DNA of 64,000 nucleotides from Salinisphaera sp. T31B1 (lineage in GTDB: Bacteria > Pseudomonadota > Gammaproteobacteria > Nevskiales > Salinisphaeraceae). The position numbers were made by a program, and so were the translations under genes. Shown piece by piece: positions 1-64,000 of this stretch. Below the pieces are notes generated by a model. That model made no database searches. It was not told the DNA's origin and was given only the letters and a program-made list of their open reading frames with translations. The stretch lies in assembly GCF_040361275.1 (NCBI RefSeq), contig NZ_APNH01000001.1, forward strand, positions 1,275,001 through 1,339,000, in the 5' to 3' direction. Positions within the stretch are counted from its first letter, which is position 1. The number at the start of each line of letters is the position of its first letter.

Positions 1-587
1 GCGGCCTGCCAGCGAAGCCGGCCGTCCCGATCCCGCCAGCTCAGCGAGGCCGGGTTCAGGTGGGCCCGGCCCCCGGGCAGCCGCGGCGAGCGGACATCGA
101 TATCGGCATCGTCGATTCTTGCCCGGGAAAGCACATCGCGCAATTGGGCGACGGCGTCCCAGTCCAGTGGTGGGTCGCCAGGGCGCGACCAGTGAACCAG
201 CCGCGGCCGGCCGTTGTCGTCCAGCCGTACGGCAAGCTTCGGGCTGTCGATGGCCAGGCCTTCGGGCAGGCGGCGGCCGGCGATCAGCGCGCGATAGCCG
301 AACTCCAGGCCCAGGTGTTCGGCCACCACGGCCGGCTGTTGCTGGCCGTGACGGGTCACGCTGACGTCGCGCAGCTGTAGTACCGGGCCACGCCAGCGCC
401 AGCGCAATTCGATCGCGCCGATTTCGATATCGGCATCGATACGGTTGCCGATGCGCTCGGCCAGCGCGTTGCGATAAGCGGGCACGAAATGATCGATCAG
501 GCGTACGCCACCGACCAGCAGGCCGGCCAGAATGACCACGCCGGCGAGCGTGATCACCAGTATGCGTTTGATCAGAAGGCGCGGCAT
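1..587 (-). CDS. YhdP-like AsmA-type envelope protein (N-terminal part, cut by window edge)
   Basis: The minus strand reads openly from an ATG at 587 to the window edge (195 codons, no stop). It begins MPRLLIKRILVITLAGV, a signal-anchor helix of about 25 residues. After it come motifs typical of the start of TIGR02099/YhdP proteins: a DADIEIGAIELRW stretch and an LRDVSVTRHG stretch. YhdP proteins are very large periplasm-spanning AsmA-like proteins linked to phospholipid transport to the outer membrane. The gene lies 92 bp downstream of rng on the same strand, the order seen in E. coli (rng-yhdP). Only the first sixth or so of a typical family member is visible, so the assignment rests on context and the N-terminus. 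Confidence 0.7.
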   Translation of the reverse strand, partial: MPRLLIKRILVITLAGVVILAGLLVGGVRLIDHFVPAYRNALAERIGNRIDADIEIGAIELRWRWRGPVLQLRDVSVTRHGQQQPAVVAEHLGLEFGYRALIAGRRLPEGLAIDSPKLAVRLDDNGRPRLVHWSRPGDPPLDWDAVAQLRDVLSRARIDDADIDVRSPRLPGGRAHLNPASLSWRDRDGRLRWQA

Positions 588-679
588 GACAGGGGCTTAC
601 GGCGTGGCGGCGGCATAGCGGAACCGGCCGGGCGCCCCATCGCGCGCGCCGCGCTTGTCCCGCGCGATGAGCTCACAGC

Positions 680-2179
680 TTACAGCACCACCAGATCGAA
701 CTGCTCGGGCGTATAGAGGGATTCGGCCTGTAGACGCACGCCCAGGCCCGTGTCGCGGCAGACCGCGTGAAAGGCCTCGGCCAGCTCGTCGAGCAGCAGG
801 CCGATGATGTCGGGAGCCGCCAGTATCAGCAGCTCGGTGGTGCCGTTGCTGCGCGCCAGCCGGGTCATTTCGCGGAACATGGCAAAGCAGACGGTTTCGC
901 CGGTCTTGATGAAGCCGCGCCCGGCACAGGCCTCGCAATCGGCACACATCAGGTGCTGTAGCGAATCCCGGGTGCGTTTTCGAGTGACCTCGACCAGGCC
1001 CAGCGGCGAGATCGCGCCGACGGTGGTCTTGGCCGGGTCGGCATCGAGCGCGGCGGTGAGGGCGGCGAGCACCTGCTGCTTGTGATCGGCATCGACCATG
1101 TCGATGAAGTCGATGACGATGATGCCGCCGAGGTTGCGCAGCCGCAGCTGGCGGGCCACCGTATGCGCGGCTTCGATATTGGTGCGCAGTACGGTCTGTT
1201 CGAGGCTGCGCGTGCCGACATAGCCGCCGGTATTCACGTCGACCGTGACCATGGCCTCGGTCTGTTCGATGATGAGGAATCCGCCCGAGCGCAACGGCAC
1301 CTTGGGCTGCAGGGCACGCTCGATGGCGTCCTCGACCCCGTACTGGGAGAACAGCGGCACGTCCTTGGTGTAGTGCACGGCGCGATCGGTGAATTCCGGC
1401 GCGAAACGCCGCGTGAAGTGCTGCATCTCGCGCCAGGCATCGGCGTCGTCGATGGCGATCGAGGCCACGTCGGGGGTCAGCAGGTCGCGCAGCATGCGAA
1501 TCGGCAACGGCAGATCACCATAGAGCAGCGTGCGCGGCGCCACCGTCCGGCTCTGGGCCTGGATGTCGTGCCAGACCGTGGCAAGAAACCGCATGTCGGC
1601 GGCCAGCGCATGATGCGGCGCGCCGTCGCCGACCGTGCGCACGATGAAGCCGCCGGTCAGACCGAGTTCGGCGCGCAACCCCGAGACGCATTCGGACAGC
1701 CGATGACGTTCGTCCTCGTTTTCGATACGCGCCGACACCCCGATCCGCGGCGTGTAGGGCATATAGACCAGAAAACGGGAAGGGATGGCCAGGTCGGTGG
1801 TCAGCCGCGCGCCCTTGGTACCCATGGCGTCCTTGGCCACCTGCACGAGTACTCGATCGCCCTGGGACAGGCGGTTCTGTATGCGGGGGGTGACTTCCTC
1901 GGTCTCGGCCGGGCGCTTGACCATGTCCGATATCTGCAGAAACGCGGCGCGTTCCAGACCGATCTCGATAAATGCTGCCTGCATGCCCGCCAGTACACGC
2001 TGAACCTCGCCCAGATAGATATTGCCGACCGTGCTGCCGGTGGCATCGCGCTGCATGTGGATTTCCTGCAGCACGCCGTTTTCCAGCTGCGCGGCGCGGG
2101 TCTCACCGACCGATACATTGACCAGGATCTCCACGCGCTGATCTTGCGGTGCTGCCACGGCCTCGTGCGTGGCACTCAT
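680..2179 (-). CDS. rng: Ribonuclease G
   Basis: RNase G is a 5'-end-sensing endoribonuclease that matures the 16S rRNA 5' end and cuts some mRNAs. The 499-residue product is close to the E. coli length (489). It shows an S1-like N-terminal region (NIYLGEVQRVLAGMQAAFIEIG), the catalytic aspartate motifs TVDVNTGGYVG and IIVIDFIDM, and the Zn-link cysteines in CADCEACAGRG. I chose the ATG at 2179 (MSATHEAV), preceded by GGGAG at nine bases; an in-frame ATG at 2254 would add 25 residues unlike the family. It sits between rlmH and the yhdP-like gene. The maf gene that often separates them in gammaproteobacteria is absent here. Confidence 0.93.
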   Translation of the reverse strand: MSATHEAVAAPQDQRVEILVNVSVGETRAAQLENGVLQEIHMQRDATGSTVGNIYLGEVQRVLAGMQAAFIEIGLERAAFLQISDMVKRPAETEEVTPRIQNRLSQGDRVLVQVAKDAMGTKGARLTTDLAIPSRFLVYMPYTPRIGVSARIENEDERHRLSECVSGLRAELGLTGGFIVRTVGDGAPHHALAADMRFLATVWHDIQAQSRTVAPRTLLYGDLPLPIRMLRDLLTPDVASIAIDDADAWREMQHFTRRFAPEFTDRAVHYTKDVPLFSQYGVEDAIERALQPKVPLRSGGFLIIEQTEAMVTVDVNTGGYVGTRSLEQTVLRTNIEAAHTVARQLRLRNLGGIIVIDFIDMVDADHKQQVLAALTAALDADPAKTTVGAISPLGLVEVTRKRTRDSLQHLMCADCEACAGRGFIKTGETVCFAMFREMTRLARSNGTTELLILAAPDIIGLLLDELAEAFHAVCRDTGLGVRLQAESLYTPEQFDLVVL

Positions 2180-2287
2180 GGGTGAGTGCTCCCGGGCGTG
2201 GAGCGCGTGGACGGATAGGAGATCATGATTCCGATTGTCCGTAGCCGCGCGCATGCCTGCAAGCGCCGCCTTCGCCCGGCCGGCCCC

Positions 2288-2755
2288 TCAGCCGCGATGA
2301 TAGGGGTGGCCGGTGAGAATGGTGTGGGCACGATAGAGTTGTTCGGCGAGCACCACGCGCACCAGCGGATGTGGCAGGGTCAGCGCCGACAGCGACCAGC
2401 GTCGTTCGGCACGTGCCAGGCTGTCCGGCCCCAGGCCATCGGGCCCGCCGACCAACAGCACACGGTCGCGGCCGTCGGCCAGCCAGGTGCGCATGTCGCC
2501 AGCCAACTGCTCGGTCGACCACGGCTTGCCGTCCACACTCAATGCGATCACCTGGCTGTCACCGGGAATGGCCGAGACCATGCGCTTGTCTTCATCGGCG
2601 ATCGCACGCGCGGTGTCTCCGGAGCGGCGCCCGCCCGGGGCGATCTCGACCAGTTCGAGCCGGCATTCGCGCGGCATGCGTCGGGCATAATCGTCGAAGC
2701 CCGTGGTCACCCAGCCGGGCATGCGTCGACCGACGGCCAGCAGACGGATACGCAT
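2288..2755 (-). CDS. rlmH: 23S rRNA (pseudouridine-1915-N3)-methyltransferase RlmH
   Basis: RlmH methylates pseudouridine 1915 in helix 69 of 23S rRNA in the assembled 70S ribosome. The 155 residues equal the E. coli length. The SPOUT-class knot is visible in the C-terminal half: the VLLVGGPDGLGP SAM-binding loop, then LSALTLPHPLVRVVLAEQLYRAHTILTGHPYHRG, whose HPYHRG end is diagnostic. It follows rsfS by 61 bp on the same strand, the usual pairing of these two ribosome-linked genes. Confidence 0.96.
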   Translation of the reverse strand: MRIRLLAVGRRMPGWVTTGFDDYARRMPRECRLELVEIAPGGRRSGDTARAIADEDKRMVSAIPGDSQVIALSVDGKPWSTEQLAGDMRTWLADGRDRVLLVGGPDGLGPDSLARAERRWSLSALTLPHPLVRVVLAEQLYRAHTILTGHPYHRG

Positions 2756-2816
2756 CTAGGGCCGTGGCTCGCCGGCATCCGGCAGGCCGCAGCCAGCCCG
2801 GTCGGCGTACATCCGG

Positions 2817-3209
2817 CTAGTGGGAGGTGGCGCTGTCGCCGGTGGCGACGTCCATGTCCCAGAGTTTTTCCAGCTGGAAATAGGCACGGGTGACCGGCTG
2901 CATGATGTGCACCATGACCCCGTTGAGGTCGATCAGCACCCACTCCGACTGGACCAGGCCTTCGACGCGCGGCTTGATACCGGCCTTTTTCGCGTGTTCG
3001 ATCACGGTCTCGCCCAGACGCTTGACATGACGGGCCGAGCGGCCGCTGCAGATCACCATGTGATCGGCGATCGTGGTCAGGGCAGAGACATCGAGCACCT
3101 TGACCGATTCACCCTTGAGCTCCTCGACCGCGTCGATGGCCAGCGCAAGCAGCGGATGGTCGCCATATTCGTGGGCAGGAACGGTCTCGGCAGTGTCTTG
3201 AACAGTCAT
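2817..3209 (-). CDS. rsfS: Ribosomal silencing factor RsfS
   Basis: RsfS binds L14 on the large subunit and blocks subunit joining under starvation. The 130-residue product has the DUF143 core: VKVLDVSALTTIADHMVICSG, then a SARHVKRLGE helix, then SEWVLIDLNGVMVHIM. Its ATG overlaps the nadD stop (ATGA, 3206-3209), so the two are translationally coupled. About 15 residues at the N-terminus are family-variable. Context nadD-rsfS-rlmH is conserved across many bacteria. Confidence 0.95.
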   Translation of the reverse strand: MTVQDTAETVPAHEYGDHPLLALAIDAVEELKGESVKVLDVSALTTIADHMVICSGRSARHVKRLGETVIEHAKKAGIKPRVEGLVQSEWVLIDLNGVMVHIMQPVTRAYFQLEKLWDMDVATGDSATSH

Positions 3210-3880
3210 TGATTCGCGGCCGTGGCCGGTTGGGGCTTGGAGGGCATGTAGACGCCTGCGTCCATGATGTCGTCGAGAACCGCCGTGGGCAAGAGGTAGC
3301 GCGGCGATTCTCCGGCGCCCAGCAGGTCGCGGATCCGGCTGGCCGAGATCGCCAGGGGCGGCGGGGCATAGCTGTAGATATGCCCGGACAGCTCGTCGTG
3401 CAGATGACGGACATCGTCAACTGCGCGCGAGGCCAGCGTTTTCTCGGCTTCTGGATGCAGCTCGGTCTGGATGTCCGGACGGTCGATGAGCACGATATGC
3501 GCGCTGTCGAACAGCCGTTCCCACTGATGCCACTTGGGCAGATGTGCGAACACGTCGCGCCCCATGATCAGGCAAAGCGGCGTGTCCGGCATCTCGGTGC
3601 GCATCGAGGCCAGCGTATCGACGGTATAGGACGGCCCGGAACGCAGCAGTTCGCGGTCGTCCAGCCGCAACCGCGGTTCGATGCTCACCGCGACCCGAAT
3701 CCACTTCGCGCGCTGGCCCGGCGAAGCGGTCGGCGCATTACGATGCGGCGGCCGGGCGCAGGGCACGAGCCGGACATGATCCATGCCCAGCGCGATCGCC
3801 ATTTCCATGGCAAGCCGCAAATGACCGTTGTGGACCGGGTCGAACGTGCCGCCCAGAACACCGACCGGTGCCTTGTTCAT
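3206..3880 (-). CDS. nadD: Nicotinate-mononucleotide adenylyltransferase
   Basis: NadD transfers AMP from ATP to nicotinate mononucleotide, giving deamido-NAD in NAD synthesis. The product (224 aa from the chosen start) opens with the nucleotidyltransferase motif GGTFDPVHNGH and ends with the matching ISASRIRDLLGAG segment (ISSTxIR-type). I chose the ATG at 3880 because GAGGG lies five bases upstream and the motif then sits at the expected distance from the N-terminus; a longer frame begins at 3934 inside the end of proA. The gene couples to rsfS through an ATGA overlap. Confidence 0.95.
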   Translation of the reverse strand: MNKAPVGVLGGTFDPVHNGHLRLAMEMAIALGMDHVRLVPCARPPHRNAPTASPGQRAKWIRVAVSIEPRLRLDDRELLRSGPSYTVDTLASMRTEMPDTPLCLIMGRDVFAHLPKWHQWERLFDSAHIVLIDRPDIQTELHPEAEKTLASRAVDDVRHLHDELSGHIYSYAPPPLAISASRIRDLLGAGESPRYLLPTAVLDDIMDAGVYMPSKPQPATAANQ

Positions 3881-3905
3881 AAATCCCTCGTTGGTCGTCT
3901 TGCGG

Positions 3906-5207
3906 CTAGCGTACGTGGCCGTCGCCGAAGACAACGTACTTGAGTGAGGTCAGCCCTTCCAGGCCGACTGGCCCACGCGCGTGCAGCTTGTCGGTCGAGA
4001 TACCGATCTCGGCGCCCAGGCCGTATTCGAAGCCGTCGGCAAAGCGGGTCGAGGCATTGACCATCACCGACGACGAATCCACCGCGCGCATGAACGCGCG
4101 CGCTGCGGTCACGCTTTCGGTCACGATCGCATCGGTATGGTGCGAGCCCCAGGTCTCGATGTGTTCAATGGCCTGATTCATGTCGTCGACGATACGCACC
4201 GCCAGGATCGGGCCCAGATATTCCTCGGCCCAATCCGCGTCGCTGGCCGGCTTGACCTTCGGCCCCAGCAGTTTGCGGGTGGCTTCGCAGCCGCGTAACT
4301 CCACGCCGGCCTGGGCGAAATCCTGCGACAGCGGCCCGAGCACCTTTTCGGCGATCGAGCGGGCGACCAGCAGCGTTTCCATGGTGTTGCAGGTGCCATA
4401 GCGCTGGGTCTTGGCGTTGACCGCGATCGCTACGGCCTTTTCGATATCGGCATCGTCGTGGACATACACATGACAGACGCCGTCCAGATGCTTTATCACG
4501 GGCATCTGCGCCTGCTCGGACACGAACTCGATCAAGCCCTTGCCGCCCCGCGGCACGATGACGTCCACGTATTCAGGCATGCGCAGCATCGCCCCGACCG
4601 CGGCCCGATCGGTGGTTTCGACGACTTGCACGGCATCGGCCGGCAGGCCGGCATCGGTCAGGCCGCGACTGATACAGGCCGCGATGGCCTGGTTGGAATG
4701 TGCGGCCTCCGAGCCGCCGCGCAGCAGGGCCGCATTGCCCGACTTCAGGCAGAGTGCGGCTGCGTCCGCGGTCACGTTCGGGCGTGACTCGTAGATGATG
4801 CCGATCACGCCCAGCGGTACGCGCATGCGCCCGACCTGAATACCCGATGGGCGGTAGTTCAGATCGGTGATGCCGCCGATCGGGTCGGCCAGGGCCGCGA
4901 CCTGGCGCAGGCCCTCGGCCATCTGCTCGATCCGCTGCTCGTTAAGTTCCAGGCGCTCCAGCAGGGCCCGATCGAGCCGATCACGGCCTTCGCGCAGATC
5001 ACGGGCGTTGGCCGACAGGATCGACTCGACGCTGGCGGTCAAGGCCTCGGCGATGGCGAACAGCGCGGCGTTCTTGTCGCCCGGCTCGGCGGCGGCCATC
5101 AGCCGGGCGGCGGCGCGGGCGCGCTTGCCCATCGCCTGCATGCGTGTCTGCAGCTGGCGATCGATACGGGTGTCCTGGCTGGTCTGGTCGCTTAGATTGG
5201 CGCTCAT
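3906..5207 (-). CDS. proA: Gamma-glutamyl phosphate reductase
   Basis: ProA reduces gamma-glutamyl phosphate to glutamate-5-semialdehyde, the second step of proline synthesis. The 433-residue protein has the ALDH-like fold: [35 protein letters not shown] for the NADPH domain, catalytic Cys273 in [13 protein letters not shown], and the C-terminal [14 protein letters not shown] segment. It lies 25 bp upstream of nadD and 10 bp downstream of holA, so it is probably cotranscribed with them. No proB is in the window. Proline matters for osmotic balance, which fits a halotolerant host, but nothing in the sequence ties this copy specifically to salt. Confidence 0.96.
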
Positions 5208-5217
5208 GGGTCGTTGA

Positions 5218-6258
5218 TTACGGGCGATGGGTGGTGATCGAGGAGACCGGCAGATCGACGCCGGCCAGTCCGAGCGTCAATCTTACCAGTTCGTCCCAGG
5301 GCCGGCCGGGCCGGGCGCCCTTGTTGGCCTGATCCAGACGCGAGGCATCGCGCAGGAGAACGGCCAGACGGGCCGGGTCGGCCTGGGCGGCTGCCTGAGC
5401 GATCTGGCGTTTGCGTGCCGGCGGCATGAAGACCTTGCCGAGCATCGCATCGAGCCGGTTGGCGCGCGCGGCGAGTGCGGCCTGATAGACCAGGCGGACC
5501 TCGCGTACCAGCGCCCAGGTGATGGGAACCGCGTCCACGCCCTCGGCGCGCAGGCGAGACAAGCTGTGCAGCGCGCCGGCCCGGTCGCCGGCCAGCGCCT
5601 TGGCCGGCAGGTCGAAGATATCGAACCGGGCATGGTCGCTGGCGGCCGCCGCGATCTCGGCGCTGCCGATGGGCGTATCGGCATGCAGCAGTGCGAGCCG
5701 GTCGATCTCCTGGGCGGCGGCCAGCAGATTGCCTTCGGTATGTTCGGCCAGCAGGGCCACGGCATCGGCGTCCATGCGCAGGCCATGCCCGGCCGCTCGT
5801 TTTTCGATCCACTGCGCCATGCGCGCGGCCGGCAGCGGCCAGGCGTACATGACCACGCCGGCCTTGGCGATGGCCTTGTACCAGGCGCTTTTGCGGGCAC
5901 TGGCGGCCAGCGGGGTGGCGATGACGATCAGCAGGGTGCTGTCGGGGGCGTTCTTCGCGTACTCGATGAGTGCGGCGCTGCCGGGCTTGCCGGGGCCCTT
6001 GTCGGTGAGATGCAGCTCGAGGATGCGCTTGTCCGAAAACAACGACAGGCTGGCCCCGGCACTGGCCAGTTGGCCCCAGTCGAAGCCGGCTTCGGCATGC
6101 AGCACTTCACGCTCGTCGTAGCCCTGGCTGCGTGCGGCTGCACGCAGTGCATCGGCCGCTTCGAGCACCTGCAGCGGCTCGTCTCCGGCCAGCAGATAGC
6201 ACCGGGCCAGCGGCTGTGTTTCGAGCTGGCGCGGGAACTGGTCGGCACGGACATCCAT
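5218..6258 (-). CDS. holA: DNA polymerase III delta subunit
   Basis: HolA is the clamp-opening subunit of the DNA polymerase III clamp loader. The 346-residue product matches the family length and pattern: [12 protein letters not shown] start, [20 protein letters not shown], the [20 protein letters not shown] segment, and the C-terminal collar domain with [23 protein letters not shown]. Homologues usually follow lptE and leuS; here the upstream neighbour on the same strand is speD, with a 147-bp gap, so the lptE linkage is broken. Confidence 0.92.
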
Positions 6259-6405
6259 CGCGAAAACCTCGAATCGATCGTGGCGCTTGCAGCGCGGGGC
6301 GGATTCCGGTCGGGCGCGCCATGCAGGCGCGCTCGTAGTAGCGACCGGCCATCATCGTCGGGCAGGCGCCCGCCTGCAAATTCGCGTGCGGTCGGTCGGG
6401 GCTGG

Positions 6406-7173
6406 CTATTCGGCAGGGAAGTTCCGGCCGTAGAAGATCTCCATGACCTCGCCTTCGATACGCTCGGTCAGCTCGGCGGCCTCGTCATCGGATAGATCGG
6501 CCGCACGCTCGGCAAACAGATAGTCATCCAGCGAAAGCTCGGTCAAGCGCATCTTGGTATGGAAGATGCGCTCGGAGAGCACGTTCACGTCGACCATCTG
6601 ATAGCGGTTGCAGATGTCTTCGGGAATGTAGTCCTGAATCGAGTTGATCTCGTGATCGATGAAGTGCTTGACCCCGTCGACGTCACGGGTGAACCCCCGC
6701 ACGCGGTAATCCATCGAGACCACGTCCGATTCGAAGCTGCGGATCAGATGGTCCAGTGCCTTGAGTGGCGAAATCAGCCCGCAGGTCGAGACATCGATAT
6801 CGGCCCGAAAGGTCGAGATGCCGTTATCCGGGTGAAACTCCGGATAGGTGTGGACGGTGATATGGCTCTTGTCCAGATGGCCGACCACGGCATCCGGCGT
6901 CGGCCCGTCGTAGGCGGCTTCCTCGGCGATCAGAATGGTCACGCTCGCGCCCTCGGGCTCGTAGTCCTGGCGGGCGACGTTGAGAATGTGTGCACCGATT
7001 ATGTCGGAGACCTCGGTGAGGATCTGGGTCAGACGATCGGCGTTGAAGACCTCGTCGAGATAGGCCACATAGGCTTTCTTCTGCGCCTGGGTTCGGGCAT
7101 AGCAGATGTCGTAGATATTGAACGACAACGACTTGGTCAGGTTGTTGAAGCCGTGCAGGCGCAGTTTATCCAT
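6406..7173 (-). CDS. speD: S-adenosylmethionine decarboxylase proenzyme
   Basis: SpeD makes decarboxylated SAM, the aminopropyl donor for spermidine. The 255-residue product belongs to the E. coli-type class: the autocleavage site is [11 protein letters not shown] with Ser103 as the future pyruvoyl residue, and Cys131 in [14 protein letters not shown] matches the catalytic cysteine, both offset by nine from the E. coli numbering. It is followed by holA and preceded by an OsmC-family gene. speE is not in the window, so the partner aminopropyltransferase must be elsewhere. Confidence 0.95.
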
Positions 7174-7254
7174 GGTCTTGTCCGCTCAGCGGCCGGTCAA
7201 AGCGCGCAGTATCCGCGCCACGACGTTCACGTCAAGCACGCGCGCGCGGCGCGT

Positions 7255-7665
7255 TCACTCGATGATGTAGTCGTGGGTTATGTTCACGCTCGCGGCCAGC
7301 ATGATCGAGGCCGAGCAATACTTCTCGGCCGACAGCTGTACCGCCCGCGCGACGTGTTTGTCGTTGAGTTCGCGTCCGGATACCACGAATCGCAAGTGGA
7401 TGTCGGTAAACACCTTGGGATCGGTGGTCGCACGCGTGCCGTCGACCTCGATCCGGCAGTGGGTCACGTCCTGGCGCGATTTTTTCAGGATATGCATGAC
7501 GTCCATGGCGCTACAGCCACCCACGCCGAGCAGGATCATCTCCATGGGGCGGAAGCCGGCGTTCTCGCCGCCGATGTCGGGCGGGCCGTCGATCGTGATC
7601 TGGTGGCCGCTGTCGGCGGTGCCGGAGAACTGCAGCTGGCCCTGCCAGTCGATGGTCGCTTTCAT
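7255..7665 (-). CDS. OsmC/YhfA-family protein
   Basis: A 136-residue OsmC-fold protein. OsmC/Ohr proteins are thiol peroxidases acting through two cysteines; here they are Cys51 in LLGVGGCSAMDV and Cys117 in LSAEKYCSASIML. The GFRPMEMILLGVGGCSAMD pattern points to the YhfA branch, whose role is not settled, rather than Ohr. It lies 81 bp upstream of speD on the same strand, an association also known from pseudomonads. The preceding gene is insulated by an intrinsic terminator at 7728-7756, so transcription probably begins within the 62 bp before the ATG. Confidence 0.85.
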   Translation of the reverse strand: MKATIDWQGQLQFSGTADSGHQITIDGPPDIGGENAGFRPMEMILLGVGGCSAMDVMHILKKSRQDVTHCRIEVDGTRATTDPKVFTDIHLRFVVSGRELNDKHVARAVQLSAEKYCSASIMLAASVNITHDYIIE

Positions 7666-7727
7666 GCGTGCTTCCTTGTACTTGCTCGCTCGAATGGTTG
7701 TGTCGATAGATGGGGCAGGCGAGCGAT

Positions 7728-7756
7728 AAAAAAAGAGGCGCGGTTGCCCGCGCCTC
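7728..7756 (-). terminator. Intrinsic terminator of the TSP3 lipoprotein gene
   Basis: Read on the minus strand: a perfect 9-bp stem GAGGCGCGG/CCGCGCCTC (7735-7743 with 7748-7756), a four-base loop, then seven T residues (7734 back to 7728). It lies 54 bp past the stop of the lipoprotein gene that ends at 7811 and separates it from the OsmC-speD genes. Confidence 0.9.
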
Positions 7757-7810
7757 GTTCGTTTGGTGGCTGGAGTCGGCCGGCATCCGGAGATGCCGGC
7801 CGTTCCGGGG

Positions 7811-10048
7811 CTAGCCGCTCAGCCCGCCCAGCAGACCACCGCCGCCCAGCAGGCCGCCCAGCAGGCCGTCGAGCCGACCCTGCAGTGTGGCCAGAGCGCT
7901 TTCCAGCGGCATGTCGCTGTCGCCGTCCAGACTCAGCCCGCTCAGGGCGCCGGTCAGCTGGTCGATCGCGTCGTTGATCTGAGCCGTGCCGCTGTCGCCG
8001 TCGAGGTTGACGCCTTCCAGCGCTGCGGTCAGCTGATCGACCGTGTCGCCCAACGGTGCCGGCAGCTCGGCCGTGCCGTTGCTCGCCAGATCCGTCAGCG
8101 TGCTGTTGAGGCTCATCACCGCACTCTTGAGCACGTCCGGGTCGACACTGTCACCGCTGCCCACGTTCAGCGCATCGGTGACCTGCATGACGGCACTGGT
8201 CAAGGCCGCCGTCGGATCGGCTTCACCGCCGCCCAGGAGGCCGCTCAACGTGCTTTCCAGCGTCGTCTGCAGCTGGGCCAGACCGTCGGTGAGCGGGTTG
8301 TCGCCGGCATCACCCGGGTCGAAATCGCTCAGCGCATTGGTCAGCTGCTGGACGACGTTCTGCAGCGCAGCCGCCGGATCGCCGTCACCGCTGCCCAGAT
8401 CCAGGCCCTTGAGCGTGCCCTGGAGCTGGTCGAGCGCCATGCTCAGCGGCGCGGACAGCATGTCGTCCTCGCTCGGGTCGAGCTGGGCCAGCGCGCCGGT
8501 CAGCTGGCTGACCGCCGACTGCAGCGCATCGCTGCCATCGCCCTCGGACAGGCCCGACAGCGAATCCTGCAGCTGGGTCAGCGCGTTGGTCACCGCTGTC
8601 TGCGGATCGGTGCTGCCGTCGAGCAGTCCGGTCAGCGTGCCCTGGAGCTGGGTCAGCGCCATGCTCAGCGGGTTGTCGTCCAGCTCACCGGGCGTCAGGC
8701 CCGCCAGAGCGTCCTGGAGCGCGGTAACGAGCTGGTCGGGCGAGGGCGTTTCACCGCCGTCATCCGGCACGAACCCGGTCAACGCCATCTGCAGATTGGT
8801 CAGCAGCATGTTGACGTTGGCCGACAGGTCGGTGTTGCCGCCACTCGGGTCGAGCTGCTCGAGCGCGTCGATCAGCTGTTCCACGGTGGTGTTGACCGCA
8901 TCCGAAACCGGGTTGTCGTTACCCAGACCGGTCAGCAGGTCGGTCAGCTGGGTCAGGCCGTCGGTGACCGCATCGGCCGCACCGTTCATGCCGTCGTCGC
9001 CGCCATCACCCATGTCCGGAACCGTACCGTTCTGTACACAGGCGGAGTACACGTCGAGATTCGACAGGGCATTGACCGCGCCGTTGAGCCGCAGACGGAT
9101 CGAGTCGAACTCGTCGGGTGCGGTGACCAGCAGCAGCTGGCGGCTGTTGTCGCCCAGCAGCCCGAGCAGGTCGAGGCTGAGCACGCCCGTGTCACCGGAG
9201 TTGGCGACTTCTTCGCCGTCGTTGAACAGCGTGACGTCGAGGTTGCGCACGACGTCGAGGCTGAGCAGCGCGTCCGGCTGCGAGACCACGAAGCCCACGC
9301 GGCGGTTGCCGCTGAAGCTCTGTGAGCCGCTGGTGACGGTGATGAAGCTGGCACCGCCGAGTGCGCCCACGGTCGTGTTCATGCGTGCGGCGTTGTCGAG
9401 GTTGTCGTCGATGACGTTGTCGTCGTTCTGCACGCCACAGAGCACACACACGCCCGACGAACCACTCTCGATGTTGACGTCGCTGCCGCCATCGGCATTG
9501 GCCAGCGGCATGTAGGGCGAATCGTCGCCGAAGCTGCACGCGGTCGCCGGTACGTCGTCGTCGGGATCACACACATCGCCCACACCGTCGCCGTCGGTAT
9601 CCATCTGGTCCGGGTTCGGCGTGGTCGGGCAGTTGTCGTCGTCGTCGGGCACGCCGTCGTTGTCGGCGTCGTCGTCGCCGTTGCCCATGTCGTCGTCACA
9701 GGCATCGCCGATTCCGTCGCCGTCACTGTCGGCCTGATCGGGGTTGGCGACCATCGGGCAGTTGTCGACGTCGTCGGCGATATCGTCATCGTCCTGGTCG
9801 TTGTCGCAGACATCGCCGATGCCGTCGCCGTCCGCATCCGCCTGGTCCGTATTGGCAGTGGTCGGACAGTTGTCCTCGTCGTCCGGCACGTCGTCGTTGT
9901 CCTGATCGTCCTGCATGCCGGGCGTATCGTCGTTGCCGCCGTTGCCGTTGTCGCCGCCCGGAAGCGTGACGTCCTTGTCACCGCTGCAGCCGCCCAGCAT
10001 CAGCACAAGGCTGAGCAGGCAGACCGCCCAAATACTCTGTCCCCTCAT
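7811..10048 (-). CDS. Large lipoprotein with thrombospondin type 3 repeats and a helical repeat tail
   Basis: A 745-residue predicted lipoprotein: signal peptide with lipobox LGGC (Cys21), an acidic Asp/Asn-rich linker, then three thrombospondin type 3 Ca-binding units (about residues 45-165) each of the form DNCP...PDQxDxDGDGIGDxCD. A middle domain (about 170-345) with a [19 protein letters not shown] motif and paired cysteines resembles a module seen in secreted proteins of other phyla. Residues 370-745 are about ten degenerate 30-45 residue repeats around LxxALxQLQxxLxGL, ending in [17 protein letters not shown]. Probably an outer-membrane or extracellular Ca-dependent surface protein; the function is unknown. 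It stands alone with its own terminator. Confidence 0.75.
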
Positions 10049-10119
10049 GATCGTGTCTCCCTAGGTGTAGTGATGGCCGACGCCGTGGACCCGCCCGGCC
10101 ATGCGCCGATCAGAGCACC

Positions 10120-10140
10120 AAGTGACGTTTACTGTCACTT
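10120..10140. promoter_or_regulatory. Inverted repeat AAGTGAC-N7-GTCACTT, candidate operator
   Basis: AAGTGAC (10120-10126) and GTCACTT (10134-10140) are perfect inverse copies around GTTTACT. It lies 72 bp upstream of the lipoprotein start codon (10048), in the right place for a regulator site or a leader hairpin. No regulator is assigned. Confidence 0.4.
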
Positions 10141-10174
10141 GCCCGTTGCAAACGATTCGATCGTCTGTTGGAGC

Positions 10175-10188
10175 TTTGCACGTGCAAA
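10175..10188. promoter_or_regulatory. Perfect 14-bp palindrome TTTGCACGTGCAAA
   Basis: TTTGCACGTGCAAA is self-complementary over all 14 bases and sits 127 bp upstream of the lipoprotein start in AT-rich sequence. The shape resembles LacI- or GntR-type operators, but no regulator gene is adjacent. Confidence 0.4.
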
Positions 10189-10339
10189 AGTTGCAGGACA
10201 AAACTCAAAGGAAACAGTATTTTAATGAATTGGAAAAGAAATCCTTCGCCAAGCGACTGAGCGGTAAAGAGGAATTCGGGATACCGTCGGCAGCCGCGGA
10301 CTGGCGGATGGCGACTGTCGTGTGGTTTATCGAAGGGCG

Positions 10340-10358
10340 GGTGACGCAATGCGTCACC
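10340..10358 (-). terminator. Hairpin 18 bp past the trpC stop, possible trp operon terminator
   Basis: GGTGACGCA (10340-10348) and TGCGTCACC (10350-10358) form a perfect stem just downstream of trpC on the minus strand. No T-run follows, so it is either a weak terminator or an mRNA 3'-end protecting hairpin. Confidence 0.4.
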
Positions 10359-10376
10359 TTGAAAGGCGGCTGGGCG

Positions 10377-11183
10377 TCAGTCCTTCGGGGCGATCAGCGC
10401 AGCCAGTGCATGGCCCGGATCGGCGGCACGCATGAACGACTCGCCGATCAGGAACGCACCGAAATCCGCGTCAGAGAGTCGCGCCAGATCGGCCGGGGTA
10501 TGAATACCGCTTTCACTGACCAGCAACCGGTCGCCGGTCACACGGGCGCGTAGTGCCAGGCTGGTTTCCAGCGTGGTGTCGAAGGTCTTCAGATCGCGGT
10601 TGTTGATACCGAGAATGGTGGCTTCGGGCAGGGTGAGCACGCGTTCGAGTTCGGCGGCGTCGTGCACTTCGGCAAGCACGTCCATGCCCAGGCCGAAGGC
10701 GCGATCGGCCAGTTCGGCCATCAGATCCGTCGACAGGGCGGCGGCGATCAGCAGAATACAATCGGCACCGAGGGCTCGCGACTGATCGATCTGGATCGGA
10801 TCGATCATGAAGTCCTTGCGCAGGACTGGCAGATCACAGGCGTTTCGGGCGATCGCCAGGAAATCGTTATCGCCGGAAAAGAAGTCGCGATCGGTGAGCA
10901 CCGACAGACAGGCCGCGCCCCCGGCTGCATAGCGCTCGGCCAACCAGGCGATATCGAAATCTTCGCGGATCAGCCCCTTGCTGGGTGAGGCCTTCTTGAT
11001 CTCGGCGATCACGGCGGTGGGTGCACGAGCGGACAGGGCGGCGGCAAAACCCCGTGGCGCAGGCGCCGCCGCCACGTCATCGGCCAGGGCCGCCGGATCG
11101 GTGGCGTCGACGAAGGCCGCAACTTCTTCGCGCTTGCGGGCCAGAATCCGGTCCAGAACGGTGTCGGTGGTCTGAATGCGCAT
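10377..11183 (-). CDS. trpC: Indole-3-glycerol phosphate synthase
   Basis: TrpC closes the indole ring of CdRP in tryptophan synthesis. The 268-residue monofunctional enzyme has the beta-alpha barrel signatures AVIAEIKKASPSKGLI (catalytic lysine and phosphate contacts), LPVLRKDFMID, ILGINNRDLKTFDT and LLVSESGI. There is no fused TrpF, as in pseudomonads. It starts three bases after the trpD stop and ends the trpEGDC cluster. Confidence 0.97.
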   Translation of the reverse strand: MRIQTTDTVLDRILARKREEVAAFVDATDPAALADDVAAAPAPRGFAAALSARAPTAVIAEIKKASPSKGLIREDFDIAWLAERYAAGGAACLSVLTDRDFFSGDNDFLAIARNACDLPVLRKDFMIDPIQIDQSRALGADCILLIAAALSTDLMAELADRAFGLGMDVLAEVHDAAELERVLTLPEATILGINNRDLKTFDTTLETSLALRARVTGDRLLVSESGIHTPADLARLSDADFGAFLIGESFMRAADPGHALAALIAPKD

Positions 11184-11186
11184 GGT

Positions 11187-12229
11187 TCAATGATCCTTGC
11201 CGGCCGTCATCTGCTGGGTGAGTTCGGCCACTGCGGCCATGCGTTCACCGGCCGCGCCGCTGGCCAGCACCTCGCGGGCCAGGGCCACGCCGCCGGCCAG
11301 ATCGCTTGCCTGACCGCCCACGTACAGAGCGGCGCCCGCGTTGAGTGCGACCATGTCCGCGGCCAGGCTGGCATGTCCGTCGAGCACGTTACGGACCAGC
11401 GCGAGGCTTTCGCCGGCGTCGGCCACGCGCAACCCGTCGAGCGAGCCGCGTTCCAGGCCGACATCCTCCGGGGCGATCTTGTAGGTACGGATCTCGCCGT
11501 CCTTGAGTTCGGCCACCCGCGAGGGCGCGTTGATCGACAGTTCGTCGAGGCCATCCTCGCCGTGCACCACCATGACATGGCGGCTGCCGAGCTTGTGCAG
11601 CACGCGCGCGAGCGGGTCGCAGAGATGGCCGTTGAACACGCCCATCACCTGATTGCGGGCGCCGGCCGGATTGGTCAGCGGGCCGATGATGTTGAACAGC
11701 GTGCGGATGCCCAATTCCCGCCGCACGCCTACCGCGTGGCGCATGGCGCCGTGATGGGCCGGGGCGAACATGAATCCCACACCGAGTGCGCGAATGCACT
11801 CGGCGACCTGTTCGGGGCTGGTCTCCAGCGTGATGCCCGCTGCTTCGAGCAGGTCGGCGCTGCCGGACTTGCTGGAGACCGACCGGTTGCCGTGCTTGGC
11901 CACGTGGCCACCGGCCGCGGCGACCACGAACGCACAGGCGGTGGAGACATTAAACAGCCCGGAGGCGTCGCCGCCGGTGCCGCAGGTATCCACCAGACGA
12001 TCCGCCAATCCTTCGGCGACCGGTACGTCGGTGGCCAGCTCGCGCATGACGCGGGCGGCGGCCGCGATCTCGTCGACCGATTCGCCCTTCATGCGCAGGG
12101 CGATGAGGAAGCCGCCGATCTGGGCTTCGGTGGCGCCGCCGGTCATGATCGTGCGCATCGCATCGGTCATGCGTTCGGGCGACAGGTCGCGACCGTTGAC
12201 CAGATCGTTCATCAATGCCGCATCGATGC

Positions 12230-12233
<4 letters not shown>
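11187..12233 (-). CDS. trpD: Anthranilate phosphoribosyltransferase
   Basis: TrpD joins anthranilate to PRPP. The 348-residue product shows the PRPP-binding [29 protein letters not shown], the [21 protein letters not shown] segment and [18 protein letters not shown] chose the ATG at 12233 (MSIDAALM), which overlaps the trpG stop as ATGA (12230-12233) and so implies coupled translation; an upstream in-frame start at 12260 lies inside trpG. It is not fused to a glutamine amidotransferase, unlike the E. coli TrpGD protein. Confidence 0.97.
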
Positions 12234-12835
<602 letters not shown>

Positions 12836-12837
12836 GG

Positions 12838-14364
12838 TCAGCCTCCGTGGCGGCGCGTCGACAGCCCGCGCTCGGCGATGGCCGCGGCCTTCATTACCGC
12901 CTTGGCCTTGTTCATGGTCTCTTCCCATTCGGCCGTCGGCTGCGAATCGGCCACGATGCCGCCGCCCGCCTGGACATGGATTTCGCCGGCCTTGAGTACC
13001 GCGGTACGAATCGCGATCGCCAGGTCCATGCTGCCGTTGCCGGCCAGATAGCCCACCGCGCCGCCGTAGACGCCGCGCTTGACGGTCTCGATTTCGTCGA
13101 TGATTTCCATGGCGCGAATCTTGGGTGCGCCGGACAGGGTGCCGGCCGGAAACGCTGCGCGCAGGGCATCCATCGGGGTAAGCCCGGGTTTGAGTCGTCC
13201 GGTGACGTTGGACACGATATGCATGACGTGGGAATAGCGTTCGATGGCCATGCGCTCGGTCAGCTTCACGCTGCCCGGCGCCGACACCCGGCCAACGTCG
13301 TTGCGGCCGAGATCGATGAGCATCAGATGCTCGGCAACCTCCTTGGGATCGGCCAGCAGTTCCTCGGCCAATGCTTCATCGGCTTCGGGCGTGGTGCCGC
13401 GCTTGCGGGTGCCGGCGATCGGCCGGACCGTGACCTCGCCGTCCATCGCACGCACCAGAATCTCCGGTGAGGCACCCACGACATGGTGATCGCCGAAATT
13501 GAAGTAGTACATGTAGGGCGACGGGTTGAGGCTGCGCAGCGCCCGGTACAGCGACATCGGCTCGGCGGCGAACGGCGCCGACAGCCGCTGGCTGGGCACC
13601 ACCTGCATCACGTCGCCGGCCTGGGTGTACTCGCGGATCCGGCGCACGGCGTCTTCGTAGCCGGCCTGCGACATGCCGGAGACGAAGCGGCTGTCGTCGA
13701 GCGGCTCGGCCATTGCCGGGGCATCGGCACCGGTACGGCTGGCGCGGGCGGGCAGCGGCTGATCGAGGGCGTCGAGCAGCCCATCCAGGCGTCGGGCCAG
13801 CGCATCGCGCTCGGCCTCATCGCCCTGCGCATAGTGCCCAACGCAGTAGAGCTTGGCGGACACGTTGTCGAAGATCACCAGCGTTTCGGCCACCAGCAGC
13901 AGGATATCGGGCAGGTCGAGCGGGTCGTCCTTGCCCGCGGCGCCCGCGGCCAGTCGCGGTTCGATGTAGCGGATGGTGTCGTAGCCGAAATAGCCGACCA
14001 GCCCGCCGGTCAGGCGCGGCAGCTCCGGCAGGCGCGGCAACGGTCGCGCGTCGTTGAACGCCTGAATCCAGGCCAGCGGGTCGGTGGTTTCGACCTGTTC
14101 GACGATGGTATCGCCCCGTTCGTGGATGAGCGTGGTGCCGCGCACCCGGATACGCTCGTCACAGGGCAGGCCGATGATCGAATACCGACCCCAGCGCTCG
14201 CCGCCCTGAACCGACTCCAGCAAAAAGGAATACGGCCCGTCGGCGAGCTTGAGATAAGTCGACAGCGGCGTGTCGAGATCGGCCAGCGCCTCCACGACCA
14301 GCGGGCAGCGTTGGGCGTGCGGCGTGTGGGCTGTCGAGCCCGAGGAAAAAGACGCGTTGTTCAT
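12838..14364 (-). CDS. trpE: Anthranilate synthase component I
   Basis: TrpE converts chorismate to anthranilate. The 508-residue product shows the feedback-site region ([23 protein letters not shown]), the chorismate-binding core with [48 protein letters not shown] and [18 protein letters not shown]. The LLES-x9-S pattern is the usual tryptophan-inhibition element. It heads a compact trpE-G-D-C transcription unit. A short Trp-rich reading frame 92 bp upstream may act as a leader peptide. Confidence 0.97.
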
Positions 14365-14730
14365 GCAAATACTCGATCGAAGATTTCAGCAAGAGATGCC
14401 GGCGCGCATGTCGATGCCCGCGCTGGGCAACACGACAGGCGACCGGAACAGGGGAATCAGTCCCGCCAGTCGTTCTCTTGCCATCGCCAGGCCGCATCGA
14501 AGGCGCGGTTGACGGTGTTTTTCGATCGGTTCGTTGCCATGTCTGTCGTCATTGCCGTCTTGGCGCCGGCAAGGCGCCTAGGGCCGTCAATGCTGACGTA
14601 TCTCGATCGGCTTGCCAAGTCGTGTCTGCGGCTCGCCTTGCGTGTACGCCCGGCTGCGAGTCCGTCACCCGCCCGGACGCCCGGCCGCGCCGCGAACGTT
14701 GGCGGTGCAGCGGGCGCGACGGCTGTCGAC
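14365..14730. other. trp leader region between rpe and trpE
   Basis: This 366-bp stretch has no full gene. It contains the candidate Trp-rich leader frame (14457-14540, minus). The gph gene that lies between rpe and trpE in many gammaproteobacteria is missing. Confidence 0.55.
14457..14540 (-). CDS. Candidate trp leader peptide (27 codons)
   Basis: An ATG at 14540 opens a 27-codon frame whose last residues are AAWRWQENDWRD, with three Trp codons among the final ten sense codons. Its stop lies 92 bases before the trpE start, the usual place for an attenuator leader. A slightly longer start (MTTD) exists at 14552. The RBS is weak. The downstream RNA can form a short GCCC/GGGC hairpin but no U-run terminator is visible, so classical attenuation is unproven. 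Trp attenuation of trpE is established in Pseudomonas putida. Confidence 0.4.
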   Translation of the reverse strand: MATNRSKNTVNRAFDAAWRWQENDWRD

Positions 14731-15417
14731 TCAGGCCAGTTCGTTGCGCATGTCGGCGATGACCTTCGCATAATCCGGCTGACCGAAAATCGCCGATCCG
14801 GCGACGAAGGTATCGGCACCGGCCTCGGCCACGCGCCGGATGTTGTCGGTCTTGATGCCGCCGTCGACCTCCAGACGGATATCGCGGCCCGACGCATCGA
14901 TGATCTCGCGCGCCTCGGCGATCTTGCCCAGGGATTCGTTGATGAAGCTCTGGCCGCCGAAGCCCGGGTTGACCGACATGATCAGCACGATATCGATCTT
15001 GTCGAGCACGTACTTCAGCCATTCCAGCGGCGTGGCCGGATTGAACACCAGCCCGGTCTGGCAGCCGGCATCGCGTGCCAGCTGCAGGCTGCGGTCGATA
15101 TGCTCGCTGGCCTCCGGATGAAAGGTGATCGAGGCCGCCCCCGCGTCGGCGAAGGCGCTGATGAGTGCGTCCACGGGTTTGACCATCATGTGCACGTCGA
15201 TCGGCACATTCGGATGACTGCGCTTGAGCCGCTTGGCCAGCGAGGCGCACACCGGCGGACCGAAGGTCAGATTCGGCACGTAGTGGTTGTCCATCACGTC
15301 GAAGTGAATCCAGTCGGCGCCGGCTTCGATGACTGCCTCGCACTCATCGCCCAGGGCAGACAGATCGGAGGCGAGCACAGACGGCGCGATCAGCGGGGAC
15401 AAGGATGAACGTGGCAT
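14731..15417 (-). CDS. rpe: Ribulose-phosphate 3-epimerase
   Basis: Rpe interconverts ribulose-5-phosphate and xylulose-5-phosphate in the pentose phosphate pathway. The 228-residue barrel shows [35 protein letters not shown] with metal ligands His/Asp, VDVHMMVKP-type segment ([11 protein letters not shown]), [14 protein letters not shown] and [12 protein letters not shown]. It is upstream of trpE on the same strand with a 366-bp gap. Confidence 0.97.
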
Positions 15418-15487
15418 GACAAAACCGTGGATCGGGTGGCGCGGCTAGTTTACGCTTTGCCGATTACCCTTGTCAGCGAAGCGTTTC

Positions 15488-15943
15488 ATGGCGGTTCTTG
15501 TTGCACTGCATACCCTGGCGGCCGTCATCTGGGTCGGCGGATTGTTCTTTCTGGTGGGCATCCTGCGGCCGGCTGCGTCGAGCGTGCCCCTGGGCGAACG
15601 GCTGCCGCTGCTGTCGGTGGCCATGGGCCGATTCTTTCTCTGGGTCTGGATCGCGATCATCACGCTGCTGGTCACCGGCAACACCATGATCTTCGCCCTG
15701 GGCGGTATGGGGGCGGTGCCGCTGTATGTGCACATCATGCAGGGCCTGGGCTGGATCATGTTTCTGCTGTTCGGGCATATGTTCTTCTCGCCCTGGCGGC
15801 GTGTGCGTACGGCCCTGGCCGCCGGTGCGCTGGCCGATGCCGGCCGGGCCATGAACAAGCTGCGGTTTTTTGCCAGCGTCAATCTGGCCATCGGGCTGGT
15901 GGTGATCGTGGTGGGCGTATCGGGGCCGTACGGGCTGTTCTGA
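15488..15943 (+). CDS. CopD-family four-helix membrane protein
   Basis: A 151-residue integral membrane protein with four hydrophobic helices. The first carries LHTLAAVIWVGGLFFLVGILRP, typical of CopD/DUF-type proteins that place a His in the first helix and another in helix three (LYVHIMQGLGW, GHMFFSPW). Such proteins are linked to copper uptake or haem, but small solitary members are uncharacterised. I prefer the ATG at 15488; a TTG at 15470 would add six residues and neither has a clear RBS. It is divergent from rpe. Confidence 0.65.
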   Translation: MAVLVALHTLAAVIWVGGLFFLVGILRPAASSVPLGERLPLLSVAMGRFFLWVWIAIITLLVTGNTMIFALGGMGAVPLYVHIMQGLGWIMFLLFGHMFFSPWRRVRTALAAGALADAGRAMNKLRFFASVNLAIGLVVIVVGVSGPYGLF

Positions 15944-15983
15944 GCGGGCGGAGACGAGCGCGCGGCCGGGCTTGCGGCTGCTA

Positions 15984-16002
15984 GAATCGAGCGTCTCGAT
16001 TC
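15984..16002. promoter_or_regulatory. 19-bp perfect inverted repeat in the purC leader
   Basis: GAATCGAG-CGT-CTCGATTC (15984-15991 with 15995-16002) is a perfect 8-bp inverted repeat ending 22 bases before the purC ATG. It could be an operator or an mRNA hairpin beside the translation start. It does not match the E. coli PurR box. Confidence 0.4.
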
Positions 16003-16024
16003 ATTCTCCGGCCGAGCCCGCGAC

Positions 16025-16909
16025 ATGCCCGACACCCTGTTCGAATCCGATCTGTCCAGCCTGGATCTGGTGATGCGCGGCAAGGTGCGCGACGTCTACG
16101 CCATCGGCGACGACCATCTGCTGATCGTCACCACCGATCGCCTGTCGGCGTTCGACGTGATCCTGTCGGATCCGATCCCCGGCAAGGGGGTGGTGCTCAC
16201 CGCCCTGTCGAACTTCTGGTTCGACTATTTCACCAACGATATTGCCAACCACCGGGCCGATATCCCGCTCAACGATATCCTCACCGCCGCCGAGATCGAC
16301 CAGGTCGGCACCCGTTCGATGGTGGTCCGCCGGCTCGAGGCGTTGCCGGTCGAGGCGGTCGCGCGCGGCTATATCATCGGTTCGGGCTGGAAGGACTATC
16401 AGGCGACGGGCCGAGTCTCGGGCATTGAACTGCCGGCCGGGCTGGCACAGGCCGACGCACTGGACGACCCGATCTTCACCCCCTCGACCAAGGCCGCGGC
16501 CGGCGAGCACGACGAGGCGATCGATTTCGATCGCGTGATCGAATTGGTCGGCGAGTCGCGCGCGATCCAGATCCGCCATGCCACGTTGTCGATCTACAAG
16601 CGGGCTGCGGCATATGCACGCGAACGCGGCATCATCATCGCCGACACCAAGTTCGAGTTCGGTATCGACAGCGCCGGCGAACTGGTGCTCATCGACGAGG
16701 CGCTCACCCCGGATTCGTCGCGTTTCTGGCCGGCCGACGAATATGCCACCGGCATGAGCCCGCCCAGTTTCGACAAGCAGTACGTACGCGACTATCTGGA
16801 AACACTGGACTGGGACAAGACCGCGCCGGCGCCGCGGTTGCCGCAGCCGATCATCGACAACACCGCGGCCAAGTACCGTGAAGCCGCCGAGCGCCTGACC
16901 GGGGGGTGA
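16025..16909 (+). CDS. purC: Phosphoribosylaminoimidazole-succinocarboxamide synthase
   Basis: PurC condenses CAIR with aspartate in purine synthesis. The 294-residue product is the longer type of SAICAR synthetase: [70 protein letters not shown] and [15 protein letters not shown]. It stands alone on the plus strand; the RBS is weak, and an inverted repeat lies just upstream. Confidence 0.97.
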
Positions 16910-17123
16910 GCGCAGCCCGCAGTGCGTCGCCGATCGGCGGCGTTGCCTCGATGGGCGCCTGCATCGCCCTATGGCCTGATCGGCGGCTCGACTCGCCGCG
17001 GGTCATCGGCGCGGCTCGACACCGGGCGCCAGCACGCCCGCGGCGTACGGTCATGCGACAGCCGCGGCGCGTGACCGGTGTCGCCCGCGCGCCGGCGCAA
17101 GGCGTTTCGGCCTCCGGTATGGA

Positions 17124-17819
17124 TTAGGGCCGGGATGTGTCCCCGGCCGTCGCGGCCGCGCTCTGCTCGGTCAGCGTGCTGTCCAGGATGCCGATCACTT
17201 CGTTGCGGTTGATGCGCTGGTCCTGAAGCGCCAGGTAATACGCATAGCCCAGCGCCTTGGTGTCTTTCCTGCCGGCGCGTTTATCCAGATCCGCGCCGTG
17301 ATCGATCATGAAATGGACCATCTTCGGGTCGTTGCGCTTGATTGCGAAAAACAACCCGGTGAGCCGGTCATGATCGGGCCGCGGGTCGACGGCATCGATA
17401 TCCAGACCGTGTTCGAGATAGAAATCGGCACAGCCGTACGGATCGGCCAGCTGGGCTTCGCGTTCGAAGATATGCACCAAGCCGCCGGCGGCCGCCAGCG
17501 CCTGAGCATCGTCTTCGCGCGCCTGGATATCGGCGAAGTCGCGTGCACAGAAATCCTTGGGCGCGGGTGGCGGTGCCTTGGCGTTGTCCGCGCTGCGTTC
17601 GCCTTCGTCCGGCGAAGTCCGATCGGTGGCCGCGGCATTGGGTTCGGGCGCGCTTTGGCCCGCCTCGGCGGGCGGTGTTGCAGTGTTCGTATCCGGCGCT
17701 TGGGTTGCAGGTACGGCGTTGGGTTCGGGCGCGCTCGCCGGCGGCGATGCCATCAGCCAGTAGCCGGCACCGGCGATCAGCAGAACGACGATTGCGAGTA
17801 CGAGCCCTTTTTTCATCAC
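17124..17819 (-). CDS. Membrane-anchored protein with ankyrin-like repeats
   Basis: A 231-residue protein: an N-terminal signal-anchor helix (residues 3-25), a Pro/Ala/Thr-rich linker of about 65 residues, then a globular part with two ankyrin-like units (YLEHGLDIDAVDPRPDHDRLTGLFFAIKRNDPKMVHFMIDHGADLDKRAG). Two cysteines (CARDF and YGCADF) could pair in the periplasm. No catalytic motif is visible; a protein-binding role in the periplasm is the most that can be said. Convergent with purC. Confidence 0.6.
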   Translation of the reverse strand: MMKKGLVLAIVVLLIAGAGYWLMASPPASAPEPNAVPATQAPDTNTATPPAEAGQSAPEPNAAATDRTSPDEGERSADNAKAPPPAPKDFCARDFADIQAREDDAQALAAAGGLVHIFEREAQLADPYGCADFYLEHGLDIDAVDPRPDHDRLTGLFFAIKRNDPKMVHFMIDHGADLDKRAGRKDTKALGYAYYLALQDQRINRNEVIGILDSTLTEQSAAATAGDTSRP

Positions 17820-18005
17820 GAATGGCCTGGTGTTGATGGTCGAGCCGCGAAGCCCGAGAGTGGCGTTGCGCCGGCGCTATGGTGTTGTCGCGGGCAGGGC
17901 GCGGCTCAGCTTAACTCGCGCGGCGGATCGATGCCGCACGGGTCCGGTTCGATGCAGGTCCCTGACAACGGCTCGCTTTAGCCGACATGGCCTGTCGGGC
18001 CCTGT

Positions 18006-19454
18006 TCAGTTGAGCCAGCGCACTGCAAAACGAATGAACCAGCGGGTAAAACCCTTGTACGGCGGCAGAAACATCCAGGCCAGCGAAAAGCGCTCGCGTA
18101 CGACCGCCCGCTCGTGCGAGAACGCCTTGAAGCCGTAGTGGCCGTGTGAGTTGCCGATGCCGGAATTGTTCACTCCGCCAAAGGGCAGGTTCGCGTGCAG
18201 AAACTGCACCATCGAGTGGTTCACGCAGGAGCCGCCGGCCGAGGTGTTGTCCAGCACGCGATCGATGACGCCCTTGTCGCGCGCGAACACGTACAGCGCC
18301 AACGGCTTGGGCTTGGCGTTGATCGCCGCGATCACCCGGTCGAGATCGGTATAAGGCACGATCGGCAGCACCGGCCCGAAGATCTCTTCTTCGAGCACGC
18401 GCGACTCGGCATCCACGTGGGTGAGTACGGTCGGGCCGATATAGTTGTCGGCGGCGACCGTCGGTGTGCCGCCGCCGATGGCCAGATGGGCACCGCGATC
18501 GGTGGCGTCGTCGATCAGCGCCTGGATACGGGCATGATGGCGTTCGTTGACGATACGACAGTAGTCGCGGTTGTCGGTGAGCTGTTCGCGCTTGCCGTAG
18601 AGCTTGTCCAGCGCGGCACGGGTGGCCTCGACGAAGGCATCGACGATATCGGCGTGCACATACATGTAGTCGGGCGCGATACAGGTCTGGCCATTGTTGG
18701 CGAACTTGCCCCAGGCCAGGTTGGTCGCGGCATGCTTGATATCGGCCGTCTTGTCGACGATCACCGGCGATTTGCCGCCGAGCTCGAGGGTCACCGAGGC
18801 CAGATGCTCAGCGGCCGCGCGCATGACGATCCGGCCGACCGCGGGCGAGCCGGTAAAGAAGATATGGTCGAAGGGCAGTTCCAGCAGATGCTGCGACGTG
18901 GCCACCGCGCCCTGGACCACGGCGACTTCGTCTTCGGAAAACACTTCGGCCAGCAGCCCGGCCATGAGGTCGGCACAGTGCGGCGTCATCTCCGACGGTT
19001 TGAGGATCACCGTGTTGCCGGCGGCGATCGCCGAGACCAGCGGCCCCAGCGAGAGATTGATCGGGTAGTTCCAGGGCGAGATGATCAGACACACGCCGCG
19101 GGGTTCGTAGCGCACTTCGGCAGAGGTGCCGAACATCAACAGGGTTGGCCGCTTCCGATCGGGCTTCATCCAGGATTTCAGATGCCGGATGGCATGATTG
19201 GCCTCCATCACGACCGGCAGGATTTCCGTAATGTCGACCTCCGGGGCCGGCTTGGCGAAATCCGCATGGCAGGCGTCGTAGATATCCTGGGCCCGGTCGT
19301 ACATCAGCTGGCGCAAACGCTTGAGCTTGTCGATACGTTCGGCGGCCGTGGTGTTGCGCAAGCTCAGTGCGCGGACGCGCTGGGCGTCGAACAGACGCCG
19401 GGTTTCGGCGCTGTCAGCCTCGGCAGGGGCAATATCCTGGGCGGCGGTGCTCAT
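18006..19454 (-). CDS. Class 3-type aldehyde dehydrogenase (fatty/coniferyl aldehyde type)
   Basis: Oxidises an aldehyde to the acid with NAD(P). The 482-residue protein has ISPWNYPINLSLGPLVSAIAAGNTVILKPSE, Glu224 in TLELGGKSP and catalytic Cys258 in NNGQTCIAPDY. Its short length and hydrophobic end (RWFIRFAVRWLN) resemble membrane-associated fatty aldehyde dehydrogenases. It lies 47 bp downstream of the TetR gene on the same strand and next to alkB, so its likely role is oxidation of the fatty aldehyde made from alkanes. RBS CGGAGGA precedes the ATG. Confidence 0.85.
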   Translation of the reverse strand: MSTAAQDIAPAEADSAETRRLFDAQRVRALSLRNTTAAERIDKLKRLRQLMYDRAQDIYDACHADFAKPAPEVDITEILPVVMEANHAIRHLKSWMKPDRKRPTLLMFGTSAEVRYEPRGVCLIISPWNYPINLSLGPLVSAIAAGNTVILKPSEMTPHCADLMAGLLAEVFSEDEVAVVQGAVATSQHLLELPFDHIFFTGSPAVGRIVMRAAAEHLASVTLELGGKSPVIVDKTADIKHAATNLAWGKFANNGQTCIAPDYMYVHADIVDAFVEATRAALDKLYGKREQLTDNRDYCRIVNERHHARIQALIDDATDRGAHLAIGGGTPTVAADNYIGPTVLTHVDAESRVLEEEIFGPVLPIVPYTDLDRVIAAINAKPKPLALYVFARDKGVIDRVLDNTSAGGSCVNHSMVQFLHANLPFGGVNNSGIGNSHGHYGFKAFSHERAVVRERFSLAWMFLPPYKGFTRWFIRFAVRWLN

Positions 19455-19501
19455 GGTCGATCCTCCGATTGCATGATTGCTTTTCTTGCGAGCGGCCGAC
19501 G

Positions 19502-20155
19502 CTAGTCGTCCACGGTTTCAATCAGACCCGCCGCACGCCTGGCCAGTGCCGGTGTACGTGCGTGCGCCTGAAAGAAGATATGTGCCAGCACCGCGACCAT
19601 GCGGCGGTGGTCTGAGCTGCTGCGCTTGCCCAGCGGCAACACGATCGCTTCCATCAGCGAGATGAACGCGCGCGCGATGTCACGGGTCGAGCCTTCCACG
19701 GTCAGCGCGCCGTCGGCGCGGGCACGTTCGAGCACGGATTCGATCACCTGCTCGGCGCCTGCCTCGAATTCGTCCTGTACCGCCTGAGCCTGAGTGACCT
19801 GCGCGGTACTGGGCTTGAGCCAGTACCCGGCCAGACCCTCGGCCAGCCGCGGGTCGTCCACGAGCCGTTCCAGCCCGGCGAACAGGGCGAAGATCGCTTC
19901 CACCGCGTCCGTCTCTTCGGCGGCCGCGGCGAACACGTGCTCTTCGAACACCCCCACCAGCTCGCGCATGCAATCGGCATACAGCGTCTCCTTGCTGTCG
20001 TAGTGCCAGTACAGCGCCGGCTTGGTCAGGCGTGCGCCCCGGGCCACCGTGATCATCGACACGCCGTCGTAGCCGAAACGGCCGAACAGCTTGAAGGCGG
20101 TCTCCCGGACGCGTTCACGGGTGCCGGGGCGAACGGAGTGCGCACGTTGTGCCAT
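19502..20155 (-). CDS. TetR-family regulator of the alkane locus
   Basis: A 217-residue repressor-type protein with the TetR N-terminal HTH: RERVRETAFKLFGRFGYDGVSMITVARGARLTKPALYWHYDSKETLY (about residues 12-60). The C-terminal half is a helical ligand domain. I set the start at 20155 (MAQRAHSV), since the open frame extends much further upstream over alkB only as antisense. It is divergent from alkB, with a 20-bp palindrome between them, and upstream of the aldehyde dehydrogenase; an alkane or fatty-acid-derived ligand is inferred. Confidence 0.88.
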   Translation of the reverse strand: MAQRAHSVRPGTRERVRETAFKLFGRFGYDGVSMITVARGARLTKPALYWHYDSKETLYADCMRELVGVFEEHVFAAAAEETDAVEAIFALFAGLERLVDDPRLAEGLAGYWLKPSTAQVTQAQAVQDEFEAGAEQVIESVLERARADGALTVEGSTRDIARAFISLMEAIVLPLGKRSSSDHRRMVAVLAHIFFQAHARTPALARRAAGLIETVDD

Positions 20156-20203
20156 GTAGCAGTTCGGCAGGAGATCGAGAGCATGCAAAATACCACAGCG
20201 TAA

Positions 20204-20233
20204 TTGACTGACCGGTCGGTCAATGAATATTAT
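20204..20233 (+). promoter_or_regulatory. alkB promoter with overlapping TetR-type operator
   Basis: TTGACTGACC (20204-20213) and GGTCGGTCAA (20214-20223) form a 20-bp palindrome with one mismatched pair, the GACCGGTCGGTC type bound by many TetR proteins. It covers a -35 box TTGACT (20204-20209) and most of the 18-bp spacer before a -10 box TATTAT (20228-20233). A bound repressor would block alkB; the site lies 49 bp from the tetR start and may also give autoregulation. Confidence 0.75.
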
Positions 20234-20296
20234 GTCATTCGTCAATGTAACAAAAGACGTCGGCCCGGCCGGCAATCTCGTGCAAGGAGGTGGACG

Positions 20297-21469
20297 ATGA
20301 CGACCGACACCATGACGCTGGCCCAGGCCCGCGCCCACGATCGCAAACGCTGGCTGTGGCCCATGGGCTTCGGCATCATTCTGATCGTGGCCACGGTCGC
20401 GCTCGGTGGCTGGGCGCTGGGCGTGACGTGGATGATCTTTGCCGGCCCGCTGATGGTCTATGTGATCGTCCCGGCGCTGGATCTGCTGATCGGCAAGGAC
20501 AGCAGCAACCCGCCGGAGCGTGTGCTCGATATCCTCGAACACGATCCGTTCTACCGCTATTCCACGTATATCTATGTCGTGGTGCAGATGGGGCTGTTCA
20601 TCGGCGCGGCCGCGATCGTGGGCACCCAGCCCCTGAGCGTGGCCGAGTGGCTGGGGTTCACGACCACCATCGGCATGCTGTCGGGGATTTCGATCAACAC
20701 CGCACACGAACTGGGCCACAAGCGCACCCGGCTCGAAGGCTGGCTGGCCAAGATCGCCCTGGCGCCGGTGGCCTACGGCCATTTCTATGTGGAACACAAT
20801 CGTGGCCACCATTCCAAGGTGGCCACGCCCGAGGATCCGGCCAGCGCCCGCATGGGCGAGACGTTCTGGTCGTTTCTGCCGCGTACGGTCGTCGGCAGCG
20901 TGCGTTCGGCCTGGCATATCGAAAAGGCGACGCTGGCCCGCAAAGGGCGCAGCGTGTGGAGCGTCCATAATGAAGTGCTCCAGGCCTGGGCCATGACACT
21001 CGTACTCTGGGGCGCGCTGCTGGCAATCTTCGGCCTGGGGCTGCTGGGGTTCCTGATCGTCCAGGCCGTGCTCGGGGCCTCGCTGCTCGAGGCAGTCAAC
21101 TACGCCGAGCATTACGGGCTGTTGCGCAAAAAGCGCGACGACGGGCGCTACGAGCGCTGCAGCCCCGAACACTCGTGGAACAACGACCATATCGTGACCA
21201 ACATCATGCTGTTCCATCTGCAGCGTCATTCGGATCACCACGCCCATCCGACCCGGCGCTACCAGTCGTTGCGGCATTTCGACGAGGCGCCGGAACTGCC
21301 CACCGGCTATGCCGGCATGATCGTGCTGGCCTATTTCCCGCCGCTATGGCGGCGGGTGATGGACAAGCGGGTGCTCGCCCACTACGACGGCGATCTGCGT
21401 CAGGCCAATCTGGCGCCTGCCCATCGCGAGCGCCTGCTGCGCCGGTATCCGCCGCCGCACAGCAGGTGA
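20297..21469 (+). CDS. alkB: Alkane 1-monooxygenase
   Basis: AlkB is the integral-membrane diiron enzyme that hydroxylates terminal carbons of alkanes, using electrons from rubredoxin. The 390-residue protein has all the histidine boxes: HELGH (137-141), EHNRGHH (166-172), NYAEHYG (268-274) with the family-specific AlkB motif, and LQRHSDHHAHP (HSDHH 311-315). Several hydrophobic helices lie between about residues 20 and 130 and near 230-262. I chose the ATG at 20297 for its AAGGAGG RBS at six bases. rubredoxin and its reductase follow; an intrinsic terminator lies 80 bp past the stop. Confidence 0.96.
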   Translation: MTTDTMTLAQARAHDRKRWLWPMGFGIILIVATVALGGWALGVTWMIFAGPLMVYVIVPALDLLIGKDSSNPPERVLDILEHDPFYRYSTYIYVVVQMGLFIGAAAIVGTQPLSVAEWLGFTTTIGMLSGISINTAHELGHKRTRLEGWLAKIALAPVAYGHFYVEHNRGHHSKVATPEDPASARMGETFWSFLPRTVVGSVRSAWHIEKATLARKGRSVWSVHNEVLQAWAMTLVLWGALLAIFGLGLLGFLIVQAVLGASLLEAVNYAEHYGLLRKKRDDGRYERCSPEHSWNNDHIVTNIMLFHLQRHSDHHAHPTRRYQSLRHFDEAPELPTGYAGMIVLAYFPPLWRRVMDKRVLAHYDGDLRQANLAPAHRERLLRRYPPPHSR

Positions 21470-21549
21470 TAGGCCCCGGCATCGAAACCCGGTCGGCGCG
21501 CGTATTCATCGCTGCCATGGCCGGCTTTTGGTAGCCTTAGGCCGACCCA

Positions 21550-21578
21550 GGGCGCTGTTTCGGCAGCGCCCGTTTTTT
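21550..21578 (+). terminator. Intrinsic terminator between alkB and rubA
   Basis: GGGCGCTG (21550-21557), loop TTTCGG, CAGCGCCC (21564-21571), then G and six T residues (21573-21578). It follows alkB by 80 bp and ends only 35 bp before the rubredoxin ATG, leaving no room for a promoter after it. It is thus either an alkB terminator with read-through or an attenuator for rubA-rubB. Confidence 0.9.
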
Positions 21579-21613
21579 GGCACCAACGAATCAGCGCAAT
21601 CAAGGGACTGTTC

Positions 21614-21781
21614 ATGAAGAAGTGGCAATGCATCGTCTGCGGTTTCGAATACGACGAAGCCGAAGGCATGCCCGATGAAGGCATCGAGCCCGGGACGAAG
21701 TGGGAAGACATCCCCGACGACTGGACCTGCCCGGACTGCGGCGCTCCGAAGGACGACTTCGAAATGATGGAAGTCGATTGA
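21614..21781 (+). CDS. rubA: Rubredoxin (AlkG type)
   Basis: A 55-residue rubredoxin carrying one electron from the reductase to AlkB. The iron ligands are the two CxxC pairs CIVCG (near residue 6) and CPDCG (near residue 39), with the family spacing, the WxDIPDDW segment and an acidic tail. A single-domain protein, it corresponds to the electron-transferring AlkG2-like form by size. It follows the terminator at 21550 and precedes the reductase by 63 bp. Confidence 0.96.
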
Positions 21782-21844
21782 ATCTGATTCGAGCGAATCG
21801 TGTCGGCCTCCGGTCGACCTGTCGCCGTCAAGCATAGGCAACGT

Positions 21845-22999
21845 ATGGACCCGATCCTCATCATCGGCACCGGCCTGGCCGGTTATGGCACCGCCCGCGA
21901 ACTGCGCAAGCACGATAAGGACACGCCGATCGTGTTCGTCACCCGTGACGACGGGGCCAGCTACTACAAGCCGGATCTGTCCGAAGCGCATGCGAAGAAC
22001 CAGGCGCCCGACGATCTGATCAAGAAGGATGTCGACGAGATGGCCGCCGAGCTGGATGCGACCATCCATACCCATCGACAGGTCGAATCGATCGACCGCG
22101 AGGCCCGCGAGGTTCAGCTCAACGGCGAAACGCTCAAGTACTCGAAGCTGGTACTGGCCTTCGGCGCCGACCCGATCGTGCTCAAGCTGTCGGGGGATGC
22201 CACCCAGTCGATCCACAAGATCAACAACCTGGCCGACTACCGCACCTTCCGGAGCAATCTGGGCGACGCTCGGCATATTGCGATTCTCGGCGCCGGTCTG
22301 ATCGGCTGTGAATTCGCCAACGACCTGATCGAGGCCGGCTATCAGGTCTCGGTCGCCGATCCGGCCGAGTGGCCGTTGTCGCAACTGGTGCCCGAAGACT
22401 GCGGCAAGGCGCTGGCGCGGGAGATGCACCGGGCCGGCGTCGAGTGGTATCTCGGCCATGCCGCCACCGGCGTGCACGAGTCCGGCAAACAGCTGGAGGT
22501 CGTGCTCGACAACGACGACACCATCCGGGCCGATGTCGTGCTTTCGGCCGTGGGCCTGCGTGCGGGCACCGATATCGCCGAAAAGGCCGGTCTGGCGACC
22601 GATCGCGGTATCCAGGTCGATCGCAGCCTGCGTACCTCCGACCCACATATCTTCGCGTTGGGCGATTGTGCCGAAGTCGATGGCCACTGGCGGCCGTATG
22701 TGGGCCCGCTCATGCAGTGCGCCCGCACGCTCGGCAAGACCCTGGCCGGCAGCGAGGGCGACACGCCCGGACAGGTCAAGTATCCGACCCTGCCGATCAT
22801 GGTGAAGACGCATATCTGCCCGGTGATCGTCTATCCGCCGTCTTCGACCCACGGCGAATGGCAGATCGAGGGCAAGGCGCCCAATCTGGAAGCACGATTT
22901 GTCGGCGAAGACGGCGAGCTGCTCGGCTTCTGTCTGGTCGGCGAGGCGACCAACAAGCGTCGTGACTATCTCAAGGACGCCCCGCCGTTAATGGCGTGA
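21845..22999 (+). CDS. rubB: Rubredoxin-NAD(+) reductase
   Basis: The FAD protein that passes electrons from NADH to rubredoxin. The 384-residue product opens with the FAD-binding MDPILIIGTGLAGYGTARELRK, has the NADH-binding IAILGAGLIGCEFANDLIEAGYQV in the middle and the second FAD motif SDPHIFALGDCAEV. YYKPDLSEAHAK near residue 40 is typical of rubredoxin reductases. I chose the ATG at 21845; an upstream in-frame start exists at 21800. With rubA and alkB it makes a complete alkane hydroxylase electron chain. Confidence 0.93.
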   Translation: MDPILIIGTGLAGYGTARELRKHDKDTPIVFVTRDDGASYYKPDLSEAHAKNQAPDDLIKKDVDEMAAELDATIHTHRQVESIDREAREVQLNGETLKYSKLVLAFGADPIVLKLSGDATQSIHKINNLADYRTFRSNLGDARHIAILGAGLIGCEFANDLIEAGYQVSVADPAEWPLSQLVPEDCGKALAREMHRAGVEWYLGHAATGVHESGKQLEVVLDNDDTIRADVVLSAVGLRAGTDIAEKAGLATDRGIQVDRSLRTSDPHIFALGDCAEVDGHWRPYVGPLMQCARTLGKTLAGSEGDTPGQVKYPTLPIMVKTHICPVIVYPPSSTHGEWQIEGKAPNLEARFVGEDGELLGFCLVGEATNKRRDYLKDAPPLMA

Positions 23000-23383
23000 T
23001 GCGGTTGCGGGCAAGGGCTCATGCCCGGCCGGCCGGTGGCCGGGTGGGCCACGCCTGAGCGCGCGTCGGCGCGTTCGCCGGTCCAGAAATCGGCCGGGTC
23101 GAGCCGCAAGTTTTTCGGCACCCGCGAGTTCGAGGGCGCTTTGGTTTCGTGCGCCATGCCACGCCGTTTCGTCTGGACAAGCGAAGAACATCACCCGTAC
23201 AGCCGTGCGAAAGCCCAGGTTCAAGTCCGCCCGCCTGCTCGAGTGAAGGCTTTGGAGCGCGATCGGAAAACCCTCAGGCACCCACGAGTCGATTCAGGCT
23301 CTGCTTCCACGCGGTAGCGCCACCGGCACGGTTTTCGCCTTGCGGCCGTTGCCAATCCTGCCCGGTCGGCCAGGCAGCCACAC
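23000..23383. other. Intergenic stretch with no recognised feature
   Basis: Lies between the convergent rubB and FAD-oxidoreductase genes. No protein-coding frame, tRNA or T-tailed terminator could be supported. Confidence 0.5.
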
Positions 23384-24502
23384 TCAAACGCGGGGCAGTA
23401 TCACTTGGAGCAACCGCTGCCCGGCCAGTCGCGCGCCGCGAATATTGCCGGCCATGGGCCCGAGTTGAAGACTCGCCGGGCGCCCGGTCATATGCAGACC
23501 GGGCGCACTTTCCAGGGTGTCTTTCAGCCGGACATGGCCGGCCTTGTCGGTGGTCAGATCCAGGCGCGCGATCGTCGCGCCCAGCAGACTGTCGGCGCGG
23601 GCGTGCTGTTCGAACCCGGTGGCCAGGATCACGCGATCGGCCTCGATACGGCGGCCGTCGACCAGCCGCAGGCCGGCGTCGTCGAGCGTGGCGATCTCGC
23701 CGCGTCGCCAGGCGATCGTGCCGGCGGCCAGTGCGGCGGCGATCCGGGCCATGATATCCGGCGGCAGGGTGCCGGGCAGTCGCGCGCGGGCGAGCGAGTC
23801 GCTGCGGGCGGCGGTGGACTGGCGGGCGAACGGTGCCAGGCATTTGGCGCCGGCATAGCAGGGGTCGCTGTCGAAATCGGCGGCCCTGGGGGCGGTACGG
23901 GTCACCCAGCACACCGTGCGGCCGGCTTCGCTCAGCGACAGGGCGAGCTGGGCTCCGGTGATCCCGCCGCCGATCACGGCCACGCGGGCATCGCTGGCGC
24001 CGCGACCGGCATCGAAGCCGGCGTCGAAGACATGTTCGGCCGGCCCGCCCCAGGGCGGTCGGTAGGGGGCGTTGGGCCCCAGCGCGAGTACCACGCGGCG
24101 GGCGGTCAATGTCGTCCCTGCGGCGGTGGCGATCCGCCAGTTGCCGCCTGCGGGCTCGACTGCAACGGCGCGGCCGACGAGCGTGGGCGGCTCGGTCGTG
24201 GCCTGTTCGGCATGGGCTTCGAACAGCGCACGGGAAGGCCGCCGGTAGTAGCCCAGACGATGGCCGGCATCGAAGCCGCGGTGGGCGGCGAAGCGGCGCA
24301 GGCTGTCGGCGCGCTGGCCCAGATGATGCGCGCCGGATGAGCGCAGGAACGCCATGCCACAGGCATCGGCGCGGCGGCGCCAGGCCGCCAGGGGCGGCTG
24401 GTCGTCGAGCACGGCAATCTCGGCGCCCGGCGCGGCGTCGGTCAATGCGGCGCCGACGAAGCGGCCGTGCAGGCCGCCGCCGACGATCAGCCAGTCCAGC
24501 AT
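23384..24502 (-). CDS. FAD-dependent oxidoreductase of unknown substrate
   Basis: A 372-residue flavoprotein with two dinucleotide-binding folds: MLDWLIVGGGLHGRFVGAAL at the N-terminus and VAVIGGGITGAQLALSLSEAG in the middle, then an ATGFEQH motif. This arrangement resembles FAD/NAD(P)-binding proteins of the YdhS or ornithine-monooxygenase-like group, but no substrate can be named. I set the start at 24502 so that the glycine motif is N-terminal; the frame opens further upstream over sixA. It follows sixA by 19 bp, so the two are probably cotranscribed. Confidence 0.7.
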   Translation of the reverse strand: MLDWLIVGGGLHGRFVGAALTDAAPGAEIAVLDDQPPLAAWRRRADACGMAFLRSSGAHHLGQRADSLRRFAAHRGFDAGHRLGYYRRPSRALFEAHAEQATTEPPTLVGRAVAVEPAGGNWRIATAAGTTLTARRVVLALGPNAPYRPPWGGPAEHVFDAGFDAGRGASDARVAVIGGGITGAQLALSLSEAGRTVCWVTRTAPRAADFDSDPCYAGAKCLAPFARQSTAARSDSLARARLPGTLPPDIMARIAAALAAGTIAWRRGEIATLDDAGLRLVDGRRIEADRVILATGFEQHARADSLLGATIARLDLTTDKAGHVRLKDTLESAPGLHMTGRPASLQLGPMAGNIRGARLAGQRLLQVILPRV

Positions 24503-24521
24503 GGAAACGTCCGGCGGGGAG

Positions 24522-25031
24522 TCAGCCGAGGGCGCGCAGTTGCTCGGCGGTGAGCAGCCAGCGCAGCGTGCCGGTACCGCCCTCGGGCGGGCCGGGGAAT
24601 TCCAGCATGGCCGCACCGGCCTTTTTGAACGCCATGAGCCGGTCGCGGCGCCGGGTCAGGCTCCAGGAGACCCACGTGGCCAGGTCCGGTTCGTGGCCGA
24701 TGAGCACCAGCCGTCGGTCGCCGAAGTGGGTGTGCAGGAATTCATCCAGCGCCTGCATATCCACAGGCGGAGCCAGGACGTCCGCTTCCTCGATGGTGGG
24801 GTCGTCCAGATAGCCGGCGAGGATGTCGGCGGTCTGGCGAGCGCGCAGAAGCGGGCTGACGACCAGGTCGTCGATACGGGCGCCGGCCAGGGTGGCCCGC
24901 AGGCCGATACCGGCGGCACGCGTGCGTCGCTGGCCCTTGGGCGTCAGCGGGCGTTCGGCGTCGGACAGCCCCAGGCGCTCGGCGTCTTCTGCTTCCAGCG
25001 CGATGCCGTGACGTATAACGATGATGTCCAT
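24522..25031 (-). CDS. sixA: Phosphohistidine phosphatase SixA
   Basis: SixA removes phosphate from histidine, in E. coli from the HPt domain of ArcB and from PTS(Ntr). The 169-residue product has the RHG motif (MDIIVIRHGIALE), then RPLTPKGQRRTRAAG, SPLLRARQTADIL and LIGHEPDLATWV, the second catalytic histidine. I chose the ATG at 25031, which places RHG at residues 7-9 as in the family; an upstream start would add 46 unrelated residues. Confidence 0.88.
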   Translation of the reverse strand: MDIIVIRHGIALEAEDAERLGLSDAERPLTPKGQRRTRAAGIGLRATLAGARIDDLVVSPLLRARQTADILAGYLDDPTIEEADVLAPPVDMQALDEFLHTHFGDRRLVLIGHEPDLATWVSWSLTRRRDRLMAFKKAGAAMLEFPGPPEGGTGTLRWLLTAEQLRALG

Positions 25032-25330
25032 GAGCCGATTGTCGCTTGGATACGGCTCGCCGGCCAGCGCCCTGCGAGGTTCGGGACTATGAAAACGCGG
25101 CCGTATGACGAAAAAAACAATCGTGATCCGGCCGCACGGCTCGGCCTGGCCCAAACGGCTGTGTAGCAACGTTTAAATCGGCAGGCGGTAGACCAATCTG
25201 GGTTTGAGCCGCGCACGAGGCCGACGCGCGCTGCGCCGGCCTCATAGACAAGTGTCCACCGCGGCGGTGAAAGACTGACCAGACCGGCCAACCTTTGCCC
25301 CATGCGGGTTTGGGCGGTTCAAGCCCGAGT

Positions 25331-25362
25331 TTATCCACAGTGTTGTGCACTGCTTGTCCACG
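25331..25362 (+). promoter_or_regulatory. DnaA box pair upstream of nrdA
   Basis: TTATCCACA (25331-25339) is a perfect DnaA box and TTGTCCACG (25354-25362) a two-mismatch copy, on the same strand, 23 bp apart. DnaA is an established regulator of nrdAB in E. coli, where it binds just upstream of the promoter. The distance to the proposed -35 here is about 45 bp. Confidence 0.6.
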
Positions 25363-25367
25363 CGCGA

Positions 25368-25433
25368 CCACAACATATAGTCCCGATAGGGGGTTAAAAT
25401 GGCGCTTGACCACAGCATCTAGTGGGGTAGAGT
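25368..25433 (+). promoter_or_regulatory. NrdR-box pair and likely nrdA promoter
   Basis: CCACAACATATAGTCC (25368-25383) and CCACAGCATCTAGTGG (25410-25425) resemble the NrdR consensus acaCwAtATaTwGtgt; the first matches 12 of 16 bases including the core. Their starts are 42 bp apart, four helical turns, so both face the same side. The second overlaps a -35-like TTGACC (25406-25411), followed 16 bp on by TAGAGT (25428-25433) as a possible -10. NrdR represses RNR genes when dATP/ATP is bound. Confidence 0.6.
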
Positions 25434-25534
25434 TTGTGGGCAACCCGCTGGGACACACCCTCGTGTCGCGGGTTCAGGGGTCACAATTTCCGGTTCGTTC
25501 GTTGCTTCAACGGGCCGTTCAGCGCGGAGAGCAC

Positions 25535-28500
25535 ATGCAACAGTCACAGGTATCCGAGCGCGCCCAGGCGAGCGATTCGGTGCGCGGCCAGTCGTCCGAA
25601 CAGTCGGGCGGCTACGGCGCGAGCATCGAAGCCACCGCGCCGGGCGGCTACAAGGTCATCCGCCGCAACGGCAAGGTCACGCCGTTCGACGGCTCCAAGA
25701 TCGAGCTGGCGGTCACCAAGGCCTTCATCGATGTCGAAGGCCAGCAGGGCGCGGCCTCCAGCCGTATCCGCGAGACGGTCAAGGACATCACCCGCCAGGT
25801 CGTCCAGGGCGTCACCCGCAGCCTGCCCGGCGGCGGCGCGGTGCATATCGAGGATATCCAGGACTACGTCGAGCTCGCGCTCATGCGCTCGGGCGAGCAC
25901 AAGGTCGCGCGTTCCTACGTACTCTATCGTGAAGAGCGGGCCCACGAGCGCGCGGCCAAGCAGGCCGAAAAGGGCGGCGCCGAGACCGCCGGCATGGCCG
26001 ATATCAATGTCGCCTTCAAGGACGGCACCACGCGCGCGCTCGATCGCGACCGGCTGTCGCGCGTCATCGACGAAGCCTGTGCCGGCGTCGACGGTGTGAC
26101 CGCCGAGCAGGTCCTCAAGGACACGCTCAAGAACGCCTTCGACGGCATCTCCGAAGACGAGCTGTCCACCGCGCTGGTGCTCTCCGCGCGTCAGCGCCTG
26201 GAAGCCGAGCCCAACTACGGCACCGTGGCCGCGCGTCTGCTCATGGACAAGCTGCGCCATGAAGCGCTGACCTTCCTCGCCGACGGCCAGGTCGAATACG
26301 CGACCCACGCCGAGATGCGCGAACGCTATCCGTCGTATTTCAAGGACTTCATCGCCCGCGGCGTGCACCATGAACTGCTCGCCCCGGACCTGATGGAATA
26401 CGACCTGGACCGTCTCGGCCAGGCGCTGATCGCCGATCGCGACCTGCAGTTCACCTATCTGGGCCTGCAGACGCTCTACGACCGCTACTTCATCCATCAC
26501 GAATCCAAGCGCTTCGAACTGCCGCAGGCGTTCTACATGCGCGTGGCGATGGGCCTGGCGATCAACGAGATCGAGCGCGAAGAAAAGGCCATCGAGTTCT
26601 ACAAGCTGCTGTCGAGCTTCGACTTCATGTCGTCCACGCCGACGCTGTTCAACTCCGGCACGCTGCGCCCGCAGCTGTCGAGCTGCTACCTGACCACCGT
26701 GGCCGACGACCTGCACGGCATCTACGAAGCGGTCCAGGACAACGCGCTGCTGTCGAAATTCGCCGGCGGCCTCGGCAACGACTGGACGCCGGTGCGTGCC
26801 ATGGGTGCCCATATCAAGGGCACCAACGGCAAGAGCCAGGGCGTGGTCCCGTTCCTGAAAGTGGTCAACGATACGGCCGTGGCCGTGAACCAGGGCGGCA
26901 AGCGCAAGGGCGCGGTCTGTGCCTATCTGGAAACCTGGCACAAGGACATCGAGGAATTCCTCGACCTGCGCAAGAACACCGGCGACGACCGTCGACGGTG
27001 TCATGACATGAACACCGCGAACTGGATCCCGGATCTGTTCGTCAAGCGCGTGCTCAACGACGAGCCGTGGACGCTGTTCTCGCCCAACGACGTGCCGGAC
27101 CTGCACGATCTGACCGGCAAGGCGTTCGAAGAAGCCTATGTCGGCTATGAGGAAAAGGCGGCCCGCGGCGAGATCAAGAACGTCAAGACGCTGTCGGCCG
27201 TGAACCTGTGGCGCAAGATGCTCAGCCTGCTGTTCGAAACGGGCCACCCGTGGTTCACCTTCAAGGACCCGTGCAACCTGCGCAGCCCGCAGCAGCACAA
27301 GGGCGTGGTGCATTCGTCCAACCTGTGCACCGAGATCACGCTCAACACCTCGCCGGGCAAGGAAATCGCGGTCTGCAACCTGGGTTCGGTGAACCTGCCG
27401 CAGCACATTGAAAACGGCGAGTTGAACGTGGCGAAGCTCGAAGCCACCATCAACACCGCCATGCGCATGCTCGATAACGTCATCGAGTACAACTACTACA
27501 GCGTGAAGACCGCGCGGGATTCCAACCTGCGTCACCGTCCGGTCGGCATGGGCCTGATGGGCTTCCAGGATGCGCTGTACAAGTTGAAGCTGCCCTACGA
27601 ATCGGACGAGGCCGTCGAGTTTGCCGATCGCTCCATGGAGCAGATCAGCTATCTCGCCATCAAGGCCTCGACCAACCTGGCCGAAGAGCGCGGCGCCTAC
27701 AGCTCCTTCAAGGGCAGTCTGTGGGATCAGGGCATCCTGCCGATCGACTCGATCAAGATCCTGCGTGAAAACCGCGGCGACGAGTATCTCGATCAGGACG
27801 AGACCGCCACGCTGGATTGGGAAACCCTGCGCGAACGCGTCATGAGCGTGGGCATGCGCAACTCCAACTGCATGGCCATCGCCCCCACCGCGACCATCGC
27901 CAACATCACCGGCGTGAGCCAGTCCATCGAGCCGACGTATCAGAACCTGTACGTCAAATCGAACCTGTCGGGCGAGTTCACCGTGGCCAACCCCTACCTC
28001 GTGGAAGACCTCAAGGCGCTCGGCCTGTGGGACGAGGTCATGGCCAACGATCTGAAGTACTACGACGGCAGCGTGCAGGGCATCGACCGCATTCCGGACG
28101 ACCTGAAAGTGCTCTACAAATGCGCCTTCGAAATCGACCCGCGCTGGCTGGTGGAAGCCGGTTCGCGTCGCCAGAAATGGCTGGATCAGGCCCAGAGCCT
28201 GAACCTGTACATGGCCGAACCGTCGGGCCGCAAGCTGGACGAACTCTACAAGTTCGCCTGGAAGAAAGGCCTGAAGACCACCTACTACCTGCGTTCGACC
28301 AGTGCCACGCATACCGAGAAGTCGACGATCACCGATCATCGCCTGAACGCGGTCGGCAACGGCGGCAAGGGCTCCGGCGGCGGTGCCGGTGCCGGCGGCT
28401 CGGTCACGGGTGGTGCGAGCAACGGCGGCGGTCAGGCGGTCAATGCGGCATCGAACGGTGCGAGTGCGGCCAGCGAAGCGCCCAAGCCGTCGGCCCGGCC

Positions 28501-28594
28501 CACGGCCTCGGCGGCCTCGCCCGCGCCGGCCGGCCAGCCGACCGCACCCATGGCCTGTGCCATCGATGATCCGGACTGCGAGGCCTGCCAGTAA
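25535..28594 (+). CDS. nrdA: Ribonucleotide reductase class I, large subunit (two ATP cones)
   Basis: NrdA reduces ribonucleoside diphosphates, the committed step to dNTPs. The 1019-residue product carries two N-terminal ATP-cone domains (about 39-130, starting YKVIRRNGKVTPFDGSKIE, and about 148-235, around VNVAFKDGTTRALDRDRL-like sequence), which set dATP feedback. The catalytic barrel shows STPTLFNSGTLRPQLSSCYL, NLCTEITLN and the C-terminal redox pair in CAIDDPDCEACQ, joined by an Ala/Gly/Ser-rich linker of about 70 residues. I chose the ATG at 25535 for GGAG five bases upstream. Length and duplicated cones resemble NrdA partners of class Ic NrdB. Confidence 0.95.
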   Translation: MQQSQVSERAQASDSVRGQSSEQSGGYGASIEATAPGGYKVIRRNGKVTPFDGSKIELAVTKAFIDVEGQQGAASSRIRETVKDITRQVVQGVTRSLPGGGAVHIEDIQDYVELALMRSGEHKVARSYVLYREERAHERAAKQAEKGGAETAGMADINVAFKDGTTRALDRDRLSRVIDEACAGVDGVTAEQVLKDTLKNAFDGISEDELSTALVLSARQRLEAEPNYGTVAARLLMDKLRHEALTFLADGQVEYATHAEMRERYPSYFKDFIARGVHHELLAPDLMEYDLDRLGQALIADRDLQFTYLGLQTLYDRYFIHHESKRFELPQAFYMRVAMGLAINEIEREEKAIEFYKLLSSFDFMSSTPTLFNSGTLRPQLSSCYLTTVADDLHGIYEAVQDNALLSKFAGGLGNDWTPVRAMGAHIKGTNGKSQGVVPFLKVVNDTAVAVNQGGKRKGAVCAYLETWHKDIEEFLDLRKNTGDDRRRCHDMNTANWIPDLFVKRVLNDEPWTLFSPNDVPDLHDLTGKAFEEAYVGYEEKAARGEIKNVKTLSAVNLWRKMLSLLFETGHPWFTFKDPCNLRSPQQHKGVVHSSNLCTEITLNTSPGKEIAVCNLGSVNLPQHIENGELNVAKLEATINTAMRMLDNVIEYNYYSVKTARDSNLRHRPVGMGLMGFQDALYKLKLPYESDEAVEFADRSMEQISYLAIKASTNLAEERGAYSSFKGSLWDQGILPIDSIKILRENRGDEYLDQDETATLDWETLRERVMSVGMRNSNCMAIAPTATIANITGVSQSIEPTYQNLYVKSNLSGEFTVANPYLVEDLKALGLWDEVMANDLKYYDGSVQGIDRIPDDLKVLYKCAFEIDPRWLVEAGSRRQKWLDQAQSLNLYMAEPSGRKLDELYKFAWKKGLKTTYYLRSTSATHTEKSTITDHRLNAVGNGGKGSGGGAGAGGSVTGGASNGGGQAVNAASNGASAASEAPKPSARPTASAASPAPAGQPTAPMACAIDDPDCEACQ

Positions 28595-28622
28595 ACGGCA
28601 GGCCGGCTATTCACGAATCGTC

Positions 28623-28760
28623 ATGTCCGATTTCAACGATAGCGCAGCCCACGACGGCTCGGCCCGCCCCGTAACGGGGGCGAGCCGGCCGCACCGCGTG
28701 GCCAAGACGCGCCAGATCATCAAAAGCCGCCGCGTGATCCATCACCGGCGCCGCAAATAA
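28623..28760 (+). CDS. Small basic protein between nrdA and nrdB (45 aa, unknown)
   Basis: An ATG at 28623 opens a 45-codon frame ending in [10 protein letters not shown], with 28 bp to the nrdA stop and 25 bp to the nrdB ATG. The C-terminal half is strongly basic ([18 protein letters not shown]), suggesting nucleic-acid or polyphosphate contact. It has no strong RBS of its own. It may be a real small protein of the nrd operon or merely a spacer that keeps ribosomes moving; I do not recognise it. Confidence 0.45.
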
Positions 28761-28785
28761 AGAATTCCAAGGAAGGAACGACACC

Positions 28786-29988
28786 ATGCTCGACTTCGAA
28801 GACACCCCGCGCCAGGGCATTCCCAACCGCGACCACGCCACGACGTCGAACCCGAACCCGGCCGGCGACACGCCCGATCCGTTCGCGCTCGACAAGGCCG
28901 AAGCGCCGGCCAGCCACAGCAGCGAACCGGCCGAAGCGGTCACCGGTCTGGAACAGGTCGAGCTCGGCGGCGACCGTGTCTCGGTGGACGACAAGCGCAT
29001 CATCAACTGCCGTGCCGACGTCAACCAGCTCGTGCCGTTCAAGTACACCTGGGCCTGGGAGAAGTACCTCAACGCCTGCGCCAACCACTGGATGCCGCAG
29101 GAAGTGAACATGTCCGCCGACATCGCCATGTGGCAGGACCCGGAGGCGCTGACCGAAGACGAGCGCACCATCCTCAAGCGCGGCTTCGGCTTCTTCGCCT
29201 CCAGCGAATCGCTGGTCGCCAACAACATCGTGCTCGGCGTGTACAAGCACCTCACCAACCCCGAATGCCGCCAGTACCTGCTGCGCCAAGCCTTCGAGGA
29301 AGCCGTGCACGGTCACACCTTCCAGTACATCGTGGAGAGCCTCAACCTCGACGAGGGCGAGATCTTCAACATGTACCGCGAGCTGCCCAGCGTGCACAAC
29401 AAGGCCGCCTGGGCCATGCAGTACACCCAGAGCCTGAACGACCCCAACTTCCAGACCGGCACCCACGAGAACGACCAGATTTTCCTGCGTGACTTGATCG
29501 CCTTCTACGTGATCTTCGAAGGCATCTGGTTCTATGCCGGCTTCGTGCAGTATCTGAGCTTCGGCCGCCGCAACAAGATGACCGGCACCGCCGAGCAGAT
29601 GCAATACATCATGCGCGACGAGTCCATGCACCTGAACTTCGGCATCGACGTGATCAACCAGATCAAGATCGAAAACCCGAACCTCTGGACCGAAGAGTTC
29701 CAGGCCGAAGCCCGTCGCATGATCGACGAAGCCATGCACCTGGAAATCGAATACGCCCACGACACCATGCCCCGCGGCGTGCTCGGCCTGAACGCCAGCA
29801 TGTTCGACGAATACATGAAGTTCATCGCCAACCGCCGCTGTTCACAGATCGGTCTGGCCGAACTCTACCCCGGCGCGGAAAACCCGTTCCCGTGGATGAG
29901 CGAGATGATGGATCTGAAGAAGGAGAAGAACTTCTTTGAGACTCGGGTGATTGAGTATCAGTCGGGTGGGGCGTTGAGCTGGGATTGA
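28786..29988 (+). CDS. nrdB: Ribonucleotide reductase small subunit, class Ic-type (Phe at radical-Tyr site)
   Basis: The 400-residue metal subunit that starts radical chemistry for NrdA. Ligand candidates in order: Glu141 ([12 protein letters not shown]), Glu172 and His175 ([12 protein letters not shown]), Glu245 (FEGIWF), Glu279 and His282 (DESMHLNF). Aligning EEAVH with E. coli E115-x-x-H118 puts Phe179 where the radical Tyr122 should be, and Glu141 replaces Asp84. Both changes, and the [10 protein letters not shown] context, match the class Ic enzymes first described in Chlamydia, which use a Mn/Fe cofactor and no tyrosyl radical. Strong RBS AAGGAAGGA. Confidence 0.94.
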
Positions 29989-30026
29989 TCAGACGGTCGG
30001 GTTAGAGAGTTTTTCTAGGAGATGTC

Positions 30027-31064
30027 ATGAGCCGCCCAGCCGAACGCCTTGTAGGTGAACGCGTTAATGGATGCTGGACGGTAGTTGAGAGACTTGAGAA
30101 AAAGGTAGGTGAATCAGGCGGAAATTTTTCCACGGGTTATATCGTGGAGAAAGACGATGGCGTGAAAGGGTTTCTTAAGGCTATCGATTTCTTGGTTGAC
30201 CCGAATGAAGCTGACCCTGCGAGAAAATTGCAGGAATTAACTGCCGCGTTTAATTTCGAAAGAGACATATTGAGCGCGTGTCGTAATGCTCGACTTAGAA
30301 GAGTCGCAATTGCTATAGACGATGGTCGCTTGGTTCTCCCCGACACTGGAGAGGTCGTCCAATTTCTTATCTTTGAATTAGCTGATGGAAATCTCCACCA
30401 TCGGGTTTTATTTGATGAAAATTTCGAGCTAGCTTGGGCTTTACGCGTCGCCCATAATGTTGCCAGCGGTCTTTGGCAAGTCCATAAAGAAAAAATTGCC
30501 CATCTGGACTTAAAGCCAAGTAACGTACTTTATTATGTTGCGGACGGGTCTAAAATTGCTGATTTCGGCAGGTCATCTAGATTAGGGACACCGGTATTTC
30601 AACATGAACGCTTAACTGTTGCTGGTGATCTAACATACGCGCCGCCGGAACTTTTGTATGGGTACGTGCATCCCGAATGGTTCGTGCGTCGCATCGGCTG
30701 CGATATGTATCTTTTAGGTAGTCTGGTAGTCCATCTGATCTCCGGCGTTGGACTAACGCAACAGATTCTGAGTCGCCTACCCGTAGGTTATTCATTTAAT
30801 GAATGGCCATACGGGTACGAAGCGATCAAGCCGCATATCAGCGATCTGGTTGATGCAATTTTGAATGACGCTTTATCTAATGCGCATCCAACGATCAGAG
30901 GGGACTTGCAATCAGTTTTGGATGAGCTCTGCAACGTGGAGCCAGAAAAGCGTGGGAAGCCGGGCTTAGGCCGCCCACTCGCTGTTCAGTTTTCACTTCA
31001 GCGTTACATAAGTATTTTCGACCGACTCGCTAAAAAATCCGAATTGTTTCTTCGCAATAAATGA
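30027..31064 (+). CDS. Serine/threonine protein kinase-like protein (island)
   Basis: A 345-residue Hanks-type kinase with the key residues present: Lys51 (GFLKAID), helix-C Glu78, hinge IFELADGNL, catalytic loop HLDLKPSNVL with Asp161 and Asn166 (HLD instead of HRD), DFG at 179-181 and a YAPPELL motif at 204-210. No membrane helix or sensor domain is attached. It begins 38 bp after nrdB with RBS AGGAG, and its stop overlaps the next start (ATGA, 31061-31064). The G+C is visibly lower than in nrdB, a sign of transfer. The target is unknown; the coupled TPR protein is the obvious partner. Confidence 0.85.
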   Translation: MSRPAERLVGERVNGCWTVVERLEKKVGESGGNFSTGYIVEKDDGVKGFLKAIDFLVDPNEADPARKLQELTAAFNFERDILSACRNARLRRVAIAIDDGRLVLPDTGEVVQFLIFELADGNLHHRVLFDENFELAWALRVAHNVASGLWQVHKEKIAHLDLKPSNVLYYVADGSKIADFGRSSRLGTPVFQHERLTVAGDLTYAPPELLYGYVHPEWFVRRIGCDMYLLGSLVVHLISGVGLTQQILSRLPVGYSFNEWPYGYEAIKPHISDLVDAILNDALSNAHPTIRGDLQSVLDELCNVEPEKRGKPGLGRPLAVQFSLQRYISIFDRLAKKSELFLRNK

Positions 31065-32662
31065 GCATAAATCGAGGCGACAGTGAACGCCGTTTACTTC
31101 CTAGATGGCGATCTAAGGAAGCAATGGAGCTATCGAAAGAGCTCACTCCAGCTCGAAGCGCGGGTCCGCAAGTAGTATTATCGGTTGCTGAGCATAATTC
31201 GAAGTTAGATGCGTGGCGCAATGAGCCGACCCAATCGCACGCGATAGATGTCGTCGGTAGCGGGTTATTTTCTCGGGATTTTCACGTTCCAGAGGAAGTG
31301 GTTCACCAGCTAATCGACCTTCGTGAAACGAATACAGCCGTCTCGAACTTGCTGCGGGCCTTTTTGGACGGTTCGTTATTAACAAATGGCCAAGCATTAG
31401 CATCCAAAACCATCGGGGATGCGCGGGCACAAATAAAAAACTACAGGAAGGCAACTCGAAACTATCCCAGGAATGCCTTTATTTGGGCTGAACTTGCTCG
31501 GGCGCACATTTCAGTCGGTGCGTCTGAACAGGCTGAGCGCGAGATCCTAACGGCTTTGATGTTGGCTCCAGAAGATAGGTTTATAACTCGATCGGCAGTT
31601 CGATTTTTCGTTCACGTAGGCGATTTTGGAAGAGCAAAACATGTTTTAGCTAACCATCGTCTGATTAAGAAAGACCCGTGGTTGGTTGCTCCTGAGTTGG
31701 CAGTGTCCCAACTAATGCAAAGAACCTCTAAACTGGTTGGTTTGGCAAAGAAAATAGTTTCGAGTGGAAATTATTCGTCTTTCCATGTATCGGAACTGGA
31801 AAGCGCCCTCGCATCTGTTGAGCTGGAGTCAGGTGCCAGAAAAAAATCCAGAAAACATTTTGCTAAAAGTCTCGTTGATCCTACAGAAAACAGCGTCGCC
31901 CAGGCGATATGGGGCCGGTCCGAAGGTCTGGATTTAGACTTTGATCTTCGGCTGTTAGACTTACCAGGCGCTTACGAGGCTAAAACGCTGGAATATGCTG
32001 AAGAGATCAAGTGGGATAAAGCGCTCGAGCAATGTGAGCTTTGGCAAAATGACGAGGTTTTCTCAAGCAGGCCGGCCGAGATTGGTTCATATATCGCCGC
32101 GGTCGCGTTGGGCGATCCTTTAATTAGCGAAAAGTTTTCTAGACGAGGGTTGAGCTCGAATCCGCGATCGATAACGTTAAAAAATAATTTGACGGTTTGC
32201 CTATGTCAGCAGGGTCGGCTAAATGAAGCTTTGGATGTTTTCCAAAGTATAAATTTTAAAGATCTGAAATCGCAAGATCGAAACTCATTACTGGCTACTA
32301 CGGGGCTTATAAATTTCAGGCTAGGTAATTTGGCAGCGGGGCGCGAAAATTACGAGCTTGCAATTCGGCAGTTGAGGGCGCGGAATGATAAACGAGGCGT
32401 CGCATTGGCTATAGTTCATCTTGCTCAAGAGGAGAAGCATTGTGGCTCCGGGTTGGGCGAGAAGATACTAGAAGGCGCTGATAAACAGATTAGAGCCTCA
32501 GATGAGCCCGAAATTTTGGCTATGCATAATCGACTAGTGAACGCCAATTTAGGTGAGTTTTCTACGGACTCTACGGACTCTACGGACCCTACGGACCCTG
32601 TGACTGTTGAACTCCGGGATCATAACTCTATCCTACTGCCGCCGTCGGAGACGCCTGAATAG
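31061..32662 (+). CDS. TPR-repeat protein coupled to the kinase
   Basis: A 533-residue protein with TPR-like helical pairs: NYRKATRNYPRNAFIWAELARAHISVGASEQAEREILTALMLAPED (about 128-173) and further units near 365-440 (LTVCLCQQGRLNEALDVF, GLINFRLGNLAAGRENYELAIRQL). The first 100 residues are unassigned. Its ATG overlaps the kinase stop, so it is made with the kinase, probably as scaffold, substrate or sensor. The C-terminus carries a TDSTDSTDPTDP tract from a 9-bp tandem repeat. AT-rich codon use as in the kinase. Confidence 0.7.
   Translation: MSINRGDSERRLLPRWRSKEAMELSKELTPARSAGPQVVLSVAEHNSKLDAWRNEPTQSHAIDVVGSGLFSRDFHVPEEVVHQLIDLRETNTAVSNLLRAFLDGSLLTNGQALASKTIGDARAQIKNYRKATRNYPRNAFIWAELARAHISVGASEQAEREILTALMLAPEDRFITRSAVRFFVHVGDFGRAKHVLANHRLIKKDPWLVAPELAVSQLMQRTSKLVGLAKKIVSSGNYSSFHVSELESALASVELESGARKKSRKHFAKSLVDPTENSVAQAIWGRSEGLDLDFDLRLLDLPGAYEAKTLEYAEEIKWDKALEQCELWQNDEVFSSRPAEIGSYIAAVALGDPLISEKFSRRGLSSNPRSITLKNNLTVCLCQQGRLNEALDVFQSINFKDLKSQDRNSLLATTGLINFRLGNLAAGRENYELAIRQLRARNDKRGVALAIVHLAQEEKHCGSGLGEKILEGADKQIRASDEPEILAMHNRLVNANLGEFSTDSTDSTDPTDPVTVELRDHNSILLPPSETPE
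32562..32597 (+). repeat. Four tandem copies of a 9-bp unit (CTACGGACT/C)
   Basis: CTACGGACT twice and CTACGGACC twice, back to back, inside the 3' end of the TPR gene. The unit is three codons long, so copy changes keep the frame and only alter the length of a Thr-Asp-Ser/Pro tail. Confidence 0.9.
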
Positions 32663-32730
32663 ACCACGCTTGCCGATCCGGGTCGACGCCGCCCGTACGG
32701 CTTGGATCCGGCGACAGTGGCCAATAGCAG

Positions 32731-32764
32731 GATCCGGGGACAGTATATTTAATTCGCGAGTTGG
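32731..32764. repeat. REP-like element, copy A
   Basis: A 34-bp sequence containing CAGTATATTTAATTCGCGAG, 68 bp after the TPR gene. It matches copy B (37267-37300) at 32 of 34 positions. A partial copy of its left end (GGATCCGGCGACAGTGG, from 32704) precedes it. Confidence 0.8.
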
Positions 32765-32890
32765 TATGCGCGACACTCGCTCACAAGCGGCCCGCTCAGC
32801 TCAGCTCAATCAGTGGATGTAGTCCAGCGTAGAGCCAGGCTACTATCGCCACACATTACTCGCGGCCGGTATAGCTCTGTACCAGAAGCC

Positions 32891-33811
32891 TTACTTCTTA
32901 CCGGTCTTCTCAACGAGATCTTGTCGGCACTTCTGCTCGATTTGATGCGTTATACGTTTTATAGCCGCGTGGTCGAGAGGCTGTGCCGTAGGCGTACGTA
33001 CTAAGCTTTTCGCCTCGCGGGGCGTAAATACGCGGACTGGTTGTTGATTTGAGCCTTTGACCCGATCTACTTTCCAGCCCGGGATCGCGATGGCAGGCGT
33101 TGCTACCGTCGGCTCTCCCGTCGCTGAACTAAGCCATTCGCTCAGCCATTGCGCTTGCCGTTTGGCTTGTTCGAGGCATTTACGATCCTGCCAGCCTGCG
33201 AAGTTGATTGTCCGGCCGTCGAATCTGGCGGTGTAGTCATTTTCTGCCGTATCGCTGCGCTTTTGCTTTGAGCGCGCTTTGGTTTCTACGGCGAATACGC
33301 CTGTTGGGCCGATCACAACATGATCGATATTAAACCGGCCGCACGGTAGGTCGTGGAACACTTCGAAGCCGTCGCGCATGAGCTTGTTGAGCTCTTCGGC
33401 CGTTGCGACTTCGCCCTCCCAGCCGAGGCGGTAGGCCTGTAACTCACGAAAGATCCGCCGTAATCTAAAGCCTGAGTAGATTGAGGCGGCCAGTACCGTG
33501 ATGATCGCGAGAGCGACGAGAAAATCAGAGACGGGCTCGTTCCTGAAATAAGGAATGCCTAACGCTGTCGCCAGCGTAATAAACCCGAATAGTGGACCTA
33601 ACGCCAAGCAGTACATGGCATCCATGCCATGTGAGCGACGCTTCTCCGAAAGCTCGTGGCCGGGCGGGCGAAGCATACCGCGGGTAAGCGGGTGGCGCCG
33701 GCCGGTTCGTTTATCCTGGTATTCATTCCAACGAAGTTGGACTATCACCATAAAGAACGGCGGTGAAATGATCGCCAGTGCGCCTGCAAGCACTCCAAAC
33801 TGAGTAATCAT
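32891..33811 (-). CDS. Membrane-anchored NERD (nuclease-related) domain protein
   Basis: A 306-residue protein: three hydrophobic helices (about 5-25, 66-86, 95-115), then a NERD domain with GWEGE (130-134), the acidic core FNIDHVVIGPTGVFAVETKAR (Asp163, Glu176, Lys178) of the PD-(D/E)XK type, and a downstream QxxWL helix (QAKRQAQWLSEWL). NERD proteins are predicted nucleases, often found with kinases or helicases in mobile regions. It points away from the DUF2075 gene (divergent) and converges on the TPR gene. Substrate unknown. Confidence 0.85.
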   Translation of the reverse strand: MITQFGVLAGALAIISPPFFMVIVQLRWNEYQDKRTGRRHPLTRGMLRPPGHELSEKRRSHGMDAMYCLALGPLFGFITLATALGIPYFRNEPVSDFLVALAIITVLAASIYSGFRLRRIFRELQAYRLGWEGEVATAEELNKLMRDGFEVFHDLPCGRFNIDHVVIGPTGVFAVETKARSKQKRSDTAENDYTARFDGRTINFAGWQDRKCLEQAKRQAQWLSEWLSSATGEPTVATPAIAIPGWKVDRVKGSNQQPVRVFTPREAKSLVRTPTAQPLDHAAIKRITHQIEQKCRQDLVEKTGKK

Positions 33812-34036
33812 TCGAACCCCCGCTATGTCGTTATGATTATCGGGCGAGCGGGCAAAGTGCCTCTATTCGCCTCGATTTGACGATCGCTAGCCCTTTTTCT
33901 GTTATCGGCAGGTTGGCTGCAGAGCAACACTTGGGCGGTATCCAAAATTTGCCAGCTATGACCTGTTAGGTTTGAAGCGTTTGCGAGTGATGGTTGGCGA
34001 TGTATTGTGCTGGGGGATCCTGACTTGGAAGCGTCC

Positions 34037-36037
34037 ATGCCGTATGCGGCAAGCCGGATACCTGCTTATTACGGTGCGAGCATTCGCGAGTTTTGTTCGG
34101 CGCCACCGAACGCTGTGCTCGGCCAGCTGGCATCGGCTGGCATAGACCTCGAGGAAACGCAGAAGAACGCTTATCTCGAAGAGATTGGCATTCTCAGAAC
34201 GCTGCTAGAAGCGCGCGAAGGCGCGATTTATCTTGAGTTCGCGGTGCCGCGACTGGCAAGCCGTATCGACGCGGTCGTCATCATCGATACCGCCTTATTC
34301 GTACTGGAATTTAAATGCGGCGCCGATCGATTTCATCGTGGCGATATTAACCAGACGTGGGATTACGGGCTGGACCTTAAGAATTTCCACGCCGGCAGCC
34401 ACACGGCGGATATTTTTCCTGTTCTCGTCGCGACGAAGGCGGCCCATAGCGACCAAACATGGCAGCCGACGCACGCTGACGGCGTACGACCTCCCGCATG
34501 CAGTGGCGTTAATGGTTTAGCTGATTTGATCGATGAGGCGCTCGCTAGCCGAGGCGTTGGTTCAATCGATACACGCCGTTGGGCTATCTCTGCGTATCAA
34601 CCGACGCCGACCATTGTTGAAGCGGCACAAGCGTTATACGCCCAGCATTCCGTAGATGCGATCGCGCGTAATGATGCCGGCGCCAAGAACCTTGCTGCGA
34701 CCTCTGGACGAGTCGATCAAATAATTCTGGAGTCGCAGGCGAATCGAACGAAATCGATTGTGTTCGTTACCGGCGTGCCCGGTGCGGGCAAAACGCTCGT
34801 GGGGCTCGACGTGGCAACAAGGCGTCGAGATATCGACGCGCCTACCCACGCGGTATTCCTTTCCGGCAATGGCCCGCTCGTGATGGTCTTGCAAGAAGCA
34901 CTCACCCGCGATGAGGTAGCTCGGGCTAAGGCGCGTGGCGAGCCGGTTCGTAAGGGGGCGGTGAAACAGAAGGTGAAGCCGTTTATACAAAACGTGCATC
35001 ACTTTCGTGATGAAGGCGTTCGTGATCGTGAAACGCCGCCGCATGATCACGTCGTGATCTTCGATGAGGCCCAGCGGGCATGGAACCAAGATCGTACGTC
35101 GAGCTTTATGGCGCGGAGAAAAGGGATTGCGAACTTTGATCAATCCGAGCCTGAGTTTCTAATCGACTATATGGACCGCCACTCAGATTGGGCGGTGATC
35201 GTATGTCTAGTCGGCGGCGGGCAGGAAATTAATACGGGCGAGGACGGGATCGCCGGCTGGCTCGAATCGCTTTATAACCGCTTTCCGCACTGGCAGATCT
35301 ATATTTCGCCAGAGCTGACCGATCGCGAATACGCAGCCGGCGGCGCACTTGAAAACCTCGCCAAACAGCGCGAGCTGCTTACCGTAGAAAGCCTGCATCT
35401 AGCGGTGTCGATGCGATCGTTTCGCGCCGAGAATCTCTCGGCGTTCGTCAAAGCGTTACTCGACTCTGAGCCCGGCACGGCGCACGAGATCGCTGCCACC
35501 CTTATTGAACGGTATCCGATTGTCGTGACGCGCGATCTCGACGCCGCAAAACGTTGGGTTCGCGAAAAGGCGCGGGGGAATGAGCGATTCGGCTTGGTCG
35601 CTTCGTCGCAGGCCCATCGAATGAAACCGCATGCCGTCGATATTCGGGTGAATATTGATCCGGTTCATTGGTTTCTGAACGACGCGCGCGATACGCGTTC
35701 GAGCTACTACTTGGAAGACGTGGCAACCGAGTTCCATATCCAAGGTCTGGAGTTGGATTGGGTGTGTATGACCTGGGACGCGGACCTCCGCCGTGTCAAC
35801 GATGATTGGAGCTATCATGGCTTTCGCGGCTCACGGTGGACCAAAACCCATAAGCGAGAGCGTCAGCGTTATTTGTTGAACGCCTACCGCGTGTTACTCA
35901 CACGCGCTCGCCAAGGTATGGCGATCTTTGTGCCGCCAGGCGATGTCGACGATCCAACGCGGGAGCCCACTTACTACGACGAAACGTACCGCTATTTGCG
36001 GGCGGCCGGTATTCCAACTTTGTACGAAACGGGGTAG
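34037..36037 (+). CDS. DUF2075 ATPase with N-terminal nuclease-like domain
   Basis: A 666-residue protein. The N-terminal 120 residues show a PD-(D/E)XK-like core, RIDAVVIIDTALFVLEFKCG (Asp78, Glu91, Lys93). A DUF2075 P-loop domain follows: Walker A GVPGAGKT (246-253), Walker B VVIFDEAQ (339-346), and a C-terminal superfamily I helicase-like end (YYLEDVATEFHIQGLELDWVCM and NAYRVLLTRARQGMAIFVP, motif VI-like). I chose the ATG at 34037, with GGAAG at five bases, over a GTG at 34007. Nuclease-helicase fusions of this kind are common in defence regions; role inferred. Confidence 0.85.
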   Translation: MPYAASRIPAYYGASIREFCSAPPNAVLGQLASAGIDLEETQKNAYLEEIGILRTLLEAREGAIYLEFAVPRLASRIDAVVIIDTALFVLEFKCGADRFHRGDINQTWDYGLDLKNFHAGSHTADIFPVLVATKAAHSDQTWQPTHADGVRPPACSGVNGLADLIDEALASRGVGSIDTRRWAISAYQPTPTIVEAAQALYAQHSVDAIARNDAGAKNLAATSGRVDQIILESQANRTKSIVFVTGVPGAGKTLVGLDVATRRRDIDAPTHAVFLSGNGPLVMVLQEALTRDEVARAKARGEPVRKGAVKQKVKPFIQNVHHFRDEGVRDRETPPHDHVVIFDEAQRAWNQDRTSSFMARRKGIANFDQSEPEFLIDYMDRHSDWAVIVCLVGGGQEINTGEDGIAGWLESLYNRFPHWQIYISPELTDREYAAGGALENLAKQRELLTVESLHLAVSMRSFRAENLSAFVKALLDSEPGTAHEIAATLIERYPIVVTRDLDAAKRWVREKARGNERFGLVASSQAHRMKPHAVDIRVNIDPVHWFLNDARDTRSSYYLEDVATEFHIQGLELDWVCMTWDADLRRVNDDWSYHGFRGSRWTKTHKRERQRYLLNAYRVLLTRARQGMAIFVPPGDVDDPTREPTYYDETYRYLRAAGIPTLYETG

Positions 36038-36348
36038 ATACTTCTCTCAGCAGAGGTGTATACGCTGATCGCGTAAGACAACCAACAGGTAGCTGCTAAA
36101 TAATAGTTAAATTTGGTGCGAGACAGCGGTAGCCGTATAGCTTAAAAGCCGCCCGCGATAACCCATGAAGATGCCCATCGCTAGAAATTCTCGAGTCGAT
36201 CGGTGCTGATTCTCGATCAGGGAGCAGTATATTTGACTCGAGAGCCAACCTCGTTGCACAGAAAGTTTGTAAGTAGATCTGGCGTCAGGGGTTGTATTGT
36301 GTGTGATGCGGCGTTGATTCATTGCTCTCGTGAAAAGGAATAGTCGGG
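36038..36348. other. AT-rich gap with degraded REP-like copy C
   Basis: No gene seen. 36215-36248 (GATCAGGGAGCAGTATATTT and on) is a diverged match to the REP-like copies A and B. The remainder may hold the promoter of the HEPN gene. Confidence 0.5.
36215..36248. repeat. REP-like element, diverged copy C
   Basis: Shares GATC-GGG, CAGTATATTT and TCG-GAG blocks with copies A and B but differs at several positions. It lies between the DUF2075 and HEPN genes. Confidence 0.55.
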
Positions 36349-37206
36349 TTGAAAGTGGACTTGGAGAAGATCGCAATTATCGAGTACCACGGCACTTCTG
36401 GCTCAACCCAGTCGTGTTTGAAGGCGCTTGCTCGACTTATCCACTATGGTGATCGAATTCGGTTCGCTTACTTAGTAACACGGGGGGATAAACACGGTTT
36501 TTTGTTGGAAATAAATGAATCTGATCGAATTGCCATAGCCGTGGGTTTTCGTTCAGGGTATTCCGGAGAAGGGCCGCGCGGCTTGGTGGCGGCCTTTAGG
36601 CTATTCGAGTTCTTTGGCGTCGAAATCGAAGAGGTTGAAGTATCGAGTGCACTAATGTTTCGTTTTGAGCATACCGCTCTCACATATAGCGACATATCTT
36701 CCATTGAATGCGCATCCCCTATTTGGCCCCGCCGAATTTACGACTACATACTAGCGATCCAAGGCGATTACGAAGAATTGCCTATCGACTTCGCAAGGCT
36801 GTTCCCGTCACGCCTTCCTTTGGCTGGCGTAGATAAGCGGATTGAAGACCTGGCATTGCGTTTTAGTGTTGATCCAGACGGGGCTTTGATAGAGGGCTAC
36901 CGACGGTTAGAAGCGCAAGTTAAAGCCCGTATAGGTGGAGGAGAAAAGTCAGGTGTCGGTTTGTTTTCCGCTGTATTTCAAGGCGTTCAATCTAGCCTCT
37001 ATTGGGGGTGCGAATTGCCCACTGCGGAACATATCGCTAGAGCCAAGCTTTTTGAGGCTGTTTTCGGTATGTATAGAAACCCGAGAATGCATAACCCGAG
37101 GGCTATTGACGATGGCCCTCGCCCAGCTGATGTTACTGAGTTCCTCGCGCTTAACGAACTTTTTCTACTCGAATCGTCTGCAATTCTGAGATCGTCCGAC
37201 GAATGA
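36349..37206 (+). CDS. HEPN-type protein with C-terminal TIGR02391-like domain
   Basis: A 285-residue protein. The C-terminal 90 residues (GVGLFSAVFQGVQSSLYW ... KLFEAVFGMYRNPRMHNP ... LNELFLLESSA) fit the TIGR02391/HEPN pattern; RNPRMH (243-248) is the Rx4H motif of HEPN ribonucleases. The first 190 residues, with a GFRSGYSGEGPRGLVAAF block, are unassigned and may sense a trigger. The start is uncertain: TTG at 36349 or GTG at 36355, with AAGGAA upstream. It is a lone plus-strand gene between REP-like copies C and B. RNA cleavage as the effector activity is an inference from the motif. Confidence 0.75.
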   Translation: MKVDLEKIAIIEYHGTSGSTQSCLKALARLIHYGDRIRFAYLVTRGDKHGFLLEINESDRIAIAVGFRSGYSGEGPRGLVAAFRLFEFFGVEIEEVEVSSALMFRFEHTALTYSDISSIECASPIWPRRIYDYILAIQGDYEELPIDFARLFPSRLPLAGVDKRIEDLALRFSVDPDGALIEGYRRLEAQVKARIGGGEKSGVGLFSAVFQGVQSSLYWGCELPTAEHIARAKLFEAVFGMYRNPRMHNPRAIDDGPRPADVTEFLALNELFLLESSAILRSSDE

Positions 37207-37266
37207 AAGCGCGATCCAGAATCCGTCGACTGCATATTTGAATTCTGATCCGTTCTGATCCGTTCT

Positions 37267-37300
37267 GATCCGGGGGCGGTATATTTAATTCGCGAGTTGG
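37267..37300. repeat. REP-like element, copy B
   Basis: Contains CGGTATATTTAATTCGCGAG; 32 of 34 positions equal copy A, 4.5 kb away. It is preceded by two and a half copies of CTGATCCGTT, whose GATCCG runs into the element. Confidence 0.8.
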
Positions 37301-37578
37301 CGCGCGCCTGCCCACTCAGGAGAGGCCGCGGCTCGTAATAAACAATCCAATCGCCGACCGCGGCTTCGACTTGCCGACGGTAAGTGGCCGGGAAGTGGTA
37401 GTGGCTTTCTATAAGGTCGTCGTAGATCGAACTTTCAGAAGCGGTAAATACTGCGTTCGACATTGGTGCGATCGATTAATCCTGAGCGAGAATGCAACGA
37501 CGATGGCTCAGGCGACAGCGTTTGAAAAGTCTTGCGTCGCTTGGAGCCGCACGCTAAGTCGGGTCTTGTAATGTGCAA

Positions 37579-37598
37579 GGCGCCGCGGGTGCGGCGCC
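37579..37598. terminator. GC-rich hairpin near the end of the NmrA gene
   Basis: GGCGCCGC (37579-37586), loop GGGT, GCGGCGCC (37591-37598): perfect 8-bp stem. Only TCGTCGTTT follows on the plus strand, so it would be a weak terminator; it lies 94 bp past the stop of the minus-strand gene at 37693. Confidence 0.4.
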
Positions 37599-37692
37599 TC
37601 GTCGTTTAACCAAGCGAACTGACTTGGCCAAGGGCGGGCGGTGGTTGGCGCCCGGTACGCGTTCGATTAGTCGGGGTGGCCGAAGCGGCTGA

Positions 37693-38562
37693 TCAATTCG
37701 GGACCACCTGTTGGTCGGCGAAGTCGCGGTAGGAATGCAGCGGCCGGCCCAGCAGCGTGGTGAGTCGCTCGATGTCGCCGGCTTCCGGGGCCATGCCGTC
37801 GCTGACATAGCGCTCGGCCATCAGACGCATTTCGTAGGCCATCCATTTGGGCATGACGTGGGCCATGTTCTGCTCGAAGCCGGTGGGGTCGTCGCCGCCA
37901 TAGGCGATGGAACGGCCGAGCACGTCGGACCAGATCGCGGCGATGTCCGACCCGGTGAGCGTGTCGGGGCCGACCAGGTTGATGGTATCGCTTGCCAGCG
38001 TGGCCGGTGACTGGTCGCGGCGGATCAGTTCGAGGGCGGCGACTTCGGCGATATCGCGCACATCGATCATGGCCACGCCCTTGCTGCCGATCGGCATCGG
38101 GTATACGCCGTGCTCACGGATGACATCCGTGACCATGATTTCGTTATCGATGAAATACGCGGGGCGCAGAATCGTGGCGCTGAAGCCCATCTGCTCGATC
38201 ATGCGTTCGGCGCCGGATTTGACCGCGAAGTGGGGCACGTTCACGAAACGCTCGGCGTGAATCACCGACAGGTACACGACGCGCTGGACGCCGGCCTCGC
38301 GGGCGATGTTGAGGGCGATCAGGGCCTGGGTGAATTCGTCGCCGGCCACCGCATTCAACAGGAACAAGGTGGATACGCCGGTGAAGGCGCGCCGCATCGC
38401 ATCGATATCGAGCATCTCGCCCTGCACGACATCGACGCCGGCCGGGAATGTCGCTTTCGACGGGTCGCGTACGAGAACGCGGACATCGGTCTGACGTGCG
38501 ACCAGCTGGTCGACAACCTGACGGCCGACGCGGCCGGTAGCGCCTGTAATGAGGATGGTCAT
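37693..38562 (-). CDS. NmrA-like NAD(P)-binding protein
   Basis: A 289-residue atypical short-chain dehydrogenase: the GATGRVG nucleotide loop at residues 7-13, RVLVRDPSKA, VVQGEMLD, then VVYLSVIHAE and an AVKSGAERMIEQMGFSATILRPAYFIDN segment in place of the usual YxxxK. NmrA/HSCARG-like proteins act as redox sensors or quinone reductases. It is divergent from a LysR gene with a shared 101-bp control region, which suggests control by it. G+C is back to the host level. Confidence 0.8.
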   Translation of the reverse strand: MTILITGATGRVGRQVVDQLVARQTDVRVLVRDPSKATFPAGVDVVQGEMLDIDAMRRAFTGVSTLFLLNAVAGDEFTQALIALNIAREAGVQRVVYLSVIHAERFVNVPHFAVKSGAERMIEQMGFSATILRPAYFIDNEIMVTDVIREHGVYPMPIGSKGVAMIDVRDIAEVAALELIRRDQSPATLASDTINLVGPDTLTGSDIAAIWSDVLGRSIAYGGDDPTGFEQNMAHVMPKWMAYEMRLMAERYVSDGMAPEAGDIERLTTLLGRPLHSYRDFADQQVVPN

Positions 38563-38616
38563 GTGAATCTCCGAGGTGTGTTGAGGAACGATTTGAAGTC
38601 TACGGGCTCGATTTCG

Positions 38617-38631
38617 TAGCGATAGACGCTA
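38617..38631. promoter_or_regulatory. LysR-type box TAGCG-N5-CGCTA
   Basis: TAGCG (38617-38621) and CGCTA (38627-38631) form an inverted repeat in the 101-bp space between the divergent NmrA and LysR genes, fitting a T-rich/A-rich LysR recognition site. Confidence 0.45.
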
Positions 38632-38663
38632 TATTTGGACGCTCTGTCTCACTGGTGGAACAC

Positions 38664-39557
38664 ATGAATCTGCTTGCGCTTGCCGACTTCAACCTCGTGG
38701 CCCGGCACGGCGGGTTCGGCAAGGCGGCGCGCGCTGCATCGCGCCCGAAAGCCACGCTGTCGCGGCGTGTCGCGGAGCTGGAAGCCAGCCTCGATCTGCG
38801 CCTGTTCGAACGCGGCGGCCACCGCCTGAAGCTGACCGAGGAAGGCCAGGCGCTCTATGAGAGAACAGGCGCGCTGCTGGCGGATCTGGAAGAAAGCACG
38901 GCCGCGATCAGCGCCGGGGGCCAGCGCCCGCGCGGGCGGCTACGCATCAGCGCGCCGTTGCTCTTTTCGCATGTCGCGCTCGGCAAACTCGCCGCCGAGT
39001 TCGCGCTCAAGTATCCCGAGGTGCGGGTGGAGATCACCACCGAGGATCGGGCGGTTCATATGGTCGAGGAGACCTACGACCTGGTGATTCGTATCAACCC
39101 GGCGCCGCAGGAACGCCTGGTCGGCCGCGTGTTCATGCGCGACCGGCTGGTCGTGGTGGCGAGCCCGGCGGTCGCTCGGCCCGCCGGCGACGACGCGGTG
39201 CCGGTGGTGGTCCGCGGTCAGGAGGACACGCGCGATACGTGGGACGTGGTGACCACGAGCGGCCCGTCGTCTATCGCGGTTCAGCCGATTCTTCGCCTGT
39301 CATCGATGCTGATGGTTCGGGACGCGGTACGCGCGGGGGCCGGTGCGGCGTGTCTGCCGCTGTCGCTGGCCAGCCGGGATGTGGCCGACGGCCGATTGGT
39401 GCAATGGGGCGAGCTGGACGCGCCGGAGATCGCGCTCTGGACGTTGTATCCGTCCCGCCGGTTTCTGAGCGCGCGTGTCTCGGCGTTCGTGGCGCATCTG
39501 AAAGAGGCATTCCCGAACGGCACGCCGGATGAGCTCGCGGCGTATATCGATGCCTGA
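38664..39557 (+). CDS. LysR-family transcriptional regulator
   Basis: A 297-residue LysR protein. The N-terminal HTH reads MNLLALADFNLVARHGGFGKAARAASRPKATLSRRVAELEASLDLRLFER; the RPKATLSRRVAELE recognition helix and the C-terminal effector domain (RLRISAPLLFSHVALGKL) place it in the large CrgA/DsdC-like branch. I chose the ATG at 38664, with GGTGGA four bases before it; a GTG at 38655 is also in frame. It likely controls the divergent NmrA-like gene. Confidence 0.88.
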   Translation: MNLLALADFNLVARHGGFGKAARAASRPKATLSRRVAELEASLDLRLFERGGHRLKLTEEGQALYERTGALLADLEESTAAISAGGQRPRGRLRISAPLLFSHVALGKLAAEFALKYPEVRVEITTEDRAVHMVEETYDLVIRINPAPQERLVGRVFMRDRLVVVASPAVARPAGDDAVPVVVRGQEDTRDTWDVVTTSGPSSIAVQPILRLSSMLMVRDAVRAGAGAACLPLSLASRDVADGRLVQWGELDAPEIALWTLYPSRRFLSARVSAFVAHLKEAFPNGTPDELAAYIDA

Positions 39558-39658
39558 GCCGCCCATGCTTGCCCGCCGGTTTCCGTGCGTTGGGGTCAGG
39601 TCTTGCATCGTGCATAACCGCGTTAGAATCAACTCAAAACCGCAACAGCAAGCCAGTT

Positions 39659-40507
39659 ATGGCCCGACCGCTCCGCCTCGAATTCGCCGGCGCGCTCTAT
39701 CACGTCACCGCCCGCGGCGATCGCCAGGAAGCGATCTATGAGGACGATGAAGACAGGCACGCGTTTCTGGATGTTCTCGCGCGTGTCGCCGATCGCTTCA
39801 ACTGGTTGGTGCACGCCTACTGCGAGATGACGAACCACTATCACCTGCTGATCGAAACGCCGGACGGCAATTTGTCTAAGGGCATGCGGCAATTGAACGG
39901 GGTGTATACCCAGTACAGCAATCGCCGGCACGGCCGCGTGGGGCATCTGTTCCAGGAACGCTACAAGGCGATTCTCGTGCAGAAGGAATCGTATCTCTTG
40001 GAAGTGGCTCGTTATGTCGTGCTCAACCCGGTACGAGCGCAGATGGTGCGCAGTGCCGGCGATTGGCCGTGGAGCAGTTACCGCGCAACGTCCGGGCGTG
40101 CGGGCGTGCCAGGTTTTCTCACCACCGATTGGGTTCTGTCGGCGTTCGGCGATCGGTTGAAAGAATCACAGCTCGCCTACCGGCGGTTCGTGACCGAGGG
40201 TCGCGGCCAGCCCGCGCCGTGGGCAGCGCTCGCCAATCAAGTGCTGCTGGGCGACGATGCGTTCGTCGATCGCATGCGCGCGAAGATCGATCAATCCAAC
40301 CGCTCGCTTGCCGAAGTGCCGCGTGCCCAGCGGGCCGGGCGGGCCAGGCCGTTGGCCGACTATGCTGCCCAGAGCAATACGCGTAATGAAGCAATCGTTG
40401 CGGCCTTCGGCTCCGGCGGTTACAGCATGGCCGAGATCGGGGCCTATTTCGGCGTGCATTATTCGACGGTCAGCCGGGTCGTGCGGACCGCCGAGTGCGG
40501 TTCGTGA
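39659..40507 (+). mobile_element. REP-associated tyrosine transposase (RAYT, Y1 HUH family)
   Basis: A 282-residue single-strand transposase of the IS200/IS605-like Y1 class. It shows LEFAGALYHVTARGD, the HUH pair in NHYHLLIE (His60, His62), and a candidate nucleophile Tyr in YTQYSNRR (83-90). A C-terminal HTH (SMAEIGAYFGVHYSTVSRVVR) resembles the DnaA-type end common in RAYTs. A GGGGTCAGG block with TGCATCGTGCA lies 40-65 bp upstream, as usual for such genes. It stands alone with no second transposition gene, which fits a domesticated RAYT that mobilises REP sequences. Confidence 0.85.
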
Positions 40508-40642
40508 ATACCGGCGCGTTCGATGATGGGCGTTGAGCGTAAACCACTGTGTATAAAAAAGTGGCAGGCGTGTTCGGCCTGGTTTCGCTAGAGGCCGCAG
40601 CGGTTCTAAAACGAGCGCTTAGACGCGCCCTGACGCTGTATA

Positions 40643-42076
40643 ATGCACATGATGAGCGCCGACTGCGATGACGAGCCCGCCGAAGAGCCAACAGGCTTAG
40701 CCGAACAGCACGTACCGGTGCCGCGGGTTCGGATTTTTGCCACGATCGGCTGTGCGCTGATGATGATGGCGCTGGACGGCACGATAGTCGCGACCGCGCT
40801 GGAATCCCTCACCGCCGGGCTGGATACTTCAGTCAACTGGGCCAGCTGGACCATCACGATTTACTCGTTCGGTTTCGTCGTGATGCTGCCAGTCAGCGGT
40901 CGGCTCGCTGTGCGCTTTGGCAACCGCAACGTCTTCTTGGGTTCGGTCGCCGTGTTCAGTGCGGCCTCGCTATGCTGTGCCCTGTCCGACAATATCGCCA
41001 CGCTGATCGCACTGCGTGCGCTACAAGCCGCAGGCGGGGCGGGTTTCACGCCCGCCGCCACGGGCATTATCGTTCAGCATTTCGGCGCGGCGCGCGACCG
41101 CTACGTGGGTTTGTTCGGCAGCATCTTTCCGGTCGGTGCGATGATCGGGCCGATATTCGGCGGCCTGTTCGTAACGTATTGGAGTTGGCGCGGCATCTTC
41201 CTCGTTAATGTGCCCATTGGCCTGACGGTCGCTGCGCTGGTCTACTTATACGTACCGCGCGATCAACCGCGAACGCCGTTGCGCCGCGCACGGTTCGATA
41301 TGACCGGTCTGGTGATCTTTGGCGTTGGGCTGCTGCTTGCCATGTTTGCGGTAACGCATCTGGCCGAGCCGGAAATTCACGCAGGGTCGGTGTCGTTCCT
41401 GGCACCGCTTGTTCTGGGCGTCGGCGCGCTGGGTTATTTCCTGCGTCATATCAGGAACAAGCCCAATCCTTTTATCGATCCGCGGCTGATTCATGGGACG
41501 GGTTTCGGCACCGTCAATTTGATCAATATCCTCTATGGGGGTGCGAGCATCGGTCTATTGGTGCTGGTGCCGTTGTATGCCATCAACCGGTACGGCATGA
41601 ACGCTTTCGATGCCGGTACCCTGCTCGCCGCTCAGGGTATTGCTGCGATTACGTTTTCCTCGCTGGCCGCATTCGCATTGCGTAGTACCGGTTATCGGCC
41701 GCCGATGTATTTCGGTGCCGCGTTCATCGTGATGGGCTTTGTGCTGTTATCCACCGCGCCTTGGTGGGGCGTGCCGCCGTATGTCTGGCTGGCGGGGGCG
41801 ACGTTCCTGTTCGGCGTCGGCGGTGGCACCATGAACCCGTCCAGCCGCAACGCCGGATTGCAGCTGGCGCCGGACAGGGCACCTTCAATCGCGGCGTTGC
41901 GGTCCATGTGCATGCAGGTGGGGCGGATCGCGACCATCTCGATCGCGACCGCGATCATTGCCAGCTCCAGCGACCCTGCCGAGGCCCAGTCATGGATCTA
42001 CTTCGTGGCTGCGGTGGTTCTGCTCTGTGCGATACCGGTCATTGCGCGGGTGCCAGAACATCGAGGCGCGTGGTAG
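40643..42076 (+). CDS. MFS transporter, DHA2 (14-helix) drug-exporter type
   Basis: A 477-residue major facilitator protein with many hydrophobic helices. The LDGTIVATALESLTAGL segment after helix 1 and the SGRLAVRFGNRNVFLG loop 2-3 motif are typical of the EmrB/QacA group of proton-driven exporters. There is no EmrA-type adaptor beside it. The start is unsure: ATGs at 40643, 40649 and 40652 are in frame and none has a good RBS. Convergent with the MscS gene. Confidence 0.85.
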   Translation: MHMMSADCDDEPAEEPTGLAEQHVPVPRVRIFATIGCALMMMALDGTIVATALESLTAGLDTSVNWASWTITIYSFGFVVMLPVSGRLAVRFGNRNVFLGSVAVFSAASLCCALSDNIATLIALRALQAAGGAGFTPAATGIIVQHFGAARDRYVGLFGSIFPVGAMIGPIFGGLFVTYWSWRGIFLVNVPIGLTVAALVYLYVPRDQPRTPLRRARFDMTGLVIFGVGLLLAMFAVTHLAEPEIHAGSVSFLAPLVLGVGALGYFLRHIRNKPNPFIDPRLIHGTGFGTVNLINILYGGASIGLLVLVPLYAINRYGMNAFDAGTLLAAQGIAAITFSSLAAFALRSTGYRPPMYFGAAFIVMGFVLLSTAPWWGVPPYVWLAGATFLFGVGGGTMNPSSRNAGLQLAPDRAPSIAALRSMCMQVGRIATISIATAIIASSSDPAEAQSWIYFVAAVVLLCAIPVIARVPEHRGAW

Positions 42077-42115
42077 CCGGCGATCGTTGCTCGTCAGCAC
42101 GCGATAAGCGGTCCG

Positions 42116-43066
42116 TTAGCCGTCTCGCGCCGGCGTGTCTTCGTTGCCGTCCTCGGCCGCCGTTCCGGTCTCCGGGAGGCCGTTGCGGAACTCGATCGTA
42201 CGATGCGGGTAGGGGATCCCGATGCCGGCTTCGTCCAGGGCCTCTTTCACCGCGCGCAGGATGTCCTTTTGATAGAGGAAATAATCGTCCGCCGAGACCC
42301 AGGCTCGGGCGAGAAAATCCACCGAGCTGGCGCCAAGGCCGCTCACCTTCACGAGCGGTTCGTTGTCGGTCTGGGTACGGTCGTCGGCTTTGATGGCCTC
42401 GCTGATCACGCGCTCGGCTTCGGCAAGCGAGGCGTCGTAGCTGACGCCGAATGTCCACTCTGCCTGCCGGTTGGGGTAGACCGAGTAGTTGTGGATCGTG
42501 TTACCCCAAACATCCGAGTTCGGCACGATCACCTGCACGTTGCCGACGGTCGCAAGCTCCGTGTAGTTGATCGAGATCTCGTTCACCGTGCCCATCTCGC
42601 CGTTGCCCACGCTGACGAAGTCGCCCTCGGCGAACGGACGAAACAGAATGATCATCACGCCGGAGGCGATGTTGGACAACGTGCCCTGCAGAGCGAGGCC
42701 GACGGCCAGACCGGCGGCACCCAGTGCTGCAATGATGGATGTGGTCTGGATACCGAAGGTGTTGAGGATGAAGAGAAACGTGAACCCGAGGATCACGTAG
42801 CGCGCGATCGAGCCGAGAAACTTGAACAGCGTATTGTCGAGATCGCCGCGCGCCTGCGCGGTACGACGCAGGCGCCGGGCGACCCAGCGCGCGATCATCA
42901 TCCCGATCATCAGAATGATGATGGCCAGCACGACGTCGCCGGCCACGGTCAGCATCGCCTTGAGCGTGATGTAGTCCGACAGGCTCTGACCATCGACCAC
43001 GTTGGTCGTGAACAGGCTGTGTAGAAAAGACCGCACGCTTTCCCACGCGTGCTGCAGCATTTCCAT
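42116..43066 (-). CDS. MscS-family small-conductance mechanosensitive channel
   Basis: A 316-residue channel protein that opens on membrane tension and protects from hypo-osmotic shock. It has two N-terminal helices, the pore helix TM3 AALGAAGLAVGLALQGTLSNIASGVMIILFRPF, and the beta-domain GDFVSVGNGEMGTVNEISINYTEL with IVPNSDVWGNTIHNYS. Gly/Ala packing in TM3 is intact. A long acidic tail (about 20 residues) ends the protein. Relevant for a salt-exposed organism. Confidence 0.93.
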   Translation of the reverse strand: MEMLQHAWESVRSFLHSLFTTNVVDGQSLSDYITLKAMLTVAGDVVLAIIILMIGMMIARWVARRLRRTAQARGDLDNTLFKFLGSIARYVILGFTFLFILNTFGIQTTSIIAALGAAGLAVGLALQGTLSNIASGVMIILFRPFAEGDFVSVGNGEMGTVNEISINYTELATVGNVQVIVPNSDVWGNTIHNYSVYPNRQAEWTFGVSYDASLAEAERVISEAIKADDRTQTDNEPLVKVSGLGASSVDFLARAWVSADDYFLYQKDILRAVKEALDEAGIGIPYPHRTIEFRNGLPETGTAAEDGNEDTPARDG

Positions 43067-43780
43067 CGCTTACCCCTTGGGTGGTGGTTTTTCGTAAAGT
43101 TGGCGGGGCCTCGCCGGCCGATCGGCAGACGAACCCAAGCATCGAAACCGCGAGGCCACTTACGCAGATCGCGATATTCGATCGGACATTCGGCGAGTCG
43201 GGTAATTCGATGGCAGGCAATCTGATTGCCTATGCGTTCTATTGGACGCGAGTCGAACTATGGATGCAAATGCGCTGTTCCACCGACTGTTCGCGGCGAT
43301 GTGGGGCCGGGTTGCACGTGACCGCTGAAAGATTCTGGCCCGGGGCTGAAATTCGTGAGCCGGGCTATGGCGCAGGTTATTGATTCCGTTGCCTGGAACA
43401 CGCGTAGCCGGACACGCGCTCGTTCGCCGGCCGACGAGTCTGCGAATCGGATACGGCTGAGACGACGCGTTCGTCGATCGGATGCATTCGAAACAGCAGC
43501 CGTTCCAGCGCAGCTTGCCGCCGCGCCCGGGGGAGACGCCGAGTGCTTGCTGCCGGCGGCCGATTTCTGCGACGTGTCTGCTGCCCATACCGATGCGATT
43601 GCATTGCCGAGCCTGGCAGCCGGCGTCGATAGCCACGCGATCAAAAAGCAACGCCGGAGGTTGTCCGGCGTTGCTGTTCAGAGGCTTCGCGGCCGCTGAC
43701 CTTGGCGCGCAGGCATACGCCTACGCGCTCGATCCGACACGCCAATCATCCTCTGCCGGCAAGGCCCTGCGCCGTATCGT
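43067..43780. other. Intergenic region between mscS and gcd
   Basis: A 714-bp gap. Only the gcd terminator (43643-43675) is recognisable. Several open frames cross it on both strands, none with family character; decayed genes cannot be excluded. Confidence 0.5.
43643..43675 (-). terminator. Intrinsic terminator of gcd
   Basis: A perfect 12-bp stem AGCAACGCCGGA/TCCGGCGTTGCT (43647-43658 with 43664-43675), five-base loop, followed on the minus strand by five T residues. It lies 106 bp past the gcd stop. Confidence 0.92.
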
Positions 43781-46219
43781 CTATGTGGACGGCTTTTGGG
43801 GCAGCGCGAAGGCGATGGTGTAATCGCCGCGGTACGTGCCCAACGGTTGATGGCCGCCGGCCGTGATCACGACATATTCGCGGCCGTCCGCGCCGCGATA
43901 AATCGACGGATTCGCCTGCCCGCCGGCCGGCAGGTAGGTCGACCACAGCACCTTGCCCGTATCGGTGTCGTAGGCACGCAGCATGTTGTCGGCGGTGCCG
44001 GCGATGAAGGTCAGGCCGCCGGCCGTCATCACGCCGCCGCCGAGATCCGGCACGCTGCTGGGCAAAGGCAGATTCTGCTTGAGGTTGAACGGGGCGGTAT
44101 GGCGACTGTTGCCCAGCGGCGCGGACCACTTTGTTTTGCCGCTGGCCAGATCGATCTGGTTGATCGTGGCCCAGGGCGGCGCGTTGCACGGCATCTTGAT
44201 CGGGCTGAGGAACGGATGCAGGTGGATCGCGTAGGCCAGGCCGTACTGCGGCTTCCAGGTGCCGCCGCCATAACCGTCCGGCGGCAGGCCCTTGCCATCC
44301 CAACGCTGTATCGCCGGAGGGTGATCGGCTTCGTCCCGCGGGATCAGGGTCCCAATGAACGGCAGATAGTTGGCCACGATATTCATCTGACCGTCGGGTG
44401 AGAACGATGCGCCGTACCAGTCACTGGTGCCGTCGAAGGTCGGAAACATGATCGACCCCTGCCGGGTGGGCGGCGTGAAATCACCCTTGTAATACGATTG
44501 CTGGAACCGCACCCGGCACCACATCTGATCGAACGGCGTTGCGCCCCACATATCGGTGGCGCTCAGGTCGTGTTTCGGAAACTGCGGTTCGTCGGGCGAG
44601 TAGGGCTGGGTCTTGGACAGCCAGCCGTTGTTGTAGACACCGTCGCTCGGCCCGCCGGGGACGGGCTGTTCCACGACGCGCTTGATCGGCTCGCCGGTCA
44701 GCCGGTTGAGTACGAACACCTGGCCGCGTTTGTTGGTCGACACCAGCGCTGGCGTGTGTCCGCCATGCCCGTCGGGCCATTGCACCAGAGTCGGGCCGAC
44801 CGGGATATCGAAATCCCACAGGTCGGTGTGCGCTTCCTGGAAGTGCCAGAGTTCCTTGCCGGTCTTCGCGTTGAGCGCCACGATCGAGCCGGAGTATTCA
44901 TCGTCGAACGGCCGGCGATTGCCGCCGTAGTAGTCGGGCGTGGCGTTGCCGGTGGGCAGGTAGACGATATCGTTGTCCGGATCGCCGCTGATACGGCCCC
45001 ACACATTGGGGGTCGACGGCGTATAGATCTCGCCGTCTGCCAACGGCGCGGTGGGGTTGGTCTTGCCCAGATCCCAGTGCCAGACGAGTTGGCCGGTGAC
45101 GGCGTCCCAGGCGCGCACGACGCCGGACGGCTCGCCCCAGTACCAGTTGTCGAAGACGTTGCCGCCGGTATAGACGCGGCCGTTCATCACCAACGGTGCA
45201 GAGGTCTGTACCAGCGTGCCGGGCTTCATCGGGCCGATGTTCTGCGATAGGTCGATCATGCCATTGGTGCCGAAGCCCGGGCATTTCTTGCCGGTCCTGG
45301 CATCCAGAGCGACGATATACCGACCCATGGTGGGCGCGATGATGCGCGTGGCGCACATCTGGCTCCCGTCGGGTGCCTGATAATCGGACGGTGCCTTGTA
45401 AAAGGCCACGCCGCGGCAGTTGACGAAGTTGTTGACCGAATCGTCGATTCCCGTGGGTTTGAACTTCCACTGCTGTTTGCCGGTGGTGGCATCGAGTGCC
45501 ACGACCCAGGCGTTGGGCGTACAGGTATAGGCTGTGTTGCCGATCTTGATCGGCGTGGCCTCCGAGCCCCAATGCGGCGATTCGTCATAGGCGTGGTTCA
45601 TGTCGCCGCTGCGATATGTCCAGGCTTTTTTCAGCTGGGCGACGTTATCGACATTGATCTGGTCGAGCGGCGAGAATCGGCTCTGGCCCTTGGTACGGCC
45701 CCAGCTCGGCCAGTCGTCAGGGTCGACCGATGTCGTCGGCAGGGTGACGTGGTCGTCGCTGTCGTTATTCGCGACCGTGCCATCGGGATGGCTGATCCAC
45801 GGCATGCTCAGCAGCACGCCGATACCGGCGACGATCAGCCCGATGGATGCCAGGCCGGTCGTCAGCGCCGGCGCCTTGGCCGAGGCCATGCCGCGCCAGG
45901 CCCAGGGCAGCATCAACAGCAAGGCGATCAACAGCGTTACGTCGAGCCGGGGGATCGCGGTGAAAACCGTCCACTGATTGAAGCCGGTTTCGGCGAACGA
46001 CCAGACGACGACGGCCGCGAACAGCACCAGGTGCAGCCAGAAGGCGATGCCGCGGCGTGCGATCAGCAGCCCGCCGACGAGCAGATAACCGATGCCACCC
46101 ACCAGATACGCCGGCGTGCCGCCGACACGCGTCAGCCAGATGCCCTCGGCCGTCAGCAGCAGGCCGAAAACGACCGCAGCCACACCCATGACCACGGTCA
46201 GACGATTCCTTCGTTCCAT
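43781..46219 (-). CDS. gcd: Membrane-bound PQQ-dependent glucose dehydrogenase
   Basis: Oxidises glucose to gluconolactone in the periplasm and feeds electrons to ubiquinone. The 812-residue product (E. coli Gcd 796) has about five N-terminal membrane helices (residues 10-145) and a beta-propeller domain with the usual segments: DWPSWGRTKGQSRFSPLDQIN, CRGVAFYK, FDNWYWGEPSGVVRAWDA, GNATPDYYGGNRRPFDDEYSGSIVALNAKTGK and GGVMTAGGLTFIAGTADNMLRAYD. I chose the ATG at 46219, with AAGGGG upstream, rather than 46258. No pqq genes are in the window. Confidence 0.93.
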   Translation of the reverse strand: MERRNRLTVVMGVAAVVFGLLLTAEGIWLTRVGGTPAYLVGGIGYLLVGGLLIARRGIAFWLHLVLFAAVVVWSFAETGFNQWTVFTAIPRLDVTLLIALLLMLPWAWRGMASAKAPALTTGLASIGLIVAGIGVLLSMPWISHPDGTVANNDSDDHVTLPTTSVDPDDWPSWGRTKGQSRFSPLDQINVDNVAQLKKAWTYRSGDMNHAYDESPHWGSEATPIKIGNTAYTCTPNAWVVALDATTGKQQWKFKPTGIDDSVNNFVNCRGVAFYKAPSDYQAPDGSQMCATRIIAPTMGRYIVALDARTGKKCPGFGTNGMIDLSQNIGPMKPGTLVQTSAPLVMNGRVYTGGNVFDNWYWGEPSGVVRAWDAVTGQLVWHWDLGKTNPTAPLADGEIYTPSTPNVWGRISGDPDNDIVYLPTGNATPDYYGGNRRPFDDEYSGSIVALNAKTGKELWHFQEAHTDLWDFDIPVGPTLVQWPDGHGGHTPALVSTNKRGQVFVLNRLTGEPIKRVVEQPVPGGPSDGVYNNGWLSKTQPYSPDEPQFPKHDLSATDMWGATPFDQMWCRVRFQQSYYKGDFTPPTRQGSIMFPTFDGTSDWYGASFSPDGQMNIVANYLPFIGTLIPRDEADHPPAIQRWDGKGLPPDGYGGGTWKPQYGLAYAIHLHPFLSPIKMPCNAPPWATINQIDLASGKTKWSAPLGNSRHTAPFNLKQNLPLPSSVPDLGGGVMTAGGLTFIAGTADNMLRAYDTDTGKVLWSTYLPAGGQANPSIYRGADGREYVVITAGGHQPLGTYRGDYTIAFALPQKPST

Positions 46220-46862
46220 CGTTTTGACACCCCTTGTGCCATTAATTGCTATATACATGTAAAAGAATAGCAGGCCATACCAGCGCTTGCTCGTCGGCCC
46301 GCGCGCTGATGCGAGCCTAGGGATTCGTGTCGTTGGTATGCTATGCCGGTGAGCGCCGCAGCCCCGGCCACCGTTGGCTGTCGAAGTTTTCCTGCGTGTT
46401 CAGTCACATCCGCGCCGGAGGAGACGCTGGCCTGGCGCCCGCCAGCCGGCGAAGGCCGTCCCTACAAGCGCGACTATCGACGGGCTCTCCATCGCGCGCG
46501 TTTTCGGGATCGTCCGGTCGTGCTGCGCAATGCCGGGCGCGTCGCCGTCCGATTACTCGTTGTTCCGGTATCGAAACGACCGATCTCGTCAGCGGGTTTG
46601 CCACCTCATCGAAAAGATGCCCGGCGTAGGTACCGTGCCGTTTTTGGGTCGCTGTGTGGTCGCTGGCGGCTGCGCGCTCGATCACGTCGCCGTGCCCGGC
46701 CATGACGTGCCGGCCGATCGGTACGGTAACGCTGATTATTCGGCTCAGGCCGGTCTCGATGTCGTCGTGGGCGTGGCCGATCGCCAAATCGTTTAACATC
46801 GGTGCCCTAGAAAAATGCCGTGCCTTGCCGGCGAGCCCGTTCAATCAGAAGGAATGTGTTGT
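46220..46862. other. Intergenic region between gcd and the PrpD-family gene
   Basis: 643 bp between divergent genes, so it must hold both promoters; a TATATA block lies near 46249-46254 for gcd. Open frames in it look accidental. No RNA gene seen. Confidence 0.5.
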
Positions 46863-48416
46863 ATGACCGCTACGATCCACACCGTTGCCGTCGAGAAAAC
46901 CAGCGGCGACCTCGCCCGCGAACAGCAACTCGCCTGGAAGCTGGCCGAACTGGCCACGCGCGCGAAAGACGCGCCGCAGGACGACGAAGCCGTGGCGATG
47001 GCCAAGAACCGCATCATCGACAACGCCGCGATCGCACTCGGCGCGGCCAACGAACGCGCGGTCAAGGTGGCACGCTCCGACGCCATGAGTGCCAAGGGCA
47101 CCGGCAAGGCGACCGTCTGGGGGCTGACGGATACGTTCGGCCCGGTGCCGGCCGCCTTTGCCAACGCCGTGGCCGTACGTTTTCTGGATAACGACGACTG
47201 CTATCTGGCCGCCGAGTATTCGCACCCGGACGACAACATCTCGCCGATCATTGCCGTCGGCCAGCACCTGGGCGTATCTGGTGCCGACATCCTGCGCGGC
47301 ATCGTGGTGGCCTATGAAGTGCACGTGGCGCTGGTGGGCACCGGCGACGGCACCGGCATCTGCCTGCACAAGCACAAGGTCGATCACATGACCCATATCG
47401 CCGCGGGCACGGCCGCCGGTATTTCGTCCATGCTGGGGCTCGACACCGAGCAGACCTACCACGCGATCAACTTCGCGGTGCACAACGCCATTTCCTCGCG
47501 CCAGTCGCGCAAGGGCGATATCGGCGCCCAGAAGGAATTCGTGCCGGGCTTTTCGGCCGAGATCTCCATCAAGGCTGTCAATCACGCCATGCACGGCCTC
47601 AAGGGCCCGAACCCGGTCTATGAAGGCGTGGATTCCATCATCCGCCGCTTCTTGAACGGTCGCGATGACGAAAATGCGGTCTACAAGGTCGAGCTGGCCG
47701 AGCCGGGCGTCGACGCGCTGCGCAACATCATGAAGACCTATCCGAAGCAGTACGCCTTTGAATACCAGGGGCAGGCCATCATCGACCTGGCGCTGCAACT
47801 GCGCGAGCAGCTGCCCAAGAAGGGCGACAGCGTGGACCTCGATCAGATCGAAAAGATCGTGCTGGAAACCAGCCATCACACCCACCACGTGATCGGCACC
47901 GACGCCCAGGACCCGCAGAAGATCGATCCGGATTCGCCGCGCGGCACGCTGGATCACAGCATCATGTTCGCCATCGCCCGTTGTATTCAGGCCGGTGAAT
48001 TCCACAAGGATCGCGCCTACCAGACGACGCAGTCCGAGAAAGACGAGCTGCGCGCGATCATGGCGCGGATCGAAACCCAGTTCGACCAGCGCTGGGAAGA
48101 CCTCTACCACGACCAGGACCCGAACGTGCAGGCCTACGGCGGCCGCATGATCATCAGCCTGGCCGACGGTAAGGAAGTCGCCGACGAAAAGACCCGTGCC
48201 AACGCCCACCCGGGCGGCGACACCCCCTGGCAGCGCCCCGACTACGAAGCCAAGCTCGCCGACTACACCAAGGACCTGGTGTCGGATGGCGAACGCGCCC
48301 GCTTCATCGAAGCGGTCGACGGCATGGACTCGCTCTCCGGCGACGACCTGGCCACGATCAACCTCGTCGTGGATGCCGGGAAGCTGGAAGCACCGGATAC
48401 AAACGGTATCTACTAG
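46863..48416 (+). CDS. prpD: MmgE/PrpD-family dehydratase, probable 2-methylcitrate dehydratase
   Basis: PrpD dehydrates 2-methylcitrate in the methylcitrate cycle of propionate breakdown. The 517-residue product (E. coli PrpD 483) has the family core: FLDNDDCYLAAEYSHPDDNISPIIAVGQ, HKHKVDHMTHIAAGTAAGISSMLGL, FAVHNAISSRQSRKGDIGAQKEFVPGFSAEISI and DSPRGTLDHSIMFAIARCI. I chose the ATG at 46863 with AAGGAA eight bases before. prpB, prpC and prpF are not adjacent, which is unusual; odd-chain alkane oxidation by the alk locus would yield propionyl-CoA. Confidence 0.82.
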   Translation: MTATIHTVAVEKTSGDLAREQQLAWKLAELATRAKDAPQDDEAVAMAKNRIIDNAAIALGAANERAVKVARSDAMSAKGTGKATVWGLTDTFGPVPAAFANAVAVRFLDNDDCYLAAEYSHPDDNISPIIAVGQHLGVSGADILRGIVVAYEVHVALVGTGDGTGICLHKHKVDHMTHIAAGTAAGISSMLGLDTEQTYHAINFAVHNAISSRQSRKGDIGAQKEFVPGFSAEISIKAVNHAMHGLKGPNPVYEGVDSIIRRFLNGRDDENAVYKVELAEPGVDALRNIMKTYPKQYAFEYQGQAIIDLALQLREQLPKKGDSVDLDQIEKIVLETSHHTHHVIGTDAQDPQKIDPDSPRGTLDHSIMFAIARCIQAGEFHKDRAYQTTQSEKDELRAIMARIETQFDQRWEDLYHDQDPNVQAYGGRMIISLADGKEVADEKTRANAHPGGDTPWQRPDYEAKLADYTKDLVSDGERARFIEAVDGMDSLSGDDLATINLVVDAGKLEAPDTNGIY

Positions 48417-48452
48417 CGTCTGCCTGCCTCGCGACCTCGTCGCGCGACACTG

Positions 48453-48488
48453 CGGCCCCGGCGTCTGCGTGCGCCGGGGCCGTTCTGT
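48453..48488 (+). terminator. Intrinsic terminator of the PrpD-family gene
   Basis: CGGCCCCGGCG (48453-48463) and CGCCGGGGCCG (48472-48482) form a perfect 11-bp stem with an 8-base loop, followed by TTCTGT. It starts 36 bp past the stop. The U-tract is short, but the stem is very strong. Confidence 0.7.
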
Positions 48489-48577
48489 ATAGACCTACGC
48501 GGTGCACGTGTTTGATCTGAATAGCCGTTAATGGGCGTGCTTGCCCGAGCGGGCTATCCCACTTTCTGGAGTAGAGG

Positions 48578-49999
48578 ATGTTCATCAACGGCGAATGGCT
48601 GACCGACCGGCCCACGTTCGCGGTCACCAATCCGGCGACCGGCGAAACCATCGATACGGTGCCCGACTGCAACGACGCGGATATCGACGCCGCGATCGGT
48701 GCGGCGCATACGGCGTTCGCCGGCTGGCGTGCGACCACGGCCTATGACCGCGCCCGACTGCTCTATCGTGCCTGGGAGCTGATGAACCAGCGCAAGCGCG
48801 AGCTGGCGGAATTGATGACCCGCGAGCAGGGCAAGCCGCTCAAGGCCTCGCTGGCCGAGGTGGGCTACGGCGCGGATTTCCTGCTCTGGTTCGCCGAGGA
48901 AGCCAAGCGCGTCTATGGCCAGATGGTGCCGTCGGCCCGTGCGGACCAGCGATTCATGGTGCGCCGCGACCCGGTGGGCGTGGTGGGCGCGATCACGCCC
49001 TGGAACTATCCGATCTCCATGATCACGCGCAAGCTCGGTCCGGCGCTGGCCGCCGGCTGTACGGTGGTGCTCAAGCCGGCCGAAAGCACGCCGTTGTGCG
49101 CCCGTGCCATGTTCGAGATCTTTGAGGAAGCCGGTTTTCCCAAGGGCGTGGTCAACCTGCTGACCGTGTCCGACCCGACGGCCACCGGCCGCGCCTTCTG
49201 CAGCGATCGGCGCGTGCGCAAGCTCACCTTCACCGGTTCGACCGCGGTCGGGCGCAAGCTCAACGCCGAGGCTGCACTCCATCTCAAGCGGGTGTCCATG
49301 GAACTGGGCGGCCACGCCCCGGCGCTGGTGTTTCCCGATGCCGATCCGGTGTATGCGGCCAAGGGGCTGTCGCTGGTCAAGTTCCTCAACATGGGCCAGG
49401 CCTGTATCAGCCCCAACCGGATCTATGTGCACGAAGACCACGCCGAGGCGTTTCTCGGCGAGCTCACCCGGCGGGTCGCCCGTCTGCAGGTCGGCAACGG
49501 CATGGACGAGGGCATCGGCATCGGCCCGCTGATCAACGAAGCCGCCATCGACAAGATCGAGGTCCAGGTCCAGGACGCCGTTGCCCAGGGCGCACAGCTG
49601 CACCACGGCGGCGAGCGCCTGCGTGAAGGGACCTTCGCGGCCGGGCATTTCTATGCGCCCACGATTCTGTCGGGCGTCACCCCCGCGATGAAGATCTATC
49701 GCGAAGAGACCTTCGGCCCGGTCGCGCCGGTGATCACGTATCGCGACGAGGACGACCTGATCGCGCTGGCCAACGATACCGAGTACGGCCTGGCGGCGTA
49801 TGTCTACAGCGACAAACTCTCGACCGCCATGCGCGCGTTCGAGGGCCTGGACTTCGGCATCATCGGGATCAACGATATCAACCCGACGAGCGCGGCCGCG
49901 CCGTTCGGCGGCATGAAGGACAGCGGCCTCGGCCGCGAGGGCGCCCAAGAAGGCATCGCCGAATATCTGGAGACCAAGACGGGCGGCATGATCGTCTGA
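48578..49999 (+). CDS. NAD(P)-dependent aldehyde dehydrogenase, succinate-semialdehyde type
   Basis: A 473-residue class I ALDH with the GabD-like pattern: PVGVVGAITPWNYPISMITRKLGPALAAGCTVVLKPAESTP, KLTFTGSTAVGRKL, MELGGHAPALVF with the base Glu, and Cys in NMGQACISPNRIYV. The C-terminal PFGGMKDSGLGREGAQEGIAEYLETK is the family ending. Succinate-semialdehyde or glutarate-semialdehyde is the likely substrate; it is not an acylating enzyme. It starts 89 bp after the PrpD terminator and stands alone. RBS TGGAG. Confidence 0.85.
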   Translation: MFINGEWLTDRPTFAVTNPATGETIDTVPDCNDADIDAAIGAAHTAFAGWRATTAYDRARLLYRAWELMNQRKRELAELMTREQGKPLKASLAEVGYGADFLLWFAEEAKRVYGQMVPSARADQRFMVRRDPVGVVGAITPWNYPISMITRKLGPALAAGCTVVLKPAESTPLCARAMFEIFEEAGFPKGVVNLLTVSDPTATGRAFCSDRRVRKLTFTGSTAVGRKLNAEAALHLKRVSMELGGHAPALVFPDADPVYAAKGLSLVKFLNMGQACISPNRIYVHEDHAEAFLGELTRRVARLQVGNGMDEGIGIGPLINEAAIDKIEVQVQDAVAQGAQLHHGGERLREGTFAAGHFYAPTILSGVTPAMKIYREETFGPVAPVITYRDEDDLIALANDTEYGLAAYVYSDKLSTAMRAFEGLDFGIIGINDINPTSAAAPFGGMKDSGLGREGAQEGIAEYLETKTGGMIV

Positions 50000-50314
50000 G
50001 ACACGCTGCGTCCGTCGGGAGGGCGGGTCGGAGAGGCATTACGCGGTGCCCCGGCCCGTCGTCGGCGTGCGTGACGGTCGGGCGCCAGGCGTTGTAGTCG
50101 GCGAACCGGTGCGCGTCAGCGCCTGTCCTGCCGCACCGTCGCGCTGACGATTAGCGGTGGCGCTCGGTGGCGGGCCGGGGTGCGGTGACTTGCGACAAGT
50201 CGCAGGCGTACAGACGCCAGTGGCGCTGCGCCGGCGATGCGTCGGGCACGCCGTTGGCTCGGGCCACGTCGAGCGTTGGTCTTTATGGCTGACATGACGC
50301 GAACACGAACTTGG
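50000..50314. other. Intergenic stretch with no recognised feature
   Basis: 315 bp between convergent genes (ALDH and GntR). No T-tailed terminator, RNA gene or coding frame could be supported. Confidence 0.5.
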
Positions 50315-51013
50315 CTAGCGCGCCTCCACCACGGCTCCGTCGGCGTCCAGGTAGTGCGATGTGTAGGCCGCGACTTCGGGCGGAATCTCGAGTTCGACGA
50401 CCTGAAACGCCACACGGATAATCTGGCCACGGAATACCGCCTCGGCTATCGATGGCCGGCCCTCCTGGATAATTTTCAGAAAAGCGCGATTGCTTGTCAC
50501 GATCGCGTCGGTGCGCTGCATTCGATAGTAAATGCGCAACAGACTGCTCGCCGATGACCACGCACGCAGAAGCGATGCATTGCCGGACTCCTCGCAGACG
50601 GCGCGATGGAAATCCCAATGGGAGCGGAACACGTTCGTACGATCGTTCTGTTCGTTCGCTGACAGAAGCGTGGTCATGAGATCTTCGAGCCGACGCAGCG
50701 ATGCTGGCTGAGCGCGATGCGTAACTAGCCGCGCAGCCGCGCCTTCGATCAGCCCGCGCGTGACACTCATCTGCGCGATCTCCTCCCGAGACGGATCGGC
50801 CACGAACGCGCCGCGGTTAGGACGAATCTCAACCAGGCCGTCAGAGGCTAGTTCGCGTAGAGCCTCCCGCAACGGGGCACGGCTTATGTCCAGTAATGAC
50901 GCAATTTCCACTTCGCGTAGGCGTTGTCCCGGCGCGAACTGGCCGGTCATGATCGCGTCCGCGATGGCCTTCGCCGTGACCGCGCTGAGAGAGGGAGGGC
51001 GGTCGAATTCCAA
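50315..51013 (-). CDS. GntR-family regulator (FadR/FCD type)
   Basis: A 232-residue regulator: winged HTH at the N-terminus (AIADAIMTGQFAPGQRLREVEIASLLDISRAPLREALRELASDGLVEIRPNRGAFVA), then an all-helical FCD ligand domain with the typical His-containing FRSHWDFHRAVCEESGN segment. Many of these bind a carboxylate. It is divergent from the AtuA-like/TRAP operon, with paired TGTCGACA palindromes between them, so it is the likely local repressor. Confidence 0.9.
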   Translation of the reverse strand: MEFDRPPSLSAVTAKAIADAIMTGQFAPGQRLREVEIASLLDISRAPLREALRELASDGLVEIRPNRGAFVADPSREEIAQMSVTRGLIEGAAARLVTHRAQPASLRRLEDLMTTLLSANEQNDRTNVFRSHWDFHRAVCEESGNASLLRAWSSASSLLRIYYRMQRTDAIVTSNRAFLKIIQEGRPSIAEAVFRGQIIRVAFQVVELEIPPEVAAYTSHYLDADGAVVEAR

Positions 51014-51080
51014 GTGTTTTCCTGCGTATGGGTGAGCGGCTGTTGCGCATAATTCAACACAACGGCCGCAATGTTACAAA

Positions 51081-51123
51081 TGTCGACAGGTGTATTGACT
51101 ATTGTCGACAATATGCATATCGT
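51081..51123 (+). promoter_or_regulatory. Operator pair and promoter of the AtuA/TRAP operon
   Basis: TGTCGACA occurs at 51081-51088 and 51103-51110, starts 22 bp apart (two helical turns). The second lies inside a perfect 14-bp palindrome TATTGTCGACAATA (51100-51113). This palindrome sits in the 17-bp spacer between TTGACT (51095-51100, -35) and TATCGT (51118-51123, -10). GntR/FadR proteins bind such short palindromes, so binding would block the operon. Confidence 0.7.
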
Positions 51124-51170
51124 CGTCTCGCACCCACGAACAGCGGTGTCTTTCGCTGCAGGAGATTATT

Positions 51171-52538
51171 TTGAACGAGGTCCGACTACTCGCCGTGACC
51201 GCGATTCTTGGCTACGGCTTTCCAGAAGAATCGCTGCGTGCGGGACTAGCGCGCAAGCCGCATATGATCGGCGTCGACGGCGGCAGCGTCGATCCCGGCC
51301 CATACTTCCTAGGAGCCGGCAAGGCATTCTGCTCCAACCTGGCCATGCGCCGTGACCTGCGTCTCATGCTGAACGCCGGCGTTGAGGCGGGAATTCCGGT
51401 CGCCGTGTCGACTGCGGGAGGCGCCGGCGGTTCGCCGCACGTCGCGAATATCGTGGACATGGTTCGCCAGATCGCCCAGGAGGACGGGCTGCATTTCAAG
51501 CTTGCCATCATTCACTCGGAGCAGGCGCAAGCGGATGTCATCGAGTGGGTTGAAGCAGGGCGAGTCAACGCCCTGGGCAGCCGGCCACCGTTGACCACCG
51601 ATACCGTGGAGCGGGCCACTCGTATCGTCGGTGCCATGGGGCCAGAGCCTTACATGGACGCCTTGGATGCCGGTGCCGATGTCATCATCTCGGGTCGGAG
51701 CACCGATCCCGCGCCGTGGGTCGCCATGGTCCGTCGGGCCGGCCTGCCGGAAGCCCAGGCATGGTATGCCGGCAAGATGCTGGAATGCGGCGCCGAGCCG
51801 GCACTGCCCAAGAAAGAGGATTGCCTGTTCGTCACCGTGGGCGCCGACTACGTCGAATGCGAGCCGACCAGCCAGGAGCGTCGCTGTACGCCGCTATCGG
51901 TCGCTAATTTCAGCCTCCACGAAAACGCGAGTCCGGTCCATCATTTCGAGCCGGGTGGCATGCTGGACACCACCGAATGTGTCTTCGAGGCCGTAAGCGA
52001 TCGCGCCGTGCGGATCACCGGCATGAAATGGCTGCCGGCTTCGCAATACACCGTCAAACTTGAAGGCGTCGAACAGACCGGATTCAGAGCGCTGGCGATC
52101 TGCGGTACCCGAGACCCGGTGCTCATCGATACGATCGAGCCCTATCTGGAGCGTTCACGCGAAATCGTGGCCGAGAAGACCGCTGCCTTCGGTGTGTCAC
52201 CCGAGAGTTATGGCTTGTCGTTCCGGGTCTATGGCCGCAACGGCGTGATGGGCGCCCGCGAACCCGTCACCGAGATTACGAGCCACGAGCTTGGTTTCGT
52301 GATCGAAGTCGTGGCCTCGACGCAGGACGAGGCGAATGCGGTTGTGGCCATCGCCCGCACCACACTGCTGCATTCCGATTTTCCGGGGCGTCTCTGCAAG
52401 GAGGGAAATATGGCTATTCCGTTCTCTCCCTCGGATATCGAGTTAGGCCCTCACTATCGGTTCAGCGTGTACCACATAGTGGACACCGACAGTCCGACCG
52501 CTATGTTTCCAATTGAATACGAGCAGGTGGGAGGCTAA
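51171..52538 (+). CDS. AtuA-like protein (DUF1446), acyclic terpene utilisation family
   Basis: A 455-residue protein of the AtuA/DUF1446 family. It has the N-terminal GVDGGSVDPGPYFLGAGK, GIPVAVSTAGGAGGSPHVANIVDMVRQIA and DVIISGRSTDPAPWVAM signatures. The family was named from citronellol breakdown, but members with TRAP transporters occur in other carboxylate pathways; the reaction is not established. I chose the TTG at 51171, which has AGGAG six to seven bases before it and starts at the conserved NEVRLLAVTAILGYG; an in-frame frame opening at 51102 overlaps the promoter. The next gene starts two bases after its stop. Confidence 0.82.
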   Translation: MNEVRLLAVTAILGYGFPEESLRAGLARKPHMIGVDGGSVDPGPYFLGAGKAFCSNLAMRRDLRLMLNAGVEAGIPVAVSTAGGAGGSPHVANIVDMVRQIAQEDGLHFKLAIIHSEQAQADVIEWVEAGRVNALGSRPPLTTDTVERATRIVGAMGPEPYMDALDAGADVIISGRSTDPAPWVAMVRRAGLPEAQAWYAGKMLECGAEPALPKKEDCLFVTVGADYVECEPTSQERRCTPLSVANFSLHENASPVHHFEPGGMLDTTECVFEAVSDRAVRITGMKWLPASQYTVKLEGVEQTGFRALAICGTRDPVLIDTIEPYLERSREIVAEKTAAFGVSPESYGLSFRVYGRNGVMGAREPVTEITSHELGFVIEVVASTQDEANAVVAIARTTLLHSDFPGRLCKEGNMAIPFSPSDIELGPHYRFSVYHIVDTDSPTAMFPIEYEQVGG

Positions 52539-52540
52539 CG

Positions 52541-52852
52541 ATGGCTTTGATTCGTGATATCGCCAAGGTCTGCAAAAGCAAGAATGCGGGACCGTTCCAT
52601 CTCACGATCGATGTCGTGTTCGACGATGTCGATACCTTCAAGCGCGTCGCCGACAGCGACGTGCTCAACGCAGCGCTGTTCGCCAGGCTCTACGACGTTG
52701 CCGAGTCAGACGTGTTGTTTACGCCCTACGCACCTGCATTAGCGTTCAAGGCAACGATTCCTCGCGCGGTGAGCGCAGGCGATATCGGTGATACCGATGT
52801 CTATGGGGCGCAGCAGCATGCACCGTTGCTGGATATCGATATCCCGATTTGA
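52541..52852 (+). CDS. DUF4387 protein, partner of the AtuA-like protein
   Basis: A 103-residue protein with the DUF4387 pattern LIRDIAKVCKSKNAGPFHLTIDVVF and a C-terminal DTDVYGAQQHAPLL. In many genomes it directly follows, or is fused to, an AtuA/DUF1446 protein, so the two likely work as one enzyme. RBS GGTGGGAGG lies in the end of the upstream gene. Confidence 0.82.
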   Translation: MALIRDIAKVCKSKNAGPFHLTIDVVFDDVDTFKRVADSDVLNAALFARLYDVAESDVLFTPYAPALAFKATIPRAVSAGDIGDTDVYGAQQHAPLLDIDIPI

Positions 52853-52900
52853 TCGGGATCCATAACCAATTAATCAAAAGAGACAGCCGGGGAGATAATC

Positions 52901-53911
52901 ATGAAACGTCTTAGTATCCGATGGGTCCGTTGCGGACTGCTGATCGCCGTATCCGCGGCCGCCGTGTTCTCTGGCAACGCGGCTGCGAAGAGTCTGAATT
53001 TACGGCTGGGCCATGAGCTGCCTATCGACTCACCGATTCATCGGGCGTTGGAGACCTTCGCTGAAAACGTGAACGAAGCGTCGGACGGCGACATCAGCGT
53101 GAAGGTATATGGCGGCGCTACGATCGGCTCCGACCGACAGCTCAGCGAACAGGTTCGTCTCGGGGCGATCGACATGGCGGCGCTGGGTGTCAATACGCAG
53201 GCACCTCTTGGCGACGATTTTTCTATCGATGAGGTGCCATATGTCTGGGACAGCTATGCCCAGATGGCTGCGGCCTATAACGGCGACCTTGGAGAGATTC
53301 TCGGCAAGAAGTTGACCGCGCTTGGCGTGCGTCCTATCGGCTATTTCCCATTCGGCTTTCGTCAGCTCACCAATAACGTGCGGCCGGTCGAAAAGCCCTC
53401 GGATATCAAAGGGCTCAAGCTGCGTGTGGCTGAAGTGCCGATCCGTATCGATGCCTTCAAGGCGCTTGGCGCGCGTCCGGTACCCATCGCCTTTCCGGAG
53501 CTATTCACGGCCCTGCAGCAGGGTACGGTAGACGGCCAAGAAAACCCGCTGTTCATTATCAAAGGATCGCGCTTTTTCGAGGTGCAGAAGTATCTGACGC
53601 TCACGAACCATATTGCGTCGACTTATTTTCTCGGAATGAATTCGTCGCGGTTCAAATCGTTGACACAGGCGCAGCGCGACATTTTGCTTGCGCAGGCGGC
53701 GAAGATCGGTCCGCAGGTAACCGCGGAACTTGAGTCGAACCGAAAAGAAATTCTGGCGTTTTTGCGAGACCAAGGCATGCAGATCGTCACGGATATCGAT
53801 CGCGATGCGATGCGCGCCGAACTCAAACCGGTGTATAGAAAATACAAAAAAGAGTTCTCGCCGGACGTATGGGCTGCATTGAAGAAATATTCGTCTCTCG
53901 GCGACGACTGA
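52901..53911 (+). CDS. dctP: TRAP transporter substrate-binding protein (DctP)
   Basis: A 336-residue periplasmic protein with a signal peptide ending near AAAKS (residue 31). It has the DctP core: LRLGHELPIDSPIHRALETFAENVNEAS, VYGGATIGSDRQLSEQVRLGAIDMA, and the conserved arginine in LKLRVAEVPIRIDAFKALGARPVPIAFPELFTALQQGTVDGQENP, which binds the substrate carboxylate. The ligand cannot be predicted from the sequence alone. Confidence 0.93.
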   Translation: MKRLSIRWVRCGLLIAVSAAAVFSGNAAAKSLNLRLGHELPIDSPIHRALETFAENVNEASDGDISVKVYGGATIGSDRQLSEQVRLGAIDMAALGVNTQAPLGDDFSIDEVPYVWDSYAQMAAAYNGDLGEILGKKLTALGVRPIGYFPFGFRQLTNNVRPVEKPSDIKGLKLRVAEVPIRIDAFKALGARPVPIAFPELFTALQQGTVDGQENPLFIIKGSRFFEVQKYLTLTNHIASTYFLGMNSSRFKSLTQAQRDILLAQAAKIGPQVTAELESNRKEILAFLRDQGMQIVTDIDRDAMRAELKPVYRKYKKEFSPDVWAALKKYSSLGDD

Positions 53912-53918
53912 GATCACC

Positions 53919-54431
53919 GTGGCTACTGCGCATAAATTCGGCTCCGGAAAGGTAGCCACCGCGGTCGTCCGCGCGATTGAGTCGGTGTCGGTGGTGGGGT
54001 GGTTCATCTTCATCGTGGCGACGCTCGGCCAGGTCGTGGCCCGATATGTGTTCGGATCCGCCTTGTCCTGGGCAGACGAAATTGCTCGCCTGTCGCTGAT
54101 TTGGTTCACGTTCTTATGCGCACTCGAGTTGGCCATCGTGGACGAACACATCGCTATCGAGGTGTTCAAGCCTGACGGCGTGCTCGGCCGTTTCCTGGCA
54201 TTCGTCAAGTACGCCGCGATCGGCGCCACGGGCGTGATGCTGGCCTACGGTGCGTGGAAGCTCTATCCGGTGGTTTCCATCTCGAAGATGCCGGCCACAG
54301 GTATTCCGTCGGTGTACATGTACCTCGCCGCCGCGGTGGCTGGGGGCGGTTTTATATTGATTGCCGTGTTGCGTATGGCAGCGAGCGTCTTCGATCTGTT
54401 CATGGCCCGGCGTCGGCCGATCTCGCGTTAG
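53919..54431 (+). CDS. dctQ: TRAP transporter small permease (DctQ)
   Basis: A 170-residue membrane protein with four helices (about 26-45, 60-80, 95-115, 132-155) and the family motif SWADEIARLSLIWFTFLCALELAIVDEHIAIEV. It begins with GTG eight bases after the dctP stop. It forms the permease with DctM. Confidence 0.9.
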   Translation: MATAHKFGSGKVATAVVRAIESVSVVGWFIFIVATLGQVVARYVFGSALSWADEIARLSLIWFTFLCALELAIVDEHIAIEVFKPDGVLGRFLAFVKYAAIGATGVMLAYGAWKLYPVVSISKMPATGIPSVYMYLAAAVAGGGFILIAVLRMAASVFDLFMARRRPISR

Positions 54432-54463
54432 CCCAACCGATGCTTTCGATTCGAGATTAGCTG

Positions 54464-55738
54464 ATGTCGACTGCCATTCTATTGATGCTCGCGGTGCTGC
54501 TGGCGCTGATTCTGGCCGGCGTCCCGATCGCGTTTGCACAGGCGTGCGCGGTATTGCTCTACGTCACGCTCAGCGGATACCCGCCGATTCCGATTCTTGC
54601 CCAGCAGACCGTGGCCGGTATCGATTCATTCGTGCTGCTGGCGTTGCCACTTTTCATCTGGTGCGGCGTGCTGATGGAGCGTAGCGGCGCCAGCGAAGGC
54701 TTGATGCGGCTGGTTCTGTATCTGATCGGGCGCCTGCCGGGCGGTTCGGCGATCGCGAGCGTTGTTGCCACGACGTTTTTTGGCGCCTTGACAGGTTCTG
54801 CGGTCGCCTCGACTGCGGCGATCGGTCAGATCATGGAACCGCAGTTGGTCCGCCAAGGGTATCGTCCGGGCTTTGTTGCGTCGCTTCAGGCAGCATCTGG
54901 ATCGCTCGGGGCGGTCATGCCGCCAAGCATTGCGCTCGTGACCTACGGCGCGATTGCCGGCGCGTCGATCAAGTCGCTATTTGCCGGCGCCGTGGTGCCG
55001 GGGTTGCTCATAGCGGCGATGCTGTGTGCCTATGCGTACGTCGTAAGCCGCCGGCGGGGCTATGGGCTTGCAAAAGCCGAGCTGGCTCAGATCAGCTTAG
55101 GCGAGGCGAGCAAGGCCGCATTGCCCGCGTTGGTCATGCCGTTGATCATCCTTGGCGGCATATTCGGCGGCGTGTTCACTGCCACGGAAGCTTCGGCAGT
55201 TGGCGCGATCTACGTACTGCTCATCGGCGTGTTCTATTATCGTGGCCTGGATTTACGCGGCGTCGTGTCGACGTTGGTCGCGTCCGGCCGATCGACGGCA
55301 TCGATCATGTTGATCATTGCCACCTCTTCGCCGCTCGCCTGGATTCTGTCAGCCGAACAGGTCCCGCAGCATTTCACCACGCTCGTGCTGTCGGTATCGG
55401 ACAATCCGATACTCGTCATGCTGATGATCAACGTACTGTTGCTCGTACTCGGCACGTTCATGGAGACGATCGCGATCATCGTCATTCTCACGCCGGTGCT
55501 GCTGCCCGTGGTGACGACCGCTGGCGTCGACCCGGTGGTATTCGGTGTGTTGATGATCGTGAATCTATCGCTCGGCGCGATCACGCCTCCGTTGGGGGTC
55601 TGTGCGTTCGTGGCCGCAAAGATCATCGCTATCGACGTCCGTGCCATGTGGCCCGAGCTCATCCACGTCGTTTTGTTGATGACGCTCGGACTGCTACTCA
55701 TCATTCTCTTCCCGGGCCTGGTGTCCTGGGTCTATTGA
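54464..55738 (+). CDS. dctM: TRAP transporter large permease (DctM)
   Basis: A 424-residue transporter with about twelve hydrophobic helices and DctM signatures: GSAIASVVATTFFGALTGSAVASTAAIGQIMEP, SGSLGAVMPPSIALVTYGAIAGASI, GGVFTATEASAVGAIYVL, and GAITPPLGVCAFVAAKI. It imports the DctP-bound solute with Na+ and ends 8 bp before the hydrolase gene. Confidence 0.94.
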   Translation: MSTAILLMLAVLLALILAGVPIAFAQACAVLLYVTLSGYPPIPILAQQTVAGIDSFVLLALPLFIWCGVLMERSGASEGLMRLVLYLIGRLPGGSAIASVVATTFFGALTGSAVASTAAIGQIMEPQLVRQGYRPGFVASLQAASGSLGAVMPPSIALVTYGAIAGASIKSLFAGAVVPGLLIAAMLCAYAYVVSRRRGYGLAKAELAQISLGEASKAALPALVMPLIILGGIFGGVFTATEASAVGAIYVLLIGVFYYRGLDLRGVVSTLVASGRSTASIMLIIATSSPLAWILSAEQVPQHFTTLVLSVSDNPILVMLMINVLLLVLGTFMETIAIIVILTPVLLPVVTTAGVDPVVFGVLMIVNLSLGAITPPLGVCAFVAAKIIAIDVRAMWPELIHVVLLMTLGLLLIILFPGLVSWVY

Positions 55739-55746
55739 GCGACCGA

Positions 55747-56652
55747 ATGATCAAGCTTGGAGATACGCGCTTAGATGTGGTCTGGGAAACCGATGACCAC
55801 AGCTTCGATGCGCAACAATTCTTTAAACACTCGACACGCGAAGACTTCGCCAGACACGAGGACTGGATTTCGCCGCTGCATTTCGATGCGCACACCAATC
55901 GTATCGCGTTGAGCATGCATTCTTGGCTGGTTCGCACGCCGCGGCTGACAGTGTTGATCGACGGATGTGTCGGCAACGACAAGCAGCGCCCGACGCGGCC
56001 GGCCTGGCATGAGTTGAACACACCGTTTCTCGATCGCCTGGCAGCGCTGGGCGTCAAGCCCGCCGACGTGGACTACGTCATGTGTACCCATTTGCACGCC
56101 GATCATGTGGGCTGGAACACGTGTTTGGTGGATGGACGATGGGTGCCGACCTTCCCCAACGCGAAATACGTGATCAGCCGTCGGGAACACGAAATCTGGC
56201 AGGCACGCTTCGAGACGAATACGGCCGATGAACCCGGCCATCATTTGCAGAGTTTCATCGATAGTGTTTTACCGATCGTCGAGGCCGGCAAGGCGTTGAT
56301 CGTCGATGATGGCTACGAACTGGATGATCTCATTACCATCGAAGCTGCGCCTGGTCACACGGAGGGGCATGTTGCCATCTGGCTGCACGCGGGCCGTGAA
56401 TCCGGCGTATTCACCGGCGATGTGATCCACCATCCGATTCAGATTCACCACCCCGACTGGAGTTGCATGGGGTGTGAGAATCCGACCGATGCCAACCGTA
56501 CGCGGGCGAGAATACTGGAACGTTGTCTGAGTCAGGGGACGCTACTACTGCCGGGCCATTTCATGGCCCCCCACGCCGGATATGTCGAGCACGATACTCA
56601 CGGTCTGTCGTTCCGTTTCGTGGATGGGCGAACCACGCGCAGAGACGACTAG
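55747..56652 (+). CDS. Metallo-beta-lactamase-fold hydrolase
   Basis: A 301-residue enzyme with the Zn-binding motif THLHADHVGW (115-120 is HLHADH), then GHTEGHVAIW and a TGDVIHHPIQ aspartate. The sequence around it resembles AHL-lactonase and related lactonases or esterases. It is the last gene of the AtuA/TRAP operon, so a ring-opening or ester-cleaving step on the imported compound is a fair inference. I chose the ATG at 55747; the open frame extends far upstream only over dctM. Confidence 0.8.
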   Translation: MIKLGDTRLDVVWETDDHSFDAQQFFKHSTREDFARHEDWISPLHFDAHTNRIALSMHSWLVRTPRLTVLIDGCVGNDKQRPTRPAWHELNTPFLDRLAALGVKPADVDYVMCTHLHADHVGWNTCLVDGRWVPTFPNAKYVISRREHEIWQARFETNTADEPGHHLQSFIDSVLPIVEAGKALIVDDGYELDDLITIEAAPGHTEGHVAIWLHAGRESGVFTGDVIHHPIQIHHPDWSCMGCENPTDANRTRARILERCLSQGTLLLPGHFMAPHAGYVEHDTHGLSFRFVDGRTTRRDD

Positions 56653-56944
56653 TCGTCGCGCGCTCCGATCTTCGTACGTCGAGCCCTGTGTCAGCGGATC
56701 CTGGAGCTTTTATCTCAACGGTTTGCCCAGGGACAGGCCGTGCGGGCAACGGACAGTACACAAACGGATTATCACGACTCCGATTGTTTCTGGATGATCA
56801 TCTGCAGTCGTGCGTGACTGGCAATTTGCGCCTCGTCGAAAGACGATCAGGCCAGGCTGCACGCGGTCGACGTTTGAACAATGACTGCCGCATAAACGGT
56901 TCGCGGCGCGTTGTACAAGCACCGGCAGACGGCCCGGCAACGCA

Positions 56945-58222
56945 CTACGGCCGAATCCAGTAATAGGGGAAGTATTCGCTGCGATCGGTATAGCCGAAGC
57001 GCAGAAGGCCGGCGCCGGTGGGGTCGAACACGTCGCGATCGCGGACGCGGATCGTGTCCATGGCCTGCCAGGTCTGGCCGCCGTCGCGGCTGAGCGAGCG
57101 GTGTTCGCCGTCGTTCTGGCCGACGTCGAGCAACAGCCAGTGGTCGTTGGCCACCAGCGTGCGCAAGGGCTGGTGGCCGCCGACCCGTATCGGCTGCAAT
57201 TCGCCGCCGCGTATCCGGTAGAGCGTGTCGCGTTCGCGTCGGTTAGACCGATAGATGCCGAAAAGCTGCCCGCCGGGCCCGTTCTCGATATAGGAGAAGC
57301 CGCCGTCGTATTTCGTTGCGGACACGATCTCGCCGCTGTCGGCATCCACCTGGAGCATCACCGAGTCGGGCGTGCTCTGATAGCGTCCGCCGGCCACGGC
57401 ATGGAGCATGCCGGTGTCGTCCCGGTACCAGTCGAAATGGTCGGTGTTCTTGTCGTGGGTCAACGACCCGCTCATCAGTTCCGGTCGATAGGTCAGCAGG
57501 CGTTCGTCGTCGGCGAGCACCCGCCAGTGGCGCCCGCCGTCGGACGACAGATACAGGCGCTTGAAGCCGTCGACCCAGACGCGGTCCCCGTCGATGCCGA
57601 CGATCCTGGGTACATAGGCTCTTTCGAGCACGCCCTGGGCGGCCAGACGCCAGTGATGGCCGAAATCGTCGGATACGAAGACGCTCCGGTCGTCGACATC
57701 GGGCAGTTTGGCGAGCAGATAGCAGCGCCCCTCGGTGCCACAGCGCATCGCCTGAATCTCGCCCTGCAGGCGCGCGACTGCGGTGACCTTGCGGCCATCG
57801 CTACGCAGCAGATAACTCAGGCCGAGCGGATGGCGCTGGCGCATCAGCCGGTCGACACGCTGCTCGGCTTCGCTCTTGTCGGTGGGCGGCAGACTCACCA
57901 GGCAGTTGAGCACCGGCCGGTCCGGCCCGGCGGCCACCTGGCCTTCGGCGTGGCAACGGCTGCGGCAGGCGCCGTCGCTGGCACAGGCTTCGGCTTCGGG
58001 ATCGCGACCCCGCGATTCCACACTTATCAGCGCATCGTCGCCGGCGGCGGTGGCCTCCAGCGAATCCCAGGCCATGGGCTCGACGAGCGTGCTCGCCAGC
58101 GTCTGTCGCTCGTCTTCGTGCCAGCCCTGGGCATAGCCGACCATCAGATACCAGTACACGCCGAAAATGCAGTAGCACAGCAACGCTGCCAGCAGCCACG
58201 GGCGTATCCAGACGGGCAGCAT
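56945..58222 (-). CDS. Unknown exported protein with beta-propeller-like repeats
   Basis: A 425-residue protein with an N-terminal signal-anchor (MLPVWIRPWLLAALLCYCIFGVYWYLMVG). The rest has repeated Ser/Thr-x-Asp-x-Gly-x-x-Trp units (VFVSDDFGHHWRL, YLSSDGGRHWRVL, SLSRDGGQTWQAM), the Asp-box/BNR type found in propellers. Four cysteines near residues 80-105 may pair. No catalytic residues are evident. Start ATG at 58222 is two bases after the previous stop. Confidence 0.7.
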   Translation of the reverse strand: MLPVWIRPWLLAALLCYCIFGVYWYLMVGYAQGWHEDERQTLASTLVEPMAWDSLEATAAGDDALISVESRGRDPEAEACASDGACRSRCHAEGQVAAGPDRPVLNCLVSLPPTDKSEAEQRVDRLMRQRHPLGLSYLLRSDGRKVTAVARLQGEIQAMRCGTEGRCYLLAKLPDVDDRSVFVSDDFGHHWRLAAQGVLERAYVPRIVGIDGDRVWVDGFKRLYLSSDGGRHWRVLADDERLLTYRPELMSGSLTHDKNTDHFDWYRDDTGMLHAVAGGRYQSTPDSVMLQVDADSGEIVSATKYDGGFSYIENGPGGQLFGIYRSNRRERDTLYRIRGGELQPIRVGGHQPLRTLVANDHWLLLDVGQNDGEHRSLSRDGGQTWQAMDTIRVRDRDVFDPTGAGLLRFGYTDRSEYFPYYWIRP

Positions 58223-58224
58223 GA

Positions 58225-59454
58225 TCAGTAGAACTCGTTGACGGTGGGGCGATGGCCGGCGCGCCGGCGCCATGCGAACGCGATGCCCAGGATTTTCTCG
58301 ATCGGCCGATCGCCGCGTTTACGCATATAAAACGAATGCGCAATGGCGCCGATCAGGCCCAGCCCGCTGAGGATGAGCATGACGATCAGCAGCATGCCGG
58401 CATTGAAGCTCAGCAGGCCGACCCAGTCCCAGTAGTCGGGCCCGACGCCGCGCGCGTACCAGTCGTAGACCTCGAAGCTGATGCCCATTGCCGGCAACAA
58501 GACCATGAAGAACGCGGCGAGCCCAAGCACGAACCGCCGTGCGATGGGCGTATTGCCGGTGCCCTTGTAGGTGACATGGGCCAGACCGTCGTTGCCGTTG
58601 AGCACGCCGCGGATCTCGCCGTCGGCGACCAGGGACAACAACGTCACTTGATCGCCAGCGGCCAGGAACAGCGGCGCACGGCGGATCAGGATCGGGTCGA
58701 TGAAGCGTCGCAGCTCCCACGCGCCGGTGCGCAGCGAGAACAGCTCGCCGGCACAGGCAAGGCGATATTCATGCACGCTGTAGCTGGTACGGCCGGCGCC
58801 GTAGGTCCGAAACGCCACCGACACGCCGCTGAGCCGGTCCTGCAGAACGCCGAGACCGCCGTGCACGCCGTCGGCAAGCTGGAGCGTGTCCGGCGTGCGG
58901 CATGGGCCGGGCCGGTGCGGGGGATCGAGTTCGCCGGCCCGAAACGCCCGCAGCCCGCGGCGAACCTTGCGCCGGCCGGGGTGGACCATCACCGCGAGCC
59001 GGTAGAGCGCCCATATCAGGGTGAAACCGGCCACCACGCACAGGATGATCTGTAGCAGCACGACAAAGATATTGGCGGCCGTCGGCAACGCCAGCGCCGC
59101 GGCCACCGGCAGCGGCGAAAGCACCAGCGCCAGCGGCGCCAGCCACGGCCGGCGATCGGGCTCGGGCGCCCAGATATCGCCGTTGCTGCGCGCCAGCCAG
59201 TGCAGCCATGCCGTGCCATCGGCCAGCCGATGGGCGCCGATGACCACCTGTTCGTCGCCCCGCAGGCCGCGGCCGAGCAGGGCGCTATCGAAGCGGTCGC
59301 GATCGAAGAAGAACACGCCGGCGTCGGTGCACAGCCGGCCGATCGATATACCGTTTTCGATCGACATCTGCTTGAGTTCGCGACAGGCCGCACGCACGAA
59401 AAATACCGTGCCGGTGCGCTCGGGCGTAGAGGGGTCGGGTTTACTGGACGACAT
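58225..59454 (-). CDS. Unknown inner-membrane protein
   Basis: A 409-residue protein with four hydrophobic helices (two near 105-125 and 128-150, two near 305-325 and 345-370) around a soluble central domain of about 150 residues. No family is recognised. It overlaps the upstream gene by 14 bp and precedes the propeller-like gene by two bases, so all three belong to one transcript. Confidence 0.65.
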   Translation of the reverse strand: MSSSKPDPSTPERTGTVFFVRAACRELKQMSIENGISIGRLCTDAGVFFFDRDRFDSALLGRGLRGDEQVVIGAHRLADGTAWLHWLARSNGDIWAPEPDRRPWLAPLALVLSPLPVAAALALPTAANIFVVLLQIILCVVAGFTLIWALYRLAVMVHPGRRKVRRGLRAFRAGELDPPHRPGPCRTPDTLQLADGVHGGLGVLQDRLSGVSVAFRTYGAGRTSYSVHEYRLACAGELFSLRTGAWELRRFIDPILIRRAPLFLAAGDQVTLLSLVADGEIRGVLNGNDGLAHVTYKGTGNTPIARRFVLGLAAFFMVLLPAMGISFEVYDWYARGVGPDYWDWVGLLSFNAGMLLIVMLILSGLGLIGAIAHSFYMRKRGDRPIEKILGIAFAWRRRAGHRPTVNEFY

Positions 59455-61060
59455 CGGGGCCCGAGCTCCTGTCTGATGTGTCGGGCGCCGCGCCTACGCC
59501 ATCGGCTTGCGAGGCGGGGCGCTGTGCCGGGCCGGCGTTTTCGACCGTACCGTCGTCGAAACGCTGTATTTCGAAACCGTTCGTCTCGATGCCGCGGCGT
59601 GCGAAGTCCGCTTTCACTGCCTCGATGGCCGCTTCGAACGCCTCGTCGGTCATGCCCTGGTAACGCGATGCGGTCACGACCAGGGTCGGCCGCGGGGTCA
59701 TCTTCAGCCAGCGGGTGATGATCGGCATGGGCAGCCCGCCGTTGAATTCATCGAGCTTGGCGGAAATATCGGCGACCTCGCGATAACGGATACGCCAGTG
59801 CATCTGCGGCAAGCCGCCGGGGCGTGCGGCGTCGTCTGCCTCGGGTGGCGGCAACACGAAAAACGCCAGCGTGTATTCGCCGTCCACCGGGCGCAGCGAG
59901 ATCTGTGAATACGACGTCAGCGTGGCCGTATCGTCGTGCTGCAGGCCCATGCGATAGCCTTCGGCCTCACCGCCGACGATGAAGTCGGTGATGCTGCCGG
60001 CCGTGTTCATCGTATCCAGCATGTCGATACCGCTCTGGCGCGTCTTGATGTTCGGCGCGAGCAGGGGCTTGAACCGGCGGTCGCTGTCGGCCGGGCCCCA
60101 CATATAGACCGGGCCCTGTTCGGCCACCGCGAGCTGCAGCACGCCCGCACTGCGTTCGAGCGCCTTGGGCGCCTCCTCCTTCATGCCCTCGAACGGATTC
60201 GGCGCGATCATCGATTTGATCGGGCCGGAATCGCAGGCACGCATGCTGTACGTCAGCGGTAGCAGGACGACCGCCAGTGCAACCCACTTGCTGTGTCGTG
60301 CCATCTGTTGGCTGAAACGACGATCGGCGTCGCGGTTGGCGCGGCTCATGGTCGATGCTGCCGACCGGCGCTCTCGTTTCCCGGGCTTGTCGTCGTCGGT
60401 GGCACGCCGGCTCGAGCGGGCAGGCTGGGTCGGCCGGGCCTTAGCGGGCGCCGGTTCGGCCTGTCGCGGCGCTGTGGCGCCGGCCGAATGTGCTACGCGC
60501 TCCGGCCGGTCGGCCGGCGCCACGTTCGCCGTCTCGCCGAACAGGGCAGCAGCGCCGGGCAGTGAAGCCGACGCCGCGCCTTCGCCCTGCAGACCGGCCT
60601 GTACGGCATCGATGAAGGCGACATAGTCCTGCAGGTCCTGCTGGTAATAGCGGCTGTCCAGATGAAAGCGCAGCCGGCGTCCGTCGGCCAGGCGCAGCGT
60701 CATCGACGGGGCGCTGATCTCCCAGCGGAACAGCCGCGAATCGCAGTCGGTGGTGTGTGTACGGACATCGGCGAAGGCGATACGCCCGAAAAGCCGTGAT
60801 TCGAAGCCGGTATCGTCGAACCGTACGACTTCCTCGCGACCGCGAGCAGCCCGCGACCGATACCCGAGCACGCCCCAGGCCAGCACCCAGGCCGCGACGG
60901 CGGTAGCACCCACGCCGAGCGCCACGGGTCCGGCGACGACGTGATGCAGGATCGGCAGCGCGATCGCCAGCAGGACCAGCCCGCCGAAGAACGCCAGCAC
61001 GGCGGCACCGCGCAGATCGGCGCGATCATGGTGGTATGTCAGATGCCCCGGCGATGTCAT
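59441..61060 (-). CDS. Unknown membrane protein with PH-like N-terminal domain
   Basis: A 539-residue protein: two helices (about 18-38, 43-62), a PH/YcxB-like segment (VVRFDDTGFESRLFGRIAFADVRTH through RLADGRRLRFHLDSRYY), a low-complexity Pro/Ala/Arg linker, a third helix near 270, and a C-terminal periplasmic domain with no known match. It is first of three overlapping genes. Confidence 0.65.
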   Translation of the reverse strand: MTSPGHLTYHHDRADLRGAAVLAFFGGLVLLAIALPILHHVVAGPVALGVGATAVAAWVLAWGVLGYRSRAARGREEVVRFDDTGFESRLFGRIAFADVRTHTTDCDSRLFRWEISAPSMTLRLADGRRLRFHLDSRYYQQDLQDYVAFIDAVQAGLQGEGAASASLPGAAALFGETANVAPADRPERVAHSAGATAPRQAEPAPAKARPTQPARSSRRATDDDKPGKRERRSAASTMSRANRDADRRFSQQMARHSKWVALAVVLLPLTYSMRACDSGPIKSMIAPNPFEGMKEEAPKALERSAGVLQLAVAEQGPVYMWGPADSDRRFKPLLAPNIKTRQSGIDMLDTMNTAGSITDFIVGGEAEGYRMGLQHDDTATLTSYSQISLRPVDGEYTLAFFVLPPPEADDAARPGGLPQMHWRIRYREVADISAKLDEFNGGLPMPIITRWLKMTPRPTLVVTASRYQGMTDEAFEAAIEAVKADFARRGIETNGFEIQRFDDGTVENAGPAQRPASQADGVGAAPDTSDRSSGPDVVQ

Positions 61061-61486
61061 TCCGTGTTGCTCTGGCTGTCACCGCGACCGGACCGGCGCC
61101 GAATCGCGGCCGAACGATTCCCCGGACAGGGCGCAGGTGGTGAATAACGCGCGCCACAAGTCCGCCAGGGAAGTCGGCGTGCCGAACTCGTATCGGCTCG
61201 AGTCGGCGTCGCAAAGCTTACGAACGGGGCCGCCGGGAAACAACCCGACGCGCAAGGTATTTCTGTGCGATTCTTTTGCCGACTCAACCACATGGCAGCC
61301 GTGAATCCCCGCCGGTACGCGGTCCGTCAGGGTCCTTGCCGTCATACCGCCTATCTTATTCGTGTCGAGTACGCCGCACGCCGCGGGACCCGTTACGTGG
61401 TTGTGCGCGCGCGCCGGCGGGCATAGATTCGATCGACCGTGATGCAATGCCGGCTTTTCGATTCGCGGGTTTCCAAAGGGATTGTC
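61061..61486. other. Intergenic region between divergent genes
   Basis: 426 bp that must hold promoters for the unknown three-gene operon (minus) and the sulfurtransferase (plus). No clear operator, terminator or RNA gene was seen. Confidence 0.5.
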
Positions 61487-62311
61487 ATGCACAACGTATT
61501 GATCGAGCCGAGCACGCTCGCGCAGTGGCTGGACGAAGGGCGCGATGTCGTCGTGCTCGATGCGCGAGCGCGGCTGCAGGATGCCGACGCCGGCCGTGCG
61601 CTCTGGCGCGAGGCCCATGTGCCCGGCGCGCGCCATGCCGATATGGATCGCGACCTGTCCGCGCCGCCGTCGCCCGAAGGCGGGCGCCATCCGTTGCCGG
61701 ACAAGGCGGCGTTCGCCGAGCGCTTGCGGCGCTGGGGTGTCACGCCTGAGCGCCCGGTGGTCGTCTACGACGATCAGGGCGGGGCCATTGCCGCGGCGCG
61801 TACCTGGTGGATGCTCGTCTGGGTCGGCCATCCCGCGGCCTGTGTGCTCGATGGCGGCTGGCCTGCCTGGCGTGCTGGCGATTATCCGGTGTCGAGCGAC
61901 ACCACGGAGCCGACGCCCAGCGACTGGACGCCGACGTTCGACGACAGCCTGATCGCCACGACCGACGATGTGGCGCGCGGCGATGCGGTGCTGCTCGACG
62001 CCCGCGCCGGCGAGCGCTTTCGCGGCGAGTACGAACCGCTCGATCCGGCGGCCGGCCATATTCCGGGCGCACACAACGTGCCCGCCTCGTCGCTGCTGGA
62101 TACGCAGTCCCGTCTGCTATCGCCGGACGAGTTGGCCCGGGCGCTGCCCGCCGGCGACGCCGTGATCAGCTACTGCGGTTCCGGGGTGAGCGCCTGCCAG
62201 CTGATCCTGGCCTGCGCGGTGCTGGGCCGGCCGTTGCCGCGCCTGTATCCCGGCTCGTGGAGCGCCTGGAGTAGCGACCCGTCGCGACCGGTGGCGACCG
62301 GGGCGGCCTAG
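61487..62311 (+). CDS. Two-domain sulfurtransferase (rhodanese/3-mercaptopyruvate type)
   Basis: A 274-residue enzyme with two rhodanese domains. The first is inactive and the second has the nucleophile Cys230 in SYCGSGVSACQ, the CGSGVTA-type loop of 3-mercaptopyruvate or thiosulfate sulfurtransferases. The N-terminal VLDARARLQDADAGRALWREAHVPGARHADMDRDLS and GWPAWRAGDYPV segments are typical. The ATG at 61487 has AAAGGG six bases before it. Moves sulfur to cyanide or thiols. Confidence 0.88.
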   Translation: MHNVLIEPSTLAQWLDEGRDVVVLDARARLQDADAGRALWREAHVPGARHADMDRDLSAPPSPEGGRHPLPDKAAFAERLRRWGVTPERPVVVYDDQGGAIAAARTWWMLVWVGHPAACVLDGGWPAWRAGDYPVSSDTTEPTPSDWTPTFDDSLIATTDDVARGDAVLLDARAGERFRGEYEPLDPAAGHIPGAHNVPASSLLDTQSRLLSPDELARALPAGDAVISYCGSGVSACQLILACAVLGRPLPRLYPGSWSAWSSDPSRPVATGAA

Positions 62312-62897
62312 CGGCTGAACCGCCGGGTCTCCGGAACTGGTTCGCCGGTGTTCAGTCGCCCAATATCCCGACCCGGAAGCGGCGTTTCTTGATGCCGGCC
62401 GGGCCTTGTTGTGGACCAAGGCAACGTAGGCACGCACGGTCGTGATCTCGATCTTGCCGGCCTCGTCACCGGTCAAGCCGCCTTCGCCGGCGAGACGCCC
62501 CGGCGAGCAGCGACTGGCGTAGCACACGACGGGCGGCCGGCTCGAACACGGTGTACGAGCATTTCGCTCGCAGATGTGTAAGCGCTTCACACGCTCGCCG
62601 GCGTGGGCCGATCGCAGCGAATGCGGCTACCTACGCTAGCGCATCGAAGCAAGAAAAACGGGCGCAACGATGGGGCCGTCCTATACGGAAACATGCGCAT
62701 GATGTTGTGTATAGGCGGCGCGTGTGGGGGGTATAACGCTCAGGCGCGATAGGTACACTTCAGTCAACGAGCGCGGTTGAACGGCACGTGTTATGCCCTG
62801 CGCTGACACGCAACCCGTACACCGGCGGCCACAATGGCCCCGGCGTATGCCCGAGCCCGAGCCCGAGCCTTGTAGCCGACGATATACGAGGGCCTTG
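62312..62897. other. Intergenic stretch with no recognised feature
   Basis: 586 bp between convergent genes. A short CGAGCC triplet repeat lies near 62850-62869. No T-tailed terminator, tRNA or coding frame could be supported. Confidence 0.5.
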
Positions 62898-63299
62898 CTA
62901 GCGACGCATCACGGTGCCGTCGTCGTCCAGCAGCGGGTAGCTGCCCTGTTCGTCGTGCGATTCAGGCCCGACCAGCGCTGGGGAGAAGGCACAGATCACG
63001 GTCATGCCCTTCTCGCTGGAGAGGATGTGCTGCTGGTTCTTGTCCAGCGCGTACAGCACGCCGGGCTTGAGCTCCCATTCCCCGCCTTCGGTCAGGTCCT
63101 GGATCTTGCCTTCGCCTTCGATGCACAGCACGGTTTCCTTGTGGTTCTTGTACCACATGTGGAGTTCCTTGCCGGGCTTGATGTAGGTCTCGTGCATCGA
63201 GTGGCCCATGCCGTCGGCGCGCAGCGTATAGCGGCGGCTGATCCACTTGTCGTCTTCGACGGCATCGTTTTCGGCATCTTTATGAGTACGGATGAGCAT
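62898..63299 (-). CDS. ectC: L-ectoine synthase
   Basis: EctC closes N-gamma-acetyl-diaminobutyrate to ectoine, a compatible solute. The 133-residue cupin matches the family: LRADGMGHSMHETYIKPGKELHMWYKNHKETVLCIEGEGKIQDL, then PGVLYALDKNQQHIL and SPALVGPESHDEQGSYPLLDD. The metal ligands (Glu, Tyr, His) of the family are in place. RBS AAGGAGA is strong. ectA and ectB, normally just upstream, are not here; the gene upstream is a phosphatidylserine decarboxylase-like gene, 37 bp away on the same strand. Confidence 0.93.
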   Translation of the reverse strand: MLIRTHKDAENDAVEDDKWISRRYTLRADGMGHSMHETYIKPGKELHMWYKNHKETVLCIEGEGKIQDLTEGGEWELKPGVLYALDKNQQHILSSEKGMTVICAFSPALVGPESHDEQGSYPLLDDDGTVMRR

Positions 63300-63336
63300 G
63301 GCTCTATCTCCTTCGGGTGGTTAAGAAAAATTCGGG

Positions 63337-64000
63337 CTATGACCGGAGGTCGCAACGGCCGATTTCGGAACCGAACGGCCTGAAGCCGCCTTCGGTATCG
63401 AACTGGGGCGAGACATCGCGCTGGAAGATCAGGATCATGTCCGAGCCGCCGAACAGGAAGTAGCCGAACTCCTCGCCCTTGGCGACGTCGGTGTCTTCCA
63501 CGGCGGTGAGGTTGATCGAGCCGACATGCGACATGCCGACCGGCACCGCGGCCACCAGGCCGATGTCGCCGTCTTCCGATTCGGCGGTATCGAGGATCAC
63601 CACGCCGCGGGTCTGCGAGAACTCGTAGCCGGTGGTGGCATCGTCGTGCGAATTGAAGCCGCCATCGGCGAGGCTTACCTTCAGATAGGCCCGGCCGTCG
63701 ACCGCGAAGCTCTCGCGTACCCGGCCCGACACCGGCACGTGGTAGCGGTGGTAGGCCGAGGGCGGCAGGGCATAGTGCACGAAGGTGCCGCCGGCGAAGG
63801 CCTCGGCGTATTCACTGTCGCCGAGCAGTTCGGAGACGTCGCCGTATTGGTGGGTGCGCTTGACGCGGGTGCCGGGGATCTTGGAATCCTCGCCGATCGT
63901 GAACTGGCGTTGATAGCTGCAGTCGGCCGGGCAGGCGAGCACCCGGTTGTCGGTACGGGATGCGATCGGGCGCAGGCCGGCGTTGAGTTCGCGGGCGAAG
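63337..64000 (-). CDS. Phosphatidylserine decarboxylase-like protein (cut by window end)
   Basis: The frame is open to the window end; the 221 visible residues begin FARELNAGLRPIASRTDN, then LACPADCSYQ, the typical PSD N-terminal region. Next come HRYHVPVSGRV with the conserved His, VGMSHVGSINL, and KGEEFGYFLFGGSDMILIFQRD, where the Ser of GGSD stands at the position of the LGST self-cleavage serine. Canonical Psd forms phosphatidylethanolamine. The GGSD in place of LGST suggests a divergent branch, perhaps with another substrate. It probably shares a transcript with ectC. Confidence 0.8.
   Translation of the reverse strand, partial: FARELNAGLRPIASRTDNRVLACPADCSYQRQFTIGEDSKIPGTRVKRTHQYGDVSELLGDSEYAEAFAGGTFVHYALPPSAYHRYHVPVSGRVRESFAVDGRAYLKVSLADGGFNSHDDATTGYEFSQTRGVVILDTAESEDGDIGLVAAVPVGMSHVGSINLTAVEDTDVAKGEEFGYFLFGGSDMILIFQRDVSPQFDTEGGFRPFGSEIGRCDLRS

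Follow-up and report, generated by a model that had tools for sequence, protein, structure and literature searches.

Two described counterparts of the locus reported here may be named first. In Pseudomonas aeruginosa the hotspots cDHS1 and cDHS2 have conserved flanks, are always occupied, carry strain-specific defence systems and show no single type of mobile element (PMC10250203). NrdR-regulated nrdAB operons carry paired 16-bp boxes, and spacers of 24-27 bp between them are reported to bind (PMC12051234 and PMC4409342). Within the 64,000-nucleotide stretch of Salinisphaera sp. T31B1 DNA analyzed here (the window), a low-G+C, alien insert of five genes at 29989-37492 lies immediately 3' of nrdB (28786-29988, plus strand). 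Sequence comparisons make it likely that this insert combines, as a mosaic, three conflict modules acquired independently of one another, situated at a defence hotspot anchored on the nrdB 3' end. Hotspots and the module families themselves are known kinds; the coupling of such cassettes to ribonucleotide reductase (RNR) and NrdR, as we infer it, would be new.

In 1-kb steps, G+C is 0.47-0.57 across 30-37 kb, versus mostly 0.59-0.73 in the rest of the window, and GC3 is 0.43-0.61 in the five insert genes versus 0.74-0.89 in eight neighbours. A second dip in G+C, shallower (0.56-0.61), occurs at 52-57 kb. At the left border of the insert, blastn homology stops no more than 9 nt from the nrdB stop codon in 13 of 13 same-genus relatives. 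At the right border, homology with the closest relative restarts at 37493, in a flank (37493-38562, minus strand; profile search and blastn) with an NmrA-like gene at 37693-38562, and that relative has different genes across the same interval from nrdB to 37493. Pkinase, TPR_19, NERD, the SLFN-g3 helicase (DUF2075) and Hypoth_Ymh all pass their Pfam cut-offs, the last narrowly. The original prediction of five foreign-looking open reading frames at these positions, bearing kinase, TPR, NERD, DUF2075 ATPase and HEPN parts, is confirmed.

The first module is a pair of genes on the plus strand, a Hanks-type protein kinase at 30027-31064 (PADLOC PDC-M71A, 3e-93; Pkinase) and a TPR protein at 31061-32662 (PDC-M71B, 3e-113; TPR_19) whose first 4 nt overlap the end of the kinase gene. 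Both components of PADLOC PDC-M71 are matched nearly full-length (residues 3-342 of the kinase, 1-490 of the TPR protein), in identical order and overlapping; the pair here differs in standing directly 3' of nrdB with no intervening terminator. Catalytic residues of the kinase are conserved in 5/5 homologues. In 6/6 TPR homologues a kinase lies immediately upstream, making a two-gene unit; one of the six, from a MAG, retains just a fragment of the kinase, and its TPR frame is split. The TPR protein would sense infection or act as a scaffold, and the kinase would phosphorylate host or phage proteins, leading to a growth halt of the abortive-infection type. A TPR search of a class-wide draw of 369 genomes matched 26, among which, besides the window, only G294 (3.7e-52) is family-like, the remaining matches being 2.8e-6 or weaker. 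No TPR relatives were found in viral contigs, a phage search with the kinase gave one weak match, and a scan of genome contigs for relatives gave one MAG contig. PDC-M71 was not found as a named defence candidate in the literature searched, which took in no preprints and few subscription papers.

The second module consists of two divergent genes. The first (32891-33811, minus strand) encodes a NERD nuclease-domain protein (Pfam NERD, 1.1e-17) whose N-terminal part is hydrophobic as judged by eye; ID163 and E176-T-K178 are conserved in 5/5, and PADLOC gave no match. The second (34007-36037, plus strand) joins a PD-(D/E)XK-like N-terminus to a DUF2075/SLFN-g3 helicase and matches PADLOC PDC-S41 over its full length (residues 20-672, 1.6e-272), with motifs R86xD88, E101xK103, Q116xxxY120, Walker A/B and TRxR conserved in 4/4. 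It differs from the catalogued PDC-S41 in having the divergent NERD partner, an arrangement common to one other genus member, G003. PDB relatives were found neither for the PDC-S41 protein nor for the NERD, HEPN and PDC-S41 profiles. The PDC-S41 protein, a RecB-like nuclease plus Schlafen-group-3 helicase, would cut and unwind invading nucleic acid, while the membrane NERD protein may be a nuclease in its own right that has been at the locus for longer.

The third module is a single gene for a Ymh/HEPN RNase-like protein (36349-37206, plus strand), which scores 27.5 bits against PF09509 (Hypoth_Ymh; cut-off 25) and 18.8 bits against TIGR02391 (cut-off 39.45). The HEPN RNase motif called from the sequence is real (R-x4-H, as RNPRMH at residues 243-248, with RNPRxH conserved in 3/3), and its location can now be refined to a Ymh-type C-terminal domain behind an uncharacterized N-terminal domain. 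A single-sequence structure model (pLDDT 37) gave no fold confirmation. The protein would act as an RNase effector, with its trigger in the N-terminal domain. In the class-wide draw of 369 genomes the window was the only HEPN match, and no relatives were found in viral contigs or phage records. A 154-aa antisense ORF across the gene (36999-37463) was judged spurious.

The original prediction recognized no named system in this set, and allowed either one system or three independent modules. On the first point, two of the three modules turn out to be catalogued PADLOC candidates, and the Ymh/HEPN protein does stand apart, its only PADLOC match being at 0.018. On the second, the five genes are adjacent within one island, multi-gene systems containing kinases are known, and the kinase weakly matches MADS mad6; a single system could therefore be imagined in which infection, sensed by the kinase-TPR pair, leads it to activate the nucleases and the HEPN effector. 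We reject this arrangement as highly improbable because the genes assort separately and differ in composition: among 14 genus genomes M71B is present in 1, PDC-S41 in 2, the HEPN gene in 2 and the NERD gene in 7, and GC3 falls into three classes (0.43-0.45 for kinase-TPR, 0.60-0.61 for NERD/PDC-S41, 0.47 for Ymh/HEPN). The genes also lie on opposite strands, repeats separate the modules, and the kinase-TPR pair occurs on three unrelated plasmids with no NERD, DUF2075 or HEPN gene annotated within 7 kb in an incomplete gene table, although the Arthrobacter stretch among them contains a PDDEXK nuclease gene. Separate assortment and the plasmid copies favour independent modules.

The site behind nrdB can be followed across the genus. 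nrdB was matched in 41/41 relatives searched, and low-G+C DNA follows it in 14/14 genus genomes. G+C over the first 1.5 kb 3' of nrdB is 0.42-0.553 in all 14, versus 0.585-0.669 after prpD in 9 genomes, a control flank for which just 4 of 8 relatives show homology to the window. Recognizable defence genes follow nrdB in 10/14 genus genomes (the window and G010 being counted by shared families), and 8 of 11 congeners scanned have PADLOC matches there at E<=1e-5. The cargo in relatives includes CBASS, SIR2-STAND, PD-Lambda-5, methyltransferases and others; G007 and G010 have CBASS families in common, G006 has a 7.2-kb non-homologous replacement of the insert, G002 and G011 show weak ATPase-type matches only, and the cargo of G008 and G009 shows no match. 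In 14/14 the first cargo gene runs in the same direction as nrdB, often within about 60 nt of the nrdB end, as counted after minus-strand ORFs overlapping that end (L035 1590-2030; L044 1534-1770) were dropped. The original prediction proposed looking for an empty site; none occurs among the 14 genus genomes. In G014, of the sister genus, only a BCCT transporter lies about 0.8 kb behind nrdB. One site thus holds different defence systems in related genomes, and the outcome named in advance as speaking against a defence island, an identical gene set in all relatives, its codon use like that of the host, was not found. The locus resembles cDHS1/cDHS2 in its conserved flanks, constant occupancy, varied defence cargo and absence of a single mobile-element type; it differs in being anchored on the end of the nrdAB operon rather than on a tRNA or ssrA gene, in its co-directional first cargo gene, and in varying across the genus rather than within a species (the sample is one genome per species, so the cargo variation is seen across species).

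The same data bear on the suggestion that these are ordinary accessory genes for stress signalling and RNA or DNA turnover, with the defence label a database artefact. Kinase, TPR, NERD and HEPN domains are common, and PDC models are candidates only (PMC12988326); the entries are predicted, and two other PDCs showed no activity when assayed elsewhere (PMC12409345). We nevertheless regard this as unlikely, given full-length PADLOC matches of 3e-93 to 1.6e-272, no match at E<=1e-3 for any of 10 control proteins from the window outside the island, and the presence in relatives, at this very site, of system types already validated (CBASS, PD-Lambda-5). The conflict-island reading is supported by the candidate-defence HMM matches, together with the differing cargo and known defence systems in relatives.

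Short repeats separate the modules, with copies on the plus strand at 32731-32771, at 36215-36255 (degenerate, 61%) and, near the right end of the insert, at 37267-37307 (88%), the last entered by a tandem array, (TTCTGATCCG)x3, at 37243-37272. They resemble Y1 (IS200-like) transposase-associated repeats, since in G003, G006 and G009 short Y1 transposase genes have the motif some 30 nt upstream, but differ in being orphan copies between modules: the search of this genome gave just two Y1 genes, both longer and neither with an adjoining copy. Repeats also occur elsewhere in the genomes of G003, G004, G006 and G009, and are therefore not specific to cassette borders. The related repeats within and near the right end of the island, and a Y1 gene at 39656-40507, might suggest that one discrete transposon or integrative element delivered all five genes 3' of nrdB. 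That is very unlikely, as no tRNA was found, no island gene is an integrase or transposase, no repeat copy lies at the nrdB end, the Y1 gene is outside the island with orthologues at the same locus beside other cargo, and composition varies from module to module; no pair of matching ends accompanied by an integrase or transposase flanks the island. Under the mosaic reading, cassettes would be swapped through homologous recombination acting on conserved flanks and on cassettes in common, and repeats of transposon origin would now and then serve as the seams.

nrdB may serve as a single anchor for reading off likely defence systems across the genus and some other members of the order. This includes cassettes without a known family, which for that reason are good candidates for new systems. 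The junction itself suggests a further link. The 38-nt gap between nrdB and the kinase (29989-30026, plus strand) has AGGAG before the ATG and contains no hairpin, sigma-70-like site or terminator-like site; an nrdB hairpin, kept in 9/14 genomes, where in six cases it precedes the start of the first cargo gene by 9-63 nt, is absent here. With the kinase so close, its ribosome site in place and the hairpin gone, it is probably transcribed together with nrdAB, and a single nrdA-nrdB-kinase-TPR transcript would carry kinase and TPR at its distal end.

NrdR reads the ATP/dATP balance and represses nrdAB. A tentative, rather doubtful extension is that in this lineage RNR serves as an infection sensor, with nrdAB lending its promoter to interchangeable defence and toxin-antitoxin cassettes. 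NrdR would repress nrdAB along with any genes wired behind it, phage drain on dNTPs would release NrdR so that defence gene and RNR are expressed, and a kept hairpin would gate read-through, perhaps raised by phage antitermination. If so, immunity would be linked to the supply of dNTPs that DNA phages consume, a simple way of keeping costly defence genes quiet until infection. Among the matches listed in literature searches, with preprints and most subscription papers outside, no report was found tying nrdB to defence islands or hotspots, nor any prior report on PDC names, on terminators with defence islands or on DUF2075 with phage. The genome encodes NrdR (TIGR00244, 198.6 bits), and two NrdR-box-like sites, neither assigned a strand, lie upstream of nrdA (25535-28594, plus strand; start codon by eye, mechanical ORF from 25295), at 25368-25383 (12-13/16 to the consensus) and, 42 bp from it, at 25410-25425 (12/16). 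No match was obtained to a strict NrdR pattern allowing up to 3 mismatches; under looser scoring, values of at least 12 are reached by 14 stretch-orientations of the window, four of them at these two sites. The individual boxes being weak, the claim rests on conservation across genomes: paired boxes lie in the same place upstream of nrdA in 12/12 genomes examined (G002 and G006 are not counted, their upstream regions falling on short contigs). In 11 genomes the spacing is 42 bp, in the remaining one 41 bp, which gives paired 16-bp boxes with a spacer of 25-26 bp, inside the 24-27 bp range reported for NrdR-regulated nrdAB operons, from which this operon differs in the defence-like genes co-directional behind nrdB.

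Five ORFs lie between nrdB and an NmrA-like gene: those for a Hanks-type kinase (30027-31064, + strand; Pfam Pkinase), a TPR protein (31061-32662, +; TPR_19), a NERD protein (32891-33811, -; NERD), a DUF2075 protein (34007-36037, +; SLFN-g3 helicase) and a HEPN protein (36349-37206, +; Hypoth_Ymh, narrowly). These Pfam matches fit the gene types that the original prediction had named. The low-G+C insert it placed behind nrdB is real as well: G+C falls to 0.47-0.57, and third-position G+C is 0.43 (kinase), 0.45 (TPR), 0.60 (NERD), 0.61 (DUF2075) and 0.47 (HEPN), vs. 0.74-0.89 in eight neighbouring genes. No tRNA occurs within the 64-kb window. Near its 3' end the TPR gene carries four copies of the 9-bp unit TCTACGGAC (32561-32596), encoding an STD/TDP repeat that is possibly a length-variable tail. 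A second, shallower G+C dip (0.56-0.61) at 52001-57000 holds ORFs resembling a TRAP transporter region.

The set had not been recognised as a named system. That holds for the NERD protein, without a PADLOC-DB match, and for the HEPN protein, whose sole match scores 0.018, but not for the kinase (PDC-M71A, 3e-93), the TPR protein (PDC-M71B, 3e-113) or the DUF2075 protein (PDC-S41, 1.6e-272); none of 10 control proteins from the window outside the island matches at E<=1e-3. Conserved motifs include kinase residues K51, E78, H159-x-D161, K163, N166 and D179-x-G181 (5/5 homologues), ID163 and E176-T-K178 of the NERD protein (5/5), RNPRxH of the HEPN protein (3/3), and R86xD88, E101xK103, Q116xxxY120, the Walker A and B motifs and TRxR of PDC-S41 (4/4, two of the four sequences being mutually 93% identical). 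From family knowledge we take these to mark an active kinase, a NERD nuclease, a HEPN RNase and a RecB-like nuclease with helicase. The kinase product probably is phage-triggered and stops growth, PDC-S41 probably acts as a nuclease-helicase degrading nucleic acid, the HEPN protein is probably an RNase effector, and the NERD protein probably a separate membrane nuclease. Among the papers listed in a literature search, none names PDC-M71 or PDC-S41 as defence candidates. PDC entries are candidates from a guilt-by-embedding approach, validation mostly pending (PMC12988326), and two other PDC entries were inactive when tested in the native host (PMC12409345).

Whether the genes form one system or three independent modules had been left open; their separate distributions argue for three modules and against one system. 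Among the 14 genus genomes, own included, M71B occurs in one, PDC-S41 in two, HEPN in two and NERD in seven, with NERD accompanying PDC-S41 in both genomes that carry it. For all six TPR homologues (window, G294, a MAG contig, and Rhizobium, Deinococcus and Arthrobacter plasmids), the gene immediately preceding the TPR gene is the kinase gene, the MAG contig having the kinase only as a fragment and the TPR gene split over two frames. The gene table of the three plasmids, itself incomplete, lists no NERD, DUF2075 or HEPN gene closer than 7 kb to the pair. On an Exiguobacterium plasmid the PDC-S41 homologue adjoins McrC-family and AAA ATPase genes. The distant kinase-TPR pair of G294 is followed directly by a Y1-transposase-like ORF (L058:3276-4250). 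A Pycsar effector-family gene, a cyclase-domain gene and transposases lie near the Deinococcus pair (L092:11654-13982).

DNA behind nrdB was compared in 13 same-genus relatives and three of the same family, one genome per species. In each of the 13 congeners, DNA homology with the window breaks off no more than 9 nt from the end of nrdB. The nrdB-NmrA interval, proposed for comparison in relatives, indeed holds different cargo: in G006, with the closest nrdB (96%), homology returns at window position 37493, and the intervening 7.2 kb has none of the five island genes. G003 shares NERD and PDC-S41 at 86% DNA identity, different genes separating them from nrdB. The first 1.5 kb behind nrdB has a G+C of 0.42-0.553 in 14/14 genomes; behind prpD it is 0.585-0.669 (n = 9), a flank also variable, being homologous to the window in just 4/8 relatives. 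Of 20 proteins scanned with PADLOC, 19 came from 11 congeners, and eight of these 11 give matches at E<=1e-5 (G001, G003, G004, G005, G006, G007, G012, G013). Together with G010, which has the CBASS families of G007, and the window, this puts defence-like cargo behind nrdB in 10/14 genus genomes. G002 and G011 give weak or ATPase-type matches only, the scanned cargo of G008 gives none, and that of G009, scanned against Pfam only, none; the contigs compared for G009 and G010 stop after 3-4 kb. Low-G+C genes with no or weak family match at the nrdB sites of G008 (L036:1749-3459), G009 (L044:1919-2485), G011 (L041:1610-3244) and G023 (L101:660-1643) are candidates for undescribed defence systems. 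G015, of another genus, has ORC-CDC6-like ATPase, PRTase-CE and HAD-like genes behind nrdB on the opposite strand (L047:1897-8646). Among 20 further members sampled from the wider order, 10 low-G+C or nrdB-proximal proteins from nine genomes were scanned, with PADLOC matches at E<=1e-5 in five of the nine, including SIR2-HerA (G017) and HEC-04 (G038).

The anatomy of the locus is a matter of observation. As to its working, foreign cassettes would enter behind nrdB and be swapped through recombination, which would act in the conserved flanks and in cassettes that genomes share. The site resembles in its working the core defence hotspots described for P. aeruginosa (PMC10250203), but it is anchored on the RNR operon and not on a tRNA or ssrA gene. 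A term search of the main text of an E. coli defence-island paper (PMC10121019) does not find "nrd", and none of the papers listed in our literature search links nrdB to a defence hotspot.

The first cargo gene runs in the direction of nrdB in 14/14 genomes, counting long ORFs not overlapping nrdB. In 9/14 genus members nrdB is still followed, after 14-16 nt (40 nt in G005), by a CGGGC...GCCCG hairpin, eight of the nine being accepted by a stricter terminator scan; the hairpin is missing in the window, G001, G004, G008 and G013. Measured to the first plausible start codon, the distance from hairpin to cargo gene is 9-63 nt for six genomes (G002, G003, G005, G006, G011, G012), 114-127 nt for G007 and G010, and 324 nt for G009; the true starts may lie deeper in the ORFs. 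The kinase gene of the window starts with an ATG at the 39th base past the nrdB stop, with AGGAG ahead of it, and the gap has no terminator-like or sigma-70-like site, the promoter scan being a weak test. The kinase-TPR pair lacks the terminator here and probably forms the 3' portion of the nrdAB transcript; a link to dNTP sensing is proposed. Toxin-antitoxin genes also seem to have invaded the RNR operon. In G013 nrdB is followed after 6 nt by a BrnT-like toxin ORF (match to PDB toxin 7vd7, 7.8e-21), and in G006 another begins 9 nt behind nrdA, before nrdB (7vd7, 5.8e-17); each has an antitoxin-like (BrnA-type) ORF downstream, the pairs spanning L042:13969-14521 in G013 and L004:922-1439 in G006. 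Related antitoxin-like ORFs also occur in G004, G007 and G011.

NrdR is encoded in the genome, and two NrdR-box-like sites lie 122-126 and 164-168 bp ahead of the nrdA start codon in each of the 12 genomes inspected, the strain's own and those of 11 relatives. The pairs are the top scores against the NrdR-box consensus within the 480 bp tested per genome; with the window sites scoring a weak 12-13 of 16, the claim leans on cross-genome conservation. The sites are 42 bp apart (41 bp in G001); with NrdR boxes described as 16-bp palindromes (PMC4409342), the spacer is therefore 25-26 bp, and another study reports NrdR binding at spacers of 14-17 and 24-27 bp (PMC12051234).

A 41-bp repeat starting GATCCGGGGACAGTATATTTAATTCGCGAGTTGG occurs at 32731, 36215 (61% alike) and 37267, each copy in an inter-module gap or at the island's right end. 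At <=2 mismatches, the 4.36-Mb genome has just two occurrences of the 18-mer GTATATTTAATTCGCGAG, both in the island. The nrdB loci of G003 and G006 hold five related, intergenic copies. A shorter motif is present in 5/14 genomes, also elsewhere in the genome in G003, G004, G006 and G009; in G003, G006 and G009 it precedes short Y1 transposase genes by ~30 nt. We infer that the island copies are orphan ends of Y1-type elements, which perhaps serve as recombination seams; their clustering was noticed post hoc. A separate Y1 (IS200-like) transposase gene (~283 aa) lies at 39656-40507, with orthologues near the nrdB site in G002, G005, G007, G008 and G011 (73-91% identity).
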